From Lunularia cruciata (lineage: Eukaryota; Streptophyta; Marchantiopsida; Lunulariales; Lunulariaceae), in assembly GCA_948567375.1 (NCBI GenBank), contig OX419760.1, forward strand, positions 11,594,001 through 11,658,000: a stretch of DNA of 64,000 nucleotides, read 5' to 3'. Each line of letters starts with the position of its first letter. The first letter of the stretch is position 1. The translations under genes and the position numbers were made by a program. The notes beneath the pieces are model-generated. The model was not told where the DNA came from. It did not search any database and was given only the letters and a program-made list of their open reading frames with translations. Shown here piece after piece: positions 1 to 64,000 of this stretch.

Positions 1-655
1 CTTCATCTGGAATATAGACAAGGGTCTTGTTCATGTACTTGTTCTCCACAATCTCAATGACTTCATACCTGATGCTCGAGAACAGGCCCCTGTCTATTGC
101 GGATCTGTTAAACAGCAAAGAGTCGTCCTGGTTGTATCCAGAGTACGACAGTACAGCAATAACCACATTTACTCCATTATACTCTTTGATTGTATCTGAT
201 ACTATTGTTGTACACACTGGTTTTTGAGCATATGTTAGTACTTTTGAGTCAGAAACCATTCTTTTCATAACTTGAGGAGCAAGAGGTATTGCCTGCTTGC
301 TCATAAATGACTGGATTACTACTCTAGAAGACTGGTCAAAGTTTGCATATGGAGTCATGGACGCAGATAAACCGAACATGAACGATGGATGTATCTCGAT
401 ATGCGTACGATCACTGTTAACACTCTCCTTCTTAGTTGCAATATAGCACTGCATCTGCTCCGTTGCATGTACCATCTCTATTGTACCATTACTGTGCATA
501 GTGCACGTATTGCCACGCACTGAAGCAAGACTGTCAGCAAGAGGCCTATGATACCTACGTCTAGTCGTTTGCACATGAATCTCTTTATCAGGAGAGTAAT
601 TAATGGATACAAATACAGTTGGCAGGCTAGTTCTACGGCTAATATCAAGAAAATT
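1..655 (-). pseudogene. RPB2: RPB2-like (second-largest RNA polymerase subunit) fragment, giant-virus-type
   Basis: One frame on the minus strand is open from about 655 to the window edge and reads as the middle to C-terminal half of the second-largest subunit of DNA-directed RNA polymerase. Landmarks in family order are HIEIHPS (about 383-403), a QAIP/QKP stretch, GYNQDDS (119-139, equivalent to the universal GYNQEDS of RPB2) and AIDRGLF (81-101). The N-terminal half is missing: a TAA at 656-658 and a short repeat separate it from the RPB1-like pseudogene on the same strand. No introns are visible in either subunit, unlike the spliced host genes nearby, and the sequence is divergent. NCLDVs encode both subunits and are known to leave copies in some plant genomes. 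The viral origin is inferred; the subunit identity is seen. Any further breaks lie off the window. Confidence 0.82.
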
Positions 656-663
656 TTAACATA

Positions 664-735
664 TGTATAATTGAAAAAATTCTTGTTAAGTTTATGAGTG
701 ATATATGAGTGATTTATGAGTGATATATGATGAGT
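664..735. repeat. short direct repeats between the polymerase pseudogenes
   Basis: On the minus strand a unit close to ATATCACTCATAA recurs about three times in tandem. It lies exactly between the end of recognisable RPB1 similarity and the start of the RPB2-like frame. It may be a slippage product or the scar of a rearrangement that joined the two fragments. Confidence 0.5.
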
Positions 736-1800
736 CAAAACTGGGCGTTCCTATTCGCGATCTACTACCTGTTAGGATATTTTCAGATACACTTTGCACA
801 GATTCTTTTACTCCCTTGCACGCAGCTTTGGCAAGCTCTGATATTGTCCGCTCATTAGACGCTCTCTTGAGATAACTATTACCCCTTTCTACCATTCCTG
901 ATATATTTATACGTACGATTTTTTCCTCTGCTTGTCATGAAATCTGCAAGTAGGTTAACATGCTAATTGTCGAAGTCTATTCGACCTTTCAGTACTCTTG
1001 AAAGCCCTCTTACTAGAACGTTTCTTGCAGCCTCTATTCCCAGACAACTAAGTGCACCTGTAGCCGAATCTGAAGTGCTGCTTCCTATATCTACAAATCC
1101 GAGACTTAGTGTGTCCCCAAGGTTAGATCCTTTCATTCTGGCTTCTGTACTATCAACAATTGCATGTTCTATGCCTCTAATATCACCTCTTTGGCTATGT
1201 AAATAAGCATTTCCACATCTTTCCTTGTCACTGCTTGCTGTACCGATATGTCTATTGTACGTTCGAATTCTGGGGATATTAGTGCCTGTACGTTTTTACG
1301 TTCATTGATAGACTCGAATATCCTGTCTCTTATCACACTAAGCTTATTCTATATGCATTCATCTTGTTACCATCGACTAACATTCTGAACACAACTCATT
1401 CATTATCAGCAGTAGGAATTGTGTAGAGACCGTGCTTCTCTGCCACAGGATACCCCCAGGAGTCTAGATCGTGTTCGATGTAATAAGAAGATATCATATC
1501 CGCTATCGAAAGGTATACGAAATGTGATGCATCCACTTCTCTTAATACCTGTATGGTTGACGTGGAGTGCTTGAATGAAGAATTAATAATGACTCTAGTC
1601 TAGGTATACCTTCGAGTACTTCTACAGCTGTTGTACCAGCACGGTGAAACGAGCTAAGTGCTATCTGAGTTGTTTGTTGGCCAATCGACTGTGATGCTAT
1701 ATTACCTACAGCTTCACCGGGACATATTTGAGCCTTTAAGTAATCTTGCCATAATAACAGCTTTCTCATCGTCATTGAGTCCATCAAAATAGCAATGAGA
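736..1800 (-). pseudogene. RPB1: RPB1-like (largest RNA polymerase subunit) C-terminal pseudogene, giant-virus-type
   Basis: Minus-strand frames together give the C-terminal third of the largest RNA polymerase subunit. At 1620-1725 is PGEAVGNIASQSIG followed by TTQ and FHRAG, the conserved segment next to the trigger loop. Downstream come VLGIEAARNVL-like LGIEAARNVL (about 1015-1045), HVNLLADFMTSRG (about 925-962) and LKRASNERT (about 840-870), the usual RPB1 order. The gene is broken: in-frame stops at 1396-1398, 1333-1335 and 963-965, and frame changes near 1330, 1190 and 905. The N-terminal two thirds are absent; divergent DNA begins near 1800. It lies upstream of the RPB2-like fragment on the same strand. 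The subunit assignment is firm; NCLDV origin is inferred from intronless structure, divergence and the paired subunits. Confidence 0.85.
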
Positions 1801-1957
1801 CTGCCTCATACGCGCCTCTCCTACACGGGACGAGAGAGGGGCATGTACTGCCAGCTTGGTATCAGACATACTTATTATTATACTAGTTTACCATTCTTTA
1901 ATGTTGTTTTCCACCTAGTCTCACTTCTAAGTGCAAATACTCATTTACATACAACAG

Positions 1958-2287
1958 ATGGCAAGCTTCGATATGACTAAGCTAAGGACTAAGCTAAGGA
2001 CCCAGCTGGAGGATATTGGTATCCAACTCAGTTGGAGCTTGTGCCGGAATCTTTTAGCAGGTCTGGTACAGGAAATACCAGGACTCAACGACCACATGGA
2101 CACGATAAATCGCGTAGCCAAGAAACCTTTCAATCGGCAGATCTTTCGATTAATAGAGGATCTACGTCAAGGCCTATTAGGAGTGATGCTGAAACATGTT
2201 AGAAGATTCTTCAGAGTGGTGCAAACAAGGGAAGAGAATGCTCTCTTCCGAGAACTGCCAAGTCTGGGTACTGCAAGAGACATATGA
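1958..2287 (+). CDS. unrecognised reading frame in the viral-like block
   Basis: I do not recognise this protein. An ATG at 1958 opens a 109-residue frame with basic and leucine-rich stretches and no clear domain. A second plus-strand frame, open from about 2009 to 2453 apart from one TAG near 2200, overlaps it and is richer in Ser, Arg, Thr and Gln, so either could be the original coding frame. It diverges from the RPB1 pseudogene, with about 160 bases between. Placement suggests a small gene of the same viral insertion, but nothing in the sequence proves that it is or was expressed. Confidence 0.25.
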   Translation: MASFDMTKLRTKLRTQLEDIGIQLSWSLCRNLLAGLVQEIPGLNDHMDTINRVAKKPFNRQIFRLIEDLRQGLLGVMLKHVRRFFRVVQTREENALFRELPSLGTARDI

Positions 2288-2669
2288 ACATGATATTAAA
2301 GTCAAACCAGGACCAAGGTGGGATTCGACAAAAACAAACAGATACCTTTCGCGAGTTTATCGATGTAAAAAAGCAACAAAGGAAATCATCTGCTAAAACC
2401 ATGTTGCGACCTATTGAGAATATGTTTTGGCGTATACGTGGATCTGCATACTAAACTCATATTCGAAGAGTTTGAAAACAAGGTAGTGGCTGTTGGTCAT
2501 TCTATGAAGACGATATTCAGATGCTGTCAAAAGCAGACATAAGACTATGTGATGTCAATGGGTGGGAAAGATATGTTAAAGGAATAAAAAGTTTAATTTA
2601 TGAGCTTTTTGTTACCAGAATTTATGCTAGTTTTTGTCCTTGGCCCTGCGTTATGAATTTTCCGTCGTT

Positions 2670-3282
2670 TTATGCATACAGATTTTCTACAATCTCTTTT
2701 AAGAACAATCTTTCTAGTGTGAGGTCCAATACTATTTGTCTTCCTTGCTTAGGTAGGTTTGTAGATATATACATTCCAAGTAATTTTGACGCAGATGATA
2801 GTGACGCCTTGCCATTTTCTACTCTGATATCTGTGACATCTATACCTTGTCCCTTTCAGATGTTTAGGAGCCACTTGAAAGACTGTGACATCTCTAGGAC
2901 TGTCAAAGGGATTTGCCCTTTCTTGGTGCTTCTTTACAGTCCTTCCATCAAGGAACTTGTCAAGCGGCTTTATGATAAGGGACTCAAACTCAGAATTGCT
3001 GATATTGGCAACACTGCTGTTGGTATGCAGCTTCTTAAGAAGTTCAACTGCTATGAGCATGTTTCTATTCAAAGTTCGAGACACAACATATTTGAACTTC
3101 TCCTTATATGAGATTTTCTCTGGAGTATACGCAATTGCATCTGACATATCTAGGTCTTTGACATTTTGTCGTGAATATGCAATCTCTACAGACTTAGATG
3201 GTACATGTGCAGTCTTTCGAGTGCACATGGATGTCGATACTACTGTTTTTCGTCTGGTATCCATGGCTATGATATTATTCAT
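2670..3282 (-). pseudogene. unrecognised viral-like gene with a frameshift
   Basis: A minus-strand frame starts with ATG at 3282 and stays open for about 140 residues. Near 2855 the sensible reading moves to another frame and continues through a well-formed stretch (residues such as GIDVTDIRVENGKASL, then ISTNLPKQGRQIVLDLTLE) to a stop at 2670-2672. Together about 200 residues. The continuation after the shift is far more protein-like than the tail of the original frame, so I infer a one-base indel. The first part is Lys/Arg/Ser-rich, the second mixed. I cannot assign a family. It lies on the same strand as the polymerase pseudogenes and lacks introns, fitting a gene of the same insertion. 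A long plus-strand frame over the same DNA looks like its shadow. Confidence 0.4.
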
Positions 3283-3333
3283 ATGAAGTGGGCAGAAAAT
3301 TTAGAAGCTGTTCAAAAATCAGTAAAGTACTAT

Positions 3334-3546
3334 TCACCTTCTCATTACTATAGACTCATACGTAGAGGACAACAGATACGCATCAGATGACATGAATCTG
3401 TTCCTGTTTAGTTTGTCTTTTTTTTCCGGCTTAAATCCTATTTTTTCCATTCGTGCAATCATATTATCAACATCTACTAGTCTTTCTGTCTGATCTAGTA
3501 CAATTGCGCCAGATGAGCTCAGAAAGTAGACATTTGTTATAAATTA
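3334..3546 (-). pseudogene. unrecognised reading-frame fragment, viral-like block
   Basis: A 70-codon minus-strand frame without an obvious start codon, bounded by stops. It reads as normal soluble protein, with acidic and basic residues mixed (for example LVDVDNMIARMEKIGF). It ends about 50 bases before the ATG of the next minus-strand frame and could be an upstream part of the same broken gene. No family recognised. Confidence 0.3.
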
Positions 3547-3595
3547 AAGTTCAAGTCTACTTTAAGCATTTTAGTTAAAATTTACTTAACTACAA

Positions 3596-3820
3596 TTAAA
3601 TTAGTTCATTCAATGCTAAAAGTACTCCTCTTCTCATATCTATAATATCTCTCTTAGAATCTAGGAACCATTCAAAATTCTCTTTGTATAGTATTCCTGC
3701 AAAGGTATACTTCACCTGCATTACATCCGGACTTCCCAGTACCCTTCCTAAAGACTTCAGGATAGTCCAATGTAGGAAGATGATGAATGTAGTGCAGACT
3801 TAAACAGTAGACTTATGTTC
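3596..3820 (-). pseudogene. unrecognised reading-frame fragment with a frameshift, end of the viral-like block
   Basis: On the minus strand a frame containing LPTLDYPEVFRK continues, after a shift near 3745, into VMQVKYTFAGILYKENFEWF and ends at a TAA at 3596-3598. The composition is that of a globular protein. I do not recognise the family. This is the last coding-like sequence of the block; beyond about 3.83 kb the DNA becomes AT-rich and non-coding, so one edge of the insertion probably lies near here. Confidence 0.3.
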
Positions 3821-4769
3821 ATTATGATATACATATACATTCACAGGCATTCAAGATGCTCGATGCTGACGGCAGTGATAGCAGCTGATGCCCACAGCTT
3901 TGGACTTTCTGGGGAGTAGTATACTCTACAATGGTTTGATCAGGAAAGTCCGTGTGAACACTGTCAATCTGCTCAGAAGCTCATGGTGCCAAATCATGTA
4001 ACCATAAGCAAGAAATAGCTGGAGAAGTCTCACTCACATGGCTCAGATGTACCAAAAGTTGATCCTAAGATCCTTTTCAGCTAATGCAAATTCAACAGTC
4101 AGAAATTAATATTTGGTCATGTGTCTTGGTTAAATCTCCTCGACTTCTGAGTTTCTTTGTTTCTTTCTTCCTAAATTTAGTGGTGAAATGTTACATTTGC
4201 TGGCATGAAGCTTCTGTACAATCAAGGGCTATCGACGATGTAGAGACACAGACACTGCTTCATATCAAGAAGGTATCATGGCACTGTGTATATGATTAAA
4301 ATATGAACGAGAAGATGAGTAGTTAATACTTTTGTTTGCCAATGAAGTGATCATCAAAATTGCTGGAACCTTTTACAAGTTCCTAATTCTTTACAACCTA
4401 GTCATCTGTAACCTTACAGAATTTGGATACCTTGTTCCTCAGAGACGACCAGATAAAAACGGTCTGTCTATCAATTTCTTTGAGCCAGTACCCCTTGGGC
4501 CCTTACACAATGTTGAACTCCATTAGAATAATCCATCCATGTATATTACAATTACTAAACTCCTAGAATAGTCTATCAATATATATTGTAGGTTACTGAA
4601 TATTACTAAAAAGGTTGTACATGACAGAGGGAAGAAAACTTTATCTATCTTCTGAATAATGACAAGCTGTAGATTAAGAATGGCATCAACGTTAACAGTC
4701 CAAGCTCATAATATTCAAATTTATCTATTATGTTGCACACTAATATTTGAATATGATGAGACATATCAT

Positions 4770-4777
4770 ATTATATA

Positions 4778-4814
<37 letters not shown>
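4770..4814. repeat. AT dinucleotide microsatellite
   Basis: About 40 bases of nearly pure alternating A and T with one interruption (TTTA) near the left end. Simple repeat with no other meaning visible. Confidence 0.9.
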
Positions 4815-4815
<1 letters not shown>

Positions 4816-7800
4816 CAGCTTGAAAGTGATTCTTTATTAGGAAGGTATCAATTAACTTATCAATTTTTTCCAGAAGAAATTTTTTTAAGTTTAAATTTGA
4901 AATTATTTATTTATAAATTATAACATTTTGATTGTAGATTGTAAAGGTTTAACTTTGAGAAATTCAACATCAAGTATAATATGCAAGTTTAAAACACTTG
5001 TCAATGGTGCAAATATAGAAACAAGTATCTCTCTTGATCTACATCTCCTACGGTAACTTTCCACTCAATCACATAAAATTCATAGTTCACTTTATTAAAG
5101 AAATCTACTCTAGAAAGAGTAGATTTTATTCATCTTAATCCGCTACAAAACCTTCCATCCAATCTCATGGAAGTTTCAGGTAGTCACTAGGACTTCCATT
5201 TAAAATTTCAAGTAAACATAAAAGATAAGTAAAAATATATAGTGTCCTGTGTTACAGAACTGTATTCTAGAAAATATTAATATTAATTATCTTAATAAAA
5301 TATAATATAGAGCTACACTTTTTTCTATCCAACGTTTGAGTGCCTTTGGGCTTATTCTCTCTCTAGATTTTTTACCCAAAAGCACAAGATAATGTATTGA
5401 CATATTCAGAAAGGAAAAAAATTAACTTGGGCACATACAAAAACTATCCTAAAATGAGCTTTAAGTAAAATGCCTCTAAGGGTCACTCTCACTGCTTTAT
5501 ATATTGAAATCTAACATAAGAACCAAGCACCATCACTCATGGTGATTGATAGTATACGATAAACTCAACTTACACACTAATCAAAAAATACATTTGCAAG
5601 TCTTTGTCAAGTATCTTCACTCACAAGTTACTCTTGACTTCACCTAGAAGTCTATACTTAAATTAACCCACAAGTTTTTCATTGACTACTTCACTAGCCA
5701 ATATTATTAACTAAAGGAAAATTCAAACTAACCAAAGTTACAAATCTCTCCAATTCAAGTCACAATAGCTTTATTATGTAATTATTAAACACTATAACTA
5801 GTAACAAAAATACGCTAAATGAGGGTCCTAAAGGGTCCCATGATACTTCAAAAAATGGATATGCCTTACATGATATGAATTAATCATGGGAACAAGTACT
5901 CAATATCTTGATCAAATATTCTTGTATCTACTTCTTGAGTATTTACTTGACCTCAAACTCTCTTTATGTTCTTCTTTGAATTGATGCTAGAGCAATGGTT
6001 TACCTCAAACTCTCTTCACATTCTCTCTTCAATTGAGGTAATAGTAGTGATTGATTTATATTCATAAATTATGAGAAGCAAAACTCATACCTCCTAAAAA
6101 CAGATACATGAAACATAAGATGTTATTCTAGGTGAGATGATAACCGTAAACTATAAACCACTACACCAACTTGTGCTATGATGATGAATGGACTAATATA
6201 TCATAGATTAATTTTTTAAAGGAAAATCTGTTGTGGATAAGTATATATGATTGTCCATCTTGAGCTAACACATAATATTAATGTATTAGCATATTGCTTT
6301 TATAATTTTGTATAGTGAAAAACTTCTCCCTTATGTGGTAAAATCTTTGATATATCCAAACCATAAACTCCTCAACTGTGGCATAGTTGGTGATAATGTC
6401 ACAGGCTCTTTTCTATTGTGTTCAAAGAAGATGGTATAGTAGAATATTTACCATCCATTAAGTAGAAGGGTGTGGATGTATTCATAAAGTTATTGTATAG
6501 AAATTAAACAAGGAGCAAGGTATTTTGTAACTCTGGTTCCTCAAGGTAAATATCTGCAATATTTGATGGTTCTTGGCTCTCTTGTGTTCAACTTTGTATT
6601 AAAAATCTTGAGCAACATTGTCCAAAATTCTTGGTATGATATCATGTCCTATCATCGTATGTATACTAAGTATTTTGTAGACTTGTGATGATAGAACATG
6701 GTATTAATGTAGGTTTTGGCCAATTCCTTATGTATAATAAAAGTGTCTCAATTTCTTATGTACAAGAGTATTTTGAAATTGTGCAATATAACTATTACCA
6801 AACTAATTTCTTTTTAGTTCTACAAGCTGACACACTACTACTTTTGTTGGATCAAAGACTTGAAGTTCAGATATTAGAGTTCTCTTGAACTCTAAGAAAC
6901 AATGAAGACCACAAAACCATGTTATACTTGTTCTAGTTGATAACTCCATCACAAATTGGCTTACATTATATGAGTTGGCTTATAGGATACAGACATAAAT
7001 AAGATTTTGTGATTAACATCTTGGTAGTAGTAGGATATTGCTCATAATCAAATAGAAAATTCTTCACTGATCTCATTTTTATATTCTCAATAAACTATAT
7101 GTGGAAAAATAAGCATGATTCTCTTTTTCTCAAAATGCAACATCTTCTATTATTGGTGGTTGAATGTGGGCTTCCAACACTTGATTTAGGGATTGCAGTG
7201 CTTGAATTGCAAGGCTATTCACTATTATATTTACTATTTATATGATTATCATAAAAATAACAATGAAATATTAAAATCAAAATCAAAATCAAAATAACAC
7301 TCAATCATCAATAAAAAACCACAATACTAAAGGCCTACCTAATGCAAAGATAGTATGTAAGAAAGTTTGACCGAATAGGAACCCTATGAATTGATGAAGA
7401 GTTAATGAGGCATGATTTGGATTAAAAATTCTTAATGAAATTTTGAGTTGGTCGTTCAAGAGGACCATAGAATTAACCCATCTGATTTATGCTCTAATAT
7501 CAATTTACAAGATCAGATTAAATAGAAAATTTAGATATAATGAAGCAGATCTTTTAGTATAGATTTGGAGTTATATATTAATTTAAAAATCATATATTAC
7601 ATAACGAAAAAAGAACCCATTGTAAAAAATGTTTTTCCATGTCTATGTTTGACATGACTAAATTTAACATGGTAAACCAGTTAAGATCGTACTAATTATC
7701 AAGTACGCACACTTTAGAGGTAAGCATACAGAAATCTTTGCACACAAGGTTAGTATGATACGAACACTTATGTGCCAACATTTCATGAAGAATAGAAAAT

Positions 7801-8510
7801 TAGAGTACATAGTGAGTGCAAGCAAAGGTATTCTTGAGAGAAAAGCATGAGTTCAGTATGATTTAGCAATAGCTTAAAGATACTAATGCATAGAATATGT
7901 ATTGTTCAAGTCGCATAGAACTATGACATAGTCCTTGGAGCAACTGTATGAGGTCTGGGATTAACCCCTACTGCTCTATGTTAGCATGAGTCATTCAACA
8001 CTACAAAATATGATAATAAGGAAGAAGCAAGACCTTTTATAATAAGTTTTCACCAGAAAAACATCCACAAACTTTATTGGTACCTTGGGGGTCGAGATAA
8101 CTGGATACAAGATCTCCTATCCCAAGTTGCTACTCTTTTGCTCATGAATGCCAAAGGCAAACTTTGCTCTTCTTGCAAGTGGTGCTCGGACTAACAATCG
8201 ATCAATGAGACGGTAAGGAGGCCATTATTAGCTGCAACTTTCAACTGACATACAATAAAAAGAAAGTGAATAGCTGGGTGTGCCGAATACCATGACAACA
8301 GCAGAAGATAACCAACCATTAAAGTGATGAGCCAATCCGCATCGAATGTACAGCAACTAAACGACCAAGATCATGTAACACAGCTTAATGTATGAACTGG
8401 CAGAGAAATTCCAGAATAAACTAGCCTAACTTAAATGTGAGGTGATAATACTTTTAGGGCAGCCCTATGGGAAAATGTCGTATCTACAACCTTCTACTGA
8501 TGCGTTAATT

Positions 8511-8723
8511 ATAAAAAGGTTGATGATAATTTATAATGGAGAAAGCAGAGAGAACCATATATTTATTATTTGTGTATTTTCACATTCTAGGAAGGGTGAA
8601 TGACTGACCTTTGTATTACCTGTAGATAAGAGTGACGAACATACGTTCTATATATACCCGTAAGGTGGAAAATTTAATTGCAAAACTGAAGAATAAAAAA
8701 GGTTGATGATAATTTATAATGGA
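8511..8723. repeat. pair of 30-base direct repeats
   Basis: A 30-base segment at 8511-8540 (a run of A, then GGTTGATGATAATTTATAAT, then GGA) recurs almost exactly at 8693-8723, about 180 bases later. The two copies differ by one extra A. It could be a duplicated local segment or the flank of a lost insertion; I see no transposon ends. Confidence 0.6.
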
Positions 8724-10883
8724 TCTGCAATACAAGTAATGAAAAATGATACTATTCAGTGCTACTGTAAGTCTTAAAATTGTATCTATCGTAAATACAA
8801 TAACTATTTTAATTCCAGACGAATGAATTCTTCGAAATTCTAGTTTATATATATTGGCATGTTAACCCTACTATTTATAAACTCTAATATTTTAAAAACT
8901 GAGTTCAAGTTGCACCTGGAAAAATTGAAACATATTGGTAAGCTCTTAAATGGACAAAAAGTAAATCAACCCACGGTAAATCAAGGAGTACGAAAAATCT
9001 CAAGTTCTCATATCACATCCTAACCTCCAAATTAGAGAACTAGTCATAATAACGATAATTGTATCATTGCACTCTTGCCCCGAGTAAATGTGTTTTTGAC
9101 ACTACCATGCACCTCTATAAACGATAGTTGTAAACGAATAACCTTTCTAAAGAAGGCATTTGTTACTAAAGAAAAAAGGCGACCCGGCGTAGAATACCAA
9201 AAAGGATGGGAATACCCCGTCAAGGCGTATAAAGAAGAGACATAAAGGGTAAAGTGGGGCTAAGCCCCGACACCATATGGCGCTCGTGGATACTCATAAT
9301 CTGTCTGGTTGCCCAGTTATCCAGGGGTGCTGTATTACTCTGATTGAATTGTATATTTTTAATATTTGGAGCTTCTTGCTATCTCTTATGCCATACTTAT
9401 GTTGCGGGCAAAAACCTCATTTGATCTTACTTCCTTTAAAAGTGTACCATACTAAAAAAACTTTTTTAAAATTTTAAAATTTACAATACAACGGATTATT
9501 AATTATCGACAACATGTATCTAAAGAACTTCTATTGGGAAGGTGCGACTTTTTATTATGCTCGGACATTATGGTATGTAAATTTAATCTTCTGCATGGTT
9601 GTGTCTAGAATCTGCGGTTGTCATCTACTCCATGTTTCTTCTTTTTTCTTTATCCTAAATTAATCCATGGTTCTCTTGAGAGACCAAACGCTCTGTCCAT
9701 GGATTTTCTTACTTCTCGCTACTTCTGACCATGGATTTTCATATCTCGCATTCTTCATTACTTCGGCTATTCTGGTCTCTCACAAACGTGTCACATATCC
9801 GCCCTTCCACACAGGATTCAGAAGTTCCAACGCTGCTCATACGTTCGGAACGGCAGGAGTAGCTTCCTCGCGCCAAAAGTTCCTGAGGTTAACTAACTGT
9901 TGTCAGTAACGGGCTGGTCCATTGGCTCAAAACGATGTAGGTTAACTCCGTATTCACCTAAACCCGAAAAGTAACAGTGCGAATGGCCCGTCCTGTACCT
10001 GTACAATGGATGCTTCTACAGTCCATGTCCAGGTAACGATGTTCATGATCCCTGAAGTAGCAGGTCTGAACCTCTATACTTGCCTCAGGCTTGACGCAGG
10101 CTTGCAGTATTACGACCCACGCACATACACAAGGAGGCTAATTTATTTAGAGTGTACATAGATAACGACGAGGTTCCCTGCAAAAGATAAATTGGACATC
10201 CAACCACTCACAAGCTGATGCAACGCCTCATAAAGATGAAAAGGAAATCTGAAATGGTGCAACCGATTATTATTGTCTTCGCTTGCCTCGGGGCTGAGAG
10301 AAAAGTACGAACAATCCGAGCCCATAAATAGCGTACACGCTCTGCGATGAAACTAGATCTGCTGCCTATCCGTGACGTGATGAATTATTGGGTGTGGCCA
10401 GGAAAAAGTCACTAATTTCTAGAAATAAGGAAGGTAGAAAATCATCTTGGGTCATAACTCCAAAGAAATTTTAGCTTCCCGCTGGCAGACTTCGTATGAA
10501 GCGATATTGCTTGGCTGCCACATACATGGGCTGATTGCTGATGAATAGAAGTGTAGCTTGTACCTTCCTCGAGCTGTCGTCACAAACCCGCTGAAATTGA
10601 TTTGAGTGATGTGACTGAAGTTCCTTACCTTGCTCACATTTGTGAAGACAGCTACAGGTTGCTCAGCCCTCAGTGTTGCAGAAGATGTCAAATTTCTCAA
10701 GATCAGGAAATCCGGGGAAGTCCTACTACTATCAAAATCTCTCAGATAACAAGAGAGACGGATGCTGCTGGAGAAATGGGAGGCAGACAATCAGACAACC
10801 TGATTGTCATTGAAAGCCTTGATCACCACAGTAGAGTAATACTAAGAAAAAACACAACTTTAGGTAATTCGACTGTTGATACA

Positions 10884-13800
10884 CTAACCAGGAAGCTCTC
10901 TTCTGTACTCCCTCAATATTACAGGCACACTTGACGGAGGCACCTGCAGTCGTTGCATTCCGGAAAGAATTTTGTCAACACATATAACTTAGACAGACCA
11001 TTCATTTCACGTACTTTCTGAAATCGCTTCCCATGCAGAATTCGTGTCAGCAACTGGACCTTAAAATGTTCTGGTTTGCTGCAGTGTTCTAAATTAACAT
11101 TGCCGAAATTGAAGAGGAAGCACGATAGTTTCCGGCCTACCATGCCAAGTTCCGTAATGACCATCGCGACGTAATCTGAAGGCGTTGCATCATACCTGCG
11201 ATGAGTTCTCAATCACATTAAACAAAAGGAAAGCCTGAAAAAGCCTATCAATAAAGCTCAGAATCCAGATGATAACAAAGAGGCACTTAAACAGCACTCA
11301 GGGTCCCATCTGTCCATTGAAACGGTAGACTTGTGAAGGGAAAAGAACCTCGGCACATGAGACGATAAATGCGGGGCTGACGGGAGGTGACAACTCACGT
11401 CAAGTTTAACAATTGTAGATGCTTATCCTCAGGACTCCATCCTTCAAGCTCTTTCAAATCTCGTCTTCCCCAAACTTTCACAAGAGCATCAGGATTGCCT
11501 AAAGCCAAGTAGAGAAAGTAAGAAACACCGCCAGATGAACCAAGAAACATGTGAGAGCAACTCAACGCCTACCTGCTATGTTTCTGAAACTGGTCAGTCG
11601 AGTAAAAGAACATGAACTTTGCCGCGATATTGTTAGTAGAAATACAGCTCACCTAGCTCATTTGCAGTGATGGAGTCCAGTTGAACTCTTTCATGGAATT
11701 TGTAGGTCTCACAGCATATCATCACCGGGACACTAAACGCATGGGCCACCATTGCAACACTCGCTGTCCCGACTCGCGAGTAAACAGTTCCGTTGGACAA
11801 AACAGATGCCGCACCAAGAAACACTCGCGTCACCTCTTGCATGATATATGAAACAGCGTTGATATAAGTGTATGTGCAGTCTAGCCCTTCGGAAAGTAAC
11901 CTCTTAAGCAGTCGCTTTCCCTCTAGCTTTGGCCTTGAGTCAACAACCACAACTCTGAACTTCCTTCCGAGCTCATGTGCTCTGACTAGGATCATTTCCA
12001 CCACACACGATGATCCATAAGTAAGACATACATCACCATCCCTGATCTTCTGCACCGCATGCTTCACTATCTCCTTGTCGGCATACAGAATCTTTTCTTG
12101 CATAAAGCGATCAATTTCCCCAATCAATGATGCTTTTGCCTCCGGTTCTGATAATTCTTCTGAGAGGTTGGCTAGTTTAGTCTTGAGAAACTTGATAGCA
12201 TTTCCCATACTGATAGCGAGAGGCCTGCAAGTATTGAGAAACGACACATGACTGTTAATTTTCTGAGTGAGGTCCCGAATAAATATCTTCTCCACCGGGG
12301 TGCTGTAGTCCTGAATCATTTCTCGAAAGGCCATCAGCATTGCCACACAGCGTGCGTTTCCACCGACCAAGTCTCCGGTCAGGTACTGAAGACCAACCTG
12401 GAGGCAACACGAGCAGAGAACGATATGTCCGTGAAGATGGAACATGAAGCCAAATAGCCAAGGACTCGACACAACCAACATCGCTCAATAGTGCTCAAAA
12501 TCAACAGTATCAAAAAGAACTGTCATTTATAACCATACATGCGTCCAATCAGTACCTTGTAAATAGCTGGATGTGGGTGCATGGCTTCGTCTTGGAAAAA
12601 CTTAGATTCAAGAGAAGGAAGTTGTGTCCCATGGACAAATTGAGGAAGATGTCTAAAGAGTTCCACCCTGTTTTTGGTCTCAGTTTGCTCCACCAGGGAA
12701 CGCTTTCTGGCTTTGGCAACTCGCTCAACGTCATCGAACTGCATCCTGGGAGCAGGTACTTCCTTCTTTTTCTCTTTCTCTTGGCATTTCTCCGACAACT
12801 TTCCAGTTGAAGAACTTCTAGCGCCACTACTGTCCTTTTTCTGATGACTGGGCTTCACAACCTTGGCCTCCTTTTGACTCCCTCCTTGAACGGCAGCGTC
12901 GACTTTGGTTGGTTTGCTGCCCCCTATGGAGCCATCAATGTTTTTTCATGAGAACTTGAGCGACAATACCACGAAGGGTATGATTCACATGTGAAAGTTT
13001 GTCACTAATTTGTTCTACGTCTACGGTGCTGATAAAACAGAGCATGGAAAATTCAGTAGTAGGGATCTAGTATTCCAGCAAGGAAACTCTAATGGAAGAC
13101 TGATAAGGACTGTCCAAGCTCACTATAAGAACATATAATCTTATTCTATTCTCAGAAGGCACTCAAGCGCAAACGACAAATGATACGAGTCAACTATCTG
13201 CCTGCAAAATGTAAATTGCACTTATTACAACAGAAATACTGTGAACAAACAAAGATGCTGGACTGATTCATGGGAAATTCTGAACAAGTTCAAAAGTGAA
13301 ACCAAAGGGGACAGATTTTCTCAATCACTATACCGGATTCTTTAGCTGCTTGCTTAGCAGCCCGCTGAGCTTCTTGTATAGCTCTTCTCTCTGCTCTGGT
13401 TGGTTTTCCCTTCACAACCTTGCCCTTGTCGTCCGGACCGGCTGATATTTGAGGACAATTGGATATTCAGTAAGAGGCAGAAGTAAAGTTTTAAACACGT
13501 TTATCTTTAGTGTGATTGCAATTGTTTGAGTTCGCTGAAAGCTTTTATATGGTTTTGTTTAGACAGGGTTATATGAACGACGTACGTGTAGGGGACTTAG
13601 ATTGCTAACACATACGACTAATTCACACAGCTAGAACGAAGAAGAGACGACTTAGATACTCCTGTGTTTCCATTCTCTTTACTAACCTTTTTGACCTTTC
13701 TCCTTATCCATCACGGGTACTATGAGGGATGCAGGAGGCCCCACTCCAGCAGCCGGGACCAAATGTCCTTGCGATGCGGCTGGACTCTTCTCAGTAATGA

Positions 13801-14501
13801 TGAGCGGAGGAACGGTCACACTTTCCAGACTAGGAATTTCAGAGCTTTCACTTTGACGTTCAATGAACGTTGTAGAGGACATCAACTGGAGAGAAATCAC
13901 ATGGACATATTAAATAGAGAAGGACGTGATCAAAACCCTAACATGGACACAAACTTGAGTCCCGATTGAAACGTGGACAGCGCTTACAGAGAGACTTACT
14001 CACGAATTGGTCCTGAAGCCAATGACTTACACATACAAACACTGACATAGGTTACTAACTCCCAGTCAAGAACAGACTAATTTTGGTTTCAAAAAGAGCT
14101 TTAAATAGTGACAGTCAGTACAGCTGATCAGTAGCAAATCTGGGCAAATAATCAAAATTATCCGAGCAACCGTCCATACTCACACTCTCACCATGGCTTC
14201 CAGCCTTGCCGGTCGAGGGAGGAGTAGAGCTCCCGAGCACCGAATCCCCTGGGTTGTAGCTCCCAGGATGCATATTACCAACATCCACTGCAGACGGATG
14301 CCTCCTGGAGGAAGGCGACGGGACCGGCATTGGAGCAGCTTTCGGTATATCTGAAACCCGCACCGGGGGTATAAGCACTGGCGATGGAGAATTCGCACCT
14401 TCTACAGGGAGTGCTAAGTTCACCAAATCCGTATCCCCTGGTGTCACAAATCCAACCTGCCTAACCTTGGGGTCAATCACTGAGCGGCCTCTTCTCTCCA
14501 T
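10884..14501 (-). CDS. EIF2B4: translation initiation factor eIF2B, delta subunit (nine exons)
   Basis: Delta is a regulatory-core subunit of eIF2B, the cytosolic guanine nucleotide exchange factor that recharges eIF2 with GTP. Exons on the minus strand: 14501-14184, 14012-14004 (probable 9-base microexon), 13885-13687, 13441-13334, 12923-12556, 12397-11653, 11498-11399, 11195-11141 and 10943-10884 (stop 10884-10886). All introns are GT-AG, phases agree, and the sum is 1962 bases (653 residues), usual for the family. The N-terminus carries SVIDPKVRQVGF, typical of plant orthologues. A charged linker with AERRAIQEAQRAAKQAAKES follows, then the Rossmann-like regulatory domain (GDVCLTYGSS, VVVVDSRPKLEGK, TASVAMVAHAFSVPV, DALVKVWGRRDL, TELGM, VILREY). 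The start at 14501 fits plant N-termini; an in-frame ATG at 14537 would add 12 residues. No disruption is visible. Confidence 0.95.
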
Positions 14502-15468
14502 CCCCTCCCCTCCCAGATCAATTTCAGGTTTCCACAACCTTCCGCAATTTTAACCCCCTTCCCGTCTCCTGACAAGAACTCGCGGGCACTCCCTCCACTC
14601 TCCCCTAAACCTCGCTCTCCTTCTACCGCACCCCTGATTCCACCATCCTAGCCCAAACCCTCAGACCTGCAGACGATCCATCCAACTCTTCGTAGCGTCA
14701 ACCCGCTGATACATCTTCCTCTCAGGTTAGCTAGATGACAGGCAATAAAACTTCGTTCGAGAGACAGCGACGATTACGACGCGCGCAGAGAACGATACCG
14801 TTTCCTTCTCGTTCTCTCACCCGCTTATTAATATACCTCATTCCCCTTTCTTCTCCTTTGCTCGATGTGCCGGATTCTCTGCATGCGGGGTTGAATTGCT
14901 TCATATTGGCCTGTCCCGGAACCCGCTTATGGTCCAGAGAGCGCCGCGTATTTGCATGAACGCACAGTATACGTCGTGTATAAGTCTTCTCTGTGTGGGT
15001 GCCGTGTTCAGGACAGTTGGGTACGGTGTGTGCATAGGGACTATATTATGTGAATAAAGAATGAAGCAAAATTTTCGTTTTTTTACTTCAACAATAATTT
15101 TTTCTGTGAATTTGATACAAATGCAAACCCTATACCGTAAATAATGAGAGTTAATGATGAGGAATCTCAAATTTATAGTTGGGTGATTTTTCTGAAAGAT
15201 CTATAGTTAATGCATTTTCAGAACATTTTTAATATATTAAATCATTAAAGCGAGAGTTTGGATAGAATCATACACGGCTTATTATTATATAGACAGATGG
15301 TCCTTTTTTTTTTAAGTATGTGTATAATGCTGCAACTATAAAATGTCTCATTTTATGATTTGGATTTAAAAGTCGGCTTTAATATTGTAAGGATATTGTT
15401 GAATTAGCACACCCTTGTAAAATGATGCACCTTTGTTAGAATATACTTTAGAGCCATGACCAACAGTT
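14502..15468. other. upstream region of the eIF2B delta gene, then non-coding DNA
   Basis: The first 400-450 bases upstream of the start are pyrimidine/purine-skewed and less AT-rich than the surroundings, as expected for a 5' leader and promoter of a housekeeping gene. I cannot point to a convincing TATA box or transcription start. From about 15.0 kb the DNA returns to AT-rich, stop-filled sequence. Confidence 0.4.
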
Positions 15469-15914
15469 AACATTTTGGATGTTCTTGTATATTGCGTTGG
15501 TTAAAGAAGACAACGAACAATAAAACAATGGGGGATTTTATATTTCAAAATCTCTAAATTTATGGGTAAACGCTAGAGATAACATTTTGGATGTTCTTGT
15601 ATATTGCGTTGGTTAAAGAAGACAACGAACAATAAAACAATGGGGGATTTTATATTCCAAAATCTCTAAATTTATGGGTAAACGCTAGAGATAACATTTT
15701 GGATGTTCTTGTATATTGCGTCGGTTAAAGAAGACAACGAACAATAAAACAATGGGGGTTTTATATTCCAAAATTTCTAAATTAATGGGTAGAACGCTAG
15801 AGATAACATTTTGGATGTTCTTGTATATTGCGTCGGTTAAAGAAGACAACGAACAATAGAACAATGGGGGGTGTTATATTCCAAAATTTCTAAATTTACG
15901 GGTAGGCACTAGAG
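15469..15914. repeat. 112-bp tandem repeat, four copies
   Basis: Units begin at 15469, 15581, 15693 and 15805 with AACATTTTGGATGTTCTTGT and are spaced exactly 112 bases apart. They differ by a few substitutions and small indels, for example TTGGTT versus TCGGTT in the middle. The unit contains no coding frame. It is a minisatellite made by recent tandem duplication. Confidence 0.95.
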
Positions 15915-15988
15915 ATCCGTTAAAAATTTTATAAGTACTTGTAAAATTTAAGTTTTGGACAAATAAATACACCCCCAAAATAGGTTTA

Positions 15989-16080
15989 AGGTGCTGAAAA
16001 CTCCTTTTCGGGTAGAAAACCCAAACTGGAGTTAACTAGAGCTTCATAGGAAACTATCCGAAAAGGAGTTTTGAGCACCT
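15989..16080. repeat. 92-bp hairpin with 23-bp arms (MITE-like)
   Basis: The arm at 15989-16011 (AGGTGCTGAAAACTCCTTTT then CGG) is the reverse complement of 16058-16080 with a single mismatch. The 46-base loop has no coding capacity. This is either a very small non-autonomous transposon or a foldback structure. No target duplication is clear. Confidence 0.8.
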
Positions 16081-16084
16081 TTAA

Positions 16085-16123
16085 AGCCCCATTAAATTGA
16101 ATTAAACTCAATTTAATGGGGCT
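16085..16123. repeat. perfect 16-bp inverted repeat
   Basis: AGCCCCATTAAATTGA (16085-16100) and its exact reverse complement (16108-16123) are separated by seven bases. It starts five bases after the larger hairpin. The sequences next to both hairpins share a CTTCATA[G/A]GAAACTAT motif, suggesting that the two structures arose from one duplicated foldback element. Confidence 0.85.
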
Positions 16124-16260
16124 TCATAAGAAACTATTTACCTCTTGTTTGATTAGGTTGGATGTTAGAGTTAAATGCTAACTAAATCTATCTTGTAAAT
16201 TCTACATTGTAATGAAGTGGCACATGCTATGTGTTTTCAAAAATCTTCATTAGCACACTT

Positions 16261-16428
16261 TTAGTCACATATCCCCTATGATTTAGTCCAAATGGCTTCT
16301 TTCTTTGCATGAATGAACACATGTTGCCTAACCTCTACATGGCTCATTTCTAGTTCCACATCCCCCATTACTTAGTCCAAATGACCTCTTTCTTTGCATG
16401 AATGAACACATCCCGCCTAACCTTGATA
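16261..16428. repeat. direct duplication of about 90 bp
   Basis: A segment with TTAGTCCAAATGGCTTCTTT and GCATGAATGAACACAT is repeated about 90 bases downstream with scattered substitutions. No coding frame. A second small tandem duplication (TTTGCACAAATATTGGATTA, two copies) lies at about 16.70-16.77 kb. Confidence 0.7.
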
Positions 16429-16924
16429 CCGACACTAGTTAGTAATGTGCGCACAAATTGAAATGTCTCACAAAGTGAAATTATAACCATTTATCAATTT
16501 CAAGCACCCACTCCATACCTCAATTAAATTTCAACAAGGGTGAAAACAACAAAGCTCAATCCACATTTGCTGCACTATAGGATTTCAAGAGCTCCTTGAG
16601 AAAATGGTTACTTATGTTTTTGCAACCACTAGCAAAGGAGCAAAGAGTGCTTATGTGCACACTTTGATGTGCACTAGCAAAGAGTGATGAGAAAATATAC
16701 AAAATGAGTACTCATCATTTTGCACAAATATTGGATTATTTGGATCATTTTGCACAAATATTGGATTATTTGGATGATCAAAACATTTTAGTCGAATTCA
16801 TAGTGTGAATAATAAGAAATTGGTGCAAAAGAGCATAGCTCTTAGCTACATGGCCACTTACTTGGTGCAACACGGAAGATGTCATGACATTTGTGGTGCC
16901 AAAGCTAGTTTTCTTGAAAGTTAA

Positions 16925-18403
16925 AGTGGTAGTATTGGTAGTCATCATTATTTTGGTAGTTGCTCATGGACTCTTTGATAGTGGCCAGATTTCATGTTAT
17001 AGCTATTAAACACATGGTGGGACTCATTATCACTTATATCGTCAAATGGACCGTTAGTGATGCCATTAGGATTGGAGACTTAGGTGTACAAAGAGGTGTA
17101 CTTTTGAAGTGTAGCTCCAAAGAGCTCACTTTTTTGATGTTGAGTCTTTGAGTTCTTAGCTATGGTGGACAAAGGCCAACGAGTGTCATTTAGAATCTCT
17201 TAGCTAGAGTGGGTGTAGCTTGAATATAATCAATAACCAATTGTTGAGTGGAGGATCAAGTTTAAATCTGATTTGAGTGTGATTTGAGTGGAAGAGCAAA
17301 CTTATTATATCAAAGAAGTGAAAGTCAAGGAAAAATTGGATGCAATAATTGAGGATGTTGGTGGTATCTCCAAGCATAGTAGATTGTTGATACTTTTGAT
17401 TGAGATCTTGGATTTCCTTAAGAGTGATCATGTATAGAAGCATTGTGTGATTTGCTATAGATTTGACAATGAGGTAGAAAATGTATGGAAGTGCTACCAA
17501 AATTTGGTGAAGATTGAGATTGAATTGAGATTGGTGTTCAATTGTGTTACTCAATGAGGCGAATCTAAAAGTGAGAGGTCAAATTGACAATTAAGAGTGG
17601 CAATTTGTAAAATTGGAGGCATATTTGAGAACTCATCTCCTTGGTTTAGGCATTTGGAGGTCTCCATCTACTCAATTTGGCCAAATTTGATAATTAATAA
17701 TGGATTTAAAGGTCAGCCAATTGTAATGGAGGTTTGAGAAATTGGAAATGGTGTCCATATTTGGAGGTCAAGTTGGCAAAGGTTGCCTAAGTTAGGTCAA
17801 ATTTTTTGGTGGCTTGTCCTAGATATTGCTCAAGTTGGTGGAGGTTCAATTTGGCAAGAAGAAAGGTCTCATTTAATTGAATTTAGCATTTTGAGGCATA
17901 AGGTTAGAATAGCTATGAAGGCCTAGAGGTTTGATTGATTGGCAAAGGTGTCCAAATTTGGAGTTTGAGTTGGTAGAGGGTGCCAAGGTAGGTAAAATTT
18001 GTTGGTGGCTTGTCCTAGATTCTGCTCAAGTTGGTGGAGGTTAACATGATTTGGAGAAGGTTCAATTTGGCAAGAAGAAAGTACTCATTTGGTATTTTGA
18101 GGCATAGGGCAAGAACAACTTGCTTGTTTGCATGAGACTAGCAAGTTTAGATGAGATTTTGGCAATTGTTTGGCAAAATTTGCACACCCTTCTAGATTAT
18201 ACATAATAAGGTTTGAACTCCAAATCTTTAGTTCTTAAACTAATGCCTTAGCCAATTGGTCCACCCTCTCTTGTTATCCTAACAACTAGTAGATTAATAC
18301 TTATACTCATGTAGTTTTGGCTAAGAAAGGTAATTTGATCCCATCCTTGGTGATCTTGGTAGTTTAGAGGTAGATAAACACTCATATTATGTCAAATACA
18401 AAA
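16925..18403 (+). repeat. Element A left LTR (5'-truncated)
   Basis: It is similar to the LTRs at 38.0, 47.0 and 53.2 kb, with shared blocks around the Asn-Ser-rich untranslated text 'GTGCAGCTCC...GAGCTCAC...GATGTTGAG'. The first part of the LTR (beginning TGGCACTTTAG in the 46982 copy) is missing here. The right end is just before the candidate primer-binding site TGGTGGTAGAGCCA at 18404. An antisense tRNA-like segment lies at 18200-18272. Confidence 0.75.
18200..18272 (-). other. tRNA-like segment inside the LTR, antisense to the element
   Basis: Read on the minus strand it has a D-arm/A-box-like block (ccaATTGGCTAAGGCAT) and a T-arm/B-box-like block with GTTCAAACC. The same cassette occurs in the LTRs at 25209-25275 and 54720-54790. 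Stems are imperfect, so it is a tRNA-derived relic rather than a working tRNA gene. Confidence 0.55.
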
Positions 18404-18844
18404 TGGTGGTAGAGCCAATCTGATGTTGATTTATAGATGGATAGTATTTGTTTCAATTTTTTATGATTAAATCTCCGTCATTCTCTACTTCCTATTTTTG
18501 CACCATGTTTGTGTGAGGTGCTTTGACTTCAAAGCATTGGCCTTCCAGTGTGTTCTGGTTATTGAAGCTACATTGATGACCAATCAGACTACCTATGTAT
18601 CTTTTTGGTGAGGCAAGTGATGAGTTGTAAACCATGAGAGTAAATGTTATGAAGGTAGGTTATAATTTTTCCTCTTAGTGCAATTGTCACAATTAGAGCT
18701 ACATTAATGAGTATTTTTTAGTTGATGTTGGCACTTGGTGGGGTACTTTTGGTGGTTACGGTTATGGTTTGAGTTATATTATCATAATGGAGTTCTTTGG
18801 AGATTTTAGAGGAGATATCATTGCAATACATAATGGGTTTACAT

Positions 18845-19740
18845 TGATTAATGCTTGATATTAACATATATCTACCAAGGAGTGCGGACTAACAAGCTAA
18901 AGAGCTACCAAGGAGTGCGGATTAACAAGCTGAAGGGCTTGTAGATGTTCTAATAGAAGGTTGGAAAGAGCCTACACAAGGCATACATTGTATAAGATAG
19001 CTAATTAGTTTCACTCAAGGAGTCATTGAGGCCCAAGCAATCTAATTTTGGTATGAGATCCTTGATAAGGAGTTGCAATATATAGTACATGATGTTATGT
19101 TATTACAGGCTACCTCATGTACATTGGCAATGGTCTTTAGTTTGGCTAAGTGCATTGAGCTCAACATGGTAGAGGAGAGAGTGGTGACATTTAGATTTGG
19201 TAGGGAGACCTCATTCATAGTTGTTAAAATTTCTAGAGTGCAATAGAATGCACCACACCATGTTGGCTTTGAAGATAGAGTGGAGATCCCAAATATTATG
19301 GAGAAAGTGGAGGGCCTATTGCAGCTAGACCCTTACCTTCATTTCAAGTCAACAATAGCTAGTAAGTGGTAGTGTTGCTTGTAGAGGACCTCACCACAAG
19401 AGAGATTGCACTTGTGGCAATGGAAATGATACCTTTGGTGCATCACAACCAGCATAGAGACAATGTGACCATTGCCATAAATGTGATCACACCAATGATT
19501 GATGCTTTGACCTTCACATAGAGTTATGGAGTGGTAGGGCTACTATGGCAAGTGGTAAGAGAATTATAGGTCATGGAAGACAAAGTTATAGAGGTGGTGG
19601 TAGAGGACCTACACTTGGTAGAGACCCAATACCTACTCTTGCTTTTGATATCACTATGGCTACTTGGATTGAGCAATTGAGGTAGAGATGGGCTAATATA
19701 GCCATAGCTTAGAGGAGATCAGATTTAGGTGTTGATACTT
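18845..19740 (+). pseudogene. Element A gag remnant
   Basis: It aligns with the C-terminal half of the gag of element C (55990-56680): KLR/KLK-start segment, a Gln-Ala-Gln-Phe-Trp-like block (QAIXFWYEILDKELQ in one frame), and two zinc-knuckle sites. The first knuckle (about 19370-19410) has lost its leading Cys-X2-Cys through a small deletion. The second (about 19460-19510, CDHCHKCDHTND then a stop then CF) is broken by a stop. The start of gag is deleted and a short segment (CTACCAAGGAGTGCGGA) is duplicated at the junction. Stops occur throughout. In life it would have been the capsid/nucleocapsid protein packaging the element RNA. Confidence 0.6.
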
Positions 19741-20089
19741 CTACCTCTTATGCTTGTGATAGAGATGTCCTAGACTTTCTATGCATAGCATCACAAGCAG
19801 ATGCATTTGCCATAATAAATAAGAGTGCAGTAAGTGCTCTTAAGCCTAGATGAGCATTACCAGAATTGGATCCATATAGAGGAGAGATTAGTAGACAGGT
19901 CAAACTTCTTTGGTCTTTCACACTCTCTAAGGCACTATTGATGATATCCATGGCTCCTAGACATCCATGCCTCCTAGATATCATAATATAGGTGTGGTAG
20001 GTGGTGATGGAGCACATGATAGACTAGATACAATTCAACCACCTACTACTACACAAATTGAGTCTAGCACAATATTGGAGGCTACTTAG

Positions 20090-21120
20090 TTGATCATCTA
20101 CTTCCCTTTGTTCTTAGCCAATGATATGGTAATATTAGGATTTGACCCAACTCTAATTTTCTGGTTCGCTACCACATTTTGTGATGGTAGGATGATGTGG
20201 TTCCTAATTCTTGAGCAAAGGTGGTTAATAGTAGAGCTTACTTGGTTGAAGAACATGGGATCCATTCAAGTAGTAGCAATAGCTAGGTTGGAGGAGCGAC
20301 CAACTAGAATTGCCTTAGAGCAAGCTCAATTCAAACTTGGAGTCATCTTATTGGACAACCAAAGTGGGATTTTCTATTTGGTGGGACCTTTAAGGAAGGT
20401 CTATAAACATAAAGGGTCTTTTTAAACTTTGGTATGTAGACCTTTATGTTGGAGAAGGATGCAATAATTGATCTTGAGCTGAAGAAGACCAATATGGAGA
20501 GGTGTCCATTCAAATCCAAACATCTTTAGGGTGGTTCTACATAGTATATCACATTTGGGAAGCTCATTGTCCAAATTCAGCATGGTCATCCAATTGATAG
20601 TTCTATGGTGAGAGCTCAAGCCATTGCAATAGTAGTAGAGTCATTTGATGTGCTAGTTGGTGGAGTAGTGTTATACTCCATGGATTTTAGTATTGACTCT
20701 TTGGAGGAAATAACTTCCTATAGGCCAGGTGGTAGTCAAGTGAGAGACTAGTATGTTGCCTAGTGACTTGCTTTAATAATGGTAGTATTGGCTCATTATA
20801 GTCAAGGACCGTGGTATCAATTTAAGCTTTCAGTGGTTCCATTACTTGGATTGGTGACTTATTAGAGGGGAATGCCCATGTGGAGAATGCCCCAAAACTA
20901 GAAGAGATCAACAGATTTGAAGTATGAGTGGGATTGTTTTATCCACCTTGGATGTTCCATTTGGAGTTTTGAGAAGGCATTGCAGCAACATGCAAATCAA
21001 TTGATGCAATGGGCTTGGAGTGGAGCCTTTGTACTACCAAGAGACCAATATAAGGATGAGCCTTTTGAGTCGATTACCTTGTCACCTTTGGGTACCACAC
21101 TTATTGCTTGGTAGTATCCA
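20090..21120 (+). pseudogene. Element A protease and linker region, degraded
   Basis: A frame at 20090-20425 reads FLANDMVILGFDPTLIFWFA and DNQSGIFYLVGPLRKVY, matching 57137-57511 of element C and 41314-41682 of element B. Just after it the active-site DSG of a retropepsin, visible in C, is lost (stop and substitutions near 20425-20440). The rest aligns with the unrecognised segment between protease and methyltransferase of the other copies and has several stops. Confidence 0.6.
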
Positions 21121-21129
21121 ATAAAGGGA

Positions 21130-21645
21130 GTATCTTTATTAGAGTTTTTTGGTGGGATTAGCATTGGACTAACTATGGTACTACATGCAAGTATATGGGT
21201 TCAAAGGTACTTGTATGTGGAGAGAGATGAGACAAATAGGCAAGACCCACCACATCATGTGGTACACTTGGCCTGTTGGTATTCTAAGTTATTACTAATG
21301 TCAATAGTCAAAGGTTACCAAAAGACTTTACCAATAGACATTTCCTTGTTGGGGGTGCAAGATCTAGAGAGATATGGTCCCATTCATTTGGTGATTTTTG
21401 GGTGGCCATGTCAAGGACATACCCCATGCTGACCAAGGTCAAGGTCTACAAGATCTCCATTCCAATGTTTTTGGAAGATGTTCTATTTCTACAACATCTT
21501 CAAGTTCATCAATCCATTTCTATAGCCTACATTTTGGAGAACATCCCTTTGATAGATTATTCTCATACACTAGTGGTTGTGATTACACATCAGGTCTTGG
21601 ATAGGACCTACAATGTTGTTGGATGCAACCAAAGTTGGATTACTG
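21130..21645 (+). pseudogene. Element A DNA (cytosine-5) methyltransferase domain, first part
   Basis: One frame is open from motif I to just past motif IV: LLEFFGGISIGL (motif I, 21130-21170), VERDE (motif II, 21217-21231), PIHLVIFGWPCQGHT (motif IV; catalytic Cys codon 21409-21411, in frame with motif I). A stop follows directly after HTPC, and a frame change brings back the ENIPL (motif VI) text near 21535-21555. It is the best preserved N-terminal half of the three copies, without stops between motifs I and IV. The domain is interrupted at about 21645 by a foreign insertion and resumes at about 23820. It belongs to the DNMT3-like arrangement (canonical motif order). The enzyme cannot be made from this copy. 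Confidence 0.85.
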
Positions 21646-23820
21646 TGTCATACTTTGCATTTCTCTCTTTAGGAGCACATAGGTTAGTTGTGGAGCTTAT
21701 GGATCAAAGGTTGTGCATAGACTTGTCACTACTAATTTGAGTGCATGTGGTACCCAACCAGTAGAACTCTCCACTTTGTTTCTAAGATTCTTTCTATCGT
21801 GCAGGAGAGAAGCAAAGGGTAACCTAACTTGTCATCATAACACACACTCCTTATCTATTGGTCATCACTTCCAACATTACCAAGGAGAAAAACATATCAT
21901 ACCTAGAAGGAAGGAACCTAAGTGAAATGCCTACATACCGATCCAAGCCAATTGGGCATACAAACAGGCATGCAAGCACCGAGAGGATCCGATCACAAGA
22001 ATTTGATAATAACTCTCTATACTTTTTGTCGAAAAAGAGCTTTAGAGCCTTCTTACTCTATCATCAAGCTAATTTCAACTATACTCCAAGCCTCCCCCAA
22101 TCTATTTTTCAGATTTCAACCAACTTTTAATCCAAGTGTGGAACTTTTATGTCTTTTTATAAGGAAAAGTCTATAAAACTCATATGGATATAACCTTTTG
22201 TGTGTGACTTGGATTCAATAGAAAGCTTGTGAGATAAGCTTTCCAATTATATGAAATAATCTAAAATATGATCATGAAAACTCCCCTAACAAGCTCTCAA
22301 ACTTGGCCATTTTTTTGTAATTTTCACCCTCATTTTGAAATCCCTAATTTAGGGTTTGCTCTTGGTTCTTGGCAATGTTTCACTAAAATTCTAAATGAAA
22401 GGTAAACTTGATCCTCAAAAACACTCCAAAAGTCTAAAATCCTCAATCACCATTACAAAAATAGGAGAATTGCCAATCATTCATGATTGAAGAGAGAATT
22501 GCTCTATCAAACTTACGACAATATTTCAACAACACTTATTGCATCAACTCTCACTTTCCATGGACCCAAAGCTAACAAAATTTCTATAATAGCCCTCGTT
22601 TAACCCTCTACAAATTTTTATTGCCTAATTCAACCCCAATCCTTAGATATGGATCAATTCTTGAGCTGGGTTAACTTGTGAGCTCTACAGACCCAAGTAT
22701 ACTTGATCCAAGACCATGAATTCTCCTTTTGAGGAATTAATATGAAACCTTTTCAAAAATGTCAAAAACATAACCACCAACAACACTAGAAATTTTCATA
22801 AGGTGACTCAAACCACAACTTAAGGAGTGATCAAAACTCCAAACTGATCATCACTTCTTCTCCAACACCTTACATCCTTAAAGCACCAACTTCAACCAAC
22901 CAGATCTAGTTTGAAATTGACCCTAAACTAGAATTTCTTACACTCAACACTCTAAGCACTTTGTCTACTCTCTAACCCCATTGACAAATAATAAAAATGT
23001 CTCAAGAATCTCTCCAGATTGCCTACTTTGTGCTCTTGGATATGAATTCTACCTCCTTGATTAATCAATGATATCTCTCTGAAAATTTGCTCAAATAATT
23101 TGATTTCTATCTCTAGATTGTAGCTTGTCAGCTCTTCTCTATAACATGATCTTTTCTCCTTGAATGCCCTTCCCAAAATCCTTTGAAGGTCAAAAAAATC
23201 CCGATTTCTTACCTTGGGACCCAATCTTTTACAAGTTTATTATTTAGTCTCTTCAATTTTTGACAAATGGACCCCACAAGTCCACCTTGAAGCTCATGAG
23301 AAACATTGAGTTGTTCTCTATCTATAAGAGCACATAAACATATAAGTCCTACACTTGTTCATAAGTAAGCACTAGAAGGACAATAGGATTTGGGTTTCCC
23401 ATCATCAATTCCATGAATGCCGCCCCAAAATGTACCACCATCCAATCTAGTAAGTTGTCATGGTGTAGAGTCTAAAGCCTGATGAGTGGCAAATTGGGAG
23501 CATAGAACATCTCCTACTCAAATTCCCTCTTTGATGCCTAGTTTCACGCTCTACTACAACTCTCACTCTTAATGTCCTCCTCCCGCTCAAGACTCCTCTA
23601 ACCAAGAAACACCTTATTTCAAATCTCCACCATGTATATACATCAAAGCCCTTGAAAAGGATAAGATTGTAACCCATGTGGCCAATCACAAACATGTACA
23701 TAGATTGCTCATATGGCAATAGCTCAACCGTGGGATCCGTCATACAACCTACTCCACTAATATGGAGATAAACCATGCTAATTTACTTTTCCATGGCTTT
23801 GCAAACCATAACATGACAAC
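21645..23820. mobile_element. insertion of about 2.2 kb inside the methyltransferase of element A (possible solo LTR)
   Basis: Comparison with elements B and C shows extra sequence here: left and right flanks rejoin within motif VIII (text for CLCLWWTN). The insert begins near TGTCATACTTTG and ends near CATAACATGACA, giving TG...CA ends, and contains no pol domain. The segment near 21915-21965 (AAATGCCTACATACCGATCC) resembles the conserved 'GCCTACGTA' block near the polyadenylation end of plant LTRs. I infer a solo LTR or non-autonomous LTR element; a target duplication is not clear. Orientation is uncertain. Confidence 0.5.
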
Positions 23821-24045
23821 ATGCACATTATCTTTGTCTTTAGTGGATGAACCTCTTACCTAAAGAGGTTTCATAATGTGCTTATGATAGGATTCAATAA
23901 CTAGCCAACTTTTGTGTTCATTATATTTTGGATGTTGGGCATAAGTCTCAAATAGTGGTAGTGGTTGATAGCTCACCTATGGTAGTAGTGAACCTTCTTG
24001 GACAACCTAGAGATGCAAACCTACAATCATGAGTTTCCCAAGCTC
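23821..24045 (+). pseudogene. Element A methyltransferase domain, second part
   Basis: It continues the C-terminal half seen at 58751-58992 of element C: LCL-like motif VIII text, then segments equivalent to VVVADRSPMAVVNLVGQPR (here VVVVDSSPMVVVNLLGQPR in one frame). Several stops and frame changes are present. It is followed after about 50 bases by the LTR, whereas elements B and C continue with linker and, in B, reverse transcriptase. Confidence 0.65.
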
Positions 24046-24099
24046 ACATTCTTTTTGAGAGGGAAATCTTGGACTTATTTGGGACTCACTATTACAACA

Positions 24100-25310
24100 A
24101 TTTGTCATGCCGTTTGTAGTGTCGCATCTAGATTGCTCTGACACTATAGTTGTTGTGATAGTAGTTAGAGGTATTTCAGGAGTTTTCCATAGACTACTTT
24201 CTAACGGTCAGATTTTTTGTTTGGGGTATTGATTTCACAATGGGGCCCATCGTCACTTTTCACCGTTTGCACCGTCAAGTGTGCCATCGGTAGGACCATT
24301 AGGGTTTTTGACCTAGCTCAAGTCCAAGGGTATACTTCCAAAGTGCAACTCCAGAAGAGCTTACTTCTTTGATGTTGAGCCTTTGAGTTTTTGGCTATGG
24401 TAGACAAAGGCCGGCTAGCGTCACCTAGATTCTTTTAGCTAGAGTGGGTGTGGCTTGATTGTAATCAATGCCCAGTTATTTACAGTTTATAGAGTGACAG
24501 ATCAAGTACTGATATGAGTTGAGTTGATTTGAGAGTTGTAAACAATCCAATTACATTAGAGAAGTGAAGTCAAGGAGAAATTGGATGTAGAAATTATGAT
24601 TGTTGGTGGTATCTCCAAGTGCAATGGATTGTTGGTAGCTCGATCAAAGTTCAAGTTTTCCCTGGTGTGCAGAAGCTCGTTGCTTGATGCAAATCTGGCA
24701 GTAAGGCAAATGGTGTGCAGAAGTGCTGGCTAATTTTTGAGCAAATAAGGAGCAATTTTTTGAGTAGTAGTTGTGATTTTGAGCTTAGGAGGTGAAGGTA
24801 TGATCAATTTGTTGCGAGTTGGGCTCCGAAAGTAAAATTGAAGGTGGAGTTAAGAACCTATTCTCATCAATTTTTGATTTGAAAAAACCCATTATTCAAT
24901 TTGGCTTGAGTGGAGAGTTAGAAAAGGATTTGGCAGTCAGCCAAACTTAGGATTTATGGCAGATTTTGGCCAAATTTAGAGGAGGTTTGCTAGATTTGGA
25001 GGAGTTTTGAAGTTGCAAATTTTGGCCAAATTTATGGCCTCATTTGGTTGAATTTTGGCATTTAGAAGCTTCAAGGCATATGGCTGTGGGCTATGAGAGG
25101 CTACAATGGTCTAGAAAGGCCTACAAGGTAGCTTGTTGGCATGAGGCTAGCTAGTTTAGAGTAGATCTTGGTCATTGTTTGGCAAAATCTGCCCATCTTG
25201 CTAGATTGTACGCAATAGGGTTTGACCTCTAGATCTCTTATTCCTAGATTGGTACCCTAGCCAACTGGTCCACCCTCACTTGTTGTCAAAGTGATTGGGT
25301 ATAATGTGCA
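24100..25310 (+). repeat. Element A right LTR (both ends truncated)
   Basis: Closely similar to 53210-54790 of element C. Its first about 150 bases are missing and its left edge is fused to the interior just past the methyltransferase, at an ACAACAA microhomology. It contains the antisense tRNA-like segment at 25209-25275. The right edge ends near 25310, before a minus-strand gypsy fragment. Confidence 0.75.
25209..25275 (-). other. tRNA-like segment in LTR, antisense
   Basis: Minus strand: CCAGTTGGCTAGGGTACCAA (D-arm/A-box-like) followed about 25 bases later by GGTCAAACCC (T-arm/B-box-like). It is the counterpart of 18200-18272 and 54720-54790. Confidence 0.55.
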
Positions 25311-25357
25311 AAGGTACCTAGACTTGGTGGACTAGTGTGTTGCCTTTGCCATGGAAA

Positions 25358-26230
25358 CCTAAAAGATCTCTTCATTCAAAAACTTGTTACCTATGTCTTT
25401 GGCCTGATTTGTGGGTTTGAGCATGGACAAGAAATTGGCATTTTTGTGTTCTGATCTTTTCCTCATCTGCATTGGGTAGGCAAATTCTAGCAATAATAAT
25501 ACCCACCTCACAATTTGTCTTGATAAATTTGCCTTCTTCACTGTAGTGCATAATGGTCTACATGGAAGACAAATTCATAACCTTATAGGTAATGATGAAA
25601 TTTCTTACAAGCATGCACCATGCCCAATGCTTCTTGCTCAATGGTGGTATAATTTTTCTCTGTGGTAGATAGTTGTTGGCTAATCTAGTACACATAATCC
25701 TTCTGGTTCTTGTTCTTTTGATTGGGTACCATTCATACTGCAGTTGAGTACACATGGTACATGTTTCCCAATTAGGACTTGCATTACTAATGCTTCTACC
25801 AACTTGGTTTTTTGTAAGGCAAAGGTGTCCTCTTGCTCCTTTGCCCAACTAAAGTCTTGGGCCTTCATTGATAGCTTCATGAGGAGTGTTGCCAATACTT
25901 CATAGTTGGCAAAAAAAACGTTTAGTACTAGCCCACATGGCCTTAAAAGGCTCTCAACTCCCTAAAGATCTTGGGTGATTCAAGAGATTGCATCACTTTC
26001 ACCTTCAATTCATCCTAAAACCCAATGTCCAAGAAATCATAATAAAGAACCACTTCTCTAGATGTAAATATAATCTAGATTATCTACATCTCTCAAATGT
26101 TTGGTGTTAAAATGAGATGTGATTTGTCCTTTTGCAAAAGAAACAAAAATCCTCATTGAAGATCTCCATGATTTTCCATAGTTAGTCTTAGAGAATGTAG
26201 TTATTATCCAATGAAATGTTGTAGGTGCAT
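25358..26230 (-). pseudogene. Ty3/gypsy pol fragment F (RNase H and part of reverse transcriptase)
   Basis: On the minus strand, read from high to low coordinates, there are reverse transcriptase 'thumb' text (SLESPKIFRELRAF, about 25960-26000), the junction FSWAKEQEDTFALQK (about 25800-25850, equivalent to gypsy W...E...AF..LK), RNase H text, and NANFLSML followed by DIGNKFLNEEIF (the end of RNase H before the integrase linker). Stops and shifts are frequent. It resembles element D at 47.8-50.9 kb. No LTRs were recognised. The protein would have copied element RNA into DNA; this copy is dead. Confidence 0.7.
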
Positions 26231-26922
26231 TACAAAAACCAATAGTAGTCCCATGACATATCCATTAAGGTACCATACAAACGTCATAGGCCTTATCATC
26301 ATGATTATGGCCACCTTGTGAAACTTTGTAGCTATTGTCATTACAAACCTTGAGAACTTCATAATTATGAGCCAAACTTAACAATCCCTATAACCTTACA
26401 AAGATATACAACCACTATTACAAATTTGCACCACCAAGTATCAATCAACTTGGTGCATTCAATTGGCATGATTGCATTGCCAAAGAAAAAAAATTATTGA
26501 CTATTCCTATTGACTAAAACACCTGAATGGCAAGATGGTAACCTTTCATCAAATAGCACAATAGCCAAATATCTAAACGGTTTGCCTAGACTATAAAATG
26601 GAATCTCTTGCCTACAAAATGGGACTTTTGGCATTTTAATATTTCAAATTTTTGTTTCATTGATCATTCTCTATGCTTAAGAAGGAGTTTAATCTATCAA
26701 AATTATGATTTGACTTAAGAGTCTATGAGACAGTATTTTAAGCATGGTAGATTTCCAATCTAGTGAATTAGCCAATGATTGTAGTGATGATTATGGAGGT
26801 GAGACAAGAAGAACACCCAAAACTATCAACAAAACCCCCAAGATATTTGAGCGGGGCCTATACCCTAGAGAAGAGTATATCCACAATAAAAATCTAGAAT
26901 TTTTGTTATGATATATTTTTTT
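26231..26922. other. non-coding DNA between gypsy F and the hairpin island
   Basis: AT-rich sequence without a supported reading frame. Some of it may be further decayed gypsy F sequence, but I cannot align it. Confidence 0.4.
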
Positions 26923-27100
26923 GCGCTCCGGCGCCAGAGGCACCCAGAAAACGTAAACCCGTAAATAGTAAAGCCCTTTACGCCCTCCGGGGCTTTGGGC
27001 CTCCGGGCCTATAACCTATCGGGGGGATACCTGCGGGGCCATAAACTTAACAGTTTATGCGCTACGCGTGTAGCGCTGGCCAAATATTGTGCGCGGATTG
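26923..27100. repeat. GC-rich island of short hairpins
   Basis: A sharply bounded GC-rich patch in AT-rich surroundings. Perfect hairpins: ATAAACT/AGTTTAT with loop TAAC (27041-27058) and GCGCTAC/GTAGCGC with loop GCGT (27059-27076), directly adjoining. Others include GCGCTCCGGCGC (26923-26934) and nested CTCCGG-containing palindromes at 26970-27010. Such clusters are typical of intergenic DNA in some organelle genomes; here they may be organelle-derived or a small foldback mobile sequence. No coding frame. Confidence 0.7.
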
Positions 27101-28099
27101 GTTTGTACTATTCATCAATGCTAGAAGAAAATTGTAATAATCTTGATCTTGATCCCTTGGAACTTGAGAGGAAGTCCTACCTTTTGGACCAAAGATCACT
27201 AGCAATAGGTTCTTGGGCCTGAAATCTTGCTCTTTGGATAGATGCTCATAGATACCCCATCCCTCATTGTTGTCCTAGCAAGAAACTTAAGGCCAAGATA
27301 GATGATTCCTCTCAAAAAGAGAAAAAGACCAATGCACTCACCTAAAGATCCCATCCAAAGAGTTATTACCAAAAAAATTATGAAACTATCCAAATCAAAA
27401 CAAACTACTTATGCTAACCTCAACCAAGTAATTTTCTTTCCACTTCTCCACAAAGGTAAACTAGTAAGCTAGATGTGAATGTTTCATGAGCATGTTTCCA
27501 AGCTAGCATAGGACATGATAGAGCAAGGAGGTGCTATGATCATATTGCCTTTCATCCTACATTTCTATATAGGATTGGACCTCCTTACAAAGAAGGAAAA
27601 GAATAAATACCCCAACCACTTCCATCATCCAAAATACTTTAGTGAGCACCTAGATGTAACTAAGGAATAAAGAAATACAAGAAACAAATAATATGCACAT
27701 ACAAAGAAATTTGTGCATGTGATACATTAGCCGTCATTTTTTTGTAGAATTAGAGTCTTACAAGCAAACTATTATACAAAGATGATAGTCATACAACCCA
27801 AGGTTCAAGCTTCCAAGAAATGGAAATGATACTCCTAAGTGATTGAAAGATCTTCAAGTGAAAATGGAAACAAGAAGACTACAAAAGCATAACATGGATG
27901 AAGTATACCAATCTGGATCACAAATTGTATCAGATCAAGGAAAGATTGCTCTGGTAAATAACAAATGATAAATGAATGATGATTCATTCACATTGATTTT
28001 TTCACCTATAATAGATAACAAAATGGACTGGGTATCTTAACAATGATTTCAACAAGCAAACAAAGATAAGGACGGGAGTAGATCTCTTGCCAAGGAGAA

Positions 28100-28826
28100 A
28101 AAAATGATGGAAGATTCTGAGGAAGTCCTTATAGCCAAATTGAAGAAGGTATCCAAAAATCAACCACAATCCTTAACGTTATCCTACATGTCCAAGAAAT
28201 CTATTCCATCATGAATGAGGCAAGTTGATGAATCTTAGACAAATAGATAAGGCTTTGAAGAGTGATAAAGAGTGTTATCTAAATATTGAGCTAGCCACAA
28301 AGAAAGAAGTTCTTAAAATGGAGGAGTCCATAAGAAGAAAACTATAGGATAGAGGATAGAACCATAGAAAGAGGATGCGGATATGGCCATAGCTCATGAA
28401 GAGGTGAGAGAAGTTCATAGTGACCAGCTTGCAGATCAACAACCGCCAAATGATGCATGAGCAAAGGATGATAGTGCCACAAAAGACATATTATGCCAAC
28501 TAAAGCACAAAGGTAACTCACTCTTATGGCTAATGATAGTATACACTGCGATGAACATGGTGGTGCTAATGATGGAAGCCTTAGAAGAACTCATGTCATT
28601 TTACTTGGAACTTAATAATAGCATCAAAGACCCAATAGCACTTATAAGACAACTTCACCAGCTTGCACAAACAAGTACTACAGAAAAGGCCCTACTTTGT
28701 AGTGAGCTAACCCAAGTCAAGCAAAAGCTTGCAATGGAAGAAGATCATTCTCAAGAGAAAGATAGGTTGCTGGCAAAATATCAAAAGGAAGAGCTCACAC
28801 ATTGTGAGAAAAACAAGAGAGTATAA
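28100..28826 (+). pseudogene. coiled-coil protein remnant
   Basis: A plus-strand frame at 28533-28826 and broken frames before it are rich in Glu, Lys, Gln and Leu with heptad-like spacing (for example LLCSELTQVKQKLAMEEDHS), typical of a coiled coil. Interrupted by stops upstream. It resembles in character the coiled-coil remnant at 52070-53135, which lies beside gypsy D, so both may be gag-like or accessory ORFs of the same retroelement type. No specific family is recognised. Confidence 0.4.
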
Positions 28827-31490
28827 TGATGTCTAAAAGCAAATATCTACACCCTCAACAACAAATCAGACATGACAATCAATTGTTGGTACGAGACAAA
28901 GAAGTAGTGACATTACAATAGGAGTTGGACAAGGCGTAGGCCAAGCCTATTATAGCTAAATCTTGTTACAAGAATCTCAAGAGGATTACCAATCTTTGTA
29001 TGCAAGAGCTCACTATAAGACTAAAGTGTCAATGAGAGAAGGAAGATGAAATGCAGACAAATATACAAAACAAGATGACAATGGAGCTCTAAACAAACAA
29101 ACCAACCAAAAAGCTTAGAGAACAAACAAATGATGTCACTTGCTACAATTGGACACATTGTGTTACAACTCCTTGAGCAATTAGAATAGATCATAGTAGA
29201 ACACACTCATCATATAACATTGAAGGACCTCAAGATGCAAATAAACAAATTAGAAACATACACAAACAAACAATTGATGGCATTGTCTATCAAACTTCAT
29301 GGCCAACCAACTCCAAGACACATAGATGAGTCTTCTTCAAGAAATTGGTGGTTATATGAAGGAGCTCATATGACTCATCTAGCTTTGTAAAAGAGATGGG
29401 AGTTCATCACAAGAGCAGCCAAAATGTCTAACAAACTAGTAAGGAACTTCATATAGCATGATTGTCTGCCAAGCATCATGATTATGATCCATCTTGCAGT
29501 TAGGATAGAATATAATTTTTAGTTGTGACCCAAGGCTCTTCATATTTGTACATACTTTGTAAAAACTTAAATTAGGCCACCACACAAAGATCTCGTGCTA
29601 GACAATCACTCAAAAAATAGTGATAAATGACAAATCAAGAAGATAAGGTGGCCATTCCATGTAGGCTACACCTACTTAAGTTAGACTAGGATAAAATAAG
29701 TGATAAAAATAGGATTAGCAAGGAGTGCCATAGATGTAAATAAGAGATTTCTAGCACATTTCAGCCGTTGGATCTCTTTGGCTGTAATGTAGGATATGTA
29801 TAAAAGGATTTTGCCCAATTTTCAATGGGTTCACTTGGTGCATCCTTCTTTTGCAATAGATGAAGTTTATACCATCAACATGAGGCTGTCTATGCATATT
29901 TGTGTATGCCTTGTATGAAGAATTGCATGCTTAATTGAGTAGATGCAAGGAATCTTAAAGTAAGAGTAGAGACACTTGAGTGAGTGGAATCATTTTTGTT
30001 TGATTAGAGCATCTATCTATTGGTGTTGTGGAGTGCCAATTGCAATACATTGATAGATTATCAAAAGTCAAGAGTATCATAAAGTACAAAAAGATCAAAA
30101 GATTGAAAGATAAGCAACATGATCCATCCATGACATTTGTGAGGTCATGCCTTCTAGGAAAGGTAGAACACTACTTCACAATTGTAGTCATTAGGGTGAT
30201 TGGACCTTTGGAGTATCCTACCCCGTCTTTGTATACATATTCTAAGACTCGGCTCATAGGGCTTTGTAGTAGTCTTGACCTCATATGACTCCTAACTTTA
30301 TGGAGAAAATAAGAACTCAATATACACGAAGTCCTCAATGTCTCCAATCTTCAATCCGGTCATACCAAAGGAAGACAAGAAACTTACATGGGAAAGTGGC
30401 CTTAACTATGAATGAACTATCACCTTCAAGAGTAATTTGGATTACATTTGTGGTGAAAGTGATTCTAATTATTTTTTTGTAGTATGGTGTAGGGGATGGT
30501 ACTATCTTCTTTCAAGAGGAGGTCTTGATCAAGAGTTTAAATAGGAAATAATAAATAAACTATGACATTGTAGCACTTTCCTTCCTTCTTAGTCATTTCT
30601 AACAAATATCCTTATGTGAACTACCTGTTCTTACTATTTATATTATTAGTACATCAACATTGGGCTGTCACATACACTTATCATTACATGAGCACAACAA
30701 AATAGTGCTCAAATATTATAGCACATCAAAGAAAAAATATCTCACAATTCTTTAGATGGATCATTTTATTATCATATATGGTATGGTTAAAATTTTGCAA
30801 TTCTCACCTCCATCGAGAAAGAAACTTCGTGGAAAATTCCTCATTTGTAAGAATAGACTTTGTTAGTGCAATCTTGTTTCATGGAAATAGAATGTCCATG
30901 ACTAACAATAATCTCAATTTTGATTCCAAACTTGCAATAATAGATTTTTTTTAAGTATACCAAGATTATTCCCTTGTCTTTAATCTCAAAATGGATAATG
31001 CTATAAGAAAAATATAATCTCTTTGCTTATCTTTCCTTATTGCTAAATAAAGGATTTTTTAAAAATTTCATGTATTCTTCTTGGTGGTCAGTCCAAAATT
31101 ATAAGGACTAAAATTTAGTTTAATTTCAATAAATCTGAATTGGTCTAAACCCTCTTATTACTAACATAGAAGGTTCTACACCCATAACGGTCAATTGAGT
31201 AGTTAGAAAACCTAGGATTCCAAAACTTCAAGCTATCTTGATGACACCCCAAACCAATCTGTCATTTTGATGATATTGTTTTAGTCAAATAATTTGTTTC
31301 AAACCCAAATATCTTTCTATAAAGGTATGAAGAAAATGATTTTCAATAGATATCTCAAAGGAAAAAATATGTGTCTATCATGTAATTTCATAGCTCATGG
31401 ATAGGAGCTACATCTTGAGCTCTTAATAACTACCATTTATATCTATTGCAAAGATGAGACATGTCAAAAAAGCTTTGTCTATCAAAGCAT
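28827..31490. other. non-coding or unrecognised repeat DNA
   Basis: No supported gene. Around 29.75-29.83 kb the string TATGTATAAAAGG follows moderately GC-rich sequence and looks like a TATA box of an LTR-type promoter, possibly belonging to the element whose coiled-coil remnant lies to the left. I could not find a partner LTR. Confidence 0.35.
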
Positions 31491-31704
31491 AAAGGACATC
31501 CATTGATTCTGATCAATCTTATAAAGAAATTAAGAAGTACATGATAACATAAGAATTTCCTATTTTAGCTAAAATTGAGAATGCATGGTGGAATGATAAA
31601 GGACATCCATTGATTCTAATCAATCTTATAAAGAAATTGAGAAGTAGATGATAACATAAGAGTTTCCTATTTTAGCTAAAATTGAGAATGCATGGTGGAA
31701 TGAT
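31491..31704. repeat. 107-bp tandem duplication
   Basis: AAAGGACATCCATTGATTCT begins a 107-base unit at 31491 that is repeated at 31598 with only a few substitutions. Probably a recent replication-slippage duplication in non-coding DNA. Confidence 0.9.
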
Positions 31705-33469
31705 TGGCTTTCTTTCCAATCCCAAAATAGTTTTTCATTGAAGTTGAGAAGTAATGTCCCACTTAAGAGCCATGGAGCTAGCAAAGACAATTGTAAATTT
31801 CTCAATCTCAACCTAAAATTTCATGAAGAAGAAGTTGTGATTGATACATAGAATATAAAAACTTATCTCTTCAATGATTCATATGTATTAACGTGGCAAA
31901 GGAAGCCAACTGAAGGTTTTGGCATGTTAAATAGGTACATAGAACTATTCTAGTTACAAAAAACCTTCAGTTTTGGCATGTTATGTAGGCACATGGAACG
32001 ATAGGTCTAAAACCTCTTATTACGATTATTTAGTAAAATTAGATCGAGATGTACCATTATTTTAGTAAAGTTAGAGTATTTGTCAAGGTCTCAATGCACT
32101 AGCCTCATAAAGGAAAGAGAACACAAATTTTCAGCATAGATTCAATGCTTTACTACTTATAGCTTAATACATTTAGTGGAAAATGTACTCGATAGACAAA
32201 TGATAAAAGGATGCAAGCTATATTGTTCATTGATTAGATTGACGTTATCATATATTAATATCTTTCTATTTGAATTTACCTTGACCAAAGCCCTTATCCG
32301 TAGAATTGCAGTCATAACTCAAATTTACAAGCAAGTCTTCTTCTAAAACAGAATTAGAAATCGATGGAGAAGAAAATAGGATTCGGAAGATAAAGTTCCT
32401 CTAGTTATAGAAAGAAGCTCCCAAAGAAATAGTCAAATCTAATTTTAAATGTATTTCTATGGAAATTATGGATGCATAATCTTGTGAAAGATTCGTAATA
32501 AAAATGACCTACGAAACTTAAACATCATATAGAATTTAAGCATGTACTAAAATTTTTAAAGTTTCTTTGACAAAATGATCTATGGAACTTAAACCTCAAC
32601 AAGCCATATGCAACCTTTTTTTGGATCTATTTATAAAATATAATTCGTTTTGAAGAATACGATATGAACATAAAAGATTAAAATTTATTTATTATAAATA
32701 TCTCTATTTTAAATTATCAAAATTATGGAAAAAAATAAATAAAATCTCCTCCTATATGATTATGTTTAAACCGAATGTAAAATTTTAAAACGATGTAGTA
32801 GCTCTCTTCGAGTAGTTGCAGCTCCAGAACTGGAACGATTACGCAGTACAGGGACATGACGGCATCCACATGCCACCCGATGTATACCGTATCCGGATTC
32901 ATGATCCAAAGCAGAAACCGCGTTTGTGGACTTGTTTGTTACTCGCAGAAAGCGGTCAATATGCAGGCGCTCTAGTGTAAATGGATGCACGTGTGTCACT
33001 AGCTAGAATCCCAGGGCTGTCAGCTGTAACAGAACCGTCACTGTACCGTATGTTTATGAGAGAAAGCGTGGATGTTTGTGGGGTAGGCGTGGAGGCGCTT
33101 GAAGGGACAACACGATGAAGTATGCACATTTTTTAGACATGGAGCTTAAATTCGGTTTAAGTCCCTTCGCTGAGTAGGACGTCTGATGAAGCGCCAGTTT
33201 TCCCGGACCTCATTTTGACGGACGTGAAGGAAAGGTTGAATGAGTGCAGTGTTAAGTATCTGAAGGTTGAGTGTGTCAGAGCAGGCGTTGATTTCGTTTT
33301 TGAGGTCCCTCAAGAGCTTGAAATTCCGAGCTGGGGAATGCAGCTGCACTTCGAAGTTTGTAGAGAGATGTTTGTCGTGTAAGTTGTCAGTGGAAGTCCT
33401 TTGAGATTGTCAGAAGCGTACCCACAAGGTAGATTGTGTGTTGATTATTTAAGGTGTTAGATAGGAAGG
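31705..33469. other. non-coding DNA and upstream region of the COMT-type gene
   Basis: AT-rich to about 32.75 kb, then less AT-rich. The last 700 bases presumably hold the promoter and leader of the methyltransferase gene. A TTATTTAAGG at about 33443 is the only TATA-like string near the start, but it is too close to the ATG to be convincing. No other gene supported. Confidence 0.4.
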
Positions 33470-34483
33470 ATGGCACCTGAGGCATTGGCAAGGACATGGA
33501 CGTTTCTCACCGCTATGGTGAGTAGTACGTTATGGAGGGAAGGGCAGGCAGGAGATGGACGAGAGCAAGAATTGCTGCAGTACGTGTTGAAAAATGCTGA
33601 GAAAAATCCGGAATCGGTTCTGAAAACGATCGATCAGTATGCTAGACGGTCGTGGCTCATGAATATTGGGGAGGACAAGGGGATCTATCTCGACCAGGCA
33701 CTAACGGCGCGCAAACCCAAAGCAGTTCTGGAAATTGGAGCTTACGTTGGCTACTCAGCTGTCAGGATTAGCAAGCAGTTGGATCAGCCCGGTTCAAAGA
33801 TTATTAGTTTGGAAATGTCTGCGGAGAATTCTAGCATCACTCGACAGGTTGTCGCCCATGCTGGTACGTTTGCTTCTTAGATCTGCACTTTCAAAGAAAC
33901 ATTCAATGCCTGTGAGTTCAACTGTCTACTGTCTCAGTGTTGCTGTTTCATATTCTGCTACAAATTCATTAGCATGAGTCCCAAACTAGTTGCAGTTTGG
34001 CGCTTCTTCTGATTCACAGTTTCGTCGTCATCACCATTGGCTTTGCAGCACCTAGTACATTTTAGACAATCACCAGCAAGGATTATTTTTCATGTTGCGA
34101 CTTCTCATGTCCGCGGGCGATATTAAATTTGTTATCCTGCAGGCCTATCCGATAAGGTGCAAGTGGTAGAGGGCATTTTGAAGGACAAGATCGATGAGGT
34201 GAAGAGGCTGCTACACGGTCTAGAGGCTGAGATTTTTGACTTTGTGTTTCTTGACCATGACAAGAACTACTACCTTTCGGACTTCCTTATTCTGAAAGAG
34301 CATGGGCTAGTTGGCAAAGGCACGGTCCTGTTCGCCGACAATATGAAAATCCCTGGATCCCCCTTGTACAGGGAATACGTGATGAAAAGTAATGCTGATG
34401 ATTTTGACACAGTGGAGCACAATACACGGTTCGAGTACTTGAGATGGCTGCCAGACAGTGTTATCATTTCCACCTGCAAGTAA
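33470..34483 (+). CDS. catechol O-methyltransferase-type SAM-dependent methyltransferase (two exons)
   Basis: Exons 33470-33863 and 34143-34483 are joined by a GT-AG intron in phase 1; 735 bases, 244 residues, the size of single-domain COMTs. The N-terminal segment (REQELLQYVLKNAEKNPESV, then WLMNIGEDKG) matches the helical cap of the family. SAM-binding motif I is AVLEIGAYVGYSAVRIS (about residues 85-100), followed by IISLEMS. The metal/catechol site shows VFLDHDKNYYLSD, where rat COMT has DHWKDRY, and LFADNMKIPGSP (Asp-Asn metal ligands). The Trp of the catechol gate is Asp here, so the substrate may differ. Animal-type COMTs transfer a methyl group from S-adenosylmethionine to catechol hydroxyls; the plant role is unknown. 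It is distinct from the larger lignin-type plant COMTs. No signal peptide or membrane segment seen. Confidence 0.88.
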
Positions 34484-36620
34484 AGGACCCTCGAATGCAC
34501 ATACATTTCCAGCAGAACTTCAGAACATTTGTTATGACCTCCGAACTAATGAACCTTCGTGGCAGCAATTTCTTCTAGATTGGGACCACTGAACGTGGAG
34601 AAATTCAGAGACAAGCAATAGCTTCGTTGGTGTGCACCGTCTACGCCTCGGCGACGGAAGACTCGACATGCGGATTCTTTCAGAACGCGTCATGGCTCTT
34701 TCTGGAAGAATCGCAAGATTCTCGCAGCTGCACGTTACGGACTCCGGTGTAGATCATTCTACACTGTAAGCGAATGCCTTTGTACAGCTCTTGTCAATAG
34801 TACCCATCCAAAAGCTTGAGCTGTGCATCAGGCCAGTTATGTTACTGAGGGTTTTTAGGGTACTATCGCGGAAAGGATTTCTGGAAGAGTAGTTCCTGTC
34901 ATTGTGAATCGGAGTCATAGGCCCTGGGCCTTTAAAAGTATGACATCACGAGATTATGCCGATAGGGGTAATCCCGCCGCAGAAGCATTCGTTGAGTCTT
35001 TTAACCCAACTGCTCATTATGACCTGTCAATCATGTCTTTGATCTTCTTTGTCCGACTTTATTGAATGAGTGCAGAGAGTAAATACACACTACCTTATGG
35101 AATCCTCTCTTCATTTGCCTCATCGTCTTCGATGTGATCAGTGTTTTACGGGGAAAGTCAAGTCGTGGGAATGCTACAACTGTAAGAGCCGTCAGAGTGC
35201 ATGATGCGCGGGGGATCATAGCTGGTTAAAGTGGGGCCACAAACGAATCATGAATTTCAATTCCAGCTGGATAAGATTCTCATCTGTGAATCCCATTTCC
35301 TCTACGATGGGTGTTTTGGACCGCTTCCGTATTTGGGTGGCCCTCTGCACGTCTTCGTCCCAGCAAACAGTAAGAACCCCGACTGACAAAAGAATACTGA
35401 ATGTCCTCAATCATCAGAAGGAACTGCAGGGGGTATTTAAAAGCACTTCGAGCAGGTGGTTTAGACACCTGAGGTTGAAGCAGGATGCAACAGATTACTG
35501 TAGGTTAACCACACACCAACCATGTCATGCAGCGAACTCCCAGGTAGTGCGGAGGTGCTGGAAGCCATCGACCGTATCTCTTGTAGACCCGTTGAAGTTG
35601 TAAATGCTTGCATTACACCGAATGAGAGTGTACAGAACTCTCTATGTGCGTATTAGGATGTACAGTAGTACAGGTGCAGAAAACCGATTTCAAACGGAGT
35701 TCTCCATTCAATTAGCACGTCTAAGATAATGTCCAGAAGCAAAATACACTGAAAAGAAATCGAAGAATCACTCAATGAAGAGGAAATCGAAGAATCACTA
35801 AACTGTTAGTTTGTTCGGACTGGAATGGTAGTCATGGTGCGCAAATGGACAACAGAGGTGTACGAAGTGTTTACTGAAGGATGACTGCGGGTATAGGGTC
35901 AACTCCGGAAGAATAAATTATGAGTAGTTGTAAACTTTTGGAGGGAATAATTGACAGAGTTCATAAATTGAAACTTTCAGGAATATTTAACGCAACAAAT
36001 TAACAAAAAGAGTTCCCGATGTGGGACTATGGACAAACACCTGCAAAACCTTGTGGGTCTCCGAACATAACCTCAACAAGTTGTATGGATCAACCGATAC
36101 GGATACCCGTAGAACCTCCAATGAAACCTCCTAATGTATCAAATTAAGGCAAAAGTCTTACCTTGATTTTAAAAGGATTTACAGTAAAGGGATGTTTCCT
36201 TATCTAGTCCATGGAAGTGAAGCTATTAGTGCTGCATGTTTGGAATTTAAAACCTTGTTCTTGAAATTTTTTTATTCTTCGATACTCCTTATACAAGATT
36301 GTCTCTTATAGTATTGTCTTTTGAGTTGTAAGTTTCCTCTCTAGCATAGCAGAATAAAAACTGGGTCCCCAGCAATATACATCGAATTTTAGATTCTTTG
36401 CAGTCATCAAAACTAGATACACATATTCCTCTGGATAATTCTATACTTGAGCTTTAAAATTTTTATTAGGGAATCAACGATTTACATCTAAAATTGTAAT
36501 CCAGGATCTAAAGCATATTAGAAATGAACGAAGTTCTATTTGCAGATCAATGTAAGAAATGATGCCCCTGGTATCATATGGCGAAGGAAGTCAGTAGATG
36601 AGCAACATCTAAATAATATA
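34484..36620. other. intergenic region, no supported gene
   Basis: Moderate base composition to about 35.7 kb, then AT-rich. Opposing open frames near 35.2-35.6 kb (up to 117 codons) overlap each other and contain no recognisable domain, so I do not call a gene. Confidence 0.4.
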
Positions 36621-37377
36621 TTAGTATAGTAAATAGTATAGATCTAAATAGTATACTATACAAGACGAGGCAACTATGTAGAGTAATTTTACCGCACACA
36701 TTTCGAGTCTTTCTTCACCAAAAGCTTTAATTTCTCTCGAGAAGTCCACTTCAAACTTGAAATATTGTAAATTGACCCACAGGATAGTACTGTCTAGGTT
36801 CATACACTTCGTAGGCTGGCCATAGATGTACGTCGGCTGCTCCGATCGCCATAGTAACGGTACGAATTTTTTCCTTCCAGTTGCATACAAGAAGTAAGCA
36901 AATCCGAAGAAGCCTATAATGAATCCCTCGGCGCTAGCAGCCCTCTCAATCAACATGGTATTTGTGATTTCATCACCCGGATATGGTGAAAGAGCGCACG
37001 GTGGAAGCGGGGAGCCACACAGTCCTGCATTAGGAGTGAAATAGGCAGCACCGAACTTTCAGACCTTACCGCCTGGTATTGGTCCTGTAAGGTAATTGTT
37101 GGAGATGTTGAAGTAGGACAAGAACGTAAGGCCCGAAATCTAAGTAGGTATTGTGCCAGATAGCTCGTTGTTGCACAAATCCCAAAGACTCAATATTTTG
37201 GAGATTCCTGAAGGTTCCAGGAATCGTCCCATGGAAGGGTTTCCCGCCTGACAGAGACCAGCCTGACAAAGGTGTGGTGCCCGATAATTTTGTTTTGTGC
37301 ATAAAGATAGAATTTTTGTCAGCATTGTCCAAAGAAAGAGAACGGAAATTTTCTGCTAAGTTCCTAGTCAAATTCAT
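36621..37377 (-). pseudogene. LRR receptor-like protein or kinase pseudogene (last repeats, juxtamembrane, TM)
   Basis: Minus-strand frames give the end of a plant leucine-rich-repeat receptor ectodomain: FHGTIPGTFRNLQNIESL, then NELSGTIP, then LSYFNISNNYLTGPIPGG, the final cap with NAGLCGSPLPPC (paired cysteines) and a hydrophobic transmembrane segment (EGFIIGFFGFAYFLYATG), followed by a short basic tail and about 60 further codons to a stop. It is disabled by a frameshift near 37195 and in-frame stops at 37140-37142 and 37059-37061. Only the last three or so repeats remain, and no kinase domain follows. Such receptors sit in the plasma membrane and sense peptides or hormones. The parent gene could have been a receptor-like protein or kinase. 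Confidence 0.8.
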
Positions 37378-37485
37378 ACTTTAGTCCAACTTGGCAGTTA
37401 AGGAGGAAGAGATGAGTACCGGGTGAAGGACCGAGTTGCACTTTGGTCCAACATTGTGGTCTAACCGGCTACTTTCTCAGCAGCG

Positions 37486-38006
37486 ATGAGATTTTACCTA
37501 GGTTTGGTCCACCCATATGCATCTTCATTATTCACTTGTGAGTGTGGTTGTACATTAGATATAGCCATGGTCCATGTGACACCATGTTCTTTTGGAAAAC
37601 ATAAGATAGTTATCCATGATGCTAGTAGGGACATAGTGTTTGCTAGGGCACGAGAGAGTATACACTTGGCTTGGAGGGAGTGTTCATATGCTTTGCAAAT
37701 GACACGTGTCAAGGCAGATTTATACTGTCCAAGATGATTAGGTGACTATAGCAGATGTCGTGGTTACGGACCCTACGCAGGATACAATTTTGGATGGAGT
37801 GATTACCCATTTCCCTGGATGAGCAGCAAGTGTAGCAGCAGATCTCAAGGTCTCCAAGTATATGAGCATGCAGCAAGGTCACCTCTTTGTTCCTCTAGCT
37901 TTTGAGTTATATGGAACGATAAACACAATGTTCGACACATTGTCAAAGAGTGCACGAGAGCTTATCATGTTAGGCGCTAGGGGTACCACTCTCACTCTCA
38001 TTCTTT
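37486..38006 (+). other. unrecognised sequence with an 83-codon open frame
   Basis: The frame 37486-37737 reads as plausible protein with FGKHKIVIHDASRDIVFARA, but I recognise no family. The next 270 bases contain other short frames with Gly/Tyr/Ser-rich text. It directly precedes the left LTR of element B and may be the remnant of another insertion. Confidence 0.25.
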
Positions 38007-38996
38007 GTAGTGTATTTTAGACAATGTGTGTCCATTGCTCTACAAAGGGTAGTTGTCACGCCATTTGTAACATCGCATCTAGATTGCTCAAACATTGGAG
38101 TAGTAGTGATAGTAGTTAGAGGTATTTTGGCAATTACTCATATACTCCTTTCCGAAGATCAGATTTCATATTTGGGGTACTAACTACATAGTGGTGCTCA
38201 CCGTCACTTGCATTGTTCACATTGTCAAGTGTGCCGTCAGCAAGACCGTTGGGTGAGACCTAGGTCAAAATCAGGAGTATACCCTAGAAGTGCAGCTCTA
38301 TAGAGCTCACTTTTTTATGTTGAGCCTTCAAGTTCCTAGCTAGAGTGGATAGAAAGCCGACGAGCATCTCTTGGAGTCTTTTAACTAGAGTGGATGTGGC
38401 TTGACTGTAATTAATACCCAATTGTTGGCAGATTGTTGAATGATAGATCAAATATTGATCTGATTGAGTGTGATTCAAGTTGTATAAACAAATTGATTAC
38501 ATCAAAGAAGTGAGAGTCAGTGAGAAATCAAGTGTAGGAATTGAGGGTGGTGGTGGTATCTCCAAGCCTGATGGATCATGTACCTTGATCGTAGTTTTTA
38601 TTTCCTTGGGAGTGATTGTATGTGGGAGTGATGGCCAAATTTTGAGCAAAGAGAAGCAATTTTCAGGCGATAGTTATGATTTTGAGCTCATGAGGTGAAA
38701 ACAAGACCAATTTGGTGCGAGTTGAGCTCAAAAAGTGAAATTAAAGGTGGAGTTTGGAACCTATTCCCGCAAATTAGAGATTTGAAGATCCTTATCTTTC
38801 CAATTTGTCTTGAATGAAAAGTTAGCGGAGCATTTGGCGGTCAACCAAATTTAGTGATTTTTAGGGATACATTAGATTTTATGTCAAATTTTATGAAGGA
38901 TTTATGTCAGATTTTGGCAAGAAGAAATTTGATCCCATTCTCTGTGATCCTTGTAGCTCAAGAAGTAGATAAGTACTCTGATTATATCAAATGCCA
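38007..38996 (+). repeat. Element B left LTR (truncated)
   Basis: Aligned with 46982-47534 and 53205-54922. The first part and an internal block including the tRNA-like segment are missing. Its right end (ATGCCA, then AA, then TGTTGGCAGAG) corresponds exactly to the end of the LTR of element C. Confidence 0.75.
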
Positions 38997-39561
38997 AATG
39001 TTGGCAGAGTCAATCCGGTGTTGATTTATGAGATGGAGGGTTTTGTTTAGCCTTCTTGTCATTGGACCTCCTCCATTCTCTACTTCATGTTTGTACACCA
39101 TGTTTGTATGAGGTACCTTGAATTTAGAGCGTTGGTGCTCTAGTGTGCTCTTGGTAGTGAAGTTGGAGTGATGACCAGTCAGACTACCTGTGTTTCTCTC
39201 TGATGAAGTAAGAAGTGATGACTTGCAAAGATCATGAGAGTGCATGTTGTGATAGTAGGTTATAGGTTGTACTTCCGCCTAATGTAGTTGTCGAATTTTA
39301 GGGTTGGTGACGTTCAGTTGGTGGTGTTTGCACTTGAAGGTGTTGGCACTTGGTAGTGTTAGTACTTGGTGGTGATTTTTGGTGCGGTATTTGTGGTGGT
39401 TCAGTTGCGGATTGAACAATTGCGGATTTGTGGTGATTTAGTTGATTTTTGGTTACTTTGTCATGACAAAGTTCTTTGGGGATTCAAGAGAGGATAGCGC
39501 TACAATACACAATGGATTTACTCAAAGTGATGCTCAATATCAACCTATGTCTTAGGTCCCA

Positions 39562-41155
39562 ATGAAGGAGGAGATTGACTCCAAGTTAAAATTTAACATA
39601 AGAGTTAATTTAGTTGAGAGTGCACGTGGTGTGTCTGCACTTGTTGTTGGACATGGACAAGATTTATGGGCTTGGGGCAATGGTACTCATTCTACCAGAG
39701 TAAGGCCTATGGCCTTTGGAAGCCCTAGGCCTTACTCTCATAGAATGGGTACCATTGAGTTGGATGATTTCATCCAAGAGTTCAAAGTTGGTGTGATCTA
39801 TAGCAAATGTGCAACCCAACTCTATTCATGCCCTTCATGGCATGGAAGTGGTTAGTTCAACACTTGGAAGGTCCGCCAATGGATAACTACCATGAGTTCA
39901 AGGGAGCTCACTTAGAGGAGATTGAGCTATGGAGACAATTTTGGTCTCCAAACTATGTCTGTATCCCTTCAAGCTTGGTTTCTAGGGGTAGATTGGTTGT
40001 ACGCTCATATGAGTTCTAGCTCTAGTAGCATTGGTGGATCTCTTGGAGATGGTGCTTCTATAAATAGAGGTACTATTATAGGAGGTGGTTTAGTATCAAG
40101 ATTTAATCTCATGGTGGAGTACTTCCAATGTTTGAGACAGAACTATCATGGAGTGCCAAACTGACAAGTTGAGGAGCTTGCAAGAGTTCTAGCGGAAGGC
40201 TTGAGAGAGCCTATGGGAGGCATACACTCGCATGAGATGGCTGATCAATTTTACTCAAGGAGTTATTGAGCCCAAGCAGTCCTATTTTGGTATGGGATAC
40301 TATAGGGAGTTACAACGTAGAGTCCATATGCTATGTTGTTATAGGCTACTTTGCTTACTTTGGCAGTGGTCTTTGGTTTGGCTGAGCATATAAAGCTCCA
40401 TCTGGTGAATGAGAGAGTGGTGACATGTGGATTTGGTAGGGAGACCTCATCCACAATTGTTACTTCTTCCAGAGTGAAGTAGAGTACATCATGCCATGTT
40501 GGTTTTGAGGACAAGGTGGACAACCCAAATCCTATGGAGTGAGTAGAAGGTCTATTGAGTTAGACCTTTCTCTTCATTTTTGGGTCAACATCAGCCAATG
40601 AGTGGTAGTGTTGCTTGTTGGACTTGTGGTGGACCTCACTATAGGAGAGAGTGCACTCAGGACAATGGATTTGGTACCTCTAGTGCATCACAATCAACAC
40701 AAAGACATTATGAGCATTGCCACAGATTTAGCCACAATAATGACTAATGCTTTGACCAACACCCGGAGTTACGGAGTGGTACGGCTATGGTAGGTGGTAA
40801 AGGAGCTCCATGTGGAGGAGGAGGTGGAAGACGTGGTGGTAAAGGATCCACACCTAGTAGAGATGTAGTACTTGCCCTTAATTTTGATACATCCATGACT
40901 ACTTGGATTGAGCAAAGATTGGCTAGCATGGCCATAGCTGAGAAGAAATCAGATGCGGGTGCTGAGGCTTCCACCTCATATGACAATGATAGAGACATCT
41001 TTGACTTCATATGCAGAGCAACACAAGTAGGAGCAGCACAAGCTATGGATGCCATAGTGACTAGGAGTGCAGTACGTGCTCTAGAGCCTAGTGGAGCATC
41101 AATGGAGTTAGACCCACAGAGAGGAGAGGTTGGTAGACATGTTAGACTTCCCTAG
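39562..41155 (+). pseudogene. Element B gag (capsid and nucleocapsid), broken
   Basis: The frame from 39562 matches element C gag from 55429 (MKEEIDSKLKFN / MREEIDSELEFD; MGTIELDDFIQEF). The middle contains the LEGPPMD-Y-HE-K-AHLE motif and a Gly/Ser-rich segment. Near 40610-40770 are two zinc knuckles: CWTCGGPHYRREC (CX2CX3HX4C) and CEHC...CFDQHPEL, the second broken by a stop. A Gly-rich basic stretch and a region ending ELDPQRGEVGRHVRLP close it at 41155. Several stops and frame changes interrupt it. A local inverted repeat (39682-39753) replaces sequence found in C. Its role would be assembly of virus-like particles and RNA binding. Confidence 0.75.
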
Positions 41156-41313
41156 TCTTTTACACTCTCTAAGGCACTACATACAACATCCATGGCTCCT
41201 AGACATCCTAGTGTAGGTGTAGTAGGTGGTGATAAGGTGCATGATAGACTACCTACTTGTAAGCCACCTACTATTACACAGAGTAAGTGTAGCACAATGT
41301 TAGGAGCGATTAA

Positions 41314-41700
41314 TTGATTATGCACTTTCCATTATTCTCAACCAATGACATGTGTACATTGGGAGTTGACCCAACCCCAATGTTCTGGTTGGCTGCCAAG
41401 CTTTGTGAGAGTAGGGATGATGTGGTCCCTACTACTAGAGCAGAGGTGGTTGATAGTGAAGTTGAATTTGTTGAGGAGCATGGGATCTACTCTATGACCA
41501 ATGGTTTGTGGCAAGAAACAACGGCTAGATTAGAAGAGTTACCAGCTAGACCGGCCTTTGAGCAAGCACGGTTTACACCTGGAGTTGTCCTATTGGATAA
41601 CCAAAGGAGGATTTTTTGTTGCGTGGGACCTTCAAGGAAGGTCTATACACCACAAAGGGTCTTACTTGACTTTGGTGCGTAACTCTTTATGTTGGGGAAG
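41314..41700 (+). pseudogene. Element B protease region (retropepsin, mutated active site)
   Basis: Open frame 41314-41682 with FSTNDMCTLGVDPTPMFWLA, a helical Glu-rich segment and FTPGVVLLDNQRRIF, then RVLLDFGA. The equivalent in element C is VLLDSGAQPLML, the Asp-Ser/Thr-Gly retropepsin motif; here Ser has become Phe, so the catalytic triplet is lost. It follows gag by about 160 bases. In a live element it would cut the gag-pol polyprotein. Confidence 0.7.
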
Positions 41701-42392
41701 GCCACAATTATCGGTTTGGAGTTATGGAAGATCAATGTAGAGAGGTGTCCGTTTCAAATCTAGACATCTCTAGGTGGTGGTTCTACATAGTTCTACATCA
41801 CATGCGGAGAGCTTGTTGTTCAAATTCAGCCTGATCATCCAATGATAGCTTGGTGGTGAGAGCTCAGGCCATTACAACCTTAGCTGAGTCATATGATTGT
41901 TAGTTGGGAGAGCACCGTTATATCCCATGGGTTTCAGTATTGACTATTGGGAGGAGATAGCCTCCTATAGAACAGGTTGGTAGTCAGGTGAGGGATGGGT
42001 ATGTTTCCTACTAGTATGCTTTAGTACTAGTAGTCTTGGCTCACTACAATCATGGACCATGGCAACATCAATTTCCGCTTTTAATGGTTATGTCACTTGG
42101 CCTAATGATTTATTGGAGAGGAATGCCCATATGGAGGATAATCTAATACCAAAGGAGATCACTTAGATTTGGAGTACAAGTAGGATTGTTCTATCTACCT
42201 TGGATGTTCCATTGTGGAGCTCAAAGGAGGCATTGCAACACCATGCAACAACATGCAGATCGGTTGGTGCAACATGCTTGGAGTGGAGCCTTTGTACCAC
42301 GAGGAGACTAGTGTAAGGATGAGCCTCTAGGGTTGATTACCTTGAAACCTCTAGATATCACACTCATTGCTTGGTAGTATCCTATAGAGTGA
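41701..42392 (+). pseudogene. Element B unrecognised segment between protease and methyltransferase
   Basis: The about 700 bases correspond to 57540-58222 in element C and 20440-21129 in A. Readable parts include, in C, WSYHYWPGDLLEGNAHAE-like text and DEPPESISLTPLDTTLIAWQ just before motif I. I do not recognise a family. Its presence in all three copies shows that it belonged to the element; it could be the N-terminal extension of the methyltransferase or the C-terminal part of the protease. Confidence 0.5.
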
Positions 42393-43140
42393 GTATGTCT
42401 ATTGGAGTTGTTCAGTAGGATTAACATTGGACTAGTTGCGATATTACATGCGGGTATATGAGTACAGAGGTACTTGTATGTGGAGAGAGATGAGACTACT
42501 AGGCAAGTCTCTCTACATCATGTGACACACTTGGCCTATTGGTATCTTGAGTTATTATCAATGTCAACAATCAAGGGTTACCAAAAAACCCCTAATAGTA
42601 GACATTTCCTTGTTGAGGGTGCAAGATTTGGAGAGATATGGTCCTAATTCATTTGGTGATTTTTGGATGGCCATGTTAGGAACATACATGTGTTGGCCGA
42701 GGTTTAGGTCTTTAGGATCCCCATTCTGGTGTGTTTTGGGAGATGTTACATACACTACAACATCTCCAAGTTCATCAATCCATTTCTCCATCTTACATTT
42801 TGGAGAACATCCCTTTGATGGGTGATTCTTGCACCCGAGTTGTGACAAGTACACATCAGGTCCATTCTTGGATGGAACCTGCCATATTGTTAGATGCAAT
42901 TAGAGTGGGATCATGGGCTCATTGTCTTTGTCTATGGTCAATAAACCTCTTACATAGAGAGGTTCAACAATGTGCTTATGATGGAATTCAACAACTAGAC
43001 CATATCATTGTTGATGAAATCTTGGATGTTGGGTGTCAATCTCAAATGGTGGTAGTGACTAATAGGTCACCTATGGCAGTGGTGAACCTAGTTTGAAGGC
43101 CTAGAGCCGGTTTTCCCACACTTATGAGTTTTCTAGGCTC
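42393..43140 (+). pseudogene. Element B DNA (cytosine-5) methyltransferase domain
   Basis: Text parallel to elements A and C: LLELFSRINIGL (motif I, from 42393), VERDE (motif II), GWPC followed by a TAG stop (motif IV; Cys codon 42674-42676, stop 42677-42679 where A and C have Gln), LENIPLMGD (motif VI, about 42800-42825), AHCLCL-W (motif VIII, degenerate) and VVVTNRSPMAVVNLV near the end. There are further stops, including TGA at 42459-42461. The catalytic motif is truncated by nonsense mutation, so no enzyme is possible from this copy. It lies upstream of the reverse transcriptase in the same orientation, which proves it is part of the retroelement pol region. Confidence 0.85.
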
Positions 43141-43799
43141 CCATGCTTTTTAAGGGGGAGGTCCTAGATTGGTTTGGGACTCACAATTACAATAATTGAT
43201 GGAGCCCAATGCTAATAAGAGAGAGCGGGCAATGGTTTTTTATGCTAGTATAACTGCTTTTCTAGTAGTGTCAAAGGCATCTAGGTACCAAGTATTAGGT
43301 CAAGCTATGGACCTAAAATATTTGACCTAGATTGTGAGCCTTGGTATCAAGTGTTAGGTCAGGCTATGAACTTGAATTGTTTGACCTAGACTGTGAGCCT
43401 TGGTTTGATAGAACAACGTAGGATGCACTTGATAAGCATCACCACTTGGACACTTGTGAGCTCTATGCCTATTGAGACAATTTATGCATATGCCGGAGGT
43501 GATGGACCGAATGGGTAGGATATTCTTGGGACATAGCCAATTGCTACTAGGGAGAGTGGTCTACTTGGAGTCCATCCACGTGAGCATGGTCTACTTGGAT
43601 TACACCCTTGGTCTACTTGGGATGCAACTAGAGGACATATGGAGCTTGTAGCTAGATCAGGGTGAGTTTTTCACACTAAGGTTGGGACCTCTAGTGGTTG
43701 GAAGCATGATACTACTACTCCAAAGGGCCCAATGTAGTAGCTAGTTAGTACATCTTCCACTCCTACTATAGTTATAGAGGATACTTGGGAGCCAAATCT

Positions 43800-45180
43800 T
43801 AGATCCAAGCTTACAAGAGGGGAAAGATGGAGAGTTTGGAGGTTCTTGAGGAGCTACACGAGTTGTTTGCCTTCAATATGAAGGATTTGGGTGTCTGAAG
43901 GGACATGGTATACGGATTGAGCAGACTAGCAATACACAAGTTTTTGGACATCCTTATTGATATAGTGACATGGAGAGAACATTGATTCAGAGTTGGAGTT
44001 TGAGGTTGGTTTGGTGGAGATTTCACATGGTGAGTATGAATCAGCTATAGTGATGCCAACCAAGAAGGATATGCATGGCAACTACACAAATAGGTAGATG
44101 TGTGGAGATTACCGTCCCTTCAACCAACCAACTTGGGCGATCGGTATACCATGCTTACACCAAAGGGTATCTTTGATATAATTGGGTATGCAAAGGTCTT
44201 TAGTACTTTGGATCTTAAAGCATGATATCATTAGTTGCTGATCAAGGAGGAAGATAAGTCCAAGATAGAATTTTGGACTATTGATCCTCACGGAAAGGAT
44301 GTGTTATGTTATTGGAGTTCTTACCATTTGGGTTAAAGAATGCTCTTGCTGAGTTCTAGAGGGTCATGGATAGGATCCTAACTGGATTGGATTTTGCTTA
44401 GTGCTATATTGATGACATTTTGGTCTATAGTACTACTATGGAGGAGCATGAGAGATAGTTGTTGGAGGTGTTTGAGAGGTTGAGATGTCATGGACTCAAA
44501 TTACGTCTTGGGAAGTGTAGGTTCTTCCATGAGCAAGTTGAGTATTTGGGTCGCACTATCTACCCCAAAGGACTTGGTGTTTAGCAGACCAAAGTAGAGG
44601 CTACATATTCCTCAACCTATGAATGTGAACAAACTGTGAGTATTCCGTGGGTTGGAGAACTTCTATAGCTGGTATGTTAAAGGATTTAGTGCTATTGCCA
44701 AGGCCTTGATGAAGCTAACCAAGCTTACACAGGAGTCTTGTTGGAGAGATGAACAAGAGAGAGCTTTTATAGAGCTCAAGAAGAGGTTGACATCTACTCT
44801 TATTTTGAGGAGAACAATCAAAGGACAAATATTCTAGCTTCACATTGATTGGAGTATGTTGGAGCTTGGAGCAATACTCACCCAACATGATGATGAGGGG
44901 AAGGAGTTTGTGGTGGCCTACGCTAGTTTCTCCAACTATTCAACAAAAGCAAAGTATAGTTCATATGAGGGAGAGTGCTTGGCAGCAATATAGGTAGTAG
45001 CACATTTCTGATGTTACCTATTTGTAACCCCTTTACTCTCAGCACTGATCATCAACCATTGAAGTGGTTGATAGAGTCCAACAAGCTTTTGTGGAAGCTT
45101 GCACGATGAGCTCTGATTTTACAAGAGTATGTTTTCATTGTTATTCACAGACCTAGAGTGGTGAACCATGATGCCAATAG
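43800..45180 (+). pseudogene. Element B reverse transcriptase and RNase H
   Basis: Recognisable gypsy text in order: LHELFAFNMKDLGV (about 43850-43895), SAIVMPTKKD-HGNY (44041-44085), MCGDYRPFNQ, FSTLDLKA, FLPFGLKNALAEF, the active-site YIDDILVYS (44405-44431), LGKCRFFHEQVEYLG, then the connection FYSWYVKGFSAIAKALMKLT and LTSTLILRR, and RNase H text LHIDWSMLELGAILTQHDDE, FVVAYASFSN, YEGECLAAI (44840-45000) and DHQPLKWLIES. The two RT Asp residues remain. Stops are frequent, mostly TAG at former Gln positions. The family is Ty3/gypsy; the protein copied element RNA into DNA in the particle. Confidence 0.9.
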
Positions 45181-45499
45181 GTTGGGTAGAAACCCATGTC
45201 CCAGCCAGCAAGATCAGACCAGAGCACTTTTGCATGGTGAGATAGATGAGGAGATGGTGCCAGGTTGGCATGTATTTGCCTTTCTCTATATATTTTTTGA
45301 GGCTTTGGTGGTATCTCTCTCAACGCATACAGGAGGAGTTATTGAGGTCACATATCTAGAGAGTGGAGATAGTGGTACAGTTCAGCGAGACATTTATGAT
45401 GATGTCTTAATAATGGATTATCTTTGCATTGGTGTTGTGGGTGGCATAGTTGGGGCCAAGGAGAAAGATTGTGTTCTCTAGCAAGCCAGATGGCTCAGA

Positions 45500-46340
45500 T
45501 TGGAGTGTAGACACTTGCTTCATGTATGGGAGGATGGTAGAGTGAGAGTAGTACCACTTCCATCTCAAAGACCAAACTCGGTCCGTCATGCTCATGAAGA
45601 GTTAGGATATTTTGGAGTAAAGCATATATATAGCTTACTCAGAGTCATTATTGGTGGCACGGTATGCAGACCAATGTACAACAATTTGTTGCAAGATGTG
45701 TGGTTTGTATCAATTTAGAGCATCATTTAATGCTCATATGCCATAGTTACACCCATTACCTATCATAGGATTGGGTCATTGCTAGAGTTTGGACTTCCTT
45801 AGACCTTTACCATTGACTGTGAGACATCATTGGTATGTTTTGGTGATGGTGGAGCACTTCTCCAACTAGATTGAGTTTGTGGCACTTCTTGACAAGTCCA
45901 GTGAAGGGACAACTTACTTGTTCTTGGATTGGGTTCTCAGTTATTTTGGTGCACCAGTTGAGGTTTTGACTGATCAAGGTACAAAGTTCTTGGGAAAGTC
46001 TCAGGTCTTGTGTGACAAGGCTTTGATTGATCATTGTACTACCTCCCAAGATCACCCTAAGGCAGATGGCTTAGCAGAGAGAGTGGTTCAGATAGTGAAG
46101 AGAGGATGGCAAAAGTATGGTTTGTAGAGAGCCCACTTGGAAGATTGGGATCTCTAGTTACCTTGGTTGGCCATGGGCTATTGGTTCAGTTGGCAAGCCT
46201 CCTTAGCATCATTCTCTCCTTACTTTCTACTCTATGGACGAGATCCAGATTTACTTGCAGCCATTTGTTGAGATGCTACTATAATGTTGGACTTGGATGA
46301 TCCAGATGTATAAATGAACACATGTTCTCAACAGGCAGTG
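45500..46340 (+). pseudogene. Element B integrase core
   Basis: The zinc-binding N-terminal text (HAHEELGYFGVKHIYSLLR, 45585-45640) is followed by the catalytic core: SLDF-type region degraded near 45790, a TDQGTKF (second catalytic Asp, about 45968-45990) and DGLAERVVQ (catalytic Glu, about 46063-46090), spaced as in D,D-35-E integrases. Upstream, frames near 45880-46127 read as VALLDKSSEGTTYLFLDWVLSYFGAPVEVL in pieces. Stops interrupt the sequence. It would have joined the cDNA to host DNA. Confidence 0.85.
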
Positions 46341-46441
46341 ATCTTTTAAAGAGTGACGCTAGTCGCCTTTGAGAAATTAGTGATTACTTAGCATGGGATA
46401 CCTTATGCTATGCTACCATTCAAGGAGGAGGTTATAGATCC

Positions 46442-46810
46442 TTGATCCATAGATTTCATCTAGGTGATTATGTATATCTACAACATATAGCACCAATGAC
46501 ACTTGATGTTTCTATAGGCCGTACTATCTTGAGAGTGCACAAGGTTTTGTCATCTGGAGGCCTTGTGTTGGAAGGATGTGATGGTGTTGTTTGGAAGGAT
46601 CATGTGTGCAATTTTTTGCCATGCCACCTCCCAAACATTGATGGTGCTATGGAACCAAGCTTGGCACTTGTACATGTAGGCTTGTGGTGTATGTTTTGCG
46701 GCTCTTTTGGTGGAGTTGCTATTATGTTAGTGTGTGATGGCTTTTTGAGAGGATGGCATATAGCATGTATGACTCCTCAAGGACAATGGTTATGTCCTAG
46801 ACGTACTTGA
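46442..46810 (+). pseudogene. Element B integrase C-terminal module with a PHD-finger-like end
   Basis: A 122-codon open frame. Residues 1-62 read as the integrase C-terminal SH3-like module (LGDYVYLQHIAP, RTILRVHKVLSSGGLVLEG, WKDHVCNFLPCHLP). Residues 83-121 (46688-46804) show a PHD-type zinc pattern: CMFC, then VCDGF, GWHIAC, and WLCPRR. This fits Cys-X2-Cys-X11-Cys-X2-(Cys lost to Phe)-X4-His-X2-Cys-X8-Cys-X2-(Cys lost to Arg), with the typical Trp before His and the W-X-C-P end. The last loop is shorter than usual, suggesting a small deletion. PHD fingers read histone tails; at an integrase end such a module could guide integration, as chromodomains do in chromoviruses. That role is inferred. 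Confidence 0.65.
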
Positions 46811-46966
46811 CCTATAGCTAGTTCATCCTTTTTATGGTATAGATTGTAGACAGTTGACTAATGATGAGGATCGATAGCACTTGGCTTCTTGATCTTTTAC
46901 CCACCATAGGGTTTACCATATATTTGGAATAAATGGCTATCTGGAGTTAAAGAGACCTACCTACCA

Positions 46967-46979
46967 ACTAGGGGGCAAT
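46967..46979 (+). other. candidate polypurine tract of element B
   Basis: CTAGGGGGCAAT just before the LTR start (TGGCACTTTAG at 46982). It is in the place where the plus-strand primer of LTR retrotransposons lies, although it is interrupted by pyrimidines. Confidence 0.45.
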
Positions 46980-46981
46980 TG

Positions 46982-47534
46982 TGGCACTTTAGAGTTCATG
47001 TATGACTTATGTGTGAGTTGTGCTTCTATAGTGTATGATGTTGACAACGATGTATGTTGTATAGCAATGTGCATATGCACAACAACTATCATGCCATTTG
47101 TAGAATCACATCTAGATTGCTTGGACACTAGAGTAGCAATGATAGTAGTTAGAGATATTTTGGTAGTTACTCATAGACTACTTTCCAATGGTCAGATTTC
47201 ATGTTAAGTGTATTGACTACATGGTGGGATCCATCGTCACTTGCACCATTTGCACCATCGAGTATGCCAATAGTAGGATCATTGGGGTGAGACCTAGGTC
47301 AAAATCAAGAGTATACCCTAGAAGTGCAGCTCCAAATAGCTCACTTCTTTGATGTTGAGCCTTTGAGTTCTTAGCTAGAGTTGATAGAAAGCTGGCAAGC
47401 ATCACTTGGAGTCTCTTAGCTAGAGTGGATGTGACTTGATTGTAATTAGTACCCAATTGTTAGTAGATTGTTGAATGACAAATCAAGTACCAATCTAATT
47501 GAGTGTGATTTGAGTTGTGTAAAAAAATTGATTA
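46982..47534 (+). repeat. Element B right LTR, 3'-truncated
   Basis: Begins TGGCACTTTAG; LTRs of the family end in TGCCA, giving the short terminal inverted repeat TGGCA/TGCCA. It matches the left LTR up to about GATTA and then stops. Confidence 0.8.
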
Positions 47535-47537
47535 TTA

Positions 47538-47643
47538 TGGCACTTTAGAGTTCATGTATGACTTATATGTGAGTTGTGCTTCTATAGTGTATGAGGTTGA
47601 CAATGATGTATGTTGTATAGCGATGTGTATATGCACAACATAA
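47538..47643 (+). repeat. second LTR head fragment
   Basis: Starting TGGCACTTTAGAGTTCATGT at 47538 it repeats the first about 105 bases of the LTR at 46982 almost exactly, then ends. It is a partial LTR placed directly after the truncated one. Confidence 0.85.
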
Positions 47644-47829
47644 TGGTTGGTGCAATCCATAGGAGAGCACTCACACTAGGTGATGTTTCTTTGGATGCTC
47701 TAGTTGTTTGTAGACCATACAACTTGCATAGCTTGGATCTCTTAGGTGCATTAGGGCACATTTCTCAAATAGACTCTACTAGAGCTTAGCCCCATTTTAC
47801 CTTTTTTGTCTCTCCCTTGTGAGGCTTGA

Positions 47830-50800
47830 TGGAGTCTTTCCATCTTACATGTTTTCTACATGGTTGTTCAAGAAATGCACTCCTTTTTCACTTACAAGTT
47901 CTAATGGGCATCAATATCAGGAGATTATGTTGCAAAAGAAGAACTATGCTATTGTGTCCACATCATCTCTTCTTGTGTCTTCAACTTGAATCATCTTTGT
48001 GGTGTAGTGAATGTACATCAAGATATAGATTTTTCAAGTGATATTTGTGGTAGGTTGGATTGGTCCTACAAAGTTGATCACTCATTTCTCAAATGGGCTT
48101 GAGGAGCCATTTTGTTGAAGGTATTGGCCTCTTTGTTTGTTAGCATGTGTGATATCTCTTAGTATATTGTACATGTCCTTGTATATGGTAGGCTACCAAT
48201 ACTCAATTCATTAAAATCTCCTTCATGGTATTCTTAAGGATAAAGTGTCCTCCTACAACTTCAACATGGAGGACCAGTATCACACCTCCTACCTCATATG
48301 ATTACAAACATTACCAAAGTACTTTGTCTTGTCCCATCTTGAATATGATACTCTCTTTCAATTAGTAGAGACCTATCTTGTGAAGGAATACCGCTTATTG
48401 CTTTATGTCCATTCCTTTAGAGCTGTACAATGTACAAAAACACTTGTACTCTATGAAATAACATGTTCTCTTAGTGATTGAAATTTGGAAGATCTCTTCA
48501 TCCAGGAAATCATTGTTAAGATTTTTGGCTTGGTCTTTGGTTTTGAGTTGTGACAAGAGGTCAGCATTTTTGTGATGGGTTTCCTTCCTTACTTGAATTG
48601 TAGAAGTAAATTCCTACAAGAGTAAAATCTACCTTGCTACTCTACTAGAAAAATATCCCTTCTTTGCCAAATGTTGAAGCACATAATGGTAAATGTGAAA
48701 GACAAATTTGTATCTTGACAAGTAATGATAGAGTTTCTTACAAGCACAAACCATCCTCAATGCTTCTCTCTCCATATGATGTAATTCCACTCACCTAAGA
48801 TAGTTGCCTACTATCATGGTTTGTTGGGTAGTACTTTTCTTTGTTGTCCATATGGCTAAGCACCATGTTGATTGCTTTTAAGGAGGTGTCTATATACATA
48901 TGAAAGGTACTATGCCATTAGGTGCTCTCATCATGGGTGCCATGACCAATTTCTCCTTTAGCATTTCAAAGGCTCCCTCTTTGCCCTTCATCTAGATATA
49001 TTCTTTGGTCTTCTTTAGTAACTTTGTGAGAGGTGCTACCAATATTCCAAAATTGGTGATACACCTCTTGTAATATCCCTACATGGCCAAGGAAGGCTTG
49101 TTGTTCTCTCAAATTTTGTGGTGATTCCAAAGCTTGGATCACCTTCACCTTCTCAACATCTATTTCCATCCCTTTGTTGGATACCCAATGTTCAAGCAAT
49201 ATTCCTTCCATCATCACAAAGGAACACTTCTCTAGATGTAAGGATAATCCAATCTCTTGATATCTTTCAAATGTCTTCCTCAAGAAGGAAAGGTTATTTG
49301 TCTTTTTGGCAAAAATAAAAAAATTATCAATAAAAATTTCCATGAATTCTAGTAAATCCTTGAAGATAGCAATTATCATCCATTAAAATGTTGCATGAGA
49401 ATTATATAGACCAAATGGCAGTTGGTTATAAGCATAAGTTCCCACATCAATAGTAAAGTAGTCCTTGTCCCTATCTTCTTCCCAAATCAAGACTTAATTA
49501 TATCCCAAAAAGCCATCTATGATGCTATAGTATGCATGTCTTGCAACCTGATCCTAAATGGCTTGGATGAAGGGTAGAGGGTGATGACCTCCTTTGTGGT
49601 TACATTGAGTTTCCAAAAATCCTAGCACATACAAATTATGCCAATCTTCTTCTTGGGTACTATGTGTAGGTGATCCCCATTCAAAAATAAGCATGAGGAA
49701 TAATCTAGCACAAAGATAAATATCTATTTTGTACTTCACCAACAAGGAGTACTTTGGGTTGAGCCAATATTATTGTTGTTTGACTGGTATCACTCTTTCC
49801 TCCAAATCTATCTTGAATTCACAAAATTTTCAAGGAATACTTGGCATTTGCTCAATCTTCTAGCCAAAGATATGTTGGTACTCCTTGAACAAGGCATCAT
49901 AAGCTTTGTATTCTTCCTTGCTTACAAACATGGAAATCTTTAGCAATCTTCCTTTTGCTATAGTTACTTCTTGGCAATCATCAAGGTTGATAATGACGTA
50001 TATGTCTCTTACTTAACTTAACTTACCCTTAGGAGTGCCAAGTTAACTTTGTGACCTTTAGGATGGACTTCCTTTGGTCTCCTCCTCAATCGTGTAGCAT
50101 TTGAGGTAGTTAACCACATCATCTCCTAAGAGATCTTTGGCATCATCTAAAGTTTCTTGTGTATTCCCATTTTGAAGATAAAGTCTCTTCCAAGTAAGGA
50201 ATCTTTTTCTTGCATATTTTGATTGACTTTTCGGCTTGAGGATTCAAGGTTGGAAAGCATAAAAGAATTTCATACCACTCTATGGTTGTTGGCGCTCCAT
50301 ATAACCATGGTCTCCCTATGAGTACCGTGTAACCAATTTTTGTTACTAAATGGAAGATGATGTAATGAAGATGAAAAGTCATTGGGTTCAAAAGTAGTGT
50401 ACTCCAATTTGTGAAATTTCCTTTGTTATGACATTTAATTTGTAAACCCAAACCAATGGAGCTTGATTGGGTCATGAAGCCATTGATCTCTGTTTCTACT
50501 TCTAGAGATCTCAAGTCCTCCAATTCTCTCTGGTAAATGGCAAGAAGATTGGATTGCTGCTTCTTCTTCTTCTGCACTTGTTGAAGAGCTAACTAAGGCT
50601 AATTGCCTTTTGTATAGCTTGTTGTCCTCCCACAATTTTTTGAGCATGACATCAGCCTTGGAGGATCCCAAGTTTGCAATGACACCATATTGCATTACTC
50701 CTAATAATGAACTAGCTCTATATCATTTCTTCTCTAGTGCATCCTTTTTTGCAAAAGACTTCATTGGAGTGGAACTCTATATAATATGCCCTCCTACCAT

Positions 50801-50870
50801 GCCTACATCTTGTGAAGCCTTCTTATGCATTGACATTATCTTCAAGGTAGGAGAAATAGGTTGATAGTTG
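47830..50870 (-). mobile_element. Element D: Ty3/gypsy pol remnant (minus strand)
   Basis: From high to low coordinates: protease end with TVLIGRPWLYGAPTTIEWYE (about 50270-50340), reverse transcriptase (HHPLPFIQAI near 49560-49585; FIDNFFIFAKK near 49310-49345, the YIDD/FMDDF active-site box with the second Asp now Asn; LHLEKCSFVMMEGILLEHWV; ALESPQNLREQQAFLGHVG), RNase H (48.4-48.9 kb) and integrase start text (VINFVGPIQPTTNIT, about 48.05-48.1 kb). Stops and shifts abound. No LTRs recognised. It is a different gypsy lineage from A/B/C and resembles fragment F at 25.4 kb. Confidence 0.8.
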
Positions 50871-52069
50871 GTGATGATAAAGATGACTACACAAATGGTG
50901 AACCTCAACAATGAATTTTGTCATCCTTCTCCTTTTGTGTGATATTTGGATTAGATCCAAGTATGGCCATCCTCATATGCCTTCCATTGTATTTGTTCCT
51001 TCTCCTACTTGTCTATTTTGGATGTCCTCTTTTATGAGGTACTTGTACTTCCCTTTGTATGTCCAGTGGATATTATGGATATTATGGTATATTGGCTTCT
51101 GTGGCTTCATTCAGCACAAAGGTATCTTCTTTATGTGCTAATGGTGGTTCCTCTTTGTGCTTCCTACTCTCCTTGCACTTGGGTTTTGCTACAAGCTTCA
51201 ACTTCCCTTCAAACAATATTTTCTTTGGTTGGCCTCACTTCCTCTTGGGCATAAGCGACTGCTCAACTCCAATGAAGAGGAATTGCTTGTTGTCTTCTTT
51301 CTTGAGCGGGTAAGTGACAACCCAACAAATATCACTTTTGTGGTAATCAGTGAGTTAAGTTTGTTCCCACAAAGATACGAGTCAGAGATGGTCATATACA
51401 AAGTAAAATGTTACAATGTAGTTCTTCTTGAGTTCTTCTTTAGTCTATCATGTAGAAACCACACCCAAAAGAGAGTAACAAGCACTGACTCGTAGTCTTG
51501 TCACAAATTAACATTCCATAATCACAACTCCATCAAATCTTTCCAAACAATCTTGCTTGTGATGACTTAGATTCTCCCAAAACAACTTTACTTCAGAATT
51601 GTGTTCCACCCCTCCACCAAAAGCACAACTTCCTCAATCAAAATTGCTTCATATCAAACTCACACTGCACTCACAAATGCAAAATATTACCAACACTACA
51701 ATTCCTCTCAGATTTGTCAAGGCATTGCTTTGGTTACACTTCACTCAAGATCAAACACACAGAATGAAGATTAGTGCTATGGAATCCAACATCCAACAAG
51801 CTCATTGACTTGCACTTTGAAATTCTTCAAACACTCACAAACACAAACACAAACTTGATACTTGGAATTAAGCTTAAAAAATGAGCATTGAGACACAACA
51901 CTTTGCTTTATCTATCTTAAAAAATATGAATATTGAACAACAACACACTGCAAATGCTTCCTTTAAATAGGCAGAGCACTTTGACAATTAGCTAACTAAA
52001 ATACCATTCTATAACAACTTTACCAACCTATAGATCCAAATGACAATGCACCTCTTCATATCTACCTCT
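50871..52069. other. unassigned DNA between element D and the coiled-coil ORF
   Basis: Several plus-strand open frames of 60-110 codons are hydrophobic by chance and lack domains. On the minus strand this could be decayed gag or leader sequence of element D, but I cannot read it. Confidence 0.3.
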
Positions 52070-53135
52070 TCAAATCTCAAAACTATTTCTCTTTAATCCA
52101 ATGTCAACCTTGATGTTGGCTTCCAAACCCAATTCTTCTTCACAAATTTCCCTTTCTTTGGGTCTATCTAAATCTTCTATTGTTTCTTCTACTTCTTCAC
52201 TATGAATTATAATTGAGATCATGGGTAATCTATCTACATCTTTATCCTTTGACACACCCTTCTTTAATGTCTTAGGTAACTCACTAAAAGACACCTCCAC
52301 TCCTACCTTTGCTACTTTGGATCCAATATTCTTCTTCTTCTTACTCCAAAGTTCATCTAACTCCTTCCTTGCTAAATCTAATTTGAGACAAACATTCTCT
52401 CTTGCTTCTAACATCTTCTTATCTACTCTCTCCCTTAAACTAATCAATAACTTATTCAAATTTACATCCTTTGCTTTCTTCTTCCTTGCCTCCTGCACTA
52501 ACAATTTCAATTCATGCAGTCTTGCTTCCTCCAACTAAACTTCAAATACAATATTGAGCATCGCTTTCACTCTCACTACTACTTCTTCAACTATCTCCAG
52601 CCTAGGGGTCTTCAATTTTTCTCTTTCCACCTACAACTCCTCCCTATACATCTTCACCTCATCTTCCAAATTGACTTTCAATGCTTCCTTATCTTTTGGA
52701 TTTTGTCTGAGCTGCACTTCTATTCCTCTAATCAAACCTTGCAATCTTTCCTCCTCTTGACTTTGTGCAGTCAATTCTCTTTCCCATGCTTGACTTTTCT
52801 CTGCCATACTTGTTTTCAAGCTATCCAACTCTTGTCCCACCACTGTTGCTATAGCCTCCAAATGAATAACTTCTACTTGAGCGTCATGTACTTCAGCCCT
52901 TAATGTCTAAGTCTTTGCCATCTGCTCCCTTTGATCTTTTTCTTGCTTTGCCATTGCTTTGCCTCTCTTCACAAAGTCTTATGTCAGGCTCTCAAATTCC
53001 TTCCTCTTAAGTTCTGCCTCAGCCTAAAGTTCTTTGACTTCCTTTTCTCCCTGGATTAACTTCCTTCTCAACTCTGAACTTTCTTTGCTCATATATTTTA
53101 CTACTCCCAATTCATCTTTCAACTCTGAATGACTT
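52070..53135 (-). pseudogene. long coiled-coil ORF with nonsense mutations
   Basis: On the minus strand a nearly continuous frame from about 53110 to 52070 encodes a Glu/Lys/Leu/Gln-rich protein with heptads (for example LKTSMAEKSQAWERELTAQS, EALKVNLEDEVKMYREEL, KLDLARKELDELWSKKK). The upper part is interrupted by TAG, TAA and TAG codons at positions where Gln (CAG/CAA) would fit the coiled coil, that is by C-to-T changes. The lower part, 52534-52070, is open for 154 codons and ends with a more acidic tail. I do not recognise a family. It lies upstream of element D on the same strand, so it may be that element's gag-like or accessory ORF; a host pseudogene is possible. Confidence 0.5.
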
Positions 53136-53850
53136 CTTTTTCAACTCTTCTTTCTTCTTCTTCAATTGCAATAACAATGGACATACAATCTTTGACAAGT
53201 ATTCCATCTGTCACGCCATTTGTAGTGTCGCATCTAGATTGCTCGGACACTAGAGTTCCAGTGATAGTAGTTAGAGTTATTTCAGCAGTTTCTCAAAGAC
53301 TACTTTCCGACGGTCACATTTGGTGTTCATGGTACTGACTTCACGATGGGGCCCACCGTCACTTTGCATCATTCATACCGTCAAGTGTGATGTCTACGTG
53401 ACCATTAGGGTTTTAGACCTAGCTCAAGTCAAGGGGGTATACTTTCAAAGTGCAGCTCTAGAGAGCTCACTTCTTTGACGTTGAGCCTTCAAGTTCTTGG
53501 CTATGGTGGACAGAGGCCGGCAAGCGTCACCTCTATGCTGGAGTGGGTGTGGCTTGACTGTAATCAGTGCCCAGTTGTTGGTAGTTTATAGAATGACAGA
53601 TCAAGTACTGATCTGAGTTGAGTTGAGTTGAGAGTGGTAAACAATGTGATTACATCAGAGAAGTGAAGTCAATGGGAAATTGGATGCATGAACTTTGAGT
53701 GTTAGTGGTATCTCCAAGCTCGGTGGATCATTGGAAGCTAGATTCAAGTTCAATTTTTCCCTAGTGTATAGAAGCTTGTTCAATTGATGCAAATTTGGCA
53801 GTAAGGTAGACGGTATGCGGAAGCGCTGGCTAATTTTTGAGCAAAGAAGG

Positions 53851-54600
53851 AGCAAATCTCAAGCAATGGTTGTGATTTTGAGCTCAGGAGGTGAAGGTAG
53901 GACCAATTTGTTACAAGTTGGGCTCAGAAAGTAAAATTGAAGGTGGAGTTGGGAAGCTATTCTTGTGAATTTGTGATTTGCAGAAACCCATGTTTTCAAT
54001 TTGGCTCGAGTGAAAAGTTAATGGGGAATTTGGTGGTCAGCCAAGTTTAGGGTTTATGTCAGATTTGGAGGAGTTTTGCTAGTTGGCCAGATTTGGACAA
54101 CTTTTGCCAAGTTGGAGGAGTTTTGCAAGTTTGGAGGAGTTTTGCCAGATTTTGGAGGAGGTTTTTAGTGGCAAGAAGAAAGACCTCATTTGGGCGTTTG
54201 TAGGCTTCAAGGCATAGGGCTGTAGGAGCAAATCTCAAGCAATGGTTGTGATTTTGAGCTCAGGAGGTGAAGGCAAGACCAATTTGCTGCAAGTTGGGTT
54301 CAAAAAGTAAAATTGAAGGTGGAGTTGGGAAGCTATTCTTGTGAATTTGTGATTTGGAGAAACCCATGTTTTCAATTTGGCTCAAGTGAAGAGTTAGTGG
54401 GTGATTTGGTGGTCAGCCAAATTTAGGGTTTATGTCAGATTTGGAGGAGTTTCGCTAGTTGGCCAGATTTGGACAACTTTTGCCAAGTTGGAGGAGTTTT
54501 GCAAGTTTGGAGGAGTTTTGCCAGATTTTGGAAGAGGTTTGAAATGGCAAGAAGAAAGACCTCCTTTGGGCGTTTTGAGGCTTTGAGGCATAGGGCTGTG
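53851..54600 (+). repeat. 377-bp tandem duplication in the LTR of element C
   Basis: AGCAAATCTCAAGCAATGGT begins at 53851 and again at 54228; the copies are nearly identical through the GGAGGAGTTTTGC-rich part. The other LTRs carry one copy. Confidence 0.9.
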
Positions 54601-54719
54601 GGCTATGAGAGGCTATGAAGGCCTAGAAGGGCCAGCAAGCTAGCTTGCTAGCGTGAGGCTAGCTAGTTTAGAGTAGATCTTGGTCATTGGTTGGCAAAAT
54701 CTGCCCATCTTGCTAGATG

Positions 54720-54790
54720 GTGCGCAACAAGGCTTGACCCCTAGACCTCTTGTTCCTAGATTGATGCCCTAGCCAACTAGTCCACCTTCA
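54720..54790 (-). other. tRNA-like segment in LTR, antisense
   Basis: Minus strand: CTAGTTGGCTAGGGCATCAA (D-arm and A-box-like) then GGTCTAGGGGTCAAGCCTTG (T-arm and B-box-like) and TTGCGCACC at the end, like a tRNA acceptor tail. The anticodon stem is weak. It is a tRNA relic carried by the LTR family. Confidence 0.6.
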
Positions 54791-54924
54791 CTTGTTGTCC
54801 TAGTGACTATACCATTGTTATCTATACACTTGTAGCTTTGGCTAGGAGAGGCTGTTTGATCCCATTCTTGGTGATCCTGGTAGCTTAGGACTTAGACACG
54901 AACTTCTCTTATGTCAATGCCAAA

Positions 54925-54942
54925 TGGCGGCAGAGTCAGTCT
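54925..54942 (+). promoter_or_regulatory. candidate primer-binding site of element C
   Basis: TGGCGGCAGAGTCAGTC directly follows the LTR end. It shares TGG and the CAGAG core with the plant initiator-Met site TGGTATCAGAGC and is matched by TGGTGGTAGAGCCA in A (18404) and TGTTGGCAGAGTC in B (38999). The primer tRNA is not certain. Confidence 0.5.
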
Positions 54943-55428
54943 CATATTGTTTTATGAGATGAAGTGTTTTCATTTAGACTTTTTGTGATTGGATGCCTTC
55001 TATTCTCTACTTCTTGTTTGTGCACCACGTTTGTGTGAGGTGCCTTGACTTTTGAGCATTGGTGCTCTAGTGTGCTCTCGGTAGTGAGGCTGGAGTGATG
55101 ACCAATCAAACTACCTTTGTTTCTCTCCGGTGAGGTAGGAAATGATGACTTGCAGACCGTGAGAATGCGTGTTGTGATGGCAGGTTACAGGTTGCCCTTT
55201 CCTCTAGTATAGTTATCTCAATTAGAGTTACATTAGTGGGTGGTGTTCCACGGGTGTTGGCACTTGAAGGGGTACTTGCGGTTGCGACTTGTGGTTCCGG
55301 TTTGCGGTTGCAATTTTGGTTACTTTGTCACGACGGAGTTTGTTGGAGATTCTAGAGGAGTTAGCCCTGCAGTACGTAGTGGGTTTACTTGGAGTGGTGC
55401 TTGGTATTAGCCTGTATCTTAGGTCCCA

Positions 55429-56673
55429 ATGAGGGAGGAGATTGACTCTGAGTTGGAGTTTGACACAGGAGCTGATTCAGTTGAGAATGCACTTGGTGTG
55501 TCTGCACCGTTGTTGTGGGATATGGATGAGATTTATGGGGCCTCCAAAGGCCCTAGGCGTTACTCTTGTACAATGGGTACCATTGAGTTGGATGACTTCA
55601 TCCAAGAGTTTGATAGTTGGTGTGATTTGCAGCAGATGTGGAACTTGACTTTGTTCACACCCTTCATGGCATGAAAGGAGTTGTTTCAACATTTGGAAGG
55701 TCCGCCGATGGATGACTACCATGAGTTAAAGAGAGCTCATTTGGAGGCGATTGAGTTATGGAGACAGTATTGGTCTTCAAAGTATATCTCTATCACTTCA
55801 AGTTTGGTGGCCAAGAGTAGATCGGCTGTACCTACGAGTTCTAGCTCGAGTAGTGTTGGTGGAGCTAGTGGAGGTGCTTTAGCTGGAGATAGTGCTACTA
55901 CGAGTGGAGGTACCGCTGTAGGAGGTGGTGTGGTACCGGGGTTTAACCCCATGGTGGAGTTCTTCCAATGTTTGAGGTATAACTACCAGGGAATGCGGAT
56001 TGACAAGCTGAGGAGCTTGCAAGAGTTCCATTGGAAGGCTAGAGAGAGCCTATGCAAGGCATACACTCGCATGAGGCAGTTGATCAGTTTCACTCAAGGA
56101 GTTACTGAAGCCCAGGCAGTCCAGTTTTGGTATGGGATACTTGACAAGGGGTTGCGATGTAGAGTTAGTGATGCTATGTTGATACATGCTACTTCACCTA
56201 CTTTGGCAGTGGTCTTTGGTTTGGCTGAGCGTATTGAGCTCAACATGGTAGAGGAGAGGGTGGTGACATTTGGATTTGGTAGGGAAACCTCATCCACGGC
56301 TGTGACTTCTTCTAGAGTGCAGCAAAGTGCACCACGCCCGGTTGGTTTTCAAGGACAAGATGGATATCCTAGATCCTATGGAGCAAGTGGAGGGCCTATT
56401 GTGGTTAGATCTTTACCTTCATTTTTGGGTTAGCATCAGCCAGTGAGTGGTGGTGTTGCTTGTTGGACTTGTGGTGGACCTCACCATAGGAGAGAGTGTA
56501 CTCAAGGCAGCGGACCTGATACCTCTGGTGTATCACAACCAGCACAAAGGCAGTGTGAGCATTGCCATAGATTTGGTTACACTAGTGACCGGTGTTTTGA
56601 CCTACACCCGGAGTTATGGAGTGGTAGGGTTGCTATGGCAGGTAGTAGAGGAGCTCCAATTCATGGAGGATGA
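55429..56673 (+). pseudogene. Element C gag (capsid, nucleocapsid with two zinc knuckles)
   Basis: A single frame carries the whole gag with in-frame stops only at about 55675 and 56431. N-terminal part: MREEIDSELEFDTGAD, then MGTIELDDFIQEFDSW. The capsid-like part has LEGPPMDDYHELKRAHLEAI, a Ser/Gly/Thr-rich linker, then FNPMVEFFQCLRYNYQGMR, RQLISFTQGVTEAQAVQFWY (retrotransposon gag core) and VVFGLAERIELNMVEE. The nucleocapsid part has CWTCGGPHHRREC (CX2CX3HX4C) and CEHCHRFGYTSDRC, a CX2CX4HX4C knuckle with His changed to Tyr (a C-to-T change). It ends at a stop after a Gly-rich basic segment. About 415 codons, a normal gag size. Gag assembles the particle and packages element RNA. Confidence 0.85.
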
Positions 56674-57136
56674 GGTGGTAGAGGTGGTTGTAGAGGATCT
56701 ACACCTAGTAGGGGTGCAATTACTGCCCTTATTCTGATACAACTATGGCTACTTAGATTGAGCAGTTGGAGCATAGATTGGCTAGTATGGCTATTGCTTA
56801 GAGGAGATCAAATTGGGGTGCTGAGGCTTCCACCTCATATGCGGGTGATAGAGATGCTTTGGATTTCATGTGCGGAGCAGCATAGGTGGATGCATCTGTA
56901 GCAGTGACCAGGAGTGCAGTACGTGCTCTAGAGCCTAGAGGAGCATTAGTGGAGTTGGACCCATAGAGAGGAGAGGTTGGGAGACAGGTCAGACTTCCCC
57001 AGTCTTTCATGGTATTTGAGGCATTGCAGACGACATCCATGGTTCCTAGACGTCCTAGTGCAGGTGAAGTAGGTGGTGATGGAGTACATGATGGACTACC
57101 TACTAGTCAGCCACATGCTACTACACAGAGTCTAGC

Positions 57137-57850
57137 ATGATGTTGGGGGCGGCTCAGCTAATTATGCGGCGTCCTTTGTTTTTGGCCAATGACATGTTTA
57201 CATTGGGAGTTGACCCAACCCCAATGTTCCGGTTGGCTGCCACGCTTTGTGAGAGTAGGGATGATGCAATTCCTACTACTAGAGTAGAGGTGGTTGGTAG
57301 TGGAGCTGACTTAGTCGAGGAGCATGGAATCCATTCAGTGACCAATGGTTTATGGCAGGCAATAGCGGCTAGACTGGAGGAGTTGCCAACTAGACCGGCC
57401 TTTGAGAGAGCACGGTTCACACATGGTGTTGTTCTATTGGATAACCAAGGGGGATCTTCTGTTTGGTGGGACCTTCAAGGAAGGTCTATACACCACAGAG
57501 AGTCTTGTTAGACTCTGGTGCGCAACCCCTTATGTTGGAGAAGGCTGTAGTGGTCGGTCTGGAGTTCGGAAGATTGATGTGGAGAGGTGTCTATTTCAGA
57601 TCAAGACATCTTTAGGTGATGGTTCAACACAATATATCACACGTGGGAAGCTTGTTGTCCAGGTTCAGCCTGGTCATCTGACTGATAGCTCGGTGGTGAG
57701 AGCTCAGGCTATTGCGATGATAGCTGAGTTATATGATGTGCTAGTTGGGGGAGCAATGTTATACCCCATGGATTTCAGCATTGACTATTGGGAGAAGACA
57801 ACCTCCTATAGACCTGGTTGGCAGTCTGGTGAGGGATGGGTATGTTGCCT
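57137..57850 (+). pseudogene. Element C protease region (retropepsin DSG present)
   Basis: The frame at 57137-57511 reads FLANDMFTLGVDPTPMFRLA and the Glu-rich helical part; a frameshift near 57470 then leads to VLLDSGAQPLMLEKAVVVGL (about 57508-57565), a clear Asp-Ser-Gly retropepsin active-site motif with its hydrophobic flank. A further frame gives KIDVERCLFQIKTSLGDGST, VVRAQAIAMIAELYDVLVGG and AMLYPMDFSIDYW. The block is conserved in A and B. It would cleave the polyprotein. The catalytic residues are intact here, but the frame is broken. Confidence 0.75.
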
Positions 57851-58222
57851 ACCAGTATGCTTCAGTAGTGGTAGTCTTGGCTCACTATAGTCTAGGACCA
57901 TGGCTGCATCAGTTTTAGCTTTCAGTGGTGCAATTATTGGCCTGGTGATTTGTTGGAGGGGAACGCCCATGCAGAGGATACTCTAGTACCAAAGGAGATC
58001 ACTCAGATTTGGAGTACAAGTAGGATTATTCCATCCACCTTGGATGTGCCATTGTGGAGTTCAAAGGAAGCATTGCAATAGCATGCAGATCGGTTGGTGC
58101 AACAGGCTTGGAGTAGAGCCTTCATACCATCAGGAGATGAATGTGAAGATGAGCCTCCAGAGTCAATTTCTTTGACACCTCTAGATACCACACTCATTGC
58201 TTGGCAGTACCTAGTAGAGGAG
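57851..58222 (+). pseudogene. Element C unrecognised segment before the methyltransferase
   Basis: Short frames read YHYWPGDLLEGNAHAE-like text, then VQQAWSRAFIPSGDECEDEP and ESISLTPLDTTLIAWQYLVE, the latter in frame with motif I of the methyltransferase. No known family recognised. Present in all three copies, so it was part of the element protein; it may be the N-terminal part of the methyltransferase module. Confidence 0.5.
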
Positions 58223-59014
58223 GTATGTCTATTGGAGTTGTTCAGTGCGATTAGCACTGGACTAACTGCGGTATTACAGGCGGGTATACAAGTATAGAGG
58301 TACTTATATGTAGAGAGAGATGAGACTTCTAGGTGAGTTTCTCTACATCATGTGGCACACTTGGCCTATTGGTATTGGGAGTTATTACCGATGTTAGCAG
58401 TCAGAGGTTACCAAAAGGCCCTACCTGCAAACATTTCCTTATTGGGAGTGCATGACCTAGAGAGACATGAGCCTATTCACTTGGTGATTTCTGGATGGCC
58501 ATGTCAAGGACATACATGTGCGGGGCTGCGGTTTGGGTCTTTAGGATCCTTGTTTTGGTGTGTATGGGAGATGTTATGGATACTACAACATCTCAATGTT
58601 CATCGGTCCATTTCTCCAACTTACCTTTTGGAGAATGTACCTTTGATGGGTGATTCTCACACCAGAGTGGTGGCGAGTACACATCAGTTCCATTCTTGTA
58701 TGAGACCGGCTATATTGTTAGATGCAGCTAGAGTGGGATCACAGGCTCATTGCCTTTGTCTTTGGTGGACAAACCTCTTACCCAGAGAGGTTTTACAACA
58801 TGCTTATGATGGGATTCAACGACTTGACCACATCCTTATTGATGACATCTTGGATGTTAGGTGTCAGTCTCAGATAGTGGTAGTGGCTGATAGGTCACCT
58901 ATGGCAGTAGTGAACCTAGTGGGACAACCTAGAGCTACATTTCCCACACTCATGAGTTTCCTAGGCTCTTATGCTTTTCAAGAAGCAAGACTTGGACTTC
59001 TTTTGGAACCATAG
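58223..59014 (+). pseudogene. Element C DNA (cytosine-5) methyltransferase domain (DNMT3-like)
   Basis: C5 methyltransferases move a methyl group from S-adenosylmethionine to cytosine. One frame of about 260 codons, with in-frame stops only at 58295-58297 and 58334-58336, carries the motifs in canonical order: I LLELFSAISTGL (about 58229-58264), II YVERDE (about 58307-58324), IV LVISGWPCQGHT (catalytic Cys 58502-58504), VI LLENVPLMGD (Glu-Asn-Val at 58631-58639) and VIII AHCLCLWWTN (58745-58774), where other enzymes have Arg-X-Arg. A conserved tail (VVVADRSPMAVVNLVGQPRA, then FPTLMSF) follows. The linear order differs from the permuted plant DRM enzymes, and the spacing and text around motifs I, VI and VIII resemble DNMT3-type enzymes. 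It lies between the retropepsin and, by comparison with B, the reverse transcriptase. The stops and lost arginines make it inactive. Confidence 0.92.
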
Positions 59015-59152
59015 TTATAGTAGTTGGTGGAGCCCAATGCCAATGAGAGAGAGCGGGTGATGGATTTTTGCACCGGTATTACCGCTATTCAAGCAGTGTT
59101 AGAGGCATCCATGCATCAACTGTCAGGTCAGGCTATGGACTGTGAGCTGGCC

Positions 59153-59832
59153 TGTCTCTCACTCAGGATGAACCTCTGATGGCTATTATGGTAGCGCACC
59201 ATGGACTAAGAAAGCAAGGAACCCCAACTCCATCATACTCCTCCAAGGCTAACACTCCAAGACTGAAGACATTGCTCACTAGAGAACTCAATGAGAGAGA
59301 GATAGTTGCAAATGAAAGGATGATGAGTACCTCCTCACCCCTTGTTTATATACTTGTGAAATAGTTACGTACCAAAGTTACTAATTACCGTAGTAACTCA
59401 AGTTACTAGACTAAAAGTCAAGTAAAGTCAAAAAGTAGAAAGGAATATCCATTCACATGGGCATATTCCCCTAAGCATGTGGTCTTATCTTGAACCAACC
59501 GCTAAGTCAAGGATTCCTTCACATGGGCTATCCTTGGACTAAAGAAGAATCCAAAACAAAAAGGCTTTCGGGCCCAAGAGTTCTCAACTCTTTCCTCAAA
59601 GCCAAACACCTAGGAATAATACCAAGTCAACACACTAAAATCTAAAATAGTGGTGCTTATCTTTTCTACTTCCTCTAAAGTAAGGTCCCCTCTATCTTAG
59701 CTATGACTAACTTTAGCTAACCATGACTAATATGGAACCATCCTTTATCTCTATATAAATAATATCTGTTAAGTACTTGTGATACCAAGCTAAATATCAC
59801 AATACCACACACATGCACAAATGGGTGTTACA
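59153..59832 (-). repeat. Element E LTR (its 3' LTR)
   Basis: On the minus strand it starts TGTAACACCC at 59832 and ends GAGAGACA at 59153, giving the usual TG...CA ends. It directly follows the integrase end and a purine-rich string (GTCCGGGAGTAAA, about 59833-59846) in the polypurine-tract position. Its lower boundary coincides with the point where element C is interrupted. Confidence 0.8.
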
Positions 59833-59880
59833 TTTACTCCCGGACTAAGTTTTCACTTTGTCCTCAAAGTAAAGGTCTCT

Positions 59881-60760
59881 CTACCTTCTATGGTACATCT
59901 TCAACTTATCATGGTTAATCCTATCAAAGTGTCTTCCTCCCAACTCCTTGAGATCATAGGTGTAATTGCCCCACACCTTCTCCACTATGAAAGGTCCAAA
60001 GTACTTAGGCAAAAACTTCTTTTGCACTCTCTTGAATCGAATGGAATCAAACAACATTACCCAATCACCTTTTTTGAAAGTTTCCACCTTCTTCTTGCCT
60101 TGCCTCTTGTCATAGCTCTCCTTTTGTTTCCTTTGGGCTTGCTCCACTCGAACCATAGCAACTGCTCTTGCCTATTCCAACTCCATGAGTTGATCCTTCC
60201 TTGACTTCTCTGCATCACCTCCTTGTGCTTTCTTCAATCTCCTATGAATGCTTTGGAAGGTAGGAAGATCAAAGTGAATAGGTAAGGTAGACTCAATACC
60301 ATACACCAATTGAAATGGAGAATATCCGGTGGAAGTCTTCATGGTTGTCCTATACTCCCACAAAACTGCATGATGTTTAGCCCTCTCCATTTCTGCATCT
60401 TTGGCCAACATCATGCACAAGGTCTGATTGGTTCTCTCTGCCAAGCCATTGGAATTTGGCTTATAGGATGTAGTTACTCTATGTATGATAGAGAAATGTC
60501 GTAGCATGGCTGTAGTAATGCTTCATGTAAACTCTCCTCCTCTATCAGAAACCAACTCCAAAGGGCATCCAAACCAAGTGATAATGTGTTCATAAAGAAA
60601 TCTACCAAAGTCATCTTCATTCTTGTCCCTCAATGGTCTAGCCTCAACCCAATTGGTAAGGTAATCAGTAACTACCACAATGTACCGATTGTTCCTTGGG
60701 GTTCTATTGAGAAGACCTACAAAATCAATTCCCCACTTCTCAAAAGGTCCTAGCTATGGA
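59881..60760 (-). pseudogene. Element E integrase (core and C-terminal domain)
   Basis: From 60760 downward the core reads GIDFVG (first catalytic Asp), LVSDRGGEF (second Asp) and NGLAERTNQTL (Glu), the D,D-35-E set, followed by STGYSPFQLVYGIESTLP. The C-terminal part has ESYDKRQGKKKVE, GDWVMLFD and KYFGPFIVEKV (GPF/Y-type module) and ends at 59881. In-frame stops: near 60754 (TAG), near 60514 (TGA) and near 60159 (TAG). The zinc-binding N-terminus lies in the adjoining open frame (60754-61000). It is nearly intact but inactivated by the stops. Confidence 0.9.
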
Positions 60761-62427
60761 ATTGATCTAAGTGGTGGAGTGGATGTAGACTTTCTAGCAA
60801 AAGCTTGACAAACATGACAAGTTTTGCAATAATCAAGACAATCCTTGAAAATCCCTCTCCAATAGTAACCTGCATCTAGAATCTTGAAAGCAGTCACCTT
60901 TCCTGCAAAGTGTCCTCCACATACTAAACCTTCATGAAACTCCTTTATGAGTAGGATAGACTCTTCCTTACCCACTGCTCTTTGAAGTAGACCATCTACT
61001 CCTTGGTGAAAAAGAATATCCTCCACCATTGTGTAAGGTCTAGATCTTACTGCAAGGGCCTTCTTCTCCCTAGCATGCATCCCTTTTGGATAGTTACCTC
61101 TTGTCACAAAATCCACAATCTCCTTGTACTCCATTGGAACCTCTTGAGTGACTGAGATTGTCATGAGCTCCTCATCCAGGAAGGAATCATCCACTGGCTC
61201 ATCTCCATCATGATCATAGGCTCTAGATAACAAATCAGCATTTGTATGTTTCTTTCCTGGCCTATCCTCCATGGTGAAGTCATACTCAGACAAGAGTATC
61301 ATCCACCTTGCTAGTCTCCCTTCAACATTAGGCTTGTTGAAGATGTACTTCAAAGCCTTGTGATCTATGACAATGGTGGCTTTCCTTCCAATCAAGTAGT
61401 GTCTAAACTTCTTGAGACCAAAGATCACTGCCAACCCTTCTCTCTCCGTGACAGAGTAATTCTTCTCTGCTGAAACCATCTGCCTACTAGCATAAGCTAT
61501 TGGATGATCATGCCCATCTTGGTCTAATTGACTAAGAGTGCTTCCTATAGCTACATTAGAAGCATCAGTGTAGAGGATGAAAGTCTTACTCCAATCAGGT
61601 ATAGCAAGAATTGGAGCTACAACAAGGGATTGCTTGAGCTCCTCACAAGCTTTGAGAGCCTCCTTGTCCTCCAAAATCACCATGTAATCTACACCCTTCT
61701 TCATGTAGATGGTCAATGCATACGCCTTGTTAGAAAATAAGAAGATGAACCTCCTATAGTATCCAACCATCCCCAAGAATTGGCGTAACTTTGTCAAGCT
61801 TGAAGGGAATGGAAGGTCTAAGATTTTCCTCACCTTCTAAGGATCAATTGCTATTCCATCCTTGGAGATGATGTGCCCCAAAAGTAGACCTTCTTCACAT
61901 CCAAAAATGCACTTCTCTGGGTTGTGTGATGCATTTTCCTCATCCAAGCGTTGCAAGATTTTGATTAGGTGCTCAAAGTGCTCCTCCTTGCTTCCATAGA
62001 CACAAAATTCATCAATGAAGTCTCTCATAAATTTCCCAATGAAAGGTTCAAATACCTTGTTCATGAACCGTTGGAATGTGGCTGGAGCATTGCAAAGCCC
62101 AAAAGGCATGACCTTGAAAGCGTAAGTTCCCCAAGGTGTGGTGAGTTGTTGATGCTCTGGTGCAATCTTGATTTGGTTATATCCACTATAACCATCTCCA
62201 AAACTGTACCTCTCATGACCTACAACCTCCTCCAAGATCTCATCAATGAATGGCAATGGGTAGTAGTCCTTCTTGGTAACATCATTGAGCTTCTTGTAAT
62301 CCACACATACCTGAAGCTTGCCATTCTTTTTCTTCACAATGACAATTGGAGACACCCATTCTGAATTCTCTATCTCAAAGATAAATCCAGCCTCCTTGAG
62401 CTTATCAATCTCCTCCTTCACAACCAA
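60754..62427 (-). pseudogene. Element E reverse transcriptase, RNase H and integrase zinc domain
   Basis: Two long frames, 62427-61837 and 61833-60754, are separated by one TAG at 61834-61836. RT text: VKEEIDKLKEAGFIFEIE, WVSPIVIVKKKNGKLQVCVDY, YYPLPFIDEIL, YSGYNQIKIAPEHQ, MPFGLCNAPATFQRFM and the active-site box FIDEFCVYG near 62005-62030, in which the second Asp is Glu. RNase H: ILYTDASNVAIGSTLSQLDQ, PIAYASRQMVSAEKNYS, TEREGLAVIFGLKKFRHYL. Integrase zinc domain: LIKEFHEGLVCGGHFAGK and CKTCHVCQAF (HHCC). Domain order and text are standard Ty3/gypsy. The changed active site and the stop make it non-functional. Confidence 0.92.
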
Positions 62428-63719
62428 AGATATTGGTGGGCTAATGCGACGTTTCTTTGGCGGATTGGTCTTGCATGTGACTCCACCTCTATCTTGTGCT
62501 CCTCCAAGGTGACTTCCTTCAAATCCTTGTAACTAAAAGCAAACACATGGATGAACTTGCGGAAAATCTCCTCAAATCTCACCTTCTCCTCCTTGGTAAC
62601 ATTTGGGCCATACTTGAGGGTAGCTAACCTTCTCTCTACCTCCTTAAGTGTCAATGGTGATTTGTCTGGGTCCTTCAAAACCTCTGGCTTAGGTGCATAA
62701 TCCATAGCACACAAAGGATACACATCTGAATCAGATTCAGATTCATCCTCCTCCGTGGAAGTCTCCTCTTCCATGCTTGTGTCCACACCTGAAGCTCCTT
62801 CTTCAAAATCTGATTCCCAATAATTAGAAGATGGTGTATCTGAATGTGAAGTGTTGGTGGTGTTAGTCACAGGAACTGTGACTCTATGGTTTGATGGCCC
62901 AATCCTCAAGTACCCTTTGTGCCATCGATCAGTTGTGCGTGTTGCTCTCAACCATGGCCTCCCAAGAAGTAAGTCATAGCTTGAATCCTTCAAGACTTGG
63001 AAAGTCATGAGATTTTGAACTCCCATAACTGAAACTACCACTTTATCCATCACCCCTATTGGTCGAACTTGTTGCTTGTTTGCCATGCTCACCACAAATG
63101 TTGAAGGTCTTGAGGGTATCATACCCAACTTCTTCATCAACCTTTCTGACATGACATTTACTGCTGATCCTCCATCAACCAATGTATCCTTGATGTTGTG
63201 ACCATTCATTCTCACATCAATCTTGGAGGCATATTCACAAGCCTCCCATGGTGTTGGCTTGGCATCCACCACCCCCATTGATACTGGAAATTTTGCCTTC
63301 TTCTTCCTCTTGCTCCTTGTAGAACTCAAACCACCTCTAAGCTCCTTTCTCAAGGTAGGGTTCAAAGCAATTAATTGGCCCATTGTGATGTTAGCCTTGT
63401 GACTACCAACATCCTCCAACACATTGTAGTTCCATTGTTGCTTTGAGATCAAGAAGTCCTCCATCCCCAACTTCTTCCTTGGAGTCTTTGTTGTTGATGG
63501 TGTTGAGGTGCGAGTGCTCCTAGTAGATATAGGAGTATCCTTGCTTGGAGTGAATCCTTGAGAAGAGTGAACATCCTCTGCAAAACGAGCTCTCTTCTTC
63601 TCTTGTGCCAAAAGCTCCAAATTAAGACCCTTGGAGTTTGAGCACTCTCCCTTCTCATACTTGCTCTCATCCACATCTATGGATGCTATCCCCTTACCTT
63701 TGTTGGGATTAGGAGCCAC
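62418..63719 (-). pseudogene. Element E gag C-terminus and aspartic protease
   Basis: An open frame of 433 codons. The N-terminal half is Lys/Ser/Thr-rich linker from gag. The protease core has LVDGGSAVNVMSERLMKKLG at about 63120-63180, the DGGS form of the retropepsin motif common in this gypsy group, then VRPIGVMDKVVVSVMG and YDLLLGRPWLRA. An acidic Ser/Glu linker follows, then the start of RT homology (EEHKIEVESHARPIRQ), after which a shift at about 62460 moves the reading into the RT frame. Upstream it continues without a break towards the zinc knuckle at 63795-63836. Confidence 0.85.
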
Positions 63720-63794
63720 TTGGGTTTCACTACCTCCCTCTTTCCCTCTATTGGCTCCCTCATAACCCCTTCCTCCATGGTAAGTGGGATTTAG

Positions 63795-63836
63795 GCAATT
63801 CCTTTGGATATGGCCTCTTCCTCCACAACCAAAACA
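63795..63836 (-). other. Element E gag zinc knuckle
   Basis: CFGCGGRGHIQRNC on the minus strand, a textbook CX2CX4HX4C retroviral-type knuckle that binds element RNA. It is followed by YHGGRGYEGANRGKEGGS-like basic Gly-rich text leading to the protease frame. Confidence 0.9.
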
Positions 63837-64000
63837 ATTTCTATCATTGAAATTGTTGGCTGGTTGAACTCCTCTATATGGATAGTTTCCATAACTCCTA
63901 GGCCCTCTCCCTACATTCTAATCCACCTCTCTCTTCTCCCATAGTTGCACCACATTGATCTTGAGATCCGCAAGTTGTTATGTGATGGTTTGAAGTGGAT

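Follow-up and report, generated by a model that had tools for sequence, protein, structure and literature searches.

Retrotransposons carrying a DNA cytosine methyltransferase (DNMT) have been described in the alga Klebsormidium and in the dinoflagellate Symbiodinium (de Mendoza et al., 2018; available text of PMC5890265), in agreement with what an earlier note on this DNA had stated. Do land plants harbor such elements as well? The question is raised by the window studied here, i.e., the whole stretch of 64,000 nucleotides of Lunularia cruciata DNA, in which a cytosine methyltransferase domain had been proposed at positions 58223-59014, inside a Ty3/gypsy element. In the titles and abstract beginnings listed by searches of the open PMC literature, no report of DNMT-carrying retrotransposons in land plants was found.

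Identity of the methyltransferase domain

The stretch, which belongs to the last of three element copies (copy C), translates as one frame, and the motifs originally noted are indeed present, in the order LLELFSAISTGL, VERDE, GWPCQGHT, LENVPL and AHCLCLWWTN; two in-frame stops flank VERDE, one on either side. The domain exceeds the limits first given for it (Table 1) and keeps PCQ and ENV, but CxC replaces RxR. When the region was used as a protein query, 66 proteins were retrieved at E ≤ 10 among 899 candidates, the best at 4.6e-88 with 59% identity over 99%, and a precomputed PF00145 annotation was present in 35 of them. In Pfam scans of relatives, the PF00145 cut-off was reached by four of five proteins in one set (P0056 being the exception) and by five of seven in a second set (P0084 missed it and P0083 scored only 0.051); P0001 scored 6.2e-11. 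A C5-methyltransferase profile search had been named in the earlier note as the check that could refute the domain, and its outcome was divided: the window pieces alone gave no PF00145 match in direct Pfam scans, and the relatives did match. The window pieces fail to match because the copies are decayed, and since their relatives match PF00145, this silence was not counted as a negative result.

A family profile built from 45 relatives was run on the window in six-frame translation, with stops written as X, speed filters off and E ≤ 0.1, and it matched the three element copies only, at the E values listed in Table 1, plus shorter pieces of these same copies. Of 20 residue-shuffled sets used as control, 19 stayed without any match at E ≤ 10 and one gave a match at 0.0022, this control being somewhat milder than the real search because default speed filters were left on. 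With PF00145 in the relatives and family-profile matches in all three copies, the proposed enzymatic identity holds, and the domain is almost certainly a non-permuted DNMT3-type cytosine-5 methyltransferase residing in a retroelement.

The domain had also been described as DNMT3-like rather than permuted DRM-like, a reading sustained by its motif order and by its closest solved relatives. In the window copy and its relatives the order is I-IV-VI-VIII-X, and the closest solved structures are DNMT3 both by sequence and by fold. DRM enzymes are circularly permuted, and their order (VI-X before I-V) was not found in the domain; the plant enzyme DRM2, although permuted unlike the domain studied here, was the second-best family by sequence (8.7e-12), with a match covering profile positions 60-185 and located near the DRM2 C-terminus. 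The catalytic domains of animal DNMT3A/3B are 23-26% identical to the domain in structural alignments, and differ from it in that the latter sits in a retroelement and reads PCQ at motif IV, where PCN is typical of DNMT3 and visible in the aligned DNMT3A line; among the 45 aligned relatives, 41 have Q in this column, three a gap, one Y and none N. A likeness to chromomethylases had been denied as well; structures of DNMT1, CMT or MET1 were absent from the matches listed in the sequence and fold searches, an absence that does not amount to exclusion. A first AlphaFold model had a pLDDT of 60, and a second model was used instead. With Foldseek, the best DNMT3 structure scored 1.2e-19 and the best viral model, a phage enzyme, 1.3e-17 (a rough comparison, the libraries being different); viral contigs searched with P0001 gave no pattern match. 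A viral origin of the domain is not indicated by these model-based comparisons. When one piece of copy A was compared with the PDB, 10 of 11 matches were DNMT3A; this result was set aside as not significant (best E 0.24).

Organization of the element copies

By blastn, the window holds three related elements, A (from 16880), B (38054-47640) and C (from 53209), together with a fourth left end at 24103 (A'). By tblastn with long relatives, gag, protease and DNMT were mapped in A, B and C, and RT, RNase H, integrase and an extra C-terminal stretch in B. The placement of the DNMT between a protease and the RT in a Ty3/gypsy element, as initially claimed, is thus correct for copy C on the protease side, and its RT side is seen in copy B but not in copy C, where homology ends near 59190 with no RT downstream.

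Table 1. Features of the DNMT-carrying element copies in the window and the evidence for each.
Feature	Positions	Strand	Evidence
Copy A, left end and leader	16880-18278	+	Sequence comparison
Copy A, DNMT3-like domain, part one	21061-21660	+	Family profile 1.2e-43
Other sequence, about 2.2 kb, splitting copy A DNMT	21661-23819	+	No similarity elsewhere in the window
Copy A, DNMT3-like domain, part two	23820-24112	+	Family profile 8.6e-15
Fourth copy (A'), left end and leader, abutting copy A DNMT	24103-25294	+	81% to left end of copy C
Copy B, A1 terminal repeat, left end	38054-38499	+	82% to A2
Copy B, putative gag region	39724-41212	+	tblastn P0070
Copy B, putative protease region	41560-41850	+	tblastn, translation
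Copy B, DNMT3-like domain; decayed, stop right after the catalytic Cys codon	42324-43419	+	Family profile 3.4e-84, 7.7e-25
Copy B, two stop codons near the common end place of relatives	43735-43740	+	In frame with downstream RT; weak alone, as B has other in-frame stops
Copy B, RT and RNase H, several frames	43786-45523	+	tblastn P0068, 68% over 101 at 44300-44602
Copy B, putative integrase	45690-46388	+	tblastn P0083 39% over 233, P0084 69% over 127; rve E 0.023, below cut-off
Copy B, PHD-finger-like stretch after integrase	46688-46798	+	PF00628 E 0.033, below cut-off; aligns with P0083
Copy B, B1 repeat	46980-47084	+	99/105 identical to B2
Copy B, A2 repeat	47086-47534	+	366/446 identical to A1
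Copy B, B2 repeat, right end	47536-47640	+	Sequence comparison
Copy C, A-type terminal repeat, left end; right border approximate	53209-53652	+	Sequence comparison
Copy C, putative gag region; two CCHC-like knuckles by eye	55522-56670	+	tblastn P0070, 51% over 380
Copy C, putative protease (retropepsin); internal frame changes	57430-57935	+	tblastn P0068/P0070, translation
Copy C, DNMT3-like domain; decayed, with two in-frame stops and CxC for RxR in motif VIII	about 58097-59146	+	Family profile 5.3e-123, profile positions 2-347

The gag, protease, integrase and PHD labels are putative assignments by homology to relatives, the Pfam scores of the window pieces themselves being absent or below cut-off: no gag, CCHC or protease match was obtained on them. 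The copy C protease was named by its DSG motif, with the active site VLLDSGAQPLML (VLLDSGA) near 57511, and the source annotation of P0067 reads 'CCHC-type'. In Pfam scans of relatives, RVT_1 and RNase H were found in P0068 and P0073, and the integrase core in P0084. Copy B displays the Ty3/gypsy order of protease, RT, RNase H and integrase (by tblastn, the protease by its DSG motif). Six of eight zinc ligands are kept, by eye, in its PHD-finger-like stretch; the PHD of P0083 scores 2.3e-9.

The ends of the elements are less ordinary. All four left ends (A, A', B and C) start with TGTCAYG and consist of an A repeat and then the leader, without B. Copy B, the only one with a visible right end, carries A1 on the left and B1-A2-B2 on the right, so the same LTR at both ends was not found in this one copy; instead, gypsy domains occur together with A-coding-B-A-B repeats (a single copy, with repeat pairs that diverge unequally). 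DIRS elements have their repeats arranged in this way (Fig. 1e legend, PMC5890265). A1 and A2 differ at 80 of 446 sites, versus 6 of 105 for B1 and B2 (Fisher p 0.0015); leaving out CpG-context changes, the differences are 58 and 4 (p 0.0055). This inequality could stem from local gene conversion or from a younger B2. It also speaks for a different explanation of the right end, namely a plain LTR element in which a 105-bp piece was later duplicated locally, and the purine run AGGGGG just ahead of B1, as ahead of an ordinary 3' LTR, points the same way. However, a plain LTR would hold both parts at the left end, where all four copies run from A into the leader without B, and B1 and B2, which lie 450 bases from each other, could equally have become more alike by gene conversion; we regard this explanation as improbable and retain the A-coding-B-A-B reading of copy B. 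Directly past the A repeat of copy C lies ATCAGAG (53654-53660), presumably resembling the initiator-methionine tRNA primer site of plant LTR elements, which would be odd for DIRS-like ends.

Coding plan and probable production of the enzyme

A single ORF spanning protease, DNMT and RT had been anticipated, and the relatives bear this out in part: two Marchantia gene models (P0068 and P0073) join DNMT and RT, but many relatives stop shortly past the DNMT. In P0067 (1278 aa), gag, CCHC-like knuckles, protease (LLDSGAQPLMLGK) and DNMT follow one another, and the protein ends with the DNMT. Among 77 fetched proteins with the motif X pattern, read from the proteins alone, end places past motif X recur across subgroups: at 93-99 residues in P0005, P0009, P0022, P0049, P0067, P0071, P0086 and P0126; at 115-119 in P0099, P0100, P0103 and P0112; at 136 in P0096 and P0111; and at 148 in P0092, P0109, P0122 and P0127. 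The remaining ones end elsewhere, many being fragments. P0056, P0063, P0068, P0072, P0077, P0082, P0083 and P0084 extend into or past the RT start, some perhaps via predicted introns, and gene models that cross from DNMT into RT are a point against a fixed stop. In copy B, the RT starts downstream of the paired stop codons and in the same frame. Given the recurrent end points past the DNMT in many relatives, gag, protease and DNMT probably form one ORF, with the RT beyond its stop. From this arrangement we infer production of the DNMT at Gag level, and of the RT either by read-through or from a second ORF.

Relatives in bryophytes and probable kinship with an algal element

The named relatives among the matches listed are Calypogeia fissa, Marchantia polymorpha, M. 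paleacea, Riccia sorocarpa, Sphagnum troendelagicum, S. tenellum and S. fallax, and 14 of the 19 long relatives are from M. polymorpha, drawn from two annotations of this species. When the search was widened, 263 of 7996 scored proteins lay at E ≤ 0.001, and the best 120 of these were mostly from the jgi source; the name Klebsormidium was absent from the matches listed in the relative searches, including the best 120 of 263 in the widened one. In a tree of 42 rows, with one DNMT3A stretch as the only outgroup, copy C falls inside a 20-row group (support 100/100) that contains all 12 named bryophyte rows; Riccia is nearest to it by path (91/88, not starred), and the end branch of copy C is long (0.48). 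A pairing of DNMT3A with P0085 in this tree was set aside, the program having flagged it as long branches meeting. P0085 itself is a single protein with a PF00145 domain ahead of an RT that is DIRS-type by eye, and P0083 displays the order RNase H, DNMT, integrase and PHD finger; P0082 and P0083 read WECQ in place of WPCQ at the catalytic loop.

The closest described system is KnitGypsy-Dnmt3 of Klebsormidium nitens, a Gypsy element with a Dnmt3 domain (PMC5890265), whose repeat structure is of DIRS type according to the Fig. 4c legend of the same paper; PMC12344493, in its available text, ascribes such elements to LTR Copia and DIRS, in conflict with that Gypsy assignment. Common to KnitGypsy-Dnmt3 and the window elements are the Gypsy-type domain set, the non-permuted Dnmt3-type domain in the coding part and the A-coding-B-A-B repeats. 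They differ in host, an alga versus land plants; in the DNMT, which lies in the Pol polyprotein ORF of the algal element (PMC5890265) and here seemingly behind gag and protease, in an ORF ending before the RT; and in the possible PHD finger, a term absent from the main text of PMC5890265. SymbioDIRS-Dnmt3 of Symbiodinium resembles them in having Dnmt3 in one ORF with RT and in its repeat order, but encodes a DIRS RT and a tyrosine recombinase (PMC5890265), as opposed to the Ty3 RT and DDE integrase found here.

Whether the land-plant elements represent a related or an independent capture had been left as an alternative, and we favor kinship: the window elements are read as a land-plant branch of the Klebsormidium Gypsy-Dnmt3 kind, likened to it through repeats and domains as given in the published description. 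An unrelated capture of a host DNMT3 within the land-plant lineage would accord with the presence of related domains in other settings, i.e., next to RNase H and integrase in P0083 and before the DIRS-like RT (by eye) in P0085, and with two dinoflagellate DIRS types being reported as separate captures (PMC5890265). Against it, the gypsy pol type matches KnitGypsy-Dnmt3 as described, and since copy B has A-coding-B-A-B repeats like the Klebsormidium element (one copy, compared with a figure legend), we consider an independent origin unlikely. The kind itself has been known since 2018; apparently new, by the literature searched, are its occurrence in land plants, the linkage of the ORF to gag, a possible PHD finger and the close Marchantia relatives. 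Mobile elements equipped for writing epigenetic marks thus appear to be present in land plants, a model species included, and bryophyte database entries named 'DNA (cytosine-5-)-methyltransferase' can be retroelement proteins.

Decay, selection and CpG content

Copies A, B and C are all dead, with stops, frameshifts and C-to-T type changes replacing the motif VIII arginines; like C, copies A and B are devoid of the motif VIII RxR, and an intact set of the catalytic motifs IV, VI and VIII was not found in the window copies. Between these copies, dN/dS is 0.45-0.51 (276-316 codons, 11 stop-bearing codons excluded per pair), and in one of the three copy pairs the third codon position is the faster one at p < 0.05. 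Such values are compatible with selection followed by decay and do not by themselves prove selection. Protein conservation among the relatives would fit purifying selection on the DNMT: of the 45 aligned relatives, no fewer than 40 retain any given catalytic column of PCQ, ENV and RxR. This conservation also weighs against the domain having been retained for a non-catalytic task, such as DNA or RNA binding or particle structure. Motif IV among 191 fetched proteins reads PCQ in 101, WECQ in 3 and neither in 87 (many of these fragments), and the three WECQ proteins, by which the motif IV loop can change in some members, lend that idea its support; we find it very improbable, and a catalytic role is preferred.

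CpG observed/expected ratios are 0.13-0.31 in copies A-C, 0.12 in a neighboring element without DNMT and 0.64-0.70 in three gene-bearing stretches. CpG loss was rejected as a sign of self-methylation, on which it is uninformative because the neighboring element without DNMT is equally depleted.

Proposed function

Taken as a whole, we consider it likely that the window contains old, dead Ty3/gypsy copies whose first ORF comprised gag, protease and DNMT3, followed, probably past a stop, by RT, RNase H and integrase (perhaps with PHD) within A-coding-B-A-B repeats, and whose DNMT would methylate the element's own cDNA; for the predicted cDNA methylation considered separately, the chances seem to us evenly balanced. 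In the proposed mechanism, the methyltransferase would be translated together with Gag and protease, the Gag-PR-DNMT product would be packaged into the particle, and the protease would free the enzyme. The enzyme would then methylate double-stranded cDNA de novo, before or just after integration, and because cDNA or the fresh insertion is methylated in this way, the new copy would arrive already bearing host-like methylation. As the first choice of benefit, the cDNA may thereby escape the treatment given to foreign DNA and settle in tolerated chromatin. In yeast, CG methylation was obtained with retroelement DNMT3 domains of Symbiodinium, and the KnitGypsy-Dnmt3 domain gave none, a result its authors call inconclusive (PMC5890265).

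The main alternative benefit is self-limitation, in which the DNMT would silence the element's own new copies, with less damage to the host and a longer life for the element. This possibility is raised in the discussion of PMC5890265; the enzyme may be abundant, as it is apparently made in the Gag ORF, and the window copies are CpG-depleted, as methylated elements are. Yet the element without DNMT has lost CpG to the same extent, and selection on an element for self-silencing would be weak. Host methyltransferases, moreover, already silence transposable elements. Self-limitation is accordingly judged improbable, and a benefit through tolerated, pre-methylated cDNA is preferred. Since Marchantia polymorpha offers long ORFs of this kind and good genetics, the benefit of owning a cytosine methyltransferase would become directly testable.

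A broader proposal, which we put forward tentatively and hold to be doubtful on balance, is that one gypsy lineage already possessed a DNMT3 writer, along with a PHD reader by the integrase, before land plants arose, that selection has maintained both in liverworts, Sphagnum and the window host, and that the lineage perhaps provides the only DNMT3-type activity of Marchantia. If true, the element would own a chromatin system for both writing and reading, produced at Gag level. Five host methyltransferases are listed for Marchantia, namely one MET, two CMT and two DRM, and no DNMT3 is named in the available part of that source (PMC5784723); land plants are said to have DNMT3 in the available text of PMC12344493.

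Other features of the window

A second Ty3/gypsy element lies at 59881-63917 on the minus strand, with long frames that resemble parts of a protease, an RT, an RNase H and an integrase, and no DNMT was found in it with the family profile in six frames. Searches of the window for tRNAs and for Rfam families above their gathering scores gave no match. Two adjoining minus-strand ORFs (2-655 and 966-1295) correspond to RNA polymerase (Rpb2 domain 6, PF00562, 2.1e-22; Rpb1 domain 5, 0.0037, sub-threshold); by eye they look more like a giant-virus insertion than host genes, and no relative of them was found in the viral-contig scan. A piece of an Initiation factor 2B subunit gene, likely a host gene, occupies 11636-12484 on the minus strand (PF01008, 3.1e-68), and O-methyltransferase pieces occur at 33461-34480 (PF01596, 2.4e-9 and 3.3e-4, the latter below cut-off). 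Finally, 15457-15916 holds four units repeated head to tail, with a period of 112 bases.
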